A DNA stretch of 37,639 nt from Candidatus Paraprevotella stercoravium. GTDB taxonomy: Bacteria > Bacteroidota > Bacteroidia > Bacteroidales > Bacteroidaceae. Where the stretch lies: contig CALUIU010000031.1 in NCBI GenBank assembly GCA_944320795.1, positions 1 to 37,639 of the forward strand, read 5' to 3'. A program made the position numbers and the translations under genes. Below are positions 1-37,639 of the stretch, piece by piece. The notes beneath the pieces are model-generated. The model did not search any database. It had not been told where the DNA came from and saw only the letters and a program-made list of their open reading frames with translations. Position 1 is the stretch's first letter, and every line of letters starts with the position of its first letter.

Positions 1-26
1 ACGATTATCAACGATACTTGTGCAAC

Positions 27-51
27 AAAAAAGGCGCCCGTAAAGAGCGCC
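27..51 (-). terminator. Rho-independent terminator after mnmE
   Basis: On the minus strand, a GGCGC/GCGCC stem (33-37 with 47-51, extended by one more pair after a mismatch) is followed by six T residues (complement of 27-32). It lies about 45 bases past the mnmE stop, so it probably ends that transcript. Confidence 0.7.
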
Positions 52-96
52 ATATTAATCGATTATAATCAATTTAATTATTTGATAATCAAATAG

Positions 97-1488
97 TTAC
101 TTACCGATGCAGAAATTCTTGAAGATATTTTCCAACACTTCATCCGTAGTAATCTCTCCACCAACGATTTCTGCCAGGTGGAACAGACACTCACGCAGAT
201 CCTGAGAAATGAAATCACCGGACAAGCCCTGATCCATACCCTGCAACACGCGTTCGATGGAATCCAGCGCCTGAGTCAGTGCCTCATAGTGACGGAGATT
301 GGTAACCACCACATCATGCTCTCCCACTTCAGGCAACTGGGCCGCAGCGATCAGCTGATTCTGGAGTTGTTCGAGACCGAGCTTGAGACGGGCAGAAATA
401 GAAATGACATCCACATTCTCCGGAAGCTCCGGCAAATGAGATGGAGGAGCACCCGCCAACAGTTCTGCCTTGTTCAAAACTACGATCAGTTTCTTGTTCG
501 CACACAATGGCAATATCTTTGAAGACAGGTTACGGATCTGTTCGGCAGCACACTGGCTGTCCACCACCCAAAGTACAATCTGCGCCTGCTCCATCTTCTG
601 GAAACTGCGCTCTATACCCAGACTTTCTATCGTATCTGTCGTTTCCCGGATACCGGCGGTATCAATAAACCGGAAAGTGATGCCCCCCAGATTGATCGTA
701 TCCTCAATAACATCTCGTGTGGTACCATGGATATCACTCACAATGGCGCGCTCTTCATGCAGCAAGGCATTCAGCAAAGTAGATTTTCCGGCATTGGTCT
801 CTCCTACTATCGCCACCGGGAAACCGTTCTTGATGGCATTTCCCAAACGGAACGACTGGGCCAGATGACGGATTACCTGCTCTATTTTCTCTGCCAACGT
901 ACGTAACTCCGAACGGTCGGCAAACTCCAGCTCTTCATGATCACTGAAATCCAGTTCCAGCTCCATCAGTGAAGTGAGGTGCAGCAACTGATCACGAAGC
1001 TGTGAAAGCTCACGGCTGAACCCGCCACGCATCTGACTCATAGCCAGACGATGAGTTGCCTCTGAGCTGGAGGCAATCAGATCGGCCACGGCTTCAGCCT
1101 GGCTCAAATCCATCTTTCCATTCAGAAAGGCACGCTGCGTAAATTCACCGGGTTCTGCGGTACGGCATCCGTGTTGCAACAACAATTGCATCACTCTCTG
1201 AAGAATATAGGCAGAACCGTGACAGGAAATTTCCACACTGTTTTCACCAGTATAGGAATGGGGAGCATGGAACACGCTGACCAGCACTTCATCCACCACT
1301 TCTTCCTTTTCTCCTATAATCTGTCCGAAAGACAAGGTGTAGGGCTTGGATGCAGATAAGGTCTTCCCCCCTACTCCTTTAAAAATTAAATCTGTTATCC
1401 TGATAGCATCCGGTCCGGATACTCTTATTGTGCCAATGGCTCCTCCCGGAGCTGTGGCAATTGCACAAATTGTTTCTGAGAAATTCAT
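97..1488 (-). CDS. mnmE: tRNA uridine-5-carboxymethylaminomethyl modification GTPase MnmE
   Basis: MnmE works with MnmG to modify the wobble uridine of certain tRNAs, using a tetrahydrofolate-bound one-carbon unit and a potassium-activated GTPase. The 463 residues match the family length. Visible features are an N-terminal folate-binding domain (about 1-118, starting TICAIATAPGGAIG), a helical domain and an inserted G domain with P-loop GETNAGKS (229-236), switch motif GTTRD (255-259), DTAGIRE (276-282) and NKAE (339-342). It ends in FCIGK; the invariant Cys of this C-terminal motif is the family's key residue. It begins 69 bases after the nucleoside phosphorylase stop, with a hairpin between, so it may have its own promoter. 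Nothing is missing; this is a core gene. Confidence 0.98.
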   Translation of the reverse strand: MNFSETICAIATAPGGAIGTIRVSGPDAIRITDLIFKGVGGKTLSASKPYTLSFGQIIGEKEEVVDEVLVSVFHAPHSYTGENSVEISCHGSAYILQRVMQLLLQHGCRTAEPGEFTQRAFLNGKMDLSQAEAVADLIASSSEATHRLAMSQMRGGFSRELSQLRDQLLHLTSLMELELDFSDHEELEFADRSELRTLAEKIEQVIRHLAQSFRLGNAIKNGFPVAIVGETNAGKSTLLNALLHEERAIVSDIHGTTRDVIEDTINLGGITFRFIDTAGIRETTDTIESLGIERSFQKMEQAQIVLWVVDSQCAAEQIRNLSSKILPLCANKKLIVVLNKAELLAGAPPSHLPELPENVDVISISARLKLGLEQLQNQLIAAAQLPEVGEHDVVVTNLRHYEALTQALDSIERVLQGMDQGLSGDFISQDLRECLFHLAEIVGGEITTDEVLENIFKNFCIGK

Positions 1489-1514
1489 ATTGATCTTACT
1501 TGTTATATAAATAG

Positions 1515-1544
1515 GTATGCCCGACTATCAGCAGCCGGGCATAC
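1515..1544 (-). terminator. Strong hairpin between nucleoside phosphorylase gene and mnmE
   Basis: GTATGCCCG (1515-1523) pairs perfectly with CGGGCATAC (1536-1544) around a 12-base loop. It lies just after the stop of the phosphorylase gene. The following minus-strand bases are AT-rich but not a clean T run, so it may be a weak terminator or an mRNA-end stabiliser. Confidence 0.5.
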
Positions 1545-1557
1545 TTCTGTTTCATCT

Positions 1558-2430
1558 TTAAATCCGATCCAATACGGTCTGTATCAGCGAATCAATGGTC
1601 TGCTTATAAGCCGCATTGGCTTTACCCGTACGTCGGTTGGCAATCACCATGCAACAGGTGGTTGCCTTATGGCCCAGCAAACGTGCCAGACCTGCCAGCG
1701 CCGAGCTTTCCATTTCAAAATTGTTCACACGTAGCCCTTTGAACTCAAAATTTTCCACTTTTTCGTTTTGCCGCGGATCCTGCAACGGAATGCGTAACTC
1801 ACGACCCTGCGGACCAAAGAAACCGCCACAGGCAATGGTAATACCGCGCACCATATCCGCACCGGCAATACGGTCGGTCAGTTCGGGATCGGCATCCACC
1901 ACATAAGGCGCTCCTTTCTGCGGACACCAGTCCATATAGTCCATAAAGGCTTTTTCCAGTTCCAGGTCGCACACTTCGTTTCTTCCGGCATAATAATTCA
2001 AAAGACCGTCAAAACCGATGCTCTTCACACTGGATACAAAAGTTCCCTCGGGAGTGTTCAGCTGCAGTCCGCCGCAAGTACCGATGCGCACCAGTTCCAG
2101 CGAACGGAGCTCGTCTTTCTCTTCACGGGTCTGAAAGTCTATGTTGACCAAAGCATCCAGCTCATTCATCACAATATCGATATTGTCACAACCGATACCG
2201 GTCGAAAGTACCGTAATTCTCTTGCCTTTATACGAACCGGTTATGGTTCGGAACTCACGGCTCTGGATGTCATATTCCTGGCTGTCAAAATGAGCGGCAA
2301 CCGTAGGCACACGTCCCGGGTCACCCACCAGAATAACTTTCCCGGCCAACTGTTCGGGCTTCAGGTGCAAATGGAAAATACTTCCATCCGGATTGATGAT
2401 CAATTCGGATTCTGCAAAATACTTTTTCAT
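1558..2430 (-). CDS. Nucleoside phosphorylase, uridine phosphorylase-like
   Basis: A 290-residue member of the PNP/UDP phosphorylase superfamily, which splits nucleosides with phosphate to a free base and (deoxy)ribose-1-phosphate in cytoplasmic salvage. Motifs are the phosphate-binding VGDPGR (about 36-41), the STGIG segment, RIGTCGG (about 116-122) and the ribose-binding NFEMESSALAGLARLLGH (about 237-254). NFEMES followed by a small-residue helix favours the uridine phosphorylase branch, but purine specificity is not excluded. It is 42 bases from the upstream PD40 gene, so the two may be co-transcribed. Family assignment is firm; substrate is inferred. Confidence 0.92.
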   Translation of the reverse strand: MKKYFAESELIINPDGSIFHLHLKPEQLAGKVILVGDPGRVPTVAAHFDSQEYDIQSREFRTITGSYKGKRITVLSTGIGCDNIDIVMNELDALVNIDFQTREEKDELRSLELVRIGTCGGLQLNTPEGTFVSSVKSIGFDGLLNYYAGRNEVCDLELEKAFMDYMDWCPQKGAPYVVDADPELTDRIAGADMVRGITIACGGFFGPQGRELRIPLQDPRQNEKVENFEFKGLRVNNFEMESSALAGLARLLGHKATTCCMVIANRRTGKANAAYKQTIDSLIQTVLDRI

Positions 2431-2472
2431 AGGCCTTCATTTTTAAAATTCGACCCCACAAACCAATTTTGG

Positions 2473-3753
2473 TTATTTGGAGTTTTTCAGATAGTTTATC
2501 TCTGTATTTCTGATCTTGACCTCCTGTTCTTCCAAACCATAATACAGTTTCTCATAAGCCTGTTCCATGGTCAGGATCTGCTGTCGGAGCTGCTGCTTTC
2601 TGCTTTCATTACCCTGTGCAAACGCATCGCGTAACTGTTGCAAGGTTTCCTTGTTCTTAGCCAGCTGCTCCTGTCCTTCCTTCCACCAGGCAGCCATTTT
2701 CTGTGCCTCGGGCGAACGGAATTCGGCTATCAGGGTATAGGTCAGATCATCATTAATGACAAAGTCAAAATCCTTAGGCTTCACCACTTCCTGCTTTTCA
2801 TTCATCACCTGTTCCAGACGTTCGCGGGCATCTGCCATCAAAGCGGCGTCTCCCCAGGTGGCGGCAATACTGCTGATACGGGCCAGTCCTTTCAGTTCTT
2901 CTTCACTGTATGCCTCGGTTTCATAAGTATTGCGCAAGGCATTGGGAACAAAAATATAAATACACACTTTTCCTTCCGGCTGACTGCGATCGGTTACAAA
3001 CCATCCCAGATTATTGACTTCGTCTATCGCATAGAGATAATCATTGGCCGGTGAGTTAAAAGGCATACCGATGTTCTCGGGCTTGAGAAAACTCTTGCTG
3101 TCCGCATCATAACGAGTCACAAAAATATCATACCCGCCCAGACTCTCGCTTCCGCGCGCACCATAATAGAGTGTCACTCCATCAGAAAGCATGAACGGAT
3201 AGTCCTGATCCTCATCTTCGTTCAGTCCCTTTATCTGTACGGCCTTGCTCCATTTTCCGCCCAACAGATCACTGGTGAAGATACGGGATTTCCGCCCGCT
3301 CTGTCCACCACCCGCCTGAGTCGGTGCGGAATAATAGATCTTATTTCCCAACTCCGACAAATAGACGCAGCCTAAGGAATCATTTGTTCCGAAAAATTTG
3401 GCATACGAAGTCAGTGATCCGCTTTCCGGACTGATCTTCAAAGCTTCCAGAAAAGCGGCCTTGTCAGTCACAATGCTGTCTATAAAGACCACCCGCTCGG
3501 TAGCATGCAGCATGGCACGCGCCATATCTATCTTTTCCAGCTGCTTCTCAGCCTCTTCGGTAGACTGTTTCTTTCTTTTCAGCATCTTGATATTACGCTC
3601 TAGCTGCTCCTCGGCATTGTCAAAGTCATATTGTTCCATATAGAAATCAACCGACGAGGAAGATACGGCCGGATTGGACTTGCTCTTTTGCGCCATTCCG
3701 TCCATACAGAAAGCCATACAGGCTGCCAGCGATATGATTTTCAGTTTCATCAT
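2473..3753 (-). CDS. PD40-repeat periplasmic protein with coiled-coil tail
   Basis: A 426-residue secreted protein of unknown function. An N-terminal signal peptide (hydrophobic residues 4-20, Ala-rich end) points to the periplasm. Residues about 25-65 are charged and helical. The middle carries PD40-type beta-propeller repeats like those of Bacteroidetes OmpA-associated proteins: segments such as SRIFTSDLLGGKWS, DYPFMLSDGVTLYYGARG and GGYDIFVTRYD. The last 100 residues are rich in Gln, Glu and Lys and probably form a coiled coil. No OmpA peptidoglycan-binding domain is present, unlike many PD40 proteins. Two ATG codons abut at the start and the choice between them is open. A structural or envelope-binding role is a guess. 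Confidence 0.8.
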   Translation of the reverse strand: MMKLKIISLAACMAFCMDGMAQKSKSNPAVSSSSVDFYMEQYDFDNAEEQLERNIKMLKRKKQSTEEAEKQLEKIDMARAMLHATERVVFIDSIVTDKAAFLEALKISPESGSLTSYAKFFGTNDSLGCVYLSELGNKIYYSAPTQAGGGQSGRKSRIFTSDLLGGKWSKAVQIKGLNEDEDQDYPFMLSDGVTLYYGARGSESLGGYDIFVTRYDADSKSFLKPENIGMPFNSPANDYLYAIDEVNNLGWFVTDRSQPEGKVCIYIFVPNALRNTYETEAYSEEELKGLARISSIAATWGDAALMADARERLEQVMNEKQEVVKPKDFDFVINDDLTYTLIAEFRSPEAQKMAAWWKEGQEQLAKNKETLQQLRDAFAQGNESRKQQLRQQILTMEQAYEKLYYGLEEQEVKIRNTEINYLKNSK

Positions 3754-3833
3754 GTCTATTTGTTTTATACTGTTTCAAAGATATACAAATCTTTCTAATA
3801 GAAAAATGATTTCTCTGTTAAAAATCCTTCTCC

Positions 3834-4565
3834 CTATTCTTCCACCAGTTTGCCTTCACGCTCCAAAGCATTCCACATGGAATGACGGGCTTCGGGATTC
3901 ATCTGTTCTATCTGGTCGAAGATATTTCTCATGTCCGAACGGTGGGAGTCACGCTCATACGGACAGAGTTTCTTTTGTTTCTGATATTCCTGCATCGCGG
4001 CCCAGGCTGCCAGATCGCGTTCCTGCACCATGCAGAACGGACGGATAATAGTCATCGGAAACTTGCGCATACGCAAACGGGCCGGCATGGTGGAAAACTG
4101 TCCCTGAAAACTGAAGTTCAGCAGTGTCGTATGCAGAATATCATCCTGGTGATGCCCTAAGGCAATCTTGTTGCATCCCAATTCCTTGGCAGTTTCAAAA
4201 AGCATTTTCCGGCGGTTCCAGGAACACAGGAAACAGGGACTCTTCCGGGTATCGGTCGAGGCATCGAAGGAGGTTTCGCGAATGTGAAGCGTCACCCCAT
4301 GCTCTGCGGCAAACTGTTCCAGATAATGGTTATCGCTCTCATAAGCGATATTGGTCATGCGCACATGCAGAGCCTCCAACCGGATCTGCGGACGGTAAAT
4401 ACGGGCTCTCCGGGCCATAAACTCCAACAGGGCCAGAGAATCCTTTCCTCCGGAAATTCCCAAAAGAATATGGTCACCTTCTTCCAGCAATCCATATTCC
4501 ATAATGCCTTTGTTGAAATGACGCCAGATACGGCGTTCCAATAAATCTTTCTCGGTCGGTTTCAT
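3834..4565 (-). CDS. ttcA: TtcA-like tRNA 2-thiocytidine synthetase / PP-loop ATPase
   Basis: A 243-residue PP-loop ATP pyrophosphatase. TtcA enzymes adenylate C32 of certain tRNAs and insert sulfur using a [4Fe-4S] cluster. The PP-loop SGGKDS is at about residues 38-43, the cluster pair CFLC at 111-114, GHHQDD at about 137-142, and a third candidate ligand in LCPY at about 201. The spacing fits the family pattern of two near Cys and one distant Cys. I use the ATG at 4565 rather than an in-frame TTG one codon earlier. It follows the DUF486 gene by only seven bases, so the two probably share a transcript. Family is secure; the exact base modified is inferred. Confidence 0.88.
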   Translation of the reverse strand: MKPTEKDLLERRIWRHFNKGIMEYGLLEEGDHILLGISGGKDSLALLEFMARRARIYRPQIRLEALHVRMTNIAYESDNHYLEQFAAEHGVTLHIRETSFDASTDTRKSPCFLCSWNRRKMLFETAKELGCNKIALGHHQDDILHTTLLNFSFQGQFSTMPARLRMRKFPMTIIRPFCMVQERDLAAWAAMQEYQKQKKLCPYERDSHRSDMRNIFDQIEQMNPEARHSMWNALEREGKLVEE

Positions 4566-4572
4566 CAACGGA

Positions 4573-4941
4573 TCATTTCATAAAGATAAAATACACGGCC
4601 AGAATCAGACAACAGAAAGCTGCCAGATGGTTCCAGTGCAGACTCTGTCCCTGAAACATCACATTGGCCATCACCGTAAAGACAATCAGGGAAATCACTT
4701 CCTGAATCACTTTCAGCTGCATCAGACTGAACGGTCCGCCATTTCCCACAAAACCGATCCGGTTAGCCGGCACCTGGCAACAATATTCCGCAAAGGCGAT
4801 AATCCAGGAAAAGAGAATTACCCCAATCAGCGGCCAATTGCTGCTGGTTCCGTTTTCCTGCAACTTCAAATGTCCGTACCAGGCCAGAGTCATGAATATA
4901 TTGCTGCAAATCAGCAGCAGAATGCTATATAAACCACTCAT
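4573..4941 (-). CDS. DUF486 (DMT_6) small membrane protein
   Basis: A 122-residue inner-membrane protein with four hydrophobic helices, beginning at residues 3-24 (LYSILLLICSNIFMTLAWYG). The central AEYCCQVPANRIG segment and the segment FSLMQLKVIQEVISL are what I recognise as the DUF486 family, a branch of the drug/metabolite transporter fold. The family's substrate is unknown. It sits directly upstream of the ttcA-like gene and downstream of the terminator of the large ferredoxin/NAD(P)H enzyme, so it likely starts its own operon. A transport role follows only from the fold. Confidence 0.85.
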   Translation of the reverse strand: MSGLYSILLLICSNIFMTLAWYGHLKLQENGTSSNWPLIGVILFSWIIAFAEYCCQVPANRIGFVGNGGPFSLMQLKVIQEVISLIVFTVMANVMFQGQSLHWNHLAAFCCLILAVYFIFMK

Positions 4942-4969
4942 AAAAAAGATAAAACGAAATAAGAAATTA

Positions 4970-5007
4970 AAATCTTGCCCGCCGGAAAGCTCCGGCAGAC
5001 AAGATTT
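4970..5007 (-). terminator. Terminator after the Nfn-like gene
   Basis: AAATCTTG pairs with CAAGATTT and an inner GCCGGA pairs with TCCGGC, with a small internal bulge and a four-base loop. On the minus strand it is followed by TTTTAATTTC. It lies about 30 bases beyond the stop of the large oxidoreductase gene. Confidence 0.75.
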
Positions 5008-5039
5008 ATCATGTTGATCTATTAAAAGAATTCAGAAAA

Positions 5040-7400
5040 TTACTGCTGCTGCAGATACTCGTGCATGCTGGCAGCAGCCTTACGACCGTCACCCATAGCC
5101 AGGATTACGGTAGCACCACCGCGCACAATGTCACCACCGGCAAAGATGGTAGGCAGATTGGTCTGCATGCCTTCGTTCACCACGATGGTGTTCTTGCGGC
5201 CCAGCTCCAGTCCCTCGATAGAAGTCGGAACGATCGGGTTCGGAGATACACCGACAGCCACGATAGACATATCAATGTCGATGGTTTCGGTTGCTCCCGG
5301 AATCGGTTCCGGACTACGACGACCGCTGGCATCCGGCTCACCCAACTGCATTTTCTGCAGTACCACAGCCTTCACGGCTCCGTTCTCATCAGCCAGATAC
5401 TCTATCGGGTTATGCAGGGTCAGGAATTCGATGCCCTCTTCCTTGGCATGTTTTACCTCTTCAATACGGGCCGGCATCTCAGCCTCAGAACGACGGTACA
5501 CGATGAATACGCGCTCGGCACCCAGACGCTTGGCTGTACGGCAAGAGTCCATGGCTGTGTTACCACCGCCGACAACCATCACGTTCTTGGCCTTATTGAT
5601 CGGGGTATCTGTTTCCGGATTGGAAGCGTCCATCAGGTTCACACGGGTCAGATACTCGTTGCTGGACATGATGTTGATGCTGTTCTCTCCCGGAATTCCC
5701 ATGAAGTTCGGAAGTCCGGCACCGGAACCGACAAAGATACCCTTGAAGCCTTCGTTCTCCAGTTCCTTCACGCTGATAGTCTTACCCACCAGACAGTCCT
5801 TCACGAAGTGTACACCGATTTTCTCCAGATTGCGGATTTCCACGTCTACGATCTTGTTCGGCAAACGGAACTCCGGAATACCATATTTCAATACGCCACC
5901 GATTTCGTGCAGTGCCTCGAATACGGTTACGTCATAACCGTTCTTGGCCATGTCACCGGCAAATGACAGACCGGCAGGACCTGAACCGATAACAGCCACC
6001 TTGATACCGTTGGCAGGAGCACACTCCGGAACAGACATTTTTCCGCTCTCGCGCTCAAAGTCGGCAGCAAAGCGCTCCAGATAACCGATAGCCACAGCCG
6101 GCTCGTTCATCTTCAGGTGGATACACTGGCTCTCGCACTGCTTCTCCTGCGGACAAACACGACCGCATACTGCAGGCAGCGCAGAAGTGCTCTTCAACAC
6201 ACGGGCTGCATTGAGGAACTCGCCGCGCTCAATATTCTTGATGAATGACGGAATGTTGATGCTTACCGGACAACCCTGCATACAAGTAGGATTGGCACAG
6301 TCCAGACAACGCTTGGCCTCAGTGATTGCCTGCTCGCGGGTCAGACCGGTGTTCACCTCTTCGGTACGGGTTGTAGCACGATAAACCGGATCCAGCTCGT
6401 TCATGACGACACGTGGAATGGCTGTACGCTCCTTCGGCTTCATCGCCTTACGGATTTCCTGACGCCATGCCGCATTACGGTCGGTCAGCTCGCTCAGCGG
6501 AGTAGTTGTATCCATCTCGGCAGCCAGTGCAGCCCACTCTTGATTCAGGTGCTGATCCACCTGATCCAGGTGTGCCTGGAAATCCTGCTCCAGATGACAC
6601 ATCTCCTGAGCCTCTTCCTTCTTGAAGGCACCCATACGCTTCAACATCTCGTTGAAGTCTACCTGATGACCGTCAAATTCCGGACCGTCCACGCACACGA
6701 AACGGGTCTTTCCGCCTACAGTGATACGGCAGGCACCGCACATACCGGTTCCGTCCACCATGATTGTATTCAAAGAGACATCGGTAGGAATATTGTATTT
6801 CTGGGTCAGCAGACAGCAGAACTTCATCATGATCGCCGGACCGATGGCAAAACACTTGTCCACCTTCTCGCGCTGGATCACCTGTTCGATACCTTCTGTT
6901 ACCAGACCTTTCTGTCCGTAGCTTCCGTCATCGGTCATGATGATTACCTCGTCTGAGCTCTTGCGTACCTCGTCTTCCAGGATAATCAGATCCTTGCTGC
7001 GACCGGCCAACACAGAGATCACACGGTTACCGGCCTCCTTCAAAGCCTGGATAATCGGCAACATCGGAGCCACACCGACACCACCGCCGGCACATACCAC
7101 GGTTCCGAAATTCTCAATGTGTGTTGCCTTACCCAGAGGGCCAACCACGTCGGTAATCTCATCGCCAACCTCCAACTGACACAGGCGTGTTGAAGACAGT
7201 CCCACTTTCTGTACCACCAGCGTAATGGTTCCCTTACGGGTATCCGCACCGGCAATGGTCAGCGGCATACGCTCACCCTTCTCACCGACACGCACGATTA
7301 CGAAATGGCCTGCCTTACGAGCCTTGGCAATCAAAGGAGCTTCAATCTCAAATTTAAAGACCTTCTCCGAAAACTGCTCTTTGGAAACAATCTTATTCAT
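5040..7400 (-). CDS. Fused NfnA-NfnB-type ferredoxin:NAD(P)H oxidoreductase (PyrK-like plus GltD-like)
   Basis: A single 786-residue chain joins two proteins that are separate subunits in Nfn enzymes, the flavin-bifurcating NADH-dependent ferredoxin:NADP oxidoreductases. Residues 1-255 are PyrK/NfnA-like, with an NAD/FAD-binding CAGGGVGVAPM (103-113) and a [2Fe-2S] site D216, C221, C224, C236. The spacing (+5, +3, +12) matches the unusual Asp-plus-three-Cys site I recall for NfnA. Residues about 300-786 are GltD/NfnB-like: eight Cys (364, 367, 372, 376 and 411, 415, 421, 425) for two [4Fe-4S] clusters, FAD motif GSGPAG (471-476) and NAD(P) motif GGGNTAMD (610-617). It is often annotated as glutamate synthase small chain, but no large subunit gene is nearby, so a transhydrogenase role is more likely. 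It starts 48 bases after serS. Confidence 0.9.
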   Translation of the reverse strand: MNKIVSKEQFSEKVFKFEIEAPLIAKARKAGHFVIVRVGEKGERMPLTIAGADTRKGTITLVVQKVGLSSTRLCQLEVGDEITDVVGPLGKATHIENFGTVVCAGGGVGVAPMLPIIQALKEAGNRVISVLAGRSKDLIILEDEVRKSSDEVIIMTDDGSYGQKGLVTEGIEQVIQREKVDKCFAIGPAIMMKFCCLLTQKYNIPTDVSLNTIMVDGTGMCGACRITVGGKTRFVCVDGPEFDGHQVDFNEMLKRMGAFKKEEAQEMCHLEQDFQAHLDQVDQHLNQEWAALAAEMDTTTPLSELTDRNAAWRQEIRKAMKPKERTAIPRVVMNELDPVYRATTRTEEVNTGLTREQAITEAKRCLDCANPTCMQGCPVSINIPSFIKNIERGEFLNAARVLKSTSALPAVCGRVCPQEKQCESQCIHLKMNEPAVAIGYLERFAADFERESGKMSVPECAPANGIKVAVIGSGPAGLSFAGDMAKNGYDVTVFEALHEIGGVLKYGIPEFRLPNKIVDVEIRNLEKIGVHFVKDCLVGKTISVKELENEGFKGIFVGSGAGLPNFMGIPGENSINIMSSNEYLTRVNLMDASNPETDTPINKAKNVMVVGGGNTAMDSCRTAKRLGAERVFIVYRRSEAEMPARIEEVKHAKEEGIEFLTLHNPIEYLADENGAVKAVVLQKMQLGEPDASGRRSPEPIPGATETIDIDMSIVAVGVSPNPIVPTSIEGLELGRKNTIVVNEGMQTNLPTIFAGGDIVRGGATVILAMGDGRKAAASMHEYLQQQ

Positions 7401-7448
7401 TCTTTTCTGATTTAATATATGTTTTATTTGATGATTAATGCTTACTGT

Positions 7449-8738
7449 TTAGAAAGGTTTTTCATCCAACATCTCGAAACCGCAGTAAGGAACCAGGCAT
7501 TTTGGAATGCGGATTCCCTCCGGAGTCTGGAAGTTCTCCATGATGGCTGCAACGATACGCGGCAAAGCCAGAGCCGATCCGTTCAGGGTATGGCACAACT
7601 CGGCCTTCTTGTCCTCTGCCTTACGGTAACGGCATTTCAGACGGTTGGCCTGATAAGTATCGAAGTTAGAAACTGAACTTACCTCCAACCAACGCTTCTG
7701 AGCCTCTGAGTAAACCTCAAAGTCATAACAGATAGATGAAGTAAAGCTCATGTCACCGCCACACAGACGCAGAATACGGTAAGGCAACTCCAACTTCTGC
7801 AACAAGCCTTCCACATGAGCCAGCATCTCCTGATGTGACTGCTCTGAGTGCTCCGGAGTATCGATACGTACGATTTCCACCTTAGAGAACTCATGCAGAC
7901 GGTTCAGTCCGCGCACGTCCTTACCGTAAGATCCGGCCTCACGACGGAAGCACTGAGTATATGCACAGTTCTTGATCGGCAGATCCTTCTCGTCGATAAT
8001 CACATCACGATAGATGTTGGTTACCGGAACCTCAGCAGTAGGAATCAGATACAGATCGTCCAAGTTGCAGTGATACATCTGTCCCTCCTTGTCAGGCAAC
8101 TGACCGGTACCGTAACCGGAAGCCTGATTTACTACGGTTGGAGGCATAATCTCGGTATAACCGGATTTGCGGGCCTCATCCAGGAAGAAGTTGATCAACG
8201 CACGCTGCAAACGGGCACCCTTACCTTTATAAACCGGGAATCCGGCACCGGTGATCTTCACACCCAGATCGAAGTCGATCAGATCGTACTTCTTGGCCAG
8301 CTCCCAGTGTGGCAGCGCATCCTTCGGCAGCTCGGTTTCCATACCGCCGGTCTTTACCACCACGTTATCCTCAGCACCCACACCTTCGGGTACAATGTCA
8401 TAAGGAATATTCGGAATAGCGCAAAGCTGCTCGATCACGCTCTTCTGTGCGGCGTCCATCTCTGCCTCCAGAGCCTTGTTCACCTCTTTCAGCTGAGCCA
8501 CCTGTGCCTTTACAGCCTCGGCCTCATCCTTGTTACCGGCTTTCATCAAAGCACCGATCTGTGCGGCCATCTTCTTGCTTTCCGACAGATTCTGGTCCAG
8601 CTTGGTCTGGGCCTCACGGCGTATTTTATCTGTTGCAATGACTTTTTCAATCGCTTCCTTGGCACCGTTGAAGTGCTTTTTTTCCAAACCTTTGATCACT
8701 CTTTCGGTCTGTTCAGTAATCAGTTTTAATGTAAGCAT
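7449..8738 (-). CDS. serS: Seryl-tRNA synthetase
   Basis: A class II aminoacyl-tRNA synthetase charging tRNA-Ser and tRNA-Sec. From the chosen ATG at 8738 (MLTLKLITEQTERVIKGL) the protein is 429 residues, the usual bacterial length. The open frame extends 48 codons upstream, but that part is hydrophobic, not family-like, and overlaps promoter-like DNA, so I exclude it. Residues about 30-110 form the tRNA-binding coiled coil (KMAAQIGALMKAG, AQLKEVNKALEAEM). Class II motif 2 is CFRREAGSYGKDVRGL and motif 3 is NGSALALPRIVAAIMENFQ. A -7-like element reading TATTTTTG on the minus strand (8776-8783) lies about 40 bases upstream. Core gene, complete. Confidence 0.97.
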   Translation of the reverse strand: MLTLKLITEQTERVIKGLEKKHFNGAKEAIEKVIATDKIRREAQTKLDQNLSESKKMAAQIGALMKAGNKDEAEAVKAQVAQLKEVNKALEAEMDAAQKSVIEQLCAIPNIPYDIVPEGVGAEDNVVVKTGGMETELPKDALPHWELAKKYDLIDFDLGVKITGAGFPVYKGKGARLQRALINFFLDEARKSGYTEIMPPTVVNQASGYGTGQLPDKEGQMYHCNLDDLYLIPTAEVPVTNIYRDVIIDEKDLPIKNCAYTQCFRREAGSYGKDVRGLNRLHEFSKVEIVRIDTPEHSEQSHQEMLAHVEGLLQKLELPYRILRLCGGDMSFTSSICYDFEVYSEAQKRWLEVSSVSNFDTYQANRLKCRYRKAEDKKAELCHTLNGSALALPRIVAAIMENFQTPEGIRIPKCLVPYCGFEMLDEKPF

Positions 8739-8886
8739 AATCAGTACATTTAATATGAATTTATTTTCTAACCTGCAAAAATAGCGAAAAAAAGTGAATG
8801 TAAGGCTATGAATAATAGAAAAGTAGACATTTTCAAATAAATATCTTAATAAGGCATCATTTTCCGGCAGAATAAACAGCAAACTT

Positions 8887-8916
8887 TTTGCAGACCAATG
8901 TTTTTATCTATTTTTG
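8887..8916 (+). promoter_or_regulatory. Bacteroidetes-type promoter for the antiporter gene
   Basis: TTTG at 8887-8890 and TATTTTTG at 8909-8916 (a full TAnnTTTG match) are separated by 18 bases, close to the Bacteroides sigma-ABfr consensus. The start codon is about 48 bases further on. Confidence 0.65.
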
Positions 8917-8964
8917 TGCAGAAAACTTTATTACTAACCTCATTTATTAATTGAAAAAACCAAA

Positions 8965-10563
8965 ATGTTTGCAGAACTGCTTAAATCCTCTTATTTCGCT
9001 CTGTTTGTCATTGTGGCTTTGGGATTCATGCTGGGCAGAATCCGTATCAAAGGTCTGTCACTCGACATCTCAGCGGTGATTTTTGTCGCTCTTTTATTCG
9101 GACACTATGGTGTACTGATCCCCAAGGAATTGGGCGATCTGGGTCTGGTGCTCTTTATCTTTACCATCGGTATTCAGGCCGGTCCCGGATTCTTTGATTC
9201 CTTCCGAAGCAAGGGAAAGACCCTGATTCTGATTACCGTACTGATTATTCTTTCGGCATCCCTCACCGCCGTGGGACTGAAATATCTGTTCGGACTGGAC
9301 ACCCCAAGTACTGTGGGCCTCATTGCCGGTGCGCTGACCAGTACCCCGGGTCTGGCCGTAGCCATCGACAGTACCAACTCACCGCTGGCATCCATTGCCT
9401 ATGGTATTGCTTACCCCTTCGGTGTCATCGGTGTAATTCTTTTTGTCAAGCTGCTTCCCCGCCTGCTTAAAGTCAATCTGGAAGAAGAAGCCCGGCAACT
9501 GGAAGCTGAACGCATCGGCCAGTTCCCGCAACTGAAAACCTGTGTGTTCCATGTGACCAACTCCGCAGCCTTCGGCAAGTCCCTGGCCCAGCTGAACATC
9601 CGTGCCGTAACAGGTGCCGTGGTATCACGAATCAAAAGCGGAGAACAGATTCTCATGCCGTCAGCTTCATATGCCTTGCAACAGAATGATTACATTCAGG
9701 CTGTGGGTAGCGAAGAATCTTTGGCCATGCTGGCCGAAATGATGGGAGAACGTCAGGAAGGAGAGCTTCCGCTCACCAAACGGCAGATTGTGGAAACCAT
9801 CCTGCTTACTAAAAAGGATATGGTCAACAAAAATATCGGCAGTCTGAACCTTCATGAAAACTATGGCTGCACCATCACCCGTGTGCGCCGTAGCGGTATC
9901 GACCTGACTCCTACCCCGGATCTGGTGCTGAAGTTTGGCGACAAGCTGATGATTGTGGGCGAGATCGAAGGTGTGAAGGGAGCTTCCGAATTATTAGGAA
10001 ATAACGTAAAATTACTGTCCGATACAGACTTCTTCCCGATTGCAGTGGGCATCGTACTCGGTGTGTTGGTAGGCAAACTGAATGTCACCTTTCCGGGCGG
10101 TGTATCCTTCTCACCGGGACTGACCGGAGGCGTGTTGCTCACCTCTCTGGTACTGAGTGCCATCGGCAAGACCGGACCGATTCTTTGGAACATGTCCGGT
10201 CCGGCCAACCAGTTGTTGCGCCAGTTCGGTCTGTTACTTTTCCTCGCCGAAGTAGGAACTTCTGCCGGTCAGAAACTGGTAGCCACATTCCAGGAAAGCG
10301 GTTGGAGCATGTTCGTGGTGGGTATGTTCATCACCCTGGTACCGATGATCATTGCCACCCTTGTGGCCCGTCTGGTATTCAAGATTTCCATGCTCGACCT
10401 TTTGGGTACCCTCACCGGCGGTATGACCAGTACTCCGGGTCTGGCAGCGGCCGACTCTATGGTGGACAGCAATATCCCGGGAGTGGCCTATGCCACAGTT
10501 TACCCGATTGCCATGGTCTTCCTGATCCTGTTCATTCAGTTGATTTCGGTATTTGTGGTATAA
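8965..10563 (+). CDS. AspT/YidE-type transporter (aspartate:alanine exchanger family)
   Basis: A 532-residue inner-membrane protein with the internal duplication typical of the AAE exchanger family (AspT, YidE, YbjL). Each half contains a GxxxTSTPGLAxA signature: ALTSTPGLAVAIDSTNSPLASIAYGIAYPFG at about 125-155, and TGGMTSTPGLAAADSMVDS near the C-terminus. Between the membrane halves lie two RCK-C (TrkA-C) cytosolic domains (about 180-345), thought to sense a ligand in this family. The substrate cannot be read from sequence; exchange of amino or dicarboxylic acids is a family inference. It is transcribed away from serS from its own promoter and ends before a strong hairpin shared with the convergent ATPase gene. 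Confidence 0.9.
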   Translation: MFAELLKSSYFALFVIVALGFMLGRIRIKGLSLDISAVIFVALLFGHYGVLIPKELGDLGLVLFIFTIGIQAGPGFFDSFRSKGKTLILITVLIILSASLTAVGLKYLFGLDTPSTVGLIAGALTSTPGLAVAIDSTNSPLASIAYGIAYPFGVIGVILFVKLLPRLLKVNLEEEARQLEAERIGQFPQLKTCVFHVTNSAAFGKSLAQLNIRAVTGAVVSRIKSGEQILMPSASYALQQNDYIQAVGSEESLAMLAEMMGERQEGELPLTKRQIVETILLTKKDMVNKNIGSLNLHENYGCTITRVRRSGIDLTPTPDLVLKFGDKLMIVGEIEGVKGASELLGNNVKLLSDTDFFPIAVGIVLGVLVGKLNVTFPGGVSFSPGLTGGVLLTSLVLSAIGKTGPILWNMSGPANQLLRQFGLLLFLAEVGTSAGQKLVATFQESGWSMFVVGMFITLVPMIIATLVARLVFKISMLDLLGTLTGGMTSTPGLAAADSMVDSNIPGVAYATVYPIAMVFLILFIQLISVFVV

Positions 10564-10591
10564 TCTCGTCTTGATTTAAAGATACATACAG

Positions 10592-10643
10592 CAATCCCCT
10601 CCTTTTAAAACTGGTTTAAAACGGTTTTAAAAGGAGGGGATTG
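10592..10643. terminator. Bidirectional terminator hairpin, dispersed repeat copy 1
   Basis: Perfect 20-bp arms (10592-10611 with 10624-10643) read CAATCCCCTCCTTTTAAAAC and its complement around a 12-base loop. It lies between the converging antiporter and AAA-ATPase genes. The arm sequence and the preceding ATACATACAG recur at 26736-26798, so this is a repeat family used as a terminator. Confidence 0.75.
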
Positions 10644-10710
10644 TCATATATTAATACTCTATCATAACAGTCCTATCGGATCAATTTTTTCACTCCGAGA
10701 CCGTTGCGAA

Positions 10711-12285
10711 TTAGTTGTTTTTTACCGCCCAGTCACCGATCGTGCCTGTCTCCGAAGAGAAACCGGCGCCGATGCAGTACAGCTTCCGGTTGTCGGCGGC
10801 ATATTCCCGGGCATAGCCTTTCTCTTCGATCTGTCGCAAGGCTTCTTCGGCCGTACCGTCCAGCTTGAACTCGAATATATAAATATAGTCGGCCGTTTCC
10901 AGCACACAGTCTACACGGCCTTGACTCTGCACCTTCTCCACATACACCGTGTACACGCTCACCAGACGCAGAATCAGATAGAACGTATATTGGAAATAAC
11001 GCTCCCGCTCCGCCTCATCTTCCTTACGCCGCATCGTATAAGGAATGCTCGAAAGGAAAGAAGTAAACAGAGTATGCACCCGCTCCACATCGCCCTGGCG
11101 CAAAGCCACTACCAGACTTCGGATCCAACCACCGGTTTCCTCCTTCGGTTGCAGATAAGCGGCCGAAAGCATCGTCAAAAAACCGTTCTTCACCTCATTG
11201 TTCGGAAAGTCAAGCAGGAAAGTATTGAAATCCCGGTCATAAGCCTTCACCGTCAGATAACCGCTCTGGTAAATCATCGGCAGAGGACGTTCCACATCGG
11301 CCTTGTAGTCGATAAACTCCTCCGGAGGGTAATACTTGCCTGTCAGTTCGTTCATATTCTCCTTGAAGTGAGAAAGCAGACGAATCAGATAGGTCGGTGT
11401 ACCTGTGCTGAACCAATAATTATCAACACTCATACGATCCAGAGCATTGAGCAAGCTAAACGGATTATAAATATCTGTCAAGCGCTTACTAAAGTGATAA
11501 CCGTCATACTGCTGTTTCAAACGCAGGCGCATTTCTTCCGGAGTACACTGATATTCGACAGCCATAGCGGCTATCGGTTCCGCAAAATTACGGTCAATCT
11601 CCTCCTGCGTAATACCACACAATGCCTCGTAACGGGCATCCATACTGATGTCCTTAGGCTGGTTGAACCCGCTGAACACACTGACCTGAGAAAACTTGGT
11701 CACTCCCGTCAGCAGCACAAACTGCAAATGGCTGTCCGCCCCTTTGAAAACCGAATAAAATGCTTTCAGAATATTACGATGCTGATTCTCCAGATCGGTA
11801 TCCACATCCAGCACATCCAGTATCGGCTTGTCGTACTCATCGATAAGCACCACGGCACGGCGACCGGCCTGTTGGTGGGCCGTTTCCAGAATATTGATGA
11901 AACGGTCGCCGTAGCCCAATTCATGAGTCCGAACCGGCAGATTATACTGCTGTTCCCATTGTGTCAGATAAAAATTTATTTTCTGTTCCAGTTCTCCCGG
12001 CTTCGTAAAATTTCCTCCATTGAAATCCACATGAAATACCGGATATACCGCCCACTCCTTTTCCAGACGTTCCATAGCCAGGCCACGGAACAGTTCCTTC
12101 CGCCCCAGATAATAATTCTCCAAGGTGGAGACCAGCAGACTCTTGCCAAAACGACGAGGACGACTCAAAAAGTAAATACTTCCTTCATGTGTCAGACTGT
12201 AAATCAAATCGGTTTTGTCTACATACATATAACCGTCTTCCACAATACGGTCAAAGCTCTGAATACCTATCGGATATTTCATCAT
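10711..12285 (-). CDS. AAA-ATPase-like protein with C-terminal PD-(D/E)XK nuclease-like domain
   Basis: A 524-residue protein of the multi-copy Bacteroidetes family that joins an AAA-ATPase-like domain (PF09820 type) to a PDDEXK_9 domain (DUF1703 type). The start YPIGIQSFDRIVEDGYMYVDKTD is the family signature. The P-loop region is SRPRRFGKSLLV (41-52) and Walker B is VVLIDEYDKP (about 145-154). The nuclease-like part near the C-terminus reads VDCVLETADYIYIFEFKLDG, giving the D...ExK triad, followed by QIEEKGYA. These proteins are abundant and often mobile or variably present; their function is unproven, and defence and DNA processing are only suggestions. Nothing looks broken. It lies just outside the sulfatase remnant that borders the export cluster. 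Confidence 0.9.
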   Translation of the reverse strand: MMKYPIGIQSFDRIVEDGYMYVDKTDLIYSLTHEGSIYFLSRPRRFGKSLLVSTLENYYLGRKELFRGLAMERLEKEWAVYPVFHVDFNGGNFTKPGELEQKINFYLTQWEQQYNLPVRTHELGYGDRFINILETAHQQAGRRAVVLIDEYDKPILDVLDVDTDLENQHRNILKAFYSVFKGADSHLQFVLLTGVTKFSQVSVFSGFNQPKDISMDARYEALCGITQEEIDRNFAEPIAAMAVEYQCTPEEMRLRLKQQYDGYHFSKRLTDIYNPFSLLNALDRMSVDNYWFSTGTPTYLIRLLSHFKENMNELTGKYYPPEEFIDYKADVERPLPMIYQSGYLTVKAYDRDFNTFLLDFPNNEVKNGFLTMLSAAYLQPKEETGGWIRSLVVALRQGDVERVHTLFTSFLSSIPYTMRRKEDEAERERYFQYTFYLILRLVSVYTVYVEKVQSQGRVDCVLETADYIYIFEFKLDGTAEEALRQIEEKGYAREYAADNRKLYCIGAGFSSETGTIGDWAVKNN

Positions 12286-12393
12286 GGTCTTCTTTTTTAA
12301 GTTTTACGCAAAGATAATATTAAAATAGACTTATCCCCCGTTTATAAAGAAAAATATTCGGAGAAGTCATTTCTCCAGAAATGCTACCTATCA

Positions 12394-12654
12394 CATCCGT
12401 CCCTCTCTCACTGCCTGAAGCTTCGCCTTCAGTTCCTGAGCCTTCTGCCCGTTCTGCTCAATCACATAATCGCGTCCCTGCGCATCATACCCCAACAAAA
12501 TTGTCAGATGGTTCTCGCTATCCGGTGCCGATCCCTGTGGCAGACGGGCCTGAAGCAATTCTCCAAAAGAGCGGAACAAATCAATCTGTGAGAACAGGGC
12601 GTCCGATGTCTTACCTTTACGGACATGCTGTGGCCAGGAAACGATAAACGGAAT
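12394..12654 (-). pseudogene. Remnant of the sulfatase gene 3' end with internal 57-codon deletion
   Basis: This stretch aligns without other gaps to 26911-27342, the 3' part of the intact sulfatase gene, except for a 171-bp in-frame deletion corresponding to 26973-27143. The remaining frame still encodes segments such as FRSFGELLQARLPQGSAP and NGQKAQELKAKLQAVREGRM with only a few substitutions. Similarity stops abruptly at about 12654, 24 bases before the glycosyltransferase stop. It lacks the catalytic N-terminal half, so it is non-functional. It is in the same orientation as the full gene, about 14.5 kb away. Confidence 0.9.
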
Positions 12655-12677
12655 TCACAGGTTGGAGAATATTTATT

Positions 12678-14243
12678 TCAGACAAATTCATTCGATAAAT
12701 CAGGATAAAAAACCAGTGTCTGCTGACTTAATTCAAGCAAAACAGTCTCCAATGAATCCGCTTCTTGAAAATCATACAACAAGATCTTCTCAAATAAAGA
12801 AGCAAAGATAACAAAGAACTGAACAGGTCTACTCTTACCACCCAATAACAAATCCATATGCTTCTGATGCGCATTCAAAACATTCCGTAAAAACATGGGA
12901 TAGGTATAATATACTGTAAAGGAATGACTTTCCAGACAAAAGGAAATGACTTCTTCTTCCTTTTCCATTGCATCCTTAACTGCTTTCACCAGACAATTCC
13001 ACAAATCAATATTTTTCATGTCTTTAACTGCCATCCAAATGCAATTAAACTCTTTACGACCGTTAAACTGTGCCGATAATCTTTTCTTTACCTCCTTCTT
13101 TTCCTGAACATACGCAACATAGGTAGAAAGAATGAGATGTTTACTACTCTCCACAAGTTGTTCCATGATACCATCCATCACTTTTCCCCAACGTTCCCAA
13201 TTCAGACGCGTCCGATAGCTTTCAAGCGCATTCCCGCTCATCCGCTCATATTCAGCAATATTCTGCAACAATCCATGGATTACCTGAGCATAAATATCCG
13301 GAGTATCCGACAAGGAAAACAGGTATCCGTTCTCTCCGGAATGTATAATCTGGGGAATCCCTCCCACATCAGAAGTCATTACCGGAAGGCCATAAGCGGC
13401 TGCCTCGCAATTCACAATTCCATAACACTCAAAGCAAGTAGGCGCAATCAGAAAATGAGATTTACGAAACAGAGAGTCCAGGAAAACGCAATCTTGGACC
13501 TTACGTTTATCCAGATCCGGATATACCATAACCCCATCATCCTCTATTTCAAAAGGGGGAGTACACCCAACCAAAGAAAGTGACACCGTGCAATCAGAAA
13601 GTTTTTTCAAGGCCTGATATACCTCCAAAGCAAATTGCCCTCTTTTTCTTTCCCATTCCCGTCCGATAAACAATAAATGACACTGCCCGTCCCGGATTGT
13701 CTTTCCCAAAGGAAAAGGCTCCGGAACGGAAAGATTCGCCCCAAATTCCAGCACGGTGACTTTTTCCGGATCCGCTCCGTAATGCGTTACGGCACTGTTT
13801 GCGGCCCAGTCCGATGAATAGACCAGACGGTCAGCCTTCTGGATGCTCCGACGTTCCAGATCATCCGATATTCTGTCCCAAGTATGATAAGGCTTTGGAT
13901 TATAAGACCGGAACAGGCGGTATGTGGTATCTCCGATATAAATTACCGGAATGTCCGTTACCAGATCGGCCAGAAAGAAATCATCCCTGCAAAGAATCAA
14001 GTCATAGGACTCCCGTAAAAAGAAGTGCGACAATATTTTCCCGAAAAAGGCGCTATGCCCGTTCAATATACGATAAAGCGAATATCCGCTTCCCTGTTGC
14101 TTTTTCCGGGCATAAGCCATCAAATCTCCGGCCACCCAGGTCACCTGATGCTTCTTTTGCAACTGATGATACATATAATACAAAGTCCCGGACCAATTAC
14201 GGATATTCCCCGGATCCAATGAAGAAAGAAACGCGATTCTCAT
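12678..14243 (-). CDS. GT4-type glycosyltransferase with long C-terminal extension
   Basis: A 521-residue GT-B glycosyltransferase. It starts MRIAFLSSLDPGNIRNWSGTLYYM, an acceptor-domain start. The donor domain contains LLFIGREWERKRGQ and the nucleotide-sugar motif FLIAPTCFECYGIVNCEAAAYGLPVM (around 265-290), the E-x7-E pattern of GT4 enzymes, then SDVGGIPQIIHSGENGYLF. Residues about 370-521 are an extra helical part not explained by the GT4 fold. It lies 14 bases downstream of the exporter gene and is the last gene of the cluster. Candidate acceptors are the GG-leader protein or an envelope glycan; the sequence does not decide. The sugar is unknown. Confidence 0.85.
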   Translation of the reverse strand: MRIAFLSSLDPGNIRNWSGTLYYMYHQLQKKHQVTWVAGDLMAYARKKQQGSGYSLYRILNGHSAFFGKILSHFFLRESYDLILCRDDFFLADLVTDIPVIYIGDTTYRLFRSYNPKPYHTWDRISDDLERRSIQKADRLVYSSDWAANSAVTHYGADPEKVTVLEFGANLSVPEPFPLGKTIRDGQCHLLFIGREWERKRGQFALEVYQALKKLSDCTVSLSLVGCTPPFEIEDDGVMVYPDLDKRKVQDCVFLDSLFRKSHFLIAPTCFECYGIVNCEAAAYGLPVMTSDVGGIPQIIHSGENGYLFSLSDTPDIYAQVIHGLLQNIAEYERMSGNALESYRTRLNWERWGKVMDGIMEQLVESSKHLILSTYVAYVQEKKEVKKRLSAQFNGRKEFNCIWMAVKDMKNIDLWNCLVKAVKDAMEKEEEVISFCLESHSFTVYYTYPMFLRNVLNAHQKHMDLLLGGKSRPVQFFVIFASLFEKILLYDFQEADSLETVLLELSQQTLVFYPDLSNEFV

Positions 14244-14257
14244 ACCTCCCTACGTTT

Positions 14258-16450
14258 TTATTCTTTTTCAATGTAATCAGATTGAGATTCCACCAATTCA
14301 TAATAATACCCTTTCCGCTCCATCAGCGTTTCATGATTACCGACCTCCACTATTTGTCCCTGATGAAGCACCACAATCTGATCCGCGTTACGGATGGTAC
14401 TCAGACGATGCGCAATAACGACCACAGTGCGCTGTTCATAAGCCTTATTCAAAGCATCTACAATTTTCCGCTCATTAATAGTATCCAAAGAATTGGTAGC
14501 CTCATCCAAAAACAAATACTGAGGATTACGATATAAAGCCCGGGCAATTAAAAGACGCTGCTTCTGTCCCCCGCTCAAGCCACGCCCGGTTTCTCCGATC
14601 AGCGTATCGAATCCCTTGGGCATGGCATTGATCTCATCTTCTATCTGTGCTATGCGGCAACACTCATGCAACCGGTCATGATCCAGATGTTCATCATCCA
14701 GAACAATATTGTTCAAAACCGTATCGCTGAAAATCTTGCCTTCCTGCATCACAACGCCGCAAAGGTTACGCCATTGTCTCAAGTTGATGGCCGTAACATT
14801 CATCCCGCCCATCTTGATATCTCCATAAGTGGGTTTATACAGACGGACCAACAACTTCAATAGGGTAGACTTGCCACTACCGCTTCCTCCGACAATCGCT
14901 GTCACTTTGTTTTGGGGGATGCGCAGATAAATATTTTTAAGTACTAAGGGAGCATTCGGAGTATATTGAAACATGACCTTTTCCAACACCAGATCCCGGC
15001 ATTCCGGGAGCACTGTCGTGCCCCCCACGGATAAAAGTTCTTCTTCATCATCCAGCTGCCGGATCTCGTTCATACGCAGAAAACTGATCTTGGCATACTG
15101 CGCTGAGATTACAAAATTGATAAACTGGATCAATGGTCCGTTGAGCATACCGATGATAAATTGTGTAGAAATCATCACACCAAAAGTAATGTCTCCCCGA
15201 ATCACTGCCGTGGCGCAGAAAAAGACGATGGCCATATTCTTCACGCTCTCAATAAACTGCGCCCCCAGATTCTGCATATTCGTAACGGCAAGCACCCTTT
15301 TGTTCACCCGGTACAACCCGGCCTGAATCTCCTCCCATTTCCAGCGACGGTGTTTCTCGTAATTATAGATTTTGATGTCCTGAATGGCATTGACCGTTTC
15401 CACCCAATAACTCTGATCGCGGGAAATGAGTTCAAAATATTCCCAATCCAACTTTTTCCGGATACTTAGGAACACCAAGACCCACAGAACATACAGCACA
15501 GAGCCGGCCAGAAAAATCAGGAAAATAACACGGTTATAATATAACAGGATCAGGGAAAACACCAGAAACGTGAATGTAGAAAACACCAAAGCCAACGAGT
15601 TGTTCATGATAAAACTGCGGATACGCTCATGATCACGTGCCCGTTGCAGAATATCTCCCAACAGTTTGTTCTCAAAAAAGTTTACCGGAAGCTTCATCAG
15701 TTTGATCAGATAATCGGAAATCAAAGCGATATTTACCCGGGCTGTAATATGCATTAAAATCCAGTCACGCACCACATTGAAGACCATCACACTGACCAGA
15801 ATACTGATATTCCCGACCAGAACCATATTGATAAAATTCACGTCCGATGTCTGAATGCCCACATCAATCACAGCCTTGGAAATAAAGGGAAGCATCCCCT
15901 GCAAGGCCGTGACCAAAAGCATGACAGACAAGATTACGGAGAAATTTCCTTTATAAGGATAGAAATATTTCAGGATGCTGAGAAAACTGTTTTTCTGCAT
16001 TTCTTTTTCAGCTTTGGAGTCCTTGAATCCCGCTGTAGGCTCCACAGCCAACAGAACCCCCAAATGAGTTTCCCGATCACACCATCCCTTGGCAAACTCT
16101 TCGTGTGTATAGCGCACACGCCCTTTCATGGGATCGGCCACCCACACGTGTTTCTTGTCTGCCCGATAAACTACGATAAAATGATTCTCGTTCCAGAAAA
16201 GGATGGCAGGAAAGGGCACCTTATAGACCACATCATCCAGGCTGCACCGCAAGGCAAGTGTACGCAAGCCGATAGACTCGGCTCCGGTACTGATATCCAG
16301 CAGGGACACTCCCTGTTTGGTAATGCCACATTTGTCTCTAAGATATTGCAAAGAATAGTACTTACCATAAAATTTGGCAATCATCTTCAGGGAGGCGGGC
16401 CCACAATCTTGTGAGTCCATCTGATATTCAATAGGAAAACGTTTAAACAT
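14258..16450 (-). CDS. C39-peptidase-containing ABC exporter (bacteriocin/GG-leader type)
   Basis: A 730-residue PCAT transporter: it cuts a double-glycine leader and exports the cargo through the inner membrane. The N-terminal C39 peptidase has Cys16 in DSQDCGPAS, His90 in WNENHFIVVY and Asp106 in VADP, the full catalytic triad. About six membrane helices span 165-450. The ATPase domain has Walker A GGSGSGKST (521-529), signature LSGGQKQR (625-632), Walker B YLFLDEAT (645-652) and the H-loop IAHR. All key residues are intact, so it should be active. It follows the HlyD gene by six bases, and with HlyD and TolC it forms a type I-like channel. The obvious cargo is the GG-leader protein encoded four genes upstream of hlyD. 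Confidence 0.95.
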   Translation of the reverse strand: MFKRFPIEYQMDSQDCGPASLKMIAKFYGKYYSLQYLRDKCGITKQGVSLLDISTGAESIGLRTLALRCSLDDVVYKVPFPAILFWNENHFIVVYRADKKHVWVADPMKGRVRYTHEEFAKGWCDRETHLGVLLAVEPTAGFKDSKAEKEMQKNSFLSILKYFYPYKGNFSVILSVMLLVTALQGMLPFISKAVIDVGIQTSDVNFINMVLVGNISILVSVMVFNVVRDWILMHITARVNIALISDYLIKLMKLPVNFFENKLLGDILQRARDHERIRSFIMNNSLALVFSTFTFLVFSLILLYYNRVIFLIFLAGSVLYVLWVLVFLSIRKKLDWEYFELISRDQSYWVETVNAIQDIKIYNYEKHRRWKWEEIQAGLYRVNKRVLAVTNMQNLGAQFIESVKNMAIVFFCATAVIRGDITFGVMISTQFIIGMLNGPLIQFINFVISAQYAKISFLRMNEIRQLDDEEELLSVGGTTVLPECRDLVLEKVMFQYTPNAPLVLKNIYLRIPQNKVTAIVGGSGSGKSTLLKLLVRLYKPTYGDIKMGGMNVTAINLRQWRNLCGVVMQEGKIFSDTVLNNIVLDDEHLDHDRLHECCRIAQIEDEINAMPKGFDTLIGETGRGLSGGQKQRLLIARALYRNPQYLFLDEATNSLDTINERKIVDALNKAYEQRTVVVIAHRLSTIRNADQIVVLHQGQIVEVGNHETLMERKGYYYELVESQSDYIEKE

Positions 16451-16456
16451 AAGCGG

Positions 16457-17773
16457 TTATTTCTCGGTTTTTGATTTAAGGTTGTCAAACAGACGCTGGA
16501 TCAACCTTTTCGGTTTGGTAATGATTTCTATAGTTCCCCTGCTTTCCGGATTCAGTCTGAGCCGTTGTCCGAAATTGGTTTTCGCTCCATCCGGGAAATC
16601 AATCAGTGCCAGATAAACCTCTGCAGTTCCTTCCTGAGTACCAATTTTACGAGTCATCATGGATACGGAGGCCACCCGTCCGGTCAGTTTCCCGAACTCA
16701 TCATACGGATAATCCATCAGCTTTACACCAGCCTCCTGACCCGTTTTTACTTTTCCCGCACCGGAAGGCGAAAGATATACTTCACCCACAATTCTCCCTT
16801 CCTCGGGGATGATACAAAACAACTCCTGCGCCGCGTCTACAAAGGCATATTCTTTCCAAAAGCCTAAATATTCCAGCTCCCCGGAAACGGGAGAAACAAA
16901 AAGGTAATGCTCCTTCCACAAACGTACCACATTGCACAAAGCGTTGAATGCCGACTCCAGTTCAGAATACGCGGACAGCAAAGCTTCCTGTTCTTCTATA
17001 TCGGTACGAACCAGCTCCAAATTACTCCGACTGATATCCGCCTCCTTAACCAGCCTGTTACTTTCTACATTCTGACAGGCCTCCCTACGGTTCAGCCATT
17101 CATCCCGCCGGCTCTGATAAGCCTCCTTGCTGATCCCTTTCTCCTGCATCAGCAGACTGTCTTCATGCAACAGTTTTCCGACTCCATCCAACAGTTCCCG
17201 CTTTACCTCCCTTTCACGAAGCAGGCTTTCCATCAGGGCGCGGTCGGCGCGGATTTGCTCTCTCAAAGAAGAACGCATATTGTCATACAGTCCCGAATGA
17301 CGCAACAGATCCAATTTCCATTTACTCTGTGCGAAACTGTTGTAGGCGGAAGTCATATCCCCCAACAAAAGCTTACGGTTAGGAATCATAAAGGATTTAT
17401 GAATATCCACCGTATCCAGAAAACGGTCCAGCCACAGAAAGTCCGGGTAGTCTACCCCGCTCTCCATATATGCTACATAATCCCCTTTCTTCAGATTCTC
17501 CCCGTTCCGACGCACCAAACGCAAACGGCCGGAAGACTGCGCGCTCAACCGGACCGGAGCGGATTCCGAAGTAACAGTAATTTCACCAAGCACTGTATCC
17601 GGATACTTGATGACAAAACCCAATATGAACACCACACCAATCAGAATAAAAGTAATCAGTGCCGTCCACATCGCCCAACGGGTAGGCATGCGGTCTACGA
17701 TATCCCGCACTTCCTCGCTATAATTATGCTTTTGCCTATTTAAAGCATCATGTTCCTCGTTCATTTGACTCAT
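16457..17773 (-). CDS. HlyD-family periplasmic adaptor
   Basis: A 438-residue membrane-fusion protein that links the ABC exporter to the outer-membrane TolC-type duct. It has a short cytosolic N-terminus, one membrane helix at about 37-57 (WTALITFILIGVVFILGFVIKY), a first lipoyl half (VRLSAQSSGRLRLVRRNGENLKKGDYVAYME), a long Glu/Arg/Leu-rich coiled-coil hairpin (about 145-270), a second lipoyl half (YLFVSPVSGELEYLG) and a beta-barrel region. This matches adaptors paired with C39 exporters. It lies 9 bases after the GT2 gene and 6 bases before the exporter gene, so translation is probably coupled. Confidence 0.93.
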   Translation of the reverse strand: MSQMNEEHDALNRQKHNYSEEVRDIVDRMPTRWAMWTALITFILIGVVFILGFVIKYPDTVLGEITVTSESAPVRLSAQSSGRLRLVRRNGENLKKGDYVAYMESGVDYPDFLWLDRFLDTVDIHKSFMIPNRKLLLGDMTSAYNSFAQSKWKLDLLRHSGLYDNMRSSLREQIRADRALMESLLREREVKRELLDGVGKLLHEDSLLMQEKGISKEAYQSRRDEWLNRREACQNVESNRLVKEADISRSNLELVRTDIEEQEALLSAYSELESAFNALCNVVRLWKEHYLFVSPVSGELEYLGFWKEYAFVDAAQELFCIIPEEGRIVGEVYLSPSGAGKVKTGQEAGVKLMDYPYDEFGKLTGRVASVSMMTRKIGTQEGTAEVYLALIDFPDGAKTNFGQRLRLNPESRGTIEIITKPKRLIQRLFDNLKSKTEK

Positions 17774-17782
17774 AAAACCTAA

Positions 17783-18613
17783 TTATGACAGATTCTGTTT
17801 GAACAACATGTAGACATATCTATAAAGTAATTCTTCACTGAGCATATTTTTGGATTTCATCTCTTTCAATAACGCGTAGAATCGCTCCACAAGTTCCTTT
17901 TCATGAACTTGACCTACCATCCAGTTTACGAGTTCCTCTTTAACCTTTTGCCCGGAAATCCGTTGCTGAGAAGCCTTAGTCCTTGATACCTGTTCAGATG
18001 AATAACGGTAAAAAAGCAAAGACTGGGGTTCAACATAAAAAACAGCTCCATACTCTGCTGCTCTTGTCCACATTCGATAATCTTCAGCATAGATAAAATC
18101 CTTTTCATATTCCAATGCATGCCGGACCAGAAAAGAACGTTTCATCATCATCGCAGAATGACAAAATATATTCTCACCCAACAGAACTAACGACGGCCTA
18201 AGTACCAAGCCACTGTGCTTCCGGACTACCATATGATTATGCTCCTCGTTCGTAAGCAAGGTAAACCAGGAATTACAGAAATCTATCTCCGGATTTCTTT
18301 CCATTAAAGACACCTGAATCTTCAATCGGTCCGGATGCATCACATCATCCGCATCCATCCGGGCAATATATTTTCCTTGTGCCATCCTCAAGCCATCGTT
18401 TAAAGCAGAAATGAAATCATGATTCCTTTTCACATATTTTATCCGCTTATCCTTATATGAAAGAATGACTTGCTCTGTACTATCCGTAGAACCATCGTTC
18501 AGAATCAAAAGCTCAAAATCCGTATAACTCTGATTCAATACACTGTCTATCGCTTCCGCAATCCATTTTTCTCCGTTAAAAACCGGCATCAAAACACTGA
18601 CATTTACTCTCAT
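17783..18613 (-). CDS. GT2-family glycosyltransferase
   Basis: A 276-residue GT-A glycosyltransferase. Signatures are VSVLMPVFNGEKWIAEAIDSVL (5-26), ILNDGSTD (37-44), the metal-binding DADD at 87-90 and AEDYRMWTRAAEYG near 195, which supplies the catalytic Asp region. No membrane anchor is present, so it acts in the cytoplasm. It is wedged between a GT4 gene (3 bases) and the hlyD gene (9 bases), inside the export operon, so a role in decorating the exported protein or in a linked glycan is likely. The sugar is unknown. Confidence 0.92.
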   Translation of the reverse strand: MRVNVSVLMPVFNGEKWIAEAIDSVLNQSYTDFELLILNDGSTDSTEQVILSYKDKRIKYVKRNHDFISALNDGLRMAQGKYIARMDADDVMHPDRLKIQVSLMERNPEIDFCNSWFTLLTNEEHNHMVVRKHSGLVLRPSLVLLGENIFCHSAMMMKRSFLVRHALEYEKDFIYAEDYRMWTRAAEYGAVFYVEPQSLLFYRYSSEQVSRTKASQQRISGQKVKEELVNWMVGQVHEKELVERFYALLKEMKSKNMLSEELLYRYVYMLFKQNLS

Positions 18614-18616
18614 AGT

Positions 18617-19876
18617 CTACAAATTGTCATCTAATTCACAAAAAACATCCATTATATTTTTCATCATCACTTCCTCAGTATATCGGTTCTCATATTGTTT
18701 CCGCCCGTTGCGTCCCATACACAAAGTTTGCAAACGATGAGTCATCAGGTAAACAATCTGCTTTGCCATCCTTTCAATATCTGCTCCAAGCCCTTTTAAC
18801 AAAGAAAATTTTACAGGTACGAGCAAAGCATTTGTCTTATCGGTAAACAATTCCCTCAGTCCGTCAACTTCGGTTGAAACAACCGGAAGTCCGAACATCA
18901 TCATTTCTATAGCTGCATAGCTACACTGTTCCTGCAAGGAAGCAATGATTCCGGCATCACTTGTCCTATATATATCAGCCAATACCTCAAAAGGCACCAA
19001 ACCCAAAAAATCCAAATCAAGATGACTATATTTTGACTGTAAGAAGCCCCGCATTCTGTCCGTCGTCTTTCCGGCTATTTTCAGTTTGGCCCGATACCCC
19101 CAGGATTGAACCAGTTTCAAAGCTTCCAAAATAAATGGCAATCCTTTACTCGCAGACAAAGTTCCTACATAAACCAATTGAAAAAGGCTGGTATCTGACC
19201 TGTGGACAACCTCCCCCGCCTTGTCCCTCATTCCATTATAAACCACACGTATCTTTGAATCCGGTATCCGCAAAATATCGCGCAAAAATTTCCGGGCACA
19301 TTCCGTAACACAGACAATACGGTCAGATTTAAAATAAAAATCAGCCTCAGAACGTATCTGAAAAAAGCGTGATATGTCTTTCTGTTCCACTTTTCCACTA
19401 CGTTGCAGTTCATATAGCATATTAAACTTCTGCCGATTCGTATTATAATTAGCCTTCCATGGCAGACAATGAAGATGAGAAACGATGCTGCACCGTTTTC
19501 TTTTTTTCAGAAACAATGCCAGATCGATCAGATTCACAGTATTCAGATGCAAAATACATCCATCCTCCAACAAATCCTTCAAATAAGGATATACCGACAG
19601 ATTATATGCTTCGCTCCAATATCCCTGACGGATCATCTCGCTCATATTTAAAGGAAGGGGAATGCGTACTTCCACAAAATGAGGATGTTTGATCTTTTTA
19701 ACAAAAATCTGATTCTTATCCTGAACCAGATGTATATAACAGAATCTGATTTTCTCCAAAGAAGAAAGCCCGTCCAGCAGACATTGTAGAAAGCGCCCTA
19801 CGCCGGAAAAGTTACTCTCATCACTCATGACCATAACCACAATCTGCTTTCGGACAAAATGATCTTTTCTCATCAT
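18617..19876 (-). CDS. GT4-family glycosyltransferase
   Basis: A 419-residue GT-B enzyme. The donor-binding half has the pattern LVYVGTLSASKGLPFILEAL, then DAGIIASLQEQCSYAAIEMMMFGLPVVSTEVDGLRELF, with the E-x7-E related site near 325-335. The N-terminal half begins VVMVMSDESNFSGVGRFLQCLL, typical of acceptor domains. Two adjacent ATG codons serve as the start. It lies 10 bases after the LanC-like gene and 3 bases before the GT2 gene. Its protein shows only limited resemblance to the other GT4 of the cluster, so the two probably use different acceptors or donors. Confidence 0.9.
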   Translation of the reverse strand: MMRKDHFVRKQIVVMVMSDESNFSGVGRFLQCLLDGLSSLEKIRFCYIHLVQDKNQIFVKKIKHPHFVEVRIPLPLNMSEMIRQGYWSEAYNLSVYPYLKDLLEDGCILHLNTVNLIDLALFLKKRKRCSIVSHLHCLPWKANYNTNRQKFNMLYELQRSGKVEQKDISRFFQIRSEADFYFKSDRIVCVTECARKFLRDILRIPDSKIRVVYNGMRDKAGEVVHRSDTSLFQLVYVGTLSASKGLPFILEALKLVQSWGYRAKLKIAGKTTDRMRGFLQSKYSHLDLDFLGLVPFEVLADIYRTSDAGIIASLQEQCSYAAIEMMMFGLPVVSTEVDGLRELFTDKTNALLVPVKFSLLKGLGADIERMAKQIVYLMTHRLQTLCMGRNGRKQYENRYTEEVMMKNIMDVFCELDDNL

Positions 19877-19886
19877 ATCTTTTGGT

Positions 19887-20897
19887 TTAATCCATTAATA
19901 CCGGCCACAGTCTTTTGCGGACTGAAGGCTCTGAATTCATATAAATCAAAGACAGCACCAATCTGGGGATTCCATTCCGAAGACTCAGTTTTCCGGTTTT
20001 TTCCGGGACAATACGCCCTAATGTCTTCTCCACACAGTCTTTATCACCGACAAGAAGCTTTTGCCCCAATCCTTCCAGCAAGGAATCATGGCCATGGATG
20101 ACCAGAAAATGGGAGTGTTCCCTCAGACCGGACAAGAATACATCGGACATCCTTTGCTCCCACAAGATTCTGCCGGATAGGTCCGCCGGGGTTTCCATCC
20201 ACCGCTCTTCCATGCCCAAAATCTGAAACCAATATCGGGTCTCAAAATCATATTTAAACATTCCGGATCGGTAAAGATGCCCATAGTTTTTCAGGACATC
20301 CTTACGGATAGGGTAATCCTTCAAAAGGGATATAATATAAAGCAAGCAGTTCCAGACATTTGCCAGCTGATCAAGATTATAGATCCTGTCCCTTGAAAGA
20401 ATCTGCTGAAAGACCTCGTTAATCCGTTCCTGTAAAACATCCAAGTATGAGATTGCCAAAGAAATGTACTCACCATTTCCCGAACCAAGAAGGAAACGCA
20501 AGGTACGTACTTGAGAGAGGCACTTTGACAGATCCTCTTTCATGATACGCTCCAACTCCGAAACGACAAGCTCTGTCTGTGCCGCAAACAATTCATCAAA
20601 CCTTGCGTCCACCAGACGGTTCTGTATCAAATATTCCAGAACATAGCCAATTCCGGATAACCCTTTGTCAAAACTGATATTCCGGGTTTGGGTTAATAAA
20701 GCCTGCATCAACAATTCCGAAGCCAAATTCTCCAACGCATCATCCTTCAGAAAATCTGCCAGCTCAAAAAACAATAAGGAGAAGCCGCTTCTTCCCTGAT
20801 CATAACCGCTCCCGCCTAATGTGGTCGCGTTCATTTTCAGGTAATCTACCAGCCCTGCAAATACAGGACTGGCAGAATAAGAATGTTTCTGTGTCAT
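19887..20897 (-). CDS. LanC-like protein, likely lacking the zinc site
   Basis: A 336-residue helical protein. The pieces SGYDQGRSGFSLLFFELADFL (about 30-50) and DKGLSGIGYVLEYLIQN (about 77-93) resemble the Gly-rich helix starts of lanthionine cyclase (LanC) alpha/alpha toroids. LanC enzymes close thioether rings with a zinc ion held by two Cys and one His. Here the WC and CHG motifs are absent; the few Cys (in KCLSQV, WNCLLY and DKDCVEK) do not form that site. It may be a structural or substrate-binding relative. The start codon overlaps the stop of the TonB-like gene by 4 bases (ATGA), so they are translationally coupled. LanC-fold assignment is moderate. Confidence 0.6.
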   Translation of the reverse strand: MTQKHSYSASPVFAGLVDYLKMNATTLGGSGYDQGRSGFSLLFFELADFLKDDALENLASELLMQALLTQTRNISFDKGLSGIGYVLEYLIQNRLVDARFDELFAAQTELVVSELERIMKEDLSKCLSQVRTLRFLLGSGNGEYISLAISYLDVLQERINEVFQQILSRDRIYNLDQLANVWNCLLYIISLLKDYPIRKDVLKNYGHLYRSGMFKYDFETRYWFQILGMEERWMETPADLSGRILWEQRMSDVFLSGLREHSHFLVIHGHDSLLEGLGQKLLVGDKDCVEKTLGRIVPEKTGKLSLRNGIPRLVLSLIYMNSEPSVRKRLWPVLMD

Positions 20898-21658
20898 TTT
20901 AGTGTTATTGGAATAGAAAACTTACTATCCACAAAAACAAAACCGGCGGATGCTGGATGCCAACGGAACTTTTCGCCCATCGTTGTCAGTGCCTTGGTAA
21001 CCTTTTTCTCTAGTTCCGGATCCTTCGTAAAATTTCTGACGCATGTGATTTCACTCATACGTCCGTCTTTCTTTACCACAAATGAATAAAGCAATTTCCC
21101 GGAGGATTTCTCAGGCAGGAGGGTAGACAAGTAGTTTTGGAATACGTCCAGACCGTCGGATGGGCTGGCAGGTAGCTCCGGATTCACATGAACCCGCCCG
21201 GAACGGATCAGACTGTCGGTTTCAGTTTCTTTCCGTTGATAACGGTCCCATTCCGATTTGTCCATGTGCAGACGCAGCACGCAGGTGCTGGCCACCGCCT
21301 TGCCATCCTGCCATGCCGGCAAAGCCTTGGGCAGAGAGGAGAACATACGCTCTATCTCACTCTTCACTTCCGGTAAATCGGCATCCGGAACGACATCCGT
21401 TATGTCACCGTCCGCACCAATTGTGAAACGCACCTCCGCAGACAAGGGCCGATCAGAAGGATATCCTTCGGGCCACTTTAAAAAGTGAAGGCAAATCAAT
21501 TTCATATCGTCCGCGAACTCCGGTTGGTAATCATACTGCAGAGAATCCTCCACCTGTAAGGTGCAGACCTCCTTTAAAACAGAATCTTGCGCCTTTGATC
21601 TTACAGAAACAAAAATAAAAAGCAGTAAAAAAATATGATTTAATACAATCTGATTCAT
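20894..21658 (-). CDS. Secreted protein with two TonB C-terminal-like domains
   Basis: A 254-residue protein with a signal peptide (residues 1-23, ending VRSKA). Two copies of a TonB-C-like fold follow. The first, about 45-135, includes LSAEVRFTIGADGDITDVVPD and LPKALPAWQDGKAVASTCVLRLHM. The second, about 165-252, includes LLYSFVVKKDGRMSEITCVRN and a matching C-terminal strand. The proline-rich linker and membrane anchor of true TonB are missing, so energy transduction is unlikely; binding of exporter parts or cargo in the periplasm is an inference. It is separated by about 99 bases of AT-rich DNA from the GG-leader gene and overlaps the LanC-like gene. Confidence 0.75.
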   Translation of the reverse strand: MNQIVLNHIFLLLFIFVSVRSKAQDSVLKEVCTLQVEDSLQYDYQPEFADDMKLICLHFLKWPEGYPSDRPLSAEVRFTIGADGDITDVVPDADLPEVKSEIERMFSSLPKALPAWQDGKAVASTCVLRLHMDKSEWDRYQRKETETDSLIRSGRVHVNPELPASPSDGLDVFQNYLSTLLPEKSSGKLLYSFVVKKDGRMSEITCVRNFTKDPELEKKVTKALTTMGEKFRWHPASAGFVFVDSKFSIPITLK

Positions 21659-21757
21659 AATAAATATTCTTTAAAAAATAATTAACAAGGAAACAATTAA
21701 AAAATTCGCTTCTAGTTTATTTTTAATGAAAGTTATCTTGTCAAAGTCATTTTTGCA

Positions 21758-22663
21758 TTAATAACTAAAACCTGCATACTTAAACATTTCTAACCAATTC
21801 CATTGATATGAAGCATTAGACTCCCCAGAATTCTTCAGATAGTCACTATTACCTGTTTCCAAATATTTTTGATACATCTCCTGTCTATAAACATTGTAAA
21901 AATAGTCCACACCGCTGTTAAAAACATTTAAATCTAAAGGTTGTGATTTGTCAAAGCCATGAGTTACACTAGATGCCCAATCTACAAATTTAGAATCTGT
22001 TATCGGAACTGGTGCAGGTACATCACCAGAACAAGCCTTCATAAAGTAAGACATAAGCCCTTCTTGAAATTCTGCATTAGAATAATTAGGATTGTCACTT
22101 CCTATCGCACCTAAATCTGCCTGTTTTAGATGAATTAATTCTGCTCGCAAAGCATATAAGTCATAAGACTTTAATACAATCTGATTTGAAGCGTCATGAA
22201 ATTCTCCAGCTCTAATACAATTGGGATCTATAACAATCCCAGCACCATATTTCTCTAGCAATTGTCGCTCTTCGGTAGATAATTGACTTATCAAGGTTTC
22301 CAACTGATAATCATTACTATCCACAATACCGGAATCACCAGAAAAGCCCGAGTCTGAAGCAAAAGGATCATCTTGAAAACCAGTATCCTCATCTTCTAGA
22401 AAATCAGGTGCCAATTCTCCGTCCTTATTTTTTCCGTCAATATAAATCTCTCCGCTGATTATTGAAACAGAATCAAAAGATTTACCTAGACTTCCCCAAC
22501 CTTCAACTTGTCCTCCTTCCCACTCATTAGTAATATACATACTCAAAAACTCCTCTTCAGTAAAAGTTCCGGTTCCACCAACCATACCACGCAAATCCAT
22601 TTCACTCAATACAGGCATTTCCTTCGCCAATTCATCCAAACTTCTTTTTGTAATAGTCTTCAT
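21758..22663 (-). CDS. GG-leader secreted protein with degenerate metalloprotease-like core
   Basis: A 301-residue protein and the probable cargo of the exporter. Residues 1-30 form a double-glycine leader ending LSEMDLRGMVGG, with hydrophobic residues at -15, -12, -7 and -4 (M16, L19, L24, M27) before cleavage after G30, as in Bacteroidales GG families. Residues 31-60 carry TGTFTEEEF and GGQVEGWGSLG; 81-118 is an acidic, Asp/Ser/Gly-rich linker. The C-terminal half holds AELIHLKQ (174-181), which resembles a zinc HExxH site with the first His replaced by Ala, followed by NAEFQEGLMSYF (196-207), a possible third-ligand helix. Far longer than bacteriocin precursors, it could be a toxin, an adhesin or an inactive protease. 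Base composition is more AT-rich than its neighbours. Function unknown. Confidence 0.8.
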   Translation of the reverse strand: MKTITKRSLDELAKEMPVLSEMDLRGMVGGTGTFTEEEFLSMYITNEWEGGQVEGWGSLGKSFDSVSIISGEIYIDGKNKDGELAPDFLEDEDTGFQDDPFASDSGFSGDSGIVDSNDYQLETLISQLSTEERQLLEKYGAGIVIDPNCIRAGEFHDASNQIVLKSYDLYALRAELIHLKQADLGAIGSDNPNYSNAEFQEGLMSYFMKACSGDVPAPVPITDSKFVDWASSVTHGFDKSQPLDLNVFNSGVDYFYNVYRQEMYQKYLETGNSDYLKNSGESNASYQWNWLEMFKYAGFSY

Positions 22664-22680
22664 GATCTTAAATTTTTAAA

Positions 22681-24165
22681 TTAATAATTATAAACAAATA
22701 ATTCACTCATATCACAATGCCTTTTAAAATCATACAGGCAAAGCGTCCTCAACTGATAATAATAGGTATATAGTGTGTAAAGTGATTCATAATACTGCTC
22801 TTGAAATGAATAGACTGAACGCCGTGAATCCAACAGTTCAGACACCGTGATGCGAGATATATCGAAACGCCGTAACATCAGTTCATAATTGGATATGGAT
22901 AGCTCATAACTCCTACGGGCCAGAGCATAACCGGACAAAGCCGTATTATATAACGAGACTTTCTCAAAGACATTCTGTTCCAGATTCTTCAGGGAGCGTT
23001 CCGCATCCAGTTCTGCCATCGCGGCTTCATTCCGTGACATACGGACCTTGTTGTGGCCTATCCCCCAGTCAAAAAGAGGAAAAGTCAGGCTGACGGATAT
23101 ATTCTGGCGATTCTCCGGATGGAGATAAGCCGCCGAAAAAGAGGAGGCATAACGATTTACTCCATAATCTATTGAAATATTCCCCTGAAGACGGTTCTCA
23201 CGCTTCGTTTGCCAGCTCTGATAACGGGCCTGAAGCACCGTATATTCCCGATTCAACATTTCAGGATTGTTTTCCATCGCATATCGGAGCACTTCGTCTG
23301 CACTAATCTTTGGGAAATCAACTGAAAGACTGTCTGAAAGAACAAGCGGAGAAGAGCAACACAAAAAACTCTGAATTGCACGTAAAGCCTCTTCATAAGA
23401 GGCACGTGTCTGGATGACCGCGTGCTCTGACTCCGCACACTCCAATTCCACCTGATTAAATTCATAATCGGTGATACGACCATGCTGTAAGGCCAGACGA
23501 GACACATTTAACAATGTATCAGAGGACAATTTCATCCGCACGGCATGTTCTTGTGACAAACGCGTCAAAAACGCATTCAGATAAAGTGTCACAGCTTGCT
23601 CCTCCAAAGCGGAGCGCTCCTGAACAAAATGACGAAAAGCCAACTCATAACCCATACGGGCCAGATCCCTGCTAAACAGATATTCTTTACGCCCTCCCCA
23701 TAAAGGCTGCGATAAGTTGATATAAAAAGGACGTGTCGTATAATTGTTCTTATTTGAAGAAAATTCATGTAAATAATCCAAGGAAGTACCGATTCGTACG
23801 GTTCCCCCTGTGATACCTAATGATTGCTGCAAAGCAACATTTAATCCCGTAGATGCTGAATAATCCTCTACGTAATTATAACTGCCATCAAAAGCATTCT
23901 GCAAACGTTGTATGGAACGGTTAAATTGGAAAGAATCCCACTGAAAAGATATTGCAGGAAGGAAACCCTTGCGGTAGTTTTCATAAGAAAGCTTGCGGTT
24001 CTCCAAATCCAAATACAATCTCTTCATTTCCGGAATCTCTGGTACAAAATGTTGCAAGACAAATTCCAGCGAAATGGTTCGCCCCACACCATCCTGACTT
24101 TTTAGCAATAAAATAGCTAAAAATAGAGGTACTAATGAAATATGTCTTGCAACATGAATCCTCAT
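22681..24165 (-). CDS. TolC-family outer-membrane efflux protein
   Basis: A 494-residue outer-membrane factor that would complete a type I-like export path with the HlyD adaptor and ABC exporter. A signal peptide (about 1-28) precedes two repeats of long amphipathic helices and outer-membrane strands. Typical pieces are FLPAISFQWDSF (strand), LNAFLTRLSQEHAVRM (helix) and, in the second half, VSLTFPLFDWGIGHNKVRMSRNEAAMAELDAE, a classic TolC/OEP signature. It is the first gene after the 33-bp operator array, with a match to the -7 promoter box about 70 bases upstream. The GG-leader gene starts 17 bases after its stop. Confidence 0.9.
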   Translation of the reverse strand: MRIHVARHISLVPLFLAILLLKSQDGVGRTISLEFVLQHFVPEIPEMKRLYLDLENRKLSYENYRKGFLPAISFQWDSFQFNRSIQRLQNAFDGSYNYVEDYSASTGLNVALQQSLGITGGTVRIGTSLDYLHEFSSNKNNYTTRPFYINLSQPLWGGRKEYLFSRDLARMGYELAFRHFVQERSALEEQAVTLYLNAFLTRLSQEHAVRMKLSSDTLLNVSRLALQHGRITDYEFNQVELECAESEHAVIQTRASYEEALRAIQSFLCCSSPLVLSDSLSVDFPKISADEVLRYAMENNPEMLNREYTVLQARYQSWQTKRENRLQGNISIDYGVNRYASSFSAAYLHPENRQNISVSLTFPLFDWGIGHNKVRMSRNEAAMAELDAERSLKNLEQNVFEKVSLYNTALSGYALARRSYELSISNYELMLRRFDISRITVSELLDSRRSVYSFQEQYYESLYTLYTYYYQLRTLCLYDFKRHCDMSELFVYNY

Positions 24166-24234
24166 AATAACACGCTTTTAAATAATTGCTGTAACAAAAA
24201 CATGTCGTAAATTGATAGAAAAAGTAATAAAAAA

Positions 24235-24242
24235 CAAATATA
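24235..24242 (-). promoter_or_regulatory. Promoter -7 box for the tolC-to-exporter operon
   Basis: The minus strand reads TATATTTG, an exact TAnnTTTG match. The nearest upstream TTTG is only 16 bases away, shorter than usual, which fits a promoter that needs an activator. Transcription would start near 24228. The nearest palindromic site is then centred about -43, the place where class II LuxR-type activators bind. Position is by pattern only. Confidence 0.55.
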
Positions 24243-24263
24243 AATTTCATTTTCTTTGCAAAA

Positions 24264-24378
24264 GTATACTTAAGTACACCATTAAAACTAACAATAGTAT
24301 ACTTAAGTATACCATTAAAACTAACAACAGTATACTTAAGTATACCATTAAAACTAATAACAGTATACTTAAATGTAC
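24264..24378. repeat. Four operator-like palindromes in a 33-bp tandem array
   Basis: Four 16-bp sites begin at 24264, 24297, 24330 and 24363, exactly 33 bp apart. The two middle ones are perfect palindromes GTATACTTAAGTATAC; the outer two are near matches (GTATACTTAAGTACAC and GTATACTTAAATGTAC). Spacers of 17 bp (CATTAAAACTAACAAYA type) are nearly identical. The 33-bp period is close to three helical turns, so sites lie on nearly the same DNA face. The array fills the gap between the E1-like gene and tolC. The same palindrome stands before the LuxR-type gene, so this is best read as its binding array. The site count could vary by slippage. Confidence 0.85.
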
Positions 24379-24386
24379 CATTAAGA

Positions 24387-25133
24387 TTACATGAGAGTAG
24401 ATATAAAATAAAAATCAGGAAAAAGTTTCAAAGGTTTGTTCAGGGATGCCACATAAGCGATTCTTGTACATAAAGCCGCCGCAAGCCAGGAGCCCACAGA
24501 GAGTTGAGGCGGAGTCATAGAGGTACTTGATTCAAGAAAACGCTTCAGCAACGGTGAAACTTCAATCAGAAATTCATCCGGCAAGAGCCCGAACTGAAAT
24601 ACGTAACTGGCCATTTTGGTTTCAAAGGATCTATAATCCGTAGAAATATCGCATAACTGCCTGCTTTCCGGCGTAACCACTGCAACCATACTTCCCCAGC
24701 CAAAATTATAAGGATGAAGAACCTTTATATTATACTTTACACACAATTGATCAAACACAAATGGAATTGGTGATTGAAAATCTAACGCATTTATGGCTAA
24801 ATCATGTCCTTTGATCACTTGCTCAGCATTACGTTCATGAATAAATTCATTGATATCAAGAATCTGAGCATCGGGATTAATCATCTTTAGCCGCTTTTTT
24901 AACGCCGCAGTTTTAAAATTTCCAATATCATGAAACACATAGTTCTGACGATTCAGGTTCGTCAAATCAACCGTGTCTGCATCCACTATGGTTAATTTCT
25001 CAAAACCCAAACGAAGCAGACACTCGGCTATATTACTCCCTAAACCAGAACCTGCCAACAATACATGCGTGTTTTTAATGACACTCTGTTCTTCCGAAGA
25101 AATGTAAAAAGCATTTTTAGTATAACGATCCAT
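24387..25133 (-). CDS. ThiF/HesA/MccB-type E1-like adenylyltransferase
   Basis: A 248-residue E1-fold enzyme. These proteins adenylate a C-terminal carboxylate of a small protein or peptide (ThiF, MoeB, MccB). It has AGSGLGS (27-33) for ATP, Asp51 and Asp53 in VDADTVD, the NRQ motif (61-63) and the later LAINALDF (about 112-119) with Asp118. Missing are the zinc CxxC pairs and a clear catalytic-cysteine loop, so it resembles MccB-like peptide adenylating enzymes more than sulfur-carrier E1s. No ubiquitin-like partner gene is visible. It starts 6 bases after the GNAT gene, so the two form one operon. The modified target is unknown; the GG-leader protein or a small product of the GNAT enzyme are candidates. 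Confidence 0.85.
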   Translation of the reverse strand: MDRYTKNAFYISSEEQSVIKNTHVLLAGSGLGSNIAECLLRLGFEKLTIVDADTVDLTNLNRQNYVFHDIGNFKTAALKKRLKMINPDAQILDINEFIHERNAEQVIKGHDLAINALDFQSPIPFVFDQLCVKYNIKVLHPYNFGWGSMVAVVTPESRQLCDISTDYRSFETKMASYVFQFGLLPDEFLIEVSPLLKRFLESSTSMTPPQLSVGSWLAAALCTRIAYVASLNKPLKLFPDFYFISTLM

Positions 25134-25139
25134 GTTTAT

Positions 25140-25766
25140 CTATTTTTTTATAAAAGAATAATCATATTCACTGATACATTTTAAATAATACTTCATTATA
25201 GAGTCCCGTAAAGCATAAGCAGCAATACTTTCTGATCCTAAGAAATATACCGGATCAGATAATGCCGTCAGTTTCATTCCCAAATGATTTATTGTATGAA
25301 ACAAACGGGAATCTATTTCGGCCAACATACATCCTCTTGAATCCATACATACAAAATATGATGCTATCCCCATAAGATATTTGAATATCGTGAAACAATT
25401 TCCTCTTTGTTTTTTATCAACCGCCAATCTTCCTATATGCCAATATATATAATTCTGCTTTAACAGATCGCTGTTGTTTAATACAAAATATCGTTGCATA
25501 GGAATTTCAATCTTCTGATCCCATTTCATTATGCGTATAGAAGCTATTATCTGCCTTTCCGGATTCAGTAAGACGAAAACAAAAGAATTAGAAAAATATC
25601 CAATCTCTTCCTGATAGATTTGATTTACGATTTCATGATTCACATCTAAATGATGAGACAGGTTTTGCCGAGCAATAAACAATGCCAATTCCAATAAATC
25701 ATGTGGAGATGTCAATAAACAGACATCCCAATCCTTAAAATGAGATAAATAAAAAAAAGTTTGCAC
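25140..25766 (-). CDS. GNAT-fold acyltransferase with LuxI/FeeM-like features
   Basis: A 208-residue protein. The segment QIIASIRIMKW (72-82) followed by WHIGRLAVDKKQRG (109-122), then HTINHLGMKLT (157-167) and DPVYFLGSESIAAY (171-184), mirrors the order in LuxI autoinducer synthases and FeeM-type N-acyl amino acid synthases: the Arg strand, the E/H-x-x-RxAVD core, and a late LG...P...LG...I turn. Those enzymes acylate an amino acid or S-adenosylmethionine using acyl-ACP. A small signal molecule is thus plausible but not shown. The start is GTG at 25766, since an in-frame TAA lies just upstream and no ATG is near. It shares a divergent promoter region with the LuxR-type gene. AT-rich codon use suggests transfer. 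Confidence 0.6.
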   Translation of the reverse strand: MQTFFYLSHFKDWDVCLLTSPHDLLELALFIARQNLSHHLDVNHEIVNQIYQEEIGYFSNSFVFVLLNPERQIIASIRIMKWDQKIEIPMQRYFVLNNSDLLKQNYIYWHIGRLAVDKKQRGNCFTIFKYLMGIASYFVCMDSRGCMLAEIDSRLFHTINHLGMKLTALSDPVYFLGSESIAAYALRDSIMKYYLKCISEYDYSFIKK

Positions 25767-25798
25767 ACTTATAAGATTTTATCGTCCAATAAAATTAA

Positions 25799-25827
25799 AT
25801 AAATTATTCGTAAAAAAATAAATCAAA
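25799..25827 (-). promoter_or_regulatory. Promoter for the GNAT-E1 operon
   Basis: On the minus strand, TTTG (complement of 25824-25827) lies 17 bases before TAATTTAT (complement of 25799-25806), one base off TAnnTTTG. The shared palindrome is centred about 58 bases upstream of the expected start point. Confidence 0.5.
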
Positions 25828-25840
25828 AAAGAATATCAAG

Positions 25841-25860
25841 AGGTATACTTAAGTATACCT
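25841..25860. promoter_or_regulatory. 20-bp palindromic operator between the GNAT and LuxR-type genes
   Basis: AGGTATACTTAAGTATACCT is a perfect 20-bp palindrome. Its 16-bp core at 25843-25858 is identical to the two best sites of the array before tolC. It lies upstream of both divergent promoters, centred about -58 for the GNAT operon and about -70 for the regulator gene. I infer it is the binding site of the PAS-LuxR protein, giving self-control and shared control. Confidence 0.8.
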
Positions 25861-25886
25861 TATAAAAATATTACTAATAATAACAC

Positions 25887-25915
25887 TTGACAAAGTAAAA
25901 AAAGCATTATCTTAG
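25887..25915 (+). promoter_or_regulatory. Promoter for the LuxR-type regulator gene
   Basis: TTG at 25887-25889 and TATCTTAG at 25908-25915 (one base off TAnnTTTG) are 18 bases apart. The start codon lies about 20 bases after the -7 box. Confidence 0.5.
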
Positions 25916-25934
25916 CGGAAATTAAGATTGAGAT

Positions 25935-26684
25935 ATGAATATATATGAATTGTTTAACGACCGGAATAAGGTGACTGGTACAATTAATTATACCGAAGAG
26001 CAGGCTACCGAACTGATACATCTCATTCAACTGATCCTATCCAATGAATACGAGAGTTTCTATATCATAGATTATAGCCGGAAAGAATTTGTCTATGTCC
26101 ATGACAATCCATTATTCCTATGCGGACATTCTGCCCAAGAGGTACAATGTATGGGATATGACTTCTACGCCCAATACGTACACCCTGAGGATATTTCCTT
26201 TTTGTTCGAAGTCAACGACATAGGTTTCCGAAAATATCAGGAATTATCAAAAACGGATCGCGAAAAAGACGGTTACATATCTTATGATTTCCGTATCAAA
26301 AACGGGGCCATCTATTTACCCGTACACCACACTCTGATTCCGCTGGTCAAGAACAAGCGGCAGGAAATAGTCTGGGCACTGTGTAAAGTCTCCCTAACGG
26401 AACAAAGGTGTCCGGGAATCATTATGGCCAAAGTAGGCGAAAAAGAGATAACTTGGAATCGGAAAACAAGATGTTGGGAGGAATTTCAAAGACCTCAATT
26501 GAGCGAGAAGGAAAAGGAAATTGTCAGATTATCTATTCAGGGATTCACAGAAAAGGAAATGTCTGACAAGTTACTGCTGTCCGAGAGTGCTATAAAAAAG
26601 AGGAAAAAAATACTGTTTCAGAAATTGCGCGTCAAGAACATGTCCGAAGCTATTATCTACTGCACCAACAAAAGACTTTTTTAA
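25935..26684 (+). CDS. PAS-domain LuxR-type transcription regulator
   Basis: A 249-residue cytoplasmic regulator. Residues about 35-155 look like a PAS domain: FYIIDYSRKEFVYVHDNP, then the FYAQYVHPEDI helix and a strand region ending VWALCKVSL. Residues about 185-245 form a LuxR-type helix-turn-helix: LSEKEKEIVRLSIQGFTEKEMSDKLLLSESAIKKRKKILFQKL. No receiver, membrane or autoinducer-binding domain is seen, so the signal is presumably sensed through the PAS pocket. It stands divergent from the GNAT and E1 genes, with a perfect palindrome in between and four more before tolC. It is therefore the likely master regulator of the cluster. Ligand unknown. Confidence 0.88.
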   Translation: MNIYELFNDRNKVTGTINYTEEQATELIHLIQLILSNEYESFYIIDYSRKEFVYVHDNPLFLCGHSAQEVQCMGYDFYAQYVHPEDISFLFEVNDIGFRKYQELSKTDREKDGYISYDFRIKNGAIYLPVHHTLIPLVKNKRQEIVWALCKVSLTEQRCPGIIMAKVGEKEITWNRKTRCWEEFQRPQLSEKEKEIVRLSIQGFTEKEMSDKLLLSESAIKKRKKILFQKLRVKNMSEAIIYCTNKRLF

Positions 26685-26746
26685 TTCATCATCTGTCCTA
26701 TATACTGACTGATGATTGATGCTCCGGAAAAAACAATACATACAGT

Positions 26747-26798
26747 AATCCCCTCCTTCTAAAAACTCTATTAAAGCAGTTTTTAGAAGGAGGGGATT
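26747..26798. terminator. Bidirectional terminator hairpin, dispersed repeat copy 2
   Basis: Perfect 21-bp arms (26747-26767 with 26778-26798) of the type AATCCCCTCCTTCTAAAAACT, with a 10-base loop, followed by TTTTCTTTT on the plus strand. It lies between the converging regulator and sulfatase genes and shares the leading ATACATACAG and the arm start with copy 1 at 10.6 kb. Confidence 0.75.
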
Positions 26799-26901
26799 TT
26801 CTTTTCTACGACAGAAGTCGCTTGTAACGAAAGACTTTACGACCGTGTGCGGCAAGGCCCTTGAATATTATTTCATGGAACCTATACTTTTCGAATGCTG
26901 T

Positions 26902-28437
26902 CTATTGCTGCATCCGTCCCTCTCTCACAGCCTGAAGCTTTGCCTTCAATTCCTGAGCTTTCTGCCCGTTCTTGTCTATAACGTTTTTCTTTTCCTCACG
27001 GTCTTTTGACAAATGATACAACTGAGGTTCCTTGCTGTTTCCCGATTCGATAACCGGAACCCAAGGAACACCGGCCGGACCGTCGCTCGGCTCGATATAT
27101 TTCCACTCCTTATCGCGTATAGATAAGGTATGATTATAAGACTGCTCAATCACATAATCGCGTCCCTGCGCATCATCCCCCAACAGAGTTGTCAGATGGT
27201 TCTCGCTGTCCGGTGCCGATCCTTGTGGCAAACGGGCCTGAAGCAATTCTCCAAAAGAACGGAACAAATCGATTTGTGAGAACAGTGCGTCCGATGTCTT
27301 GCCTTTACGGATATGCTGTGGCCAGGAAACGATAAACGGAATCCGCGTTCCTCCCTCAAAGGCACTGTATTTATTACCACGCAATCCACGGGTAGGCGAA
27401 TGTCCGTCCAACAATTCGGTTGCCTGATCCGCATATCCGTCGTCCAGCACCGGACCGTTGTCGCTCGACAGGATAATCAGGGTATTCTCATACAGTCCGT
27501 TCTTCTTCAGGTAATCGATTACCAGCCCTACCGTCCAGTCAAACTGGGCTATGGCATCGCCACGCAGCCCCATCGGATTCTTTCCACGGAAGCGTTCATG
27601 TGGGAAACGGGGTACGTGCACATCATTGGTAGCCAGGTACATAAAGAAAGGCTTATCCTTATTCTTGTCGATAAATTCCAAGGCGTGAGCCGCTATGGAA
27701 TCCGCAATATTCTCATCCTTCCACAGAGCTTTTCCTCCCCCTTTCATATAACCGATGCGGCTGATGCCATTCACAATGGCCTGATCATGTCCGTGTGAGG
27801 GTTTCAGATTATACAACAGTTCCGGATGGTCTTTTCCCAACGGTTCGCCGGGGAAAGGTTTCGCATAGCTCACCTCTATCGGAGCACTCGGATCATAGTT
27901 GGCAACCATTCCGTTCTCGATAAAGACACAAGGCACACGGTCGCCCGTAGCGGCCATAATATAGGAATAGTCAAAACCCAAATCACCGGGATGTGTCGGT
28001 AGCGGAGCATTCCAATCCTGTTTTCCGCTTTCCGCTCCCAGCCCCAAATGCCACTTGCCGATGGCTGCAGTAGCATAACCGGAGTTTTTGAACACATCTG
28101 CCAATGTATATTGTCCGGGCTGGATAATCATACCGGCATTTCCGGCTGCCACATCCGTTCCTTTCTTGCGCCAGGCATATTCGCCCGTAAGCAAGGAATA
28201 ACGGGATGGAGTACTGGTAGCCGCCACAGCATGCGCATTGGTAAACAGGATTCCGTCCTGTGCCAAGGCATTCACATGGGGAGTCTTTACATTCTTGGCA
28301 TCATAGCATTCCAGATCACCATAACCCAAATCATCGGCATAAATCAAAAGTACATTCGGGCGCGCTGCATTCTGAGCCCATAAGGCAGCACAACTTCCCG
28401 ACAAAATCATGGAGCATAGAAGTTTATTTCTGATCAT
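26902..28437 (-). CDS. S-type (anSME-dependent) sulfatase, S1 family
   Basis: A 511-residue secreted arylsulfatase-fold enzyme that removes sulfate from a glycan or other ester. A signal peptide (about 1-21, ending ALWAQ) sends it out of the cytoplasm. The metal-binding start NVLLIYADDLGYGD (28-41) and the maturation motif S75-T-P-S-R79 are intact. Because the motif begins with Ser, formylglycine must be made by an anaerobic sulfatase-maturating enzyme encoded elsewhere. Other family motifs are GKWHLG, SSDNGP and the His in NDVHVPRFPHERF. The glycan is not predictable here and no SusC/SusD genes lie nearby. It has a -7-like box about 40 bases upstream. Its 3' end is partly duplicated at 12.4 kb. 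Confidence 0.95.
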   Translation of the reverse strand: MIRNKLLCSMILSGSCAALWAQNAARPNVLLIYADDLGYGDLECYDAKNVKTPHVNALAQDGILFTNAHAVAATSTPSRYSLLTGEYAWRKKGTDVAAGNAGMIIQPGQYTLADVFKNSGYATAAIGKWHLGLGAESGKQDWNAPLPTHPGDLGFDYSYIMAATGDRVPCVFIENGMVANYDPSAPIEVSYAKPFPGEPLGKDHPELLYNLKPSHGHDQAIVNGISRIGYMKGGGKALWKDENIADSIAAHALEFIDKNKDKPFFMYLATNDVHVPRFPHERFRGKNPMGLRGDAIAQFDWTVGLVIDYLKKNGLYENTLIILSSDNGPVLDDGYADQATELLDGHSPTRGLRGNKYSAFEGGTRIPFIVSWPQHIRKGKTSDALFSQIDLFRSFGELLQARLPQGSAPDSENHLTTLLGDDAQGRDYVIEQSYNHTLSIRDKEWKYIEPSDGPAGVPWVPVIESGNSKEPQLYHLSKDREEKKNVIDKNGQKAQELKAKLQAVREGRMQQ

Positions 28438-28475
28438 CTTTAAAATTGTGTTTTTGGGATTAACGAAACAGAATG

Positions 28476-28483
28476 CAAAAATA
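28476..28483 (-). promoter_or_regulatory. -7 promoter box for the sulfatase gene
   Basis: The minus strand reads TATTTTTG, an exact TAnnTTTG match, about 40 bases before the sulfatase ATG. No good -33 element at normal spacing was found. Confidence 0.4.
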
Positions 28484-28539
28484 AGAAATTTACCGGAATG
28501 GAACAGACAAAAACATGCAAGAAATATTAGTCTATCAAA

Positions 28540-29376
28540 CTATTTACCATGCTTTACAGAGGTAACCAGATTGCCTAACATTTCCAAACGTTCCATCTCT
28601 TTGGGATCACATTTTACCCTACCCGCTTTCTCCAGCAAACGATAAGCTGTAGACAGACTACGAGCACCCCTTGGTGTCAACATACCACACTGATCAGCAA
28701 GATTATAATACTCTACAGCTTTCATCCAATGTTCTTCATTATTCTTCTGCATGCATATATCACCTAACTTAACATACATAACCGGATATTTTTCAGCATA
28801 CGTTCGAAGACTCTGCTCATGTTTCTCCTGCCACTTCAAGTGTTTATACATAATTACCTGCAAAACTGGTGCCAGGTCACTACCCTGAGTTGCCGCCTCA
28901 ACAAACAACCGTTCAGACTTAGCCGTGTCATTCTCGCATTCAAGAGCATAAACAGCATCAAAAAGCAATGCGTCCGCAGGAGACACACTTCTTAATTTTG
29001 CCACAGCTTCCTGAGGTACATTCTCAATTCTTGAATAATCCAGCACATCTATCAACAAAGGAAATGACTGATCCCGACTCACTGCTTTTATCATGTCCTT
29101 AATATCATTTCCCTTTATCTGGCCGGTAAGCAGATACAGAATCATCATATTAGCATAACTCTTTCTCACTCCAATTCCGTCCCGATAACAAAGTGCCAGA
29201 GAATCGTAAGCCTCCACCTGTCCCATTCTTGCTTGCTGGACAAATTGCGCTACCCTACAACTGGGATTTACCGCTCCTTGAGATATATCAGAATTCTGAA
29301 CCTCAACAATACTCTCACAAGATGTACCATGAAACAACATAAAGGCACAACATAACAACATCAATATTTTTCTCAT
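28540..29376 (-). CDS. Sel1-like repeat lipoprotein
   Basis: A 278-residue lipoprotein. The signal ends in a lipobox-like GTSC, with Cys at residue 20, so it should be anchored in the outer or inner membrane. The next residues, ESIVEVQ, are acidic, which may favour surface export in Bacteroides. After that come helical repeats, best seen in AYDSLALCYRDGIGVRKSYANMM (Sel1 pattern), then YVKLGDICMQKN and AVEYYNLADQCGM. Sel1 repeats act as protein-binding scaffolds. It lies 42 bases after a hypothetical gene that itself follows the WG-repeat gene, so these three may be co-transcribed. Specific partner unknown. Confidence 0.75.
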   Translation of the reverse strand: MRKILMLLCCAFMLFHGTSCESIVEVQNSDISQGAVNPSCRVAQFVQQARMGQVEAYDSLALCYRDGIGVRKSYANMMILYLLTGQIKGNDIKDMIKAVSRDQSFPLLIDVLDYSRIENVPQEAVAKLRSVSPADALLFDAVYALECENDTAKSERLFVEAATQGSDLAPVLQVIMYKHLKWQEKHEQSLRTYAEKYPVMYVKLGDICMQKNNEEHWMKAVEYYNLADQCGMLTPRGARSLSTAYRLLEKAGRVKCDPKEMERLEMLGNLVTSVKHGK

Positions 29377-29418
29377 AACTCTTTCATCTAAAGAATGTCA
29401 ATTATAAACAACCATGCA

Positions 29419-29919
29419 TCATTTTACATGAAACTTCCTAACCACCTTACCTGTGCGATCAATCATACCATATATTTTGATTTCCACATCATCGGTCATT
29501 CCGAAACCATCTTCGTCCTGATAATAACGCCCATCAGGATTAAGCATCCAAGAAACCTCGGCTATTCCATTTTTATACATTCGGATGAACGTAGGAAACC
29601 GAGCGTCCAACCATCTGGCTCTATTGATCGCATAGTCCGGTAATCTCTGAAGAGAATTCCAATCTATATCTTCCTGTCGGACAGTCTGCAACACGGCATT
29701 TCCGTCCATAAACTCAAAAGCCGTTCTGTTCCGGTCGTCCACTAAAAAACGCGGTTTCCAATATTCCCTCATAGCCTCATTAACAACAGACATTCCATCC
29801 CCCAGACTACATCTTTCGTATGGATATTGACTGAACCTGGTCGCACTAAGCCGCTCGTACAACGATTGTGGCGTTTCCCTTACTTCCACTTGCTCATTTT
29901 TGCTGTTATATGTCTCCAT
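29419..29919 (-). CDS. Hypothetical protein next to WG-repeat gene
   Basis: No family recognised. From the ATG at 29919 the protein has 166 residues (METYNSKNEQVEV...), with a strong GGAGG Shine-Dalgarno 8 bases before it; upstream in-frame starts lack such a site. It has no signal peptide or membrane helix and is rich in Arg, Asp and aromatic residues. The C-terminal half (RFPTFIRMYKNGIAEVSWMLNPDGRYY, then IYGMIDRTGKVVRKF) looks beta-rich, and the final YGMIDRTGKVV echoes the WG-repeat style of its neighbour. It follows the WG-repeat stop by 23 bases, so it is part of that operon. Confidence 0.6.
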   Translation of the reverse strand: METYNSKNEQVEVRETPQSLYERLSATRFSQYPYERCSLGDGMSVVNEAMREYWKPRFLVDDRNRTAFEFMDGNAVLQTVRQEDIDWNSLQRLPDYAINRARWLDARFPTFIRMYKNGIAEVSWMLNPDGRYYQDEDGFGMTDDVEIKIYGMIDRTGKVVRKFHVK

Positions 29920-29942
29920 AAAAATATCCTCCATTATATTTA

Positions 29943-31100
29943 TCAAATCTTTTCTCCTTTACCATTCAACAATACTCCTCCCCCTTCATTACTTTTACAG
30001 AAATACAAGTCGGCACCAATAGCCTCTATGGATGAATAAGATGGAGGAGTCAATATCTTACCTTCCGGAGTCATCAACCCATACCAACCACATTCAGCTT
30101 CATATCGTTTACATCTGGCCATAGCTTTTACAGGAATACTCTCAGGTCCGGCATATTCACCATCTGATAGTCCGGCTGCTTGTAACTCTTCCGTGTCATA
30201 AGTCATCGCCTCAATATCCTGAATACAGAAGTCCTCAATAACCTCCCCCTTTAATGTAAAAGTTTTCATGGTATGATCTTCCATAGTGGCAATAATAGTC
30301 CCATCACTTAAACTGATCATCACGCTACCCGTAAAAAATGGAATTACCGTTTGCATGTTATCCGTAATCACGCTCCGCTCCTTACCGTTATCCAGAATCC
30401 AAAAGGTATCGCAAGGAATAATGGAAAAGTATTCCGGCTCTAATGCCCAATTCCCTTGTTTGTCAATCAAACCAAATCTGTCCCGACGGTCTTTATGAAC
30501 GACACAATGTTTATTATGGAATACATATCCTTCGGCACCAGGATAATAAGGAATCCGGGGATCAATAACCACCTTGCCGGTACCATCAATAAATTTAATC
30601 CATCCCTCATCGTCCACAGCGGCCACTCCCTCGGAAAAAATCCACGCATGAGCATACTGAGGTTCTATCGCAACATTTCCGGTATACAGATTAAAATATC
30701 CGCGTTTTTCTCCATCACTGTAACAGACCAAAGAATCAAAGCCCAATGGTTTGTTTATCCACTTGATACCTGTTATCGTTTTCTTTCCATCGGCATTTTC
30801 AACATAACCGTCTTCACCACACTCCGAAATATAATAATTGGCATTTCTGGATAAATATTGTATATCATAAAACACCTCAGAATCATCGTTAAATGCGCCG
30901 GTTATCCCTTCATAAGTGCCCACCAAAGCAGCCGAAGTACCCAACAAGACCATTAAAGTAAAACATGTACCAACAATCCGACGAAGAATTTTTCCATACG
31001 CAGAATCATCCTTCATTCCCAAAATCACAGTAAACCACTCAGCTATAGCGGAAAGAAATCTGGTCAGTCCTTTCCAGAACAAAATCAATGCTCTTTTCAT
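29943..31100 (-). CDS. WG-repeat membrane-anchored protein
   Basis: A 385-residue protein starting at the ATG at 31100, with AGGTGG five bases before it. One membrane helix (about 27-55, containing TCFTLMVLLGTSAALVG) follows a basic N-terminus, so the rest should lie outside the cytoplasm. That part has WG (KWG) repeats: RGYFNLYTGNVAIEPQYAHA, GWIKFIDGTGKVVIDPR, RFGLIDKQGNWALEPEYFS and GWYGLMTPEGKILTPPSYSS. WG repeats form beta-propeller-like binding surfaces of unknown specificity. It lies 174 bases from the M48 protease gene and is followed closely by a small hypothetical gene and the Sel1 lipoprotein gene. A protein-binding role in the envelope is inferred. Confidence 0.82.
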   Translation of the reverse strand: MKRALILFWKGLTRFLSAIAEWFTVILGMKDDSAYGKILRRIVGTCFTLMVLLGTSAALVGTYEGITGAFNDDSEVFYDIQYLSRNANYYISECGEDGYVENADGKKTITGIKWINKPLGFDSLVCYSDGEKRGYFNLYTGNVAIEPQYAHAWIFSEGVAAVDDEGWIKFIDGTGKVVIDPRIPYYPGAEGYVFHNKHCVVHKDRRDRFGLIDKQGNWALEPEYFSIIPCDTFWILDNGKERSVITDNMQTVIPFFTGSVMISLSDGTIIATMEDHTMKTFTLKGEVIEDFCIQDIEAMTYDTEELQAAGLSDGEYAGPESIPVKAMARCKRYEAECGWYGLMTPEGKILTPPSYSSIEAIGADLYFCKSNEGGGVLLNGKGEKI

Positions 31101-31274
31101 AAAATCCACCTAATCTAATTTTTGAATATCACTCTTTATGTGTCGGACACAACCTCTAAATTACTTTATGAAAAAGAGTATATTTTTTACAGAAATCTAT
31201 CAGACATAAATATTCTTCATCTAAATCTTTTGATTTTATCATACACAAAAGACGCATAAAATATCAACAAATCC

Positions 31275-32669
31275 TCAAATCATAGTTACTTTTTCTACAA
31301 ACACATCATAATATCCCTTTAATAAGAAGACCTTATAATCCATATCTATTTTATAAATTTTGTCAGATTCCACATTAAGTTCAAAAGGTGTTGAAATAAT
31401 CCCCGAAGGGGCATATACAGAAAGGCTATGTTTTCCAGGAGAAGTTTTACGTTTCAGAGTATACCCTTTTATAAAATTACCAATACCAATATTTTTTCCA
31501 TCCAATAACACTTTATACGTAGCATCAAACCAAGGTAACTTATGTTTTCTGCTATCCAGACTAATTATTAAAGTAACCGAGGTTTCTAATTGTTTCTGCT
31601 TTGCATAAATACTAAATCCTTTTTGTAACCATAAGGCGAACCGGTCCGCAGAGCATAATTTTGCAAAGCTTTTGGAGCGCCGTGCTCTTTGCATCGCCTG
31701 TTTACGAATATTACATGTTGATTGAATAGATGTATCTGGTACTAATCCCCCCAAACGTTCTACTCGCTTAATGATCTCTGAACTTAACAAATTCCGTGTT
31801 GGACGCGAATAGTTTCCGACAAAATGCAAAGCCAAATAAACATTATCTACTTCAATACCCTGAACACCTAACTGTTGTAATCCCCACTGAATTACTTTAT
31901 AATTATATCTTATACAAGCGGCATGAAGTAATGCACGTTGCAAAGTAGGCGCACCGACATATTTTACAGCAACATCATCTGCATCATATTCCATTTGCTT
32001 TGCCAATTGCATATAATCCTTATTGATACGATTACAAACCCAATTTGTAAAATAAGTAAATAATAATAATTGTGACTTTAGCTGTTGCTGCCAGGTATTT
32101 TCCTTTTTCATTTCTTTTATGGACAAAAAAGACTGTGCAAACTGCCCGATAGTATAAACAGACAAAGAGTTTCTCATCTCGCTTTGCACATAATGTCCAA
32201 ATTCGTGATAAAGTACAGCACGTATTTCGTTATCATCAAGTTGCGTCAAAAATCCCATCCCTATTACCAGATTACACTTTGGGGAGAATAAAATGTTCTT
32301 CAATTGCGGCTGAATAACAACTGCTGCTGTTGCGTCAGGGCATAAATAAACTTCATCAATAGGAGACAAATCCAACTCTTGAGTTATTTCTTTTACTATT
32401 GCAAACAGTTCAGGAAAGTCCTTATTTGTGATCGGGATAAAACTATCCGGCAAGGCTCTTTGAAAATTAAATGCCTTTATCATCTCCCAAAGCAACCAAC
32501 ACCCTCCAAAAGACAATATAATCAAATGCATAGAGAAATCATGTTCTCCATAATTCCATATAATATAATATCCCAAATAAATTGAGACTAAAGCCACAAT
32601 CACAAAACAAAAACAGCCGGCTATGTAAATCATAACCGACTTGTTTATTGCCTTTCTCAAACTATTCAT
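31275..32669 (-). CDS. M48-family membrane metalloprotease
   Basis: A 464-residue zinc protease. Two N-terminal membrane helices (about 13-36 and 47-66) anchor it. The catalytic site is H155-E-F-G-H159 in LYHEFGHYVQSE, with the third ligand in EYDAD (about 227-231), the M48 arrangement. A helical part and a C-terminal beta-rich region (about 340-464, including DGKNIGIGNFIKG and SPGKHSLSVYAP) extend past the peptidase domain and may bind substrate. Relatives such as HtpX and YfgC handle damaged or mis-assembled envelope proteins. It follows the 103-residue gene by 9 bases, in the same operon as the sigma-like factor, so it may cut a regulator of that system. That link is inferred. Confidence 0.88.
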   Translation of the reverse strand: MNSLRKAINKSVMIYIAGCFCFVIVALVSIYLGYYIIWNYGEHDFSMHLIILSFGGCWLLWEMIKAFNFQRALPDSFIPITNKDFPELFAIVKEITQELDLSPIDEVYLCPDATAAVVIQPQLKNILFSPKCNLVIGMGFLTQLDDNEIRAVLYHEFGHYVQSEMRNSLSVYTIGQFAQSFLSIKEMKKENTWQQQLKSQLLLFTYFTNWVCNRINKDYMQLAKQMEYDADDVAVKYVGAPTLQRALLHAACIRYNYKVIQWGLQQLGVQGIEVDNVYLALHFVGNYSRPTRNLLSSEIIKRVERLGGLVPDTSIQSTCNIRKQAMQRARRSKSFAKLCSADRFALWLQKGFSIYAKQKQLETSVTLIISLDSRKHKLPWFDATYKVLLDGKNIGIGNFIKGYTLKRKTSPGKHSLSVYAPSGIISTPFELNVESDKIYKIDMDYKVFLLKGYYDVFVEKVTMI

Positions 32670-32678
32670 TAATATAAA

Positions 32679-32990
32679 CTATTTTTGTTTTTCACGATTC
32701 TCCTCCTCTTCATCATCAGCACTCACATCTCCTAAGAAACCAGCCATTGCTAATGGTTGATACAAAGGCTTTATCGCAGCAGATGATACTTCAACTTCAT
32801 CCCAAGAAGGTAATTCGACAATCTCATCAGAAGAAAATTCATTCATGGCCTGACGTGATACATTGAACATTTCATAAGTATCAAGATCCATTCCCTGATT
32901 TATTAAAGCAGTATCTTTATCCGCTAACATACCTTCCAAATATGCAGCCAACTCTTCATCTGAAATTTTATTGAAATCAATCATAATCAT
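32679..32990 (-). CDS. Small acidic protein, possible anti-sigma-like
   Basis: A 103-residue protein with no firm family. The N-terminus ISDEELAAYLEGMLAD resembles the LxAYLDGxL start of zinc-finger anti-sigma factors, but no zinc Cys/His set or membrane helix is present. The rest is acidic (DEIVELPSWDEVEV, then DADDEEEE-type tail, ending REKQK). It overlaps the stop of the 56-residue gene by one base (TAATG), so it is translated in step with it. Its place right after a sigma-like gene suggests a partner or inhibitor, but that is inference. Confidence 0.55.
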   Translation of the reverse strand: MIMIDFNKISDEELAAYLEGMLADKDTALINQGMDLDTYEMFNVSRQAMNEFSSDEIVELPSWDEVEVSSAAIKPLYQPLAMAGFLGDVSADDEEEENREKQK

Positions 32991-33160
32991 TAATTTTCAT
33001 GAAACAATATTGTAGCCCGTAATGCTACCATAAAAAACTCATCAAATACAACGTCCGACATGTTTTTCAAAACTACTCTTCGCTCTTTACTAGTAGCCCG
33101 CCCATCAAGAACTTTACCGAGTAATTCTACATTATTAATCACAATTGAATTATTTTCCAT
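32990..33160 (-). CDS. 56-residue protein overlapping the sigma-like gene
   Basis: From the ATG at 33160 the protein is 56 residues; it overlaps the end of the sigma-like gene by 11 bases. The text VELLGKVLDGRATSKERRVVL recalls the short helical 'LxGxATxEE' start of FecR-type anti-sigma regulators, though it is too short for a FecR protein and has no membrane helix. The overlap on both sides strongly supports that it is a real, coupled gene. Function unknown; an accessory or inhibitor of the sigma-like protein is a guess. Confidence 0.5.
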   Translation of the reverse strand: MENNSIVINNVELLGKVLDGRATSKERRVVLKNMSDVVFDEFFMVALRATILFHEN

Positions 33161-33743
33161 ATCCCATAACAAGCATTTGTTTTTGTAATCCTTTTCTTAT
33201 TCTATTATAGCGGGTATAAATATAACCGGAAAACTGAGCATCAGTTTTTGCTTTCGTATCAAGAGTTACATCATTTTCTATAAAAACTTTTGCTTCATCA
33301 AGAATATCTCCCGGCTTTTCTCCATCTATAAGAATACGTTCTACTAAGAACCTATCAAAAGGTTGCATTTTTTTTACAATACGATTAAGATCATCCATAA
33401 AAAAATGATCCGTACTCCTTTCTGCTTGCAATTTCTGCGCAAAATAAAAATCTTCGTCTAATGATAATAATTCTTTATTTCGTTTATGCTGAAAATAACG
33501 AGAAGCAATAATCGTTATATAGGAATTTAAAGAACAAGTATATTTAAATATCCGTAATTTATGCCAATCATCCGATGAAAGGAACTCATAAAATTCTCCT
33601 ATAAGTTCCTCTGGCATCTGCAGATTCGGACAATAATACTGCCCTATATACATTAAGGCTCCTCTACATCTTACAAAAAAGAAATCCCGAATCGTACAAA
33701 CATCATTAGCGATTAAATTCTCAACAATCTCCTGATCTGTCAT
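33150..33743 (-). CDS. Sigma-70-like (ECF-type) protein
   Basis: A 197-residue protein from the ATG at 33743 (an in-frame TTG lies four codons earlier). The pattern of MTDQEIVENLIAND, then ELIGEFYEFLSSDDWHKLRIFKY and SLNSYITIIASRYFQHKRN, is that of sigma region 2 in diverged Bacteroidetes ECF factors. The C-terminal part (PFDRFLVERILIDGEKPGDIL, then YIYTRYNRIRKGLQKQM) resembles region 4 helices, with a long insert. It would direct RNA polymerase to an unknown set of genes. It heads a run with two tiny genes and the M48 protease gene, 62 bases after the zinc-ribbon/BACON gene. Assignment is moderate because similarity is by pattern only. Confidence 0.62.
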   Translation of the reverse strand: MTDQEIVENLIANDVCTIRDFFFVRCRGALMYIGQYYCPNLQMPEELIGEFYEFLSSDDWHKLRIFKYTCSLNSYITIIASRYFQHKRNKELLSLDEDFYFAQKLQAERSTDHFFMDDLNRIVKKMQPFDRFLVERILIDGEKPGDILDEAKVFIENDVTLDTKAKTDAQFSGYIYTRYNRIRKGLQKQMLVMGYGK

Positions 33744-33817
33744 ATGATTATTCAATATTATTTTTTTATAAACAACCTACATCACGAATTATCTTACCTG
33801 ATTATTATGCTCCATTC

Positions 33818-34687
33818 TTATTCTATGTAACCAAGTCCGTTACAAGAACTACATGCTACCTTTCCCGTTCCTCCGCATGCAAAGCAAGACATAGAATAGA
33901 ATCCAAAACCAGAACTTCCTGTTCCCCAACAAGAACTACAAGAGATTTCACCATCTCCATGGCATACATTACATTCACCTCCTTGAGATAAGAAAATTGT
34001 TGCCACAATCTGATCTTCTTGAATGACAACAGATCCGGTTCTATATTCACCCTCATTCTCGGAACAAGAAATTCTCAAATCTCCTTGCTCTGTTTCTTCT
34101 ACGTCAATCCATTGAGGAAATTGAGCTTTCCATTCACAACCGTCAGTTTCTAAGGATACTGTTTCACTTCCACCATCTTTTCCAAAGTGCAATTTACTTT
34201 CTGATACATTCAGGACTGTTGCATAAGCAAACTGACGAACCACAACCTGAGTCAACAGTTTGCCACTCTGAATTGTTATAGTTCCCTCTCTATTCTGTCC
34301 TGTTTTATTAGGCTCAACAGCTATTTCAAAGTAATTCTCAGACTCATCAATACTAACCCAATCCGGTTGATGATTAATAGTCCATACATAACCATCATAA
34401 TCAATATCTACTTTTCCGGTGCCACCGCCTTTTGCTGCCGTTAAAACTTCCGGTTCGGTTCTCAAATAAGTAGCAGCATTCATGATATGCCGATATAACA
34501 AGAATATTCCCAATATAAAAACGACCAACGTAATTATAAACGCTTTTAAACATCCTTTTCTTTTATTCGGTTTTGACGATGTCGTTGGAGTCTCACCGGA
34601 CAGATTCTCTTGTAACTGACACCCATCCTTAACACAAAAGCTCATTGAATCATCATACTTAGTATGACATTTTGGACATATTTTCAT
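33818..34687 (-). CDS. Zinc ribbon - TM - BACON-like - DnaJ-type zinc-finger protein
   Basis: A 289-residue protein with an odd domain order. Residues 1-25 are a zinc ribbon (CPKCHTKYDDSMSFCVKDGC). A basic stretch (KPNKRKGCLK) and a membrane helix (about 48-66) follow, so the rest is likely outside the cytoplasm. Residues about 78-235 hold two BACON-like beta domains: the repeated pattern GGTGKVDIDYDGYVWTINHQPDWVSI and GGSETVSLETDGCEWKAQFPQWIDV. The end (about 239-289) has four CxxCxGxG-like motifs (CNVCHGDGE, CSSCWGTG, CFACGGTG, CSSCNGLG), like the zinc centre of DnaJ. The role is unknown. It follows the PrsW-type gene by 4 bases. Confidence 0.75.
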   Translation of the reverse strand: MKICPKCHTKYDDSMSFCVKDGCQLQENLSGETPTTSSKPNKRKGCLKAFIITLVVFILGIFLLYRHIMNAATYLRTEPEVLTAAKGGGTGKVDIDYDGYVWTINHQPDWVSIDESENYFEIAVEPNKTGQNREGTITIQSGKLLTQVVVRQFAYATVLNVSESKLHFGKDGGSETVSLETDGCEWKAQFPQWIDVEETEQGDLRISCSENEGEYRTGSVVIQEDQIVATIFLSQGGECNVCHGDGEISCSSCWGTGSSGFGFYSMSCFACGGTGKVACSSCNGLGYIE

Positions 34688-34691
34688 AATA

Positions 34692-35813
34692 CTAATTTAT
34701 TACTTGTTGCTCTGCAACCTCAGATAATCCCATGTTTATTAAAATCAAAACTATAATCCACACAAATATTACCAATAATATGGGTACAAGGAAAATATCT
34801 GCCCCTATTGCAGATAAAGGAGAATCCCATAAAGCATGAAGGACCACAGGTATTATGAACAACCTCAAGAATTTACTGTCAGTAAACAAATTTGTTGAAA
34901 TCTCTCCTCGGGCTTTAGCTGCAATCACTAACGCAGCGCCGGATATTGCAGCCCAAGCGACATGTCCTCCTGGAGCTAAAAATCCACGCAAGAATATTGT
35001 CTGATTAATGGCATCAATCATCTGTCCACTGTCAATCTGTTGTCCATAAGCAGCTGCATACCCTGAGTATTGTAAGAACTCTACCAAAGGACGTAATGCA
35101 TATCCAGCAGACTCAAAAGCGGCAAATCCAGCTCCCACAGCGGCACCGACCAACATACCGGTTAATATAGATAATTTTCCAAAATACCGCAGGAAAAGAT
35201 AAACGATAACCATTTTACCGATTTCTTCGATCAATCCAACCATAATTGCTCCAAAGAAATCCAATTCATCTACTGAATATATTGAGAATAGAAAAAGAGT
35301 AGTAACCAGTGATGCACATCCTCCTACCAGAAAGATTCTCACCACTTCATACATACTGACATTTCTCCAGGCATTCACCTCCATAAAAAGAATCATCGTA
35401 GCCAAAGGAACAGCAAACGAACCCACCACGATCAATCCAGGTAATGCATTGGGATTTCCAAACACACTACAACAAATCCATAATAAAGCAAAAGCTATAA
35501 CAAACATCAACAAGACCCGGCTGTACAACCAAGGATGCGGCCAATCCTTAGACACTTGACTTCTATCCGGTGTTGTCATTGATGTTCCACAAATAAAAAT
35601 CATCTCAGCTTCTTCTTTTGAATGCTTCTTAAAAACATCCGAGAAAAGAACCTTCCAGTTAAGATCTACCGGTCTACTATTCCCTACATAATCATTCAAT
35701 GAATCCACCCATGATCCATTTTTCTGTGTATTTAAATTCAATTTTTTACCACATTTTCCACAAAACACAGCCTCATCCGGATTCGGATGACCACAAAAAC
35801 GACAATATTTCAT
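34692..35813 (-). CDS. Zinc-ribbon PrsW-family intramembrane metalloprotease
   Basis: A 373-residue membrane protein. Residues 4-21 form a zinc ribbon with CxxC pairs (CRFCGHPNPDEAVFCGKC). Eight or so membrane helices follow. The PrsW signature is complete: EE at 195-196 (GLIEEIGKM), Glu233 in AAFESAGYAL, His283 in GGHVAWAAISG and His325 in VVLHALWDSPL. In Bacillus subtilis PrsW starts the cleavage of the anti-sigma factor RsiW. A sigma-like gene, two small possible inhibitors and an M48 protease gene lie just downstream, which supports a role in a similar pathway. The zinc ribbon could tie it to a partner with a similar ribbon encoded next door. Confidence 0.85.
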   Translation of the reverse strand: MKYCRFCGHPNPDEAVFCGKCGKKLNLNTQKNGSWVDSLNDYVGNSRPVDLNWKVLFSDVFKKHSKEEAEMIFICGTSMTTPDRSQVSKDWPHPWLYSRVLLMFVIAFALLWICCSVFGNPNALPGLIVVGSFAVPLATMILFMEVNAWRNVSMYEVVRIFLVGGCASLVTTLFLFSIYSVDELDFFGAIMVGLIEEIGKMVIVYLFLRYFGKLSILTGMLVGAAVGAGFAAFESAGYALRPLVEFLQYSGYAAAYGQQIDSGQMIDAINQTIFLRGFLAPGGHVAWAAISGAALVIAAKARGEISTNLFTDSKFLRLFIIPVVLHALWDSPLSAIGADIFLVPILLVIFVWIIVLILINMGLSEVAEQQVIN

Positions 35814-35874
35814 AAACCTATTATATCACTACGATTCTAAAAAAATTAACGAGTTATTTTTAGCCAGACACGCC

Positions 35875-36525
35875 CTAACTTATCTCAATAGTATCCCCCA
35901 AGAAGCGAGGTTGTTTATTCACCATAATATCCAAAACAAGCTTCACTCTAGCAAAAATCTCCCGGATCTGCACGAATAATCCTTTTCTCTTAGAAATGTC
36001 CTTTGCATTATACCCTATCGCTTGTATATCATAACACTGAGCCAAACAGATAGCTCTTTCGTTATGAAATTCTTGAGAAATAACAGTAAACCGATTGAGT
36101 TTAAAAACCTTTTTTGCCCTTAGTACAGAATCCAAGGTTCTAAATCCAGCAAAATCCAAATAAATATGCGTGGAAGGAATACCACGCTTCATCAGATCTT
36201 CCTTCATCATATCTGGCTCACTATAAGATTTCGTACTATTATCGCCACTAATTAAGATTCGGTCTATCTTCCCTGATTTATATAATCTTACAGCCGCATC
36301 AATACGATAGTAATAATAAGGATTAGCCTTCTTTGTGTAAGAACTAACTGGAGAGGTACCAAGTAATAATCCGACTGTATTCTTAGGGATCTGCGAAATA
36401 GAAGCATATGTCTTTCCACGAGATACATACTCAACATAAGCATAAGATCCGACCAATAAAACAAGCGCTCCTAACAGCATTAAAGAAATTGCTATTATGA
36501 TTTTCTTAAGAATACCCTTTCTCAT
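35875..36525 (-). CDS. SanA/YdcF-family (DUF218) membrane-anchored protein
   Basis: A 216-residue protein with an N-terminal membrane anchor (about 8-30) and a DUF218 domain. Signatures are VGLLLGTSP (about 51-59), IDAAVRLYKSGKIDRILISGDN (about 75-96), MMKEDLMKRGIPSTHIYLDFAGFRTLDSVLRAKKVF and VISQEFHNERAICLAQ. SanA of E. coli affects envelope permeability and vancomycin resistance at high temperature, and its enzymatic role is unsettled. It is 62 bases from the PrsW-type gene, so it may be the first gene of that operon, or have its own promoter. Confidence 0.88.
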   Translation of the reverse strand: MRKGILKKIIIAISLMLLGALVLLVGSYAYVEYVSRGKTYASISQIPKNTVGLLLGTSPVSSYTKKANPYYYYRIDAAVRLYKSGKIDRILISGDNSTKSYSEPDMMKEDLMKRGIPSTHIYLDFAGFRTLDSVLRAKKVFKLNRFTVISQEFHNERAICLAQCYDIQAIGYNAKDISKRKGLFVQIREIFARVKLVLDIMVNKQPRFLGDTIEIS

Positions 36526-36817
36526 AATTTGAAACTTTCGTATAATCCATGACTAAATCTCCTACTTTATAACCACTGATATCATCTATTTTAATAATAA
36601 AGTAAAAAACTTCTCACAAAGGGCTATTACAAAATTTTTATTGATATTTAGGAAGTTAATATCCCTCAATTGCTATCTAAAATGATACATGCTATCATTT
36701 CATAAATTTGCTCAATATGCATTCATTCCCCAATTAGGATTCTGCTTCTTTAACTATTTACCAGTAAATACAACATAATCCTAATCAGGATAAACACAAT
36801 AGCTATAACATAGATTA
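36526..36817. other. Intergenic region upstream of the SanA-like gene
   Basis: About 290 AT-rich bases without a convincing gene. The only structure seen is a short inverted repeat AAATGATA-CATGC-TATCATTT at 36680-36700, an 8-bp arm palindrome that could be an operator. No clear promoter match to TAnnTTTG was found. Confidence 0.4.
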
Positions 36818-36973
36818 TTATACCCAGGCTAAAAGTGCTGATAAAATTATCAATACCCCTATTACCTTAATAATCATAGCTATAATTCCACTTAAACCAA
36901 GCCAGGCTGGAACCTTATCAATTAAAATCCAACCTATTAAGATTCTAATTGCAGTATGAATCAATGCATCCAT
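36818..36973 (-). CDS. 51-residue small membrane protein
   Basis: Reading from the ATG at 36973 gives 51 residues, MDALIHTAIRILIGWILIDK followed by VPAWLGLSGIIAMIIKVIG and a hydrophobic end, stopping at TAA 36818. Two membrane helices (about 5-18 and 27-50) are joined by a polar DKVPAWLG turn. An A-rich stretch before the ATG fits Bacteroides translation starts. I do not recognise the family, and no signal or catalytic motif is seen. It could be a holin-like or stress-linked small membrane protein; that is speculation. Confidence 0.5.
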   Translation of the reverse strand: MDALIHTAIRILIGWILIDKVPAWLGLSGIIAMIIKVIGVLIILSALLAWV

Positions 36974-37029
36974 TTGTTATTTTATTATTTTAAATTATTA
37001 TAGTAAAGCATCTATTTTCCGCCAAACCA

Positions 37030-37061
37030 ATTTTATTGGCTGTTTTTCCAGCCGATAAAAT
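37030..37061. terminator. Hairpin beside the IS66-type gene
   Basis: ATTTTATTGGCTG (37030-37042) pairs with CAGCCGATAAAAT (37049-37061), with one G-T wobble and a 6-base loop. It may end transcription of the transposase or the 51-residue gene. T runs after the stem are weak on both strands. Confidence 0.45.
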
Positions 37062-37096
37062 AAAAAAGTCCGTAAGAAAATATTTTTGTTTTAACA

Positions 37097-37639
37097 TTAC
37101 GATTTATAAAAACATGGCAGAAGAGCTTTCCTGTCGCAAACCTTTCCCCAAAGAATACATTCAAACAAGTGCTTCAGGTAATCCTGAGGATCTATATCAT
37201 TAAGTTTGCAGCTTTCTATCAGCGAGAAGATGAATGCCGAGTTTTCTGCCGCTGCCTCACTGCCTATGTTCATACAGTTCTTGAGCAGCAGCTTTACAGG
37301 TTTCATCCTTTGCTCACAGAGGTTGTTCGAGATCTCCGCCGCACCGTCCTTGAGGATATTTCTCAGGGATTTCCATTGGTTTAATGTATAGTTGACGGCC
37401 TTTCTCATCAGTTCGTTAGCCATAATCTTCGCATCCTGCATCATCATGACCACCTTATGATGGATACGTTCAAGAATAGGTCCTGTAAGTTTAAGTCTTT
37501 TTTCCTTAACCTGCTCACCACTGAGTTTCACTGTGTGGAACAAGTCTTCATTTCTGAACATATTTGCCTGTTGTACAAACTCCTTGAAGACATCTTCCAT
37601 AAACTCCCTTAGTCTGGAGATTCCGTTATGGATATAGCT
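37097..37639 (-). mobile_element. IS66-family transposase, C-terminal part, cut by window edge
   Basis: The open frame runs to the window edge (the 13 codons before the ATG at 37600 are also open), so the 5' part is outside. The visible 180 residues contain AVNYTLNQWKSLRNILKDGAAEISNNLCEQRMKPVKLLLKN and SAFIFSLIESCKLNDIDPQDYLKHLF, the conserved end of IS66 transposases with the final acidic catalytic Glu in EISNN. A GTAAG sequence at 37072 could be part of the terminal inverted repeat, but the other end is not seen. Whether the element is whole cannot be judged here. Confidence 0.85.

Follow-up and report, generated by a model that had tools for sequence, protein, structure and literature searches.

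In circuits of the LuxI/LuxR type, the lux box is positioned at about -42, the glutamate of the E-x-x-R motif of LuxI is catalytic, and no E1 enzyme is needed. To our knowledge, autoinduction by small molecules is poorly established in the Bacteroidota, a dominant phylum of the gut. Here we describe a three-gene cassette of this phylum, encoding a GNAT enzyme, a ThiF/E1-like adenylating enzyme and a LuxR-type regulator. A literature search returned no description of it; the survey of the E1-like superfamily by Burroughs, Iyer and Aravind, which reportedly treats associations of E1 and acyltransferase proteins, lay outside that search. The cassette resembles a LuxI/LuxR circuit in that synthase and regulator genes are adjacent and divergent, in that a box lies before the synthase gene at about -42 and recurs at downstream targets, and in that free-standing regulators occur in other genomes. 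It differs in that the synthase is not LuxI by family model and is accompanied by E1 in 43 of 46 loci, that the regulator is weakly PAS-like with no autoinducer-binding domain seen, and that the promoter elements are of the Bacteroidetes type. The initial annotation of a LuxI/LuxR-like pair stands as far as profile placement, linkage and box geometry in relatives are concerned, while a true LuxI/LuxR pair is not supported.

Similar enzyme pairs are described for OxzAB of Pseudoalteromonas and for TyzABC and TrzAS of mycobacteria. According to excerpts of the two reports, an AHL-synthase-like N-acyltransferase and a ThiF-type cyclase are encoded together in these systems and give rise to N-acyl oxazolones (PMC10404671, PMC12856293). 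The cassette shares this pairing and, unlike these systems, adds a LuxR-type regulator with conserved boxes and is coupled to peptide or protein export. Known oxazolone pathways also include a flavin-dependent oxidase of the nitroreductase superfamily, whereas no flavin oxidase appears among the 25 of 41 families listed for 69 downstream proteins of 18 cassette loci. A frequent target operon of the cassette is of the kind known from the RiPP clusters of Bacteroidales with double-glycine (GG) leaders and C39 exporters and from the class I lanthipeptides of Chryseobacterium. The main text of a study mining such Bacteroidales clusters mentions no LuxR, ThiF or GNAT (PMC10352776), and the word 'regulator' is absent from a paper on lanthipeptide production in Chryseobacterium (PMC9993889).

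Results

The window analysed here, a stretch of 37,639 nucleotides from Candidatus Paraprevotella stercoravium, carries the three genes side by side. By open reading frame, the GNAT gene (25140..25766, minus strand) starts with GTG and encodes 208 residues, and the E1 gene (24387..25133, minus strand; 248 residues) starts 6 bp beyond its stop. The regulator gene (25935..26684, plus strand; 249 residues) encodes a C-terminal GerE helix-turn-helix and a possible PAS-like domain at the N-terminus, and is separated from the divergent GNAT gene by 168 bp. This spacer, a divergent promoter region, contains a perfect 20-bp palindrome, AGGTATACTTAAGTATACCT (25841..25860), a lux-box-like candidate site for the regulator. 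The back-to-back arrangement of GNAT and regulator, the palindrome between them and the joining of an E1-like gene to the synthase gene, all noted in the initial annotation, are hence confirmed.

A scan of genome contigs with the window protein alone yielded no relative (17 pattern stretches, none confirmed), and a scan with an alignment yielded 46 related Bacteroidota loci. All three genes are found in 41 of these and E1 in 43, and GNAT and regulator are divergent within 600 bp in 38, so that the linkage for which a survey of relatives had been proposed is conserved. The carriers include cultured species, among them members of Chryseobacterium and Prevotella. For alignment, sequences more than 90% identical position by position were collapsed (39 to 25 for GNAT, 42 to 21 for the regulator and 40 to 20 for E1), frames shorter than 90% of the expected length were omitted, and four GNAT frames were dropped for which no start codon gave the expected length. 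Across 19 distinct loci, the protein distance matrices of GNAT, E1 and regulator correlate at 0.85-0.88, values which shared ancestry alone could also give. Among 151 genomes of the family, E1 is present in seven (E up to 1e-40) and GNAT in five (E up to 1e-15), all five being among the seven; each of the seven has a regulator within about 1 kb of E1 on the same contig. At the level of the order, 5 of 393 genomes gave matches, several of them partial and the window's own genome included, and a search of plasmid records with the GNAT of one relative (L050) found nothing at E up to 1e-5. The window cassette itself is divergent, its GNAT being only 28-35% identical to the others, which counts against reading it as a circuit.

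We then compared the GNAT enzyme with named families. The Pfam model FeeM matches the window protein at E=5.2e-4 and 20.3 bits, below the cut-off of 27, and no NCBIfam model matches it. At E up to 1, 24 of 26 family members are recognised by FeeM (PF21926; best 9.8e-7) and 17 of 26 by TIGR03694; these families of FeeM and of PEP-CTERM/exosortase-associated acyltransferases are the best-matching named ones. By hhalign, with comparison profiles that are shallow, the family scores 85% (E 6e-6) against eight FeeM proteins (chosen by hand from 21 loci, two with moved ends), 55% against two LuxI proteins of the same phylum (chosen by hand from six) and 0.1% against an acetyltransferase of the same genome, a control consisting of a single sequence named by eye. 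The profile comparison thus does not place the GNAT, as far as sequence can tell, with an ordinary acetyltransferase. A third set, six proteins over the FeeM or Autoind_synth cut-offs (four Autoind_synth and two FeeM matches, chosen by hand), scored only 2.6%, and the placement is therefore not uniform. In a PDB profile search with the GNAT alignment, no solved LuxI, FeeM or other acyltransferase was found; the sole two matches, Scone-E and Scone-R, look like chance.

With a threshold of E up to 1, Autoind_synth (PF00765) recognises 4 of 26 family members (best 0.006) and leaves the window GNAT unmatched; a scan of the genome at E up to 0.01 gave no match, its controls being silent too. Where the LuxI motif E-x-x-R falls, the window protein reads WHIGRLAVD and the LuxI of another locus (L121) WELSRLAID. 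The glutamate is hence replaced by histidine, and this residue, H110, is invariant in 26 GNAT sequences. Genes well over the LuxI cut-off do exist in the phylum (L121, L126) and differ in look from the GNAT family. Besides falling below the FeeM cut-off, the window GNAT differs from FeeM and the PEP-CTERM-associated acyltransferases in motifs of its own, W-H-[IV]-G-R and an N-terminal ENYxHH, and in its association with E1 and a LuxR-type regulator. The FeeM/LuxI superfamily is nonetheless the nearest by profile, and we predict from this that the GNAT is an N-acyl amino acid synthase. Of the LuxI/FeeM-type synthase initially annotated, the superfamily is retained, whereas the missing Autoind_synth match and the exchange of glutamate for histidine argue against LuxI proper.

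The E1 enzyme is recognised by Pfam ThiF (PF00899; 2.5e-33, 115.7 bits, cut-off 28.1), and its family profile matches the solved chains 9egb_A and 9egc_A over nearly their full length (E about 2e-118). The family has already been structurally characterised (9egb, 9egc, 9egd); no paper naming these structures was found in the literature search. Adenylation by MoeB employs an arginine finger, an arginine, a lysine and an aspartate. R62, K74 and D118 are invariant in 21 E1 sequences, and residue 6 presumably corresponds to the position of the arginine finger. The window enzyme has K6 and A8 in place of the R6 and R8 of nearly all relatives, which counts against the circuit.

The GerE domain is found in the window regulator (3.9e-10) and in 22 of 22 family members, and 3clo is the best solved relative. 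The PAS domain named in the initial annotation gives a weak Pfam signal (PAS_3 at E = 0.04 for the window protein, and in 2 of 22 members), while its statement that an autoinducer-binding family is not seen agrees with our matches for the window regulator and the family members, which include no such domain. A paralogue of the regulator lies on another contig of the genome, C6, next to an exact copy of the palindrome (C6:61887). The regulator is present in 26 of the 151 family genomes and GNAT in 5; related regulators with neither GNAT nor E1 are common there, which again counts against a circuit.

Beyond what the initial annotation noted, the palindrome recurs upstream of the TolC gene as an array of four copies with a 33-bp period (24264..24378), beginning at 24264, 24297, 24330 and 24363 with 1, 0, 0 and 2 mismatches, respectively. 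A candidate box of the regulator is TACACTTTTGTGTA. When up to 3 mismatches are allowed, the 16-bp core of the palindrome has seven matches in the window, where 0.12 are expected and 0 of 100 shuffles reached seven; two of them, at 25978 and 33538, have 3 mismatches each and could be fortuitous. With up to 2 mismatches, the core occurs at nine places of the whole genome, five of them inside the window, and a backwards control pattern at one. A further exact palindrome copy outside the window, besides that on C6, is C5:28023. We do not favour a plasmid iteron as explanation of the 33-bp array, since its palindrome is found in the GNAT-regulator spacer too and, in relatives, stands at a fixed distance from the promoter.

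The relatives carry boxes of the form TACAC-W4-GTGTA and the window the TATAC type (jointly TAYAC-W4-GTRTA), a difference that counts against the circuit reading. Boxes stand before the synthase gene, before E1 and before the target operon in the relatives, 55-116 times denser than elsewhere. Counting regions of 80 bp and longer, at least one box is present in 38/40 regions upstream of GNAT (5.4 per kb), 24/40 upstream of E1 (5.2 per kb) and 29/40 after GNAT (10.9 per kb), compared with 0.094 per kb in the remainder. Since the consensus was taken from the GNAT-regulator spacers, the enrichment there is partly circular, and the E1 and post-GNAT regions serve as the independent test. Measurements for all three regions are available from 33 loci, and in 16 of these every region is boxed; the absence of boxes from 16/40 E1 regions and 11/40 post-GNAT regions counts against the circuit.

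The boxes also keep a fixed distance to a promoter element. Of 63 distinct regions that carry a box, the window included, 48 have TAnnTTTG at a distance of 33-35 nt from the centre of the box, where about 0.12 are expected: 12/16 E1 regions (expected 0.05), 16/24 GNAT regions (0.03) and 20/23 target regions (0.04). For the window, the region upstream of TolC was used as the post-GNAT region. Its array fits this geometry, the proximal box lying 33 nt from TATATTTG (24235..24242, minus strand), which by sequence and distance is the candidate -7 element of the TolC operon and whose motif we take to be the Bacteroidetes-type -7 element. In front of the window GNAT gene, by contrast, no TAnnTTTG stands at this spacing (33-35 nt) to the box, a point against the circuit. 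By analogy with the lux box, the distance corresponds to an activator position, and the promoter-fixed geometry in relatives bears out the quorum-sensing-like layout with a palindrome that had been proposed.

The predicted target operon, on the minus strand throughout, starts with a TolC-type outer membrane channel (22681..24165; OEP 2e-28). It is followed by a candidate exported cargo of 301 residues (21758..22663), which has a double-glycine-type leader (...LRGMVGGTG, found by eye) and which neither Pfam nor NCBIfam matches at E up to 1, and by a TonB-C-like protein (20894..21658; TonB_C 2.4e-4, below cut-off). A longer protein on C6 (L003:12191-13753; TonB_C 2.6e-7), judged by eye to be related to the latter, is divergent from the regulator paralogue. 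Further downstream are a weakly LanC-like protein (19887..20897; LANC_like 0.0015, below cut-off), a glycosyltransferase related to TIGR04157 (glyco_rSAM_CFB; 18617..19876; 210 bits, cut-off 400), an HlyD-type adaptor (16457..17773; HlyD_3 7.6e-7) and an ABC exporter with a C39 peptidase (14258..16450; Peptidase_C39 4.3e-34). Across loci, the downstream genes vary, comprising LanB/LanC, radical-SAM clusters and lipoproteins, and the DNA of relatives is similar in the cassette and similar once more in the exporter, with no such likeness in between. Of 35 GNAT places with sufficient sequence downstream, 11 gave candidates in a motif search for small frames with GG leaders; such peptides are therefore not a universal target.

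Discussion

A recurring three-gene cassette with conserved sites before secretion genes looks, therefore, like an unrecognised chemical-signalling circuit, and we consider it probable that the GNAT, E1 and LuxR-type genes form one autoinducing signalling cassette. In such a circuit, the GNAT would N-acylate an amino acid or a similar amine, and the E1 would adenylate the free carboxylate of the N-acyl product, which would then be cyclised to an acyl-oxazolone or amidated. The PAS-like domain of the regulator may bind this product, upon which the regulator would occupy the palindromes, some 42 bp ahead of the start of transcription, and thereby activate the genes for synthase and E1 together with the neighbouring secretion operon, in the window that of TolC, the GG-leader protein, glycosyltransferases, HlyD and C39-ABC. 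The scheme would further include signal release and dependence on cell density. We infer that the GNAT/E1 product is a signal, perhaps an N-acyl amino acid derivative and perhaps, as in the Oxz, Tyz and Trz systems, an oxazolone cyclised by E1.

An intermediate in tailoring would be an equally good reading of the activated E1 product. In a first rival explanation, GNAT and E1 would be tailoring enzymes of a secreted peptide, and the LuxR-type protein an ordinary cluster-specific activator responding to another cue. The cassette does often adjoin C39-exporter and peptide-modifying genes (Peptidase_C39 in 11 and Radical_SAM in 10 of the 69 downstream proteins), enzymes of the ThiF type modify RiPPs, and, in the excerpted part of one report, a GNAT domain is described as conferring immunity within a microcin C system (PMC12250964). 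We nevertheless regard this explanation as unlikely: the cassette is conserved as DNA, whereas the stretch separating it from the exporter has been exchanged, no RiPP enzyme was seen by eye in the operons of lipoproteins or secreted proteins that follow the cassette at four loci (L029, L035, L038, L068), and GNAT, E1 and cargo each have their own boxed upstream region in the 16 of 33 loci given above.

Alternatively, GNAT and E1 may make an end product, a lipid or metabolite (N-acyl amino acid or oxazolone) that has its own function, the regulator merely co-regulating the secretion genes. A close precedent in chemistry is given by the Oxz, Tyz and Trz products, for which a signalling role is not established in the excerpts of their reports (PMC10404671, PMC12856293). 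The divergent regulator and the boxes at activator distance before the synthase gene amount to an autoinduction layout, synthase and regulator stay paired while the cargo varies, and the distance matrices of GNAT, E1 and regulator correlate, within the reservation about ancestry made above; these features render an end product quite improbable. A true acyl-homoserine-lactone system acquired by Bacteroidota, to which the few Autoind_synth matches and the 55% hhalign score against the LuxI proteins of the phylum might point, is extremely improbable given a window GNAT outside Autoind_synth, the histidine in place of the E-x-x-R glutamate, a regulator with no autoinducer-binding domain among its matches, the near-constant E1 and genuine LuxI genes of the phylum that look different.

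Returning to the signalling cassette, a more far-reaching and doubtful version would be a quorum sensing of Bacteroidota across the phylum, with an acyl-oxazolone (azlactone) autoinducer, a FeeM-type synthase with an E1 cyclase, a PAS-type LuxR sensor and interchangeable secretion cargo. If this were true, the acyl-oxazolone would be the five-membered-ring counterpart of the acyl-homoserine lactones. The cassette offers concrete candidates for synthase, activating enzyme, receptor and DNA site, and predicts which peptide and protein secretion clusters it switches on. It could thereby help to explain clusters that are silent in the laboratory, in a proposed circuit that spans gut and environmental bacteria.

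Organization of the cassette and its palindromes in the window

The window corresponds to contig C31 of a 2.8-Mb genome. As the initial annotation had it, the genes for the GNAT protein, a predicted N-acyl amino acid synthase (25140–25766, minus strand), and for the LuxR-type regulator (25935–26684, plus strand) lie back-to-back on opposite strands, with a perfect 20-bp palindrome (25841–25860) between them. The E1-like gene described as joined to the synthase gene (24387–25133) indeed follows GNAT after a gap of 6 bp. A transposase-like reading frame, IS66-like by eye, occupies the contig end (37097–37639).

With up to 3 mismatches allowed, the palindrome GTATACTTAAGTATAC occurs seven times in the window, compared to 0.12 expected, and none of 100 shuffles reached this number; two of the seven, each with 3 mismatches, may be due to chance. 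Four copies form an array with a 33-bp period (24264, 24297, 24330 and 24363) upstream of a gene row encoding, in order, TolC, a 301-aa protein whose leader is of the GG type, one TonB-like and one LanC-like protein, glycosyltransferases, HlyD, an ABC exporter with a C39 peptidase and, after it, another glycosyltransferase; two of the glycosyltransferases were named by eye. Genome-wide, nine places match at up to 2 mismatches versus one for a backwards control pattern. An exact copy at C5:28023 (L014:10024) lies 125 bp before the gene of a 454-aa secreted-looking protein, for which no Pfam match was found at E ≤0.01. Another at C6:61887 precedes a second regulator copy (G000:C6:61985–62731; L003:13986–14735), which is 78% identical in protein and divergent from a TonB_C protein; neither GNAT nor E1 was seen beside it. 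Chance probably explains two 2-mismatch copies, of which one lies between two reading frames on C3 and the other within a gene on C61 that resembles that of a ribosomal protein.

Conservation of the gene linkage in relatives

Of 151 family genomes, five, the window's own included, contain a GNAT relative, seven an E1 relative (E ≤1e-40) and 26 a regulator relative (E ≤1e-30), and all five GNAT genomes are contained in the set of seven. In each of the seven, the regulator lies within ~1 kb of E1 on the same contig; it directly adjoins E1 in six, whereas GNAT intervenes in the window. An E1 genome outside the five (G002) carries a GNAT fragment with a stop adjoining E1 and the regulator, and in the seventh (G071) GNAT was not found. 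Many family genomes possess regulators without GNAT or E1.

A non-exhaustive alignment scan of a contig collection with short peptide patterns gave 85 pattern stretches, 47 of them confirmed, and yielded 46 loci, every one titled as Bacteroidota (Bacteroides, Prevotella and allies, Palleniella, Muribaculaceae, Dysgonamonadaceae, Chryseobacterium, Marinoscillum and others). By tblastn, GNAT was detected in all 46, the regulator and E1 in 43 each and all three in 41. The linkage of GNAT and regulator proposed by the initial annotation is conserved in these relatives, as both genes are divergent within 600 bp in 38 of the 46 loci, related loci not being independent of one another. Eight loci are exceptions: L030 is a short contig, no regulator was detected in L032 and L042, the two genes are over 1 kb apart in L062 and L065, L036 and L066 are rearranged, and in L068 GNAT is the sole cassette gene. 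L039 and L040, 20-kb loci of one MAG that are ~99% alike, each harbor the full cassette. G069, a genome listed in the same genus, has cassette proteins that match those of CALULQ010000032.1 (uncultured Paraprevotella) at 100% identity. Across 19 distinct loci, the protein distance matrices of GNAT, E1 and the regulator show correlations of 0.85–0.88, which could be obtained from common descent alone.

The usual gene order in relatives is E1(+) regulator(−) GNAT(+), from which the window differs in that E1 follows GNAT. Its GNAT is 28–35% identical to other members and its E1 carries K6 and A8, where nearly all relatives have arginine at both positions. This divergent member may differ in chemistry.

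Classification of the cassette proteins

The likeness of GNAT to LuxI and FeeM claimed from the sequence was borne out in part. FeeM matches 24 of 26 GNAT members at E ≤1 (best 9.8e-7), the exosortase-associated acyltransferase TIGR03694 matches 17 (best 7.3e-6), Acetyltransf_1 five (best 0.05) and Autoind_synth four (best 0.006). In profile–profile comparisons, which rest on alignments of little depth (Neff ≤3) and so give a ranking rather than proof, the GNAT family scored 85% (E 6e-6) with a set of eight FeeM proteins, 55% (E 1.2e-4) with two same-phylum LuxI proteins, 2.6% with a third set of six proteins that clear the cut-off of Autoind_synth or FeeM, and 0.1% with a single acetyltransferase, ordinary in appearance, from the same genome; between the FeeM set and the LuxI pair the score was 61%. 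The FeeM set and LuxI pair support the claim and the third set does not; its poor score bears on the LuxI/FeeM placement, which is an approximate one. Autoind_synth at E ≤1e-5 matches five of 395 genomes, and in G883:C44, of the same phylum, two LuxI-type genes lie next to each other (L121 and L126; E 6e-26 and 7e-23), with a LuxR-type gene nearby.

E1 is a clear ThiF protein. Its family profile covers almost the whole length of 9egb_A and 9egc_A (E ~2e-118); hence, a structure of this family has already been solved by others, and someone has worked on the family. All 22 regulator members contain GerE and two contain PAS_3, with 3clo as the best solved relative.

Position of the boxes relative to promoters

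Palindromes of one form, TACAC-WWWW-GTGTA, are present in the GNAT–regulator spacers of many relatives, compared to TATAC-TTAA-GTATA in the window. Under a fixed mismatch rule, such boxes occur in 38 of 40 regions upstream of GNAT (300 bp), 24 of 40 upstream of E1 (120 bp) and 29 of 40 after GNAT (120 bp), at densities of 5.4, 5.2 and 10.9 per kb, respectively, versus 0.094 per kb in the remainder of these loci. They are often paired at 38–39 bp (28 bp in Chryseobacterium). A TAnnTTTG element, which we take to be the Bacteroidetes −7 motif, follows the proximal box, its TTTG being 33–35 nt from the box centre and in nearly all cases 34. This spacing is found in 12 of 16 distinct regions before E1, 16 of 24 before GNAT and 20 of 23 before the target operon, while shuffling predicts 0.05, 0.03 and 0.04. 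At this distance, the box would lie ~42 bp upstream of the point where transcription starts, as the lux box does for activation. On the regulator side, where the distance is 41–44 nt in 26 of 41 loci, it is less clear that the regulator gene is activated directly. Within the window, the rule holds for the TolC array (33 nt), and no TAnnTTTG was found at 33–35 nt from the box in the GNAT promoter. A box also precedes the regulator in three of four inspected loci from genomes without detected GNAT or E1. Judged from sequence, the genes very probably constitute a regulatory cassette whose boxes are bound by the regulator.

A putative autoinduction loop with interchangeable cargo

In Pseudoalteromonas and mycobacteria, an acyltransferase and a ThiF cyclase are reported to produce N-acyl oxazolones (PMC10404671, PMC12856293). 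Gene sets related to these are also found with N-acyl tyrosines; there, the ThiF role is described as still open (PMC12479983). The cassette appears to share the acyltransferase–ThiF pairing with the oxazolone systems and differs in its predicted control by a regulator and in the boxes before the synthase itself. Given this pairing and these boxes, the simplest reading is an autoinduction loop, in which the product of GNAT and E1, an N-acyl amino acid derivative, would act as signal. We consider it somewhat probable that this product is the signal of the regulator, and regard an oxazolone as a possible but rather unlikely form of it. No report of the cassette was found in the literature searched, which omits most subscription papers and bioRxiv preprints, so that this negative result is weak evidence of novelty.

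The Prevotella loci L050 and L060 are alike in DNA over the cassette (7617–10708, 90.7%) and the exporter (18341–20591, 85.5%), with no DNA match at E ≤1e-20 in between. The same pattern is seen for L050 with L044 and L026 with L031, and the conserved block stops shortly past the boxes following GNAT. L050, L051 and L052, titled Prevotella ihumii, Hoylesella timonensis and Prevotella histicola, share ~18.8 kb from a common start at ~1827, with an identity of 99.98% between L050 and L051 and of 98.5% between L050 and L052, as if by recent transfer or mis-assignment. The downstream genes include those for LanB and two LanC proteins (Chryseobacterium L043), for glycosyltransferases and for radical SAM enzymes, of which one has a SPASM domain; in other loci with downstream lipoproteins or secreted proteins, no RiPP enzyme was seen by eye. 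Thiol_cytolysin (PF01289) matches two of 69 downstream proteins from 18 loci among L026–L070 (best 2.8e-15); one type of cargo therefore bears a likeness to pore-forming proteins. Since the cassette is kept while the cargo varies, this comparison argues that GNAT and E1 would serve the circuit rather than a single peptide chemistry.
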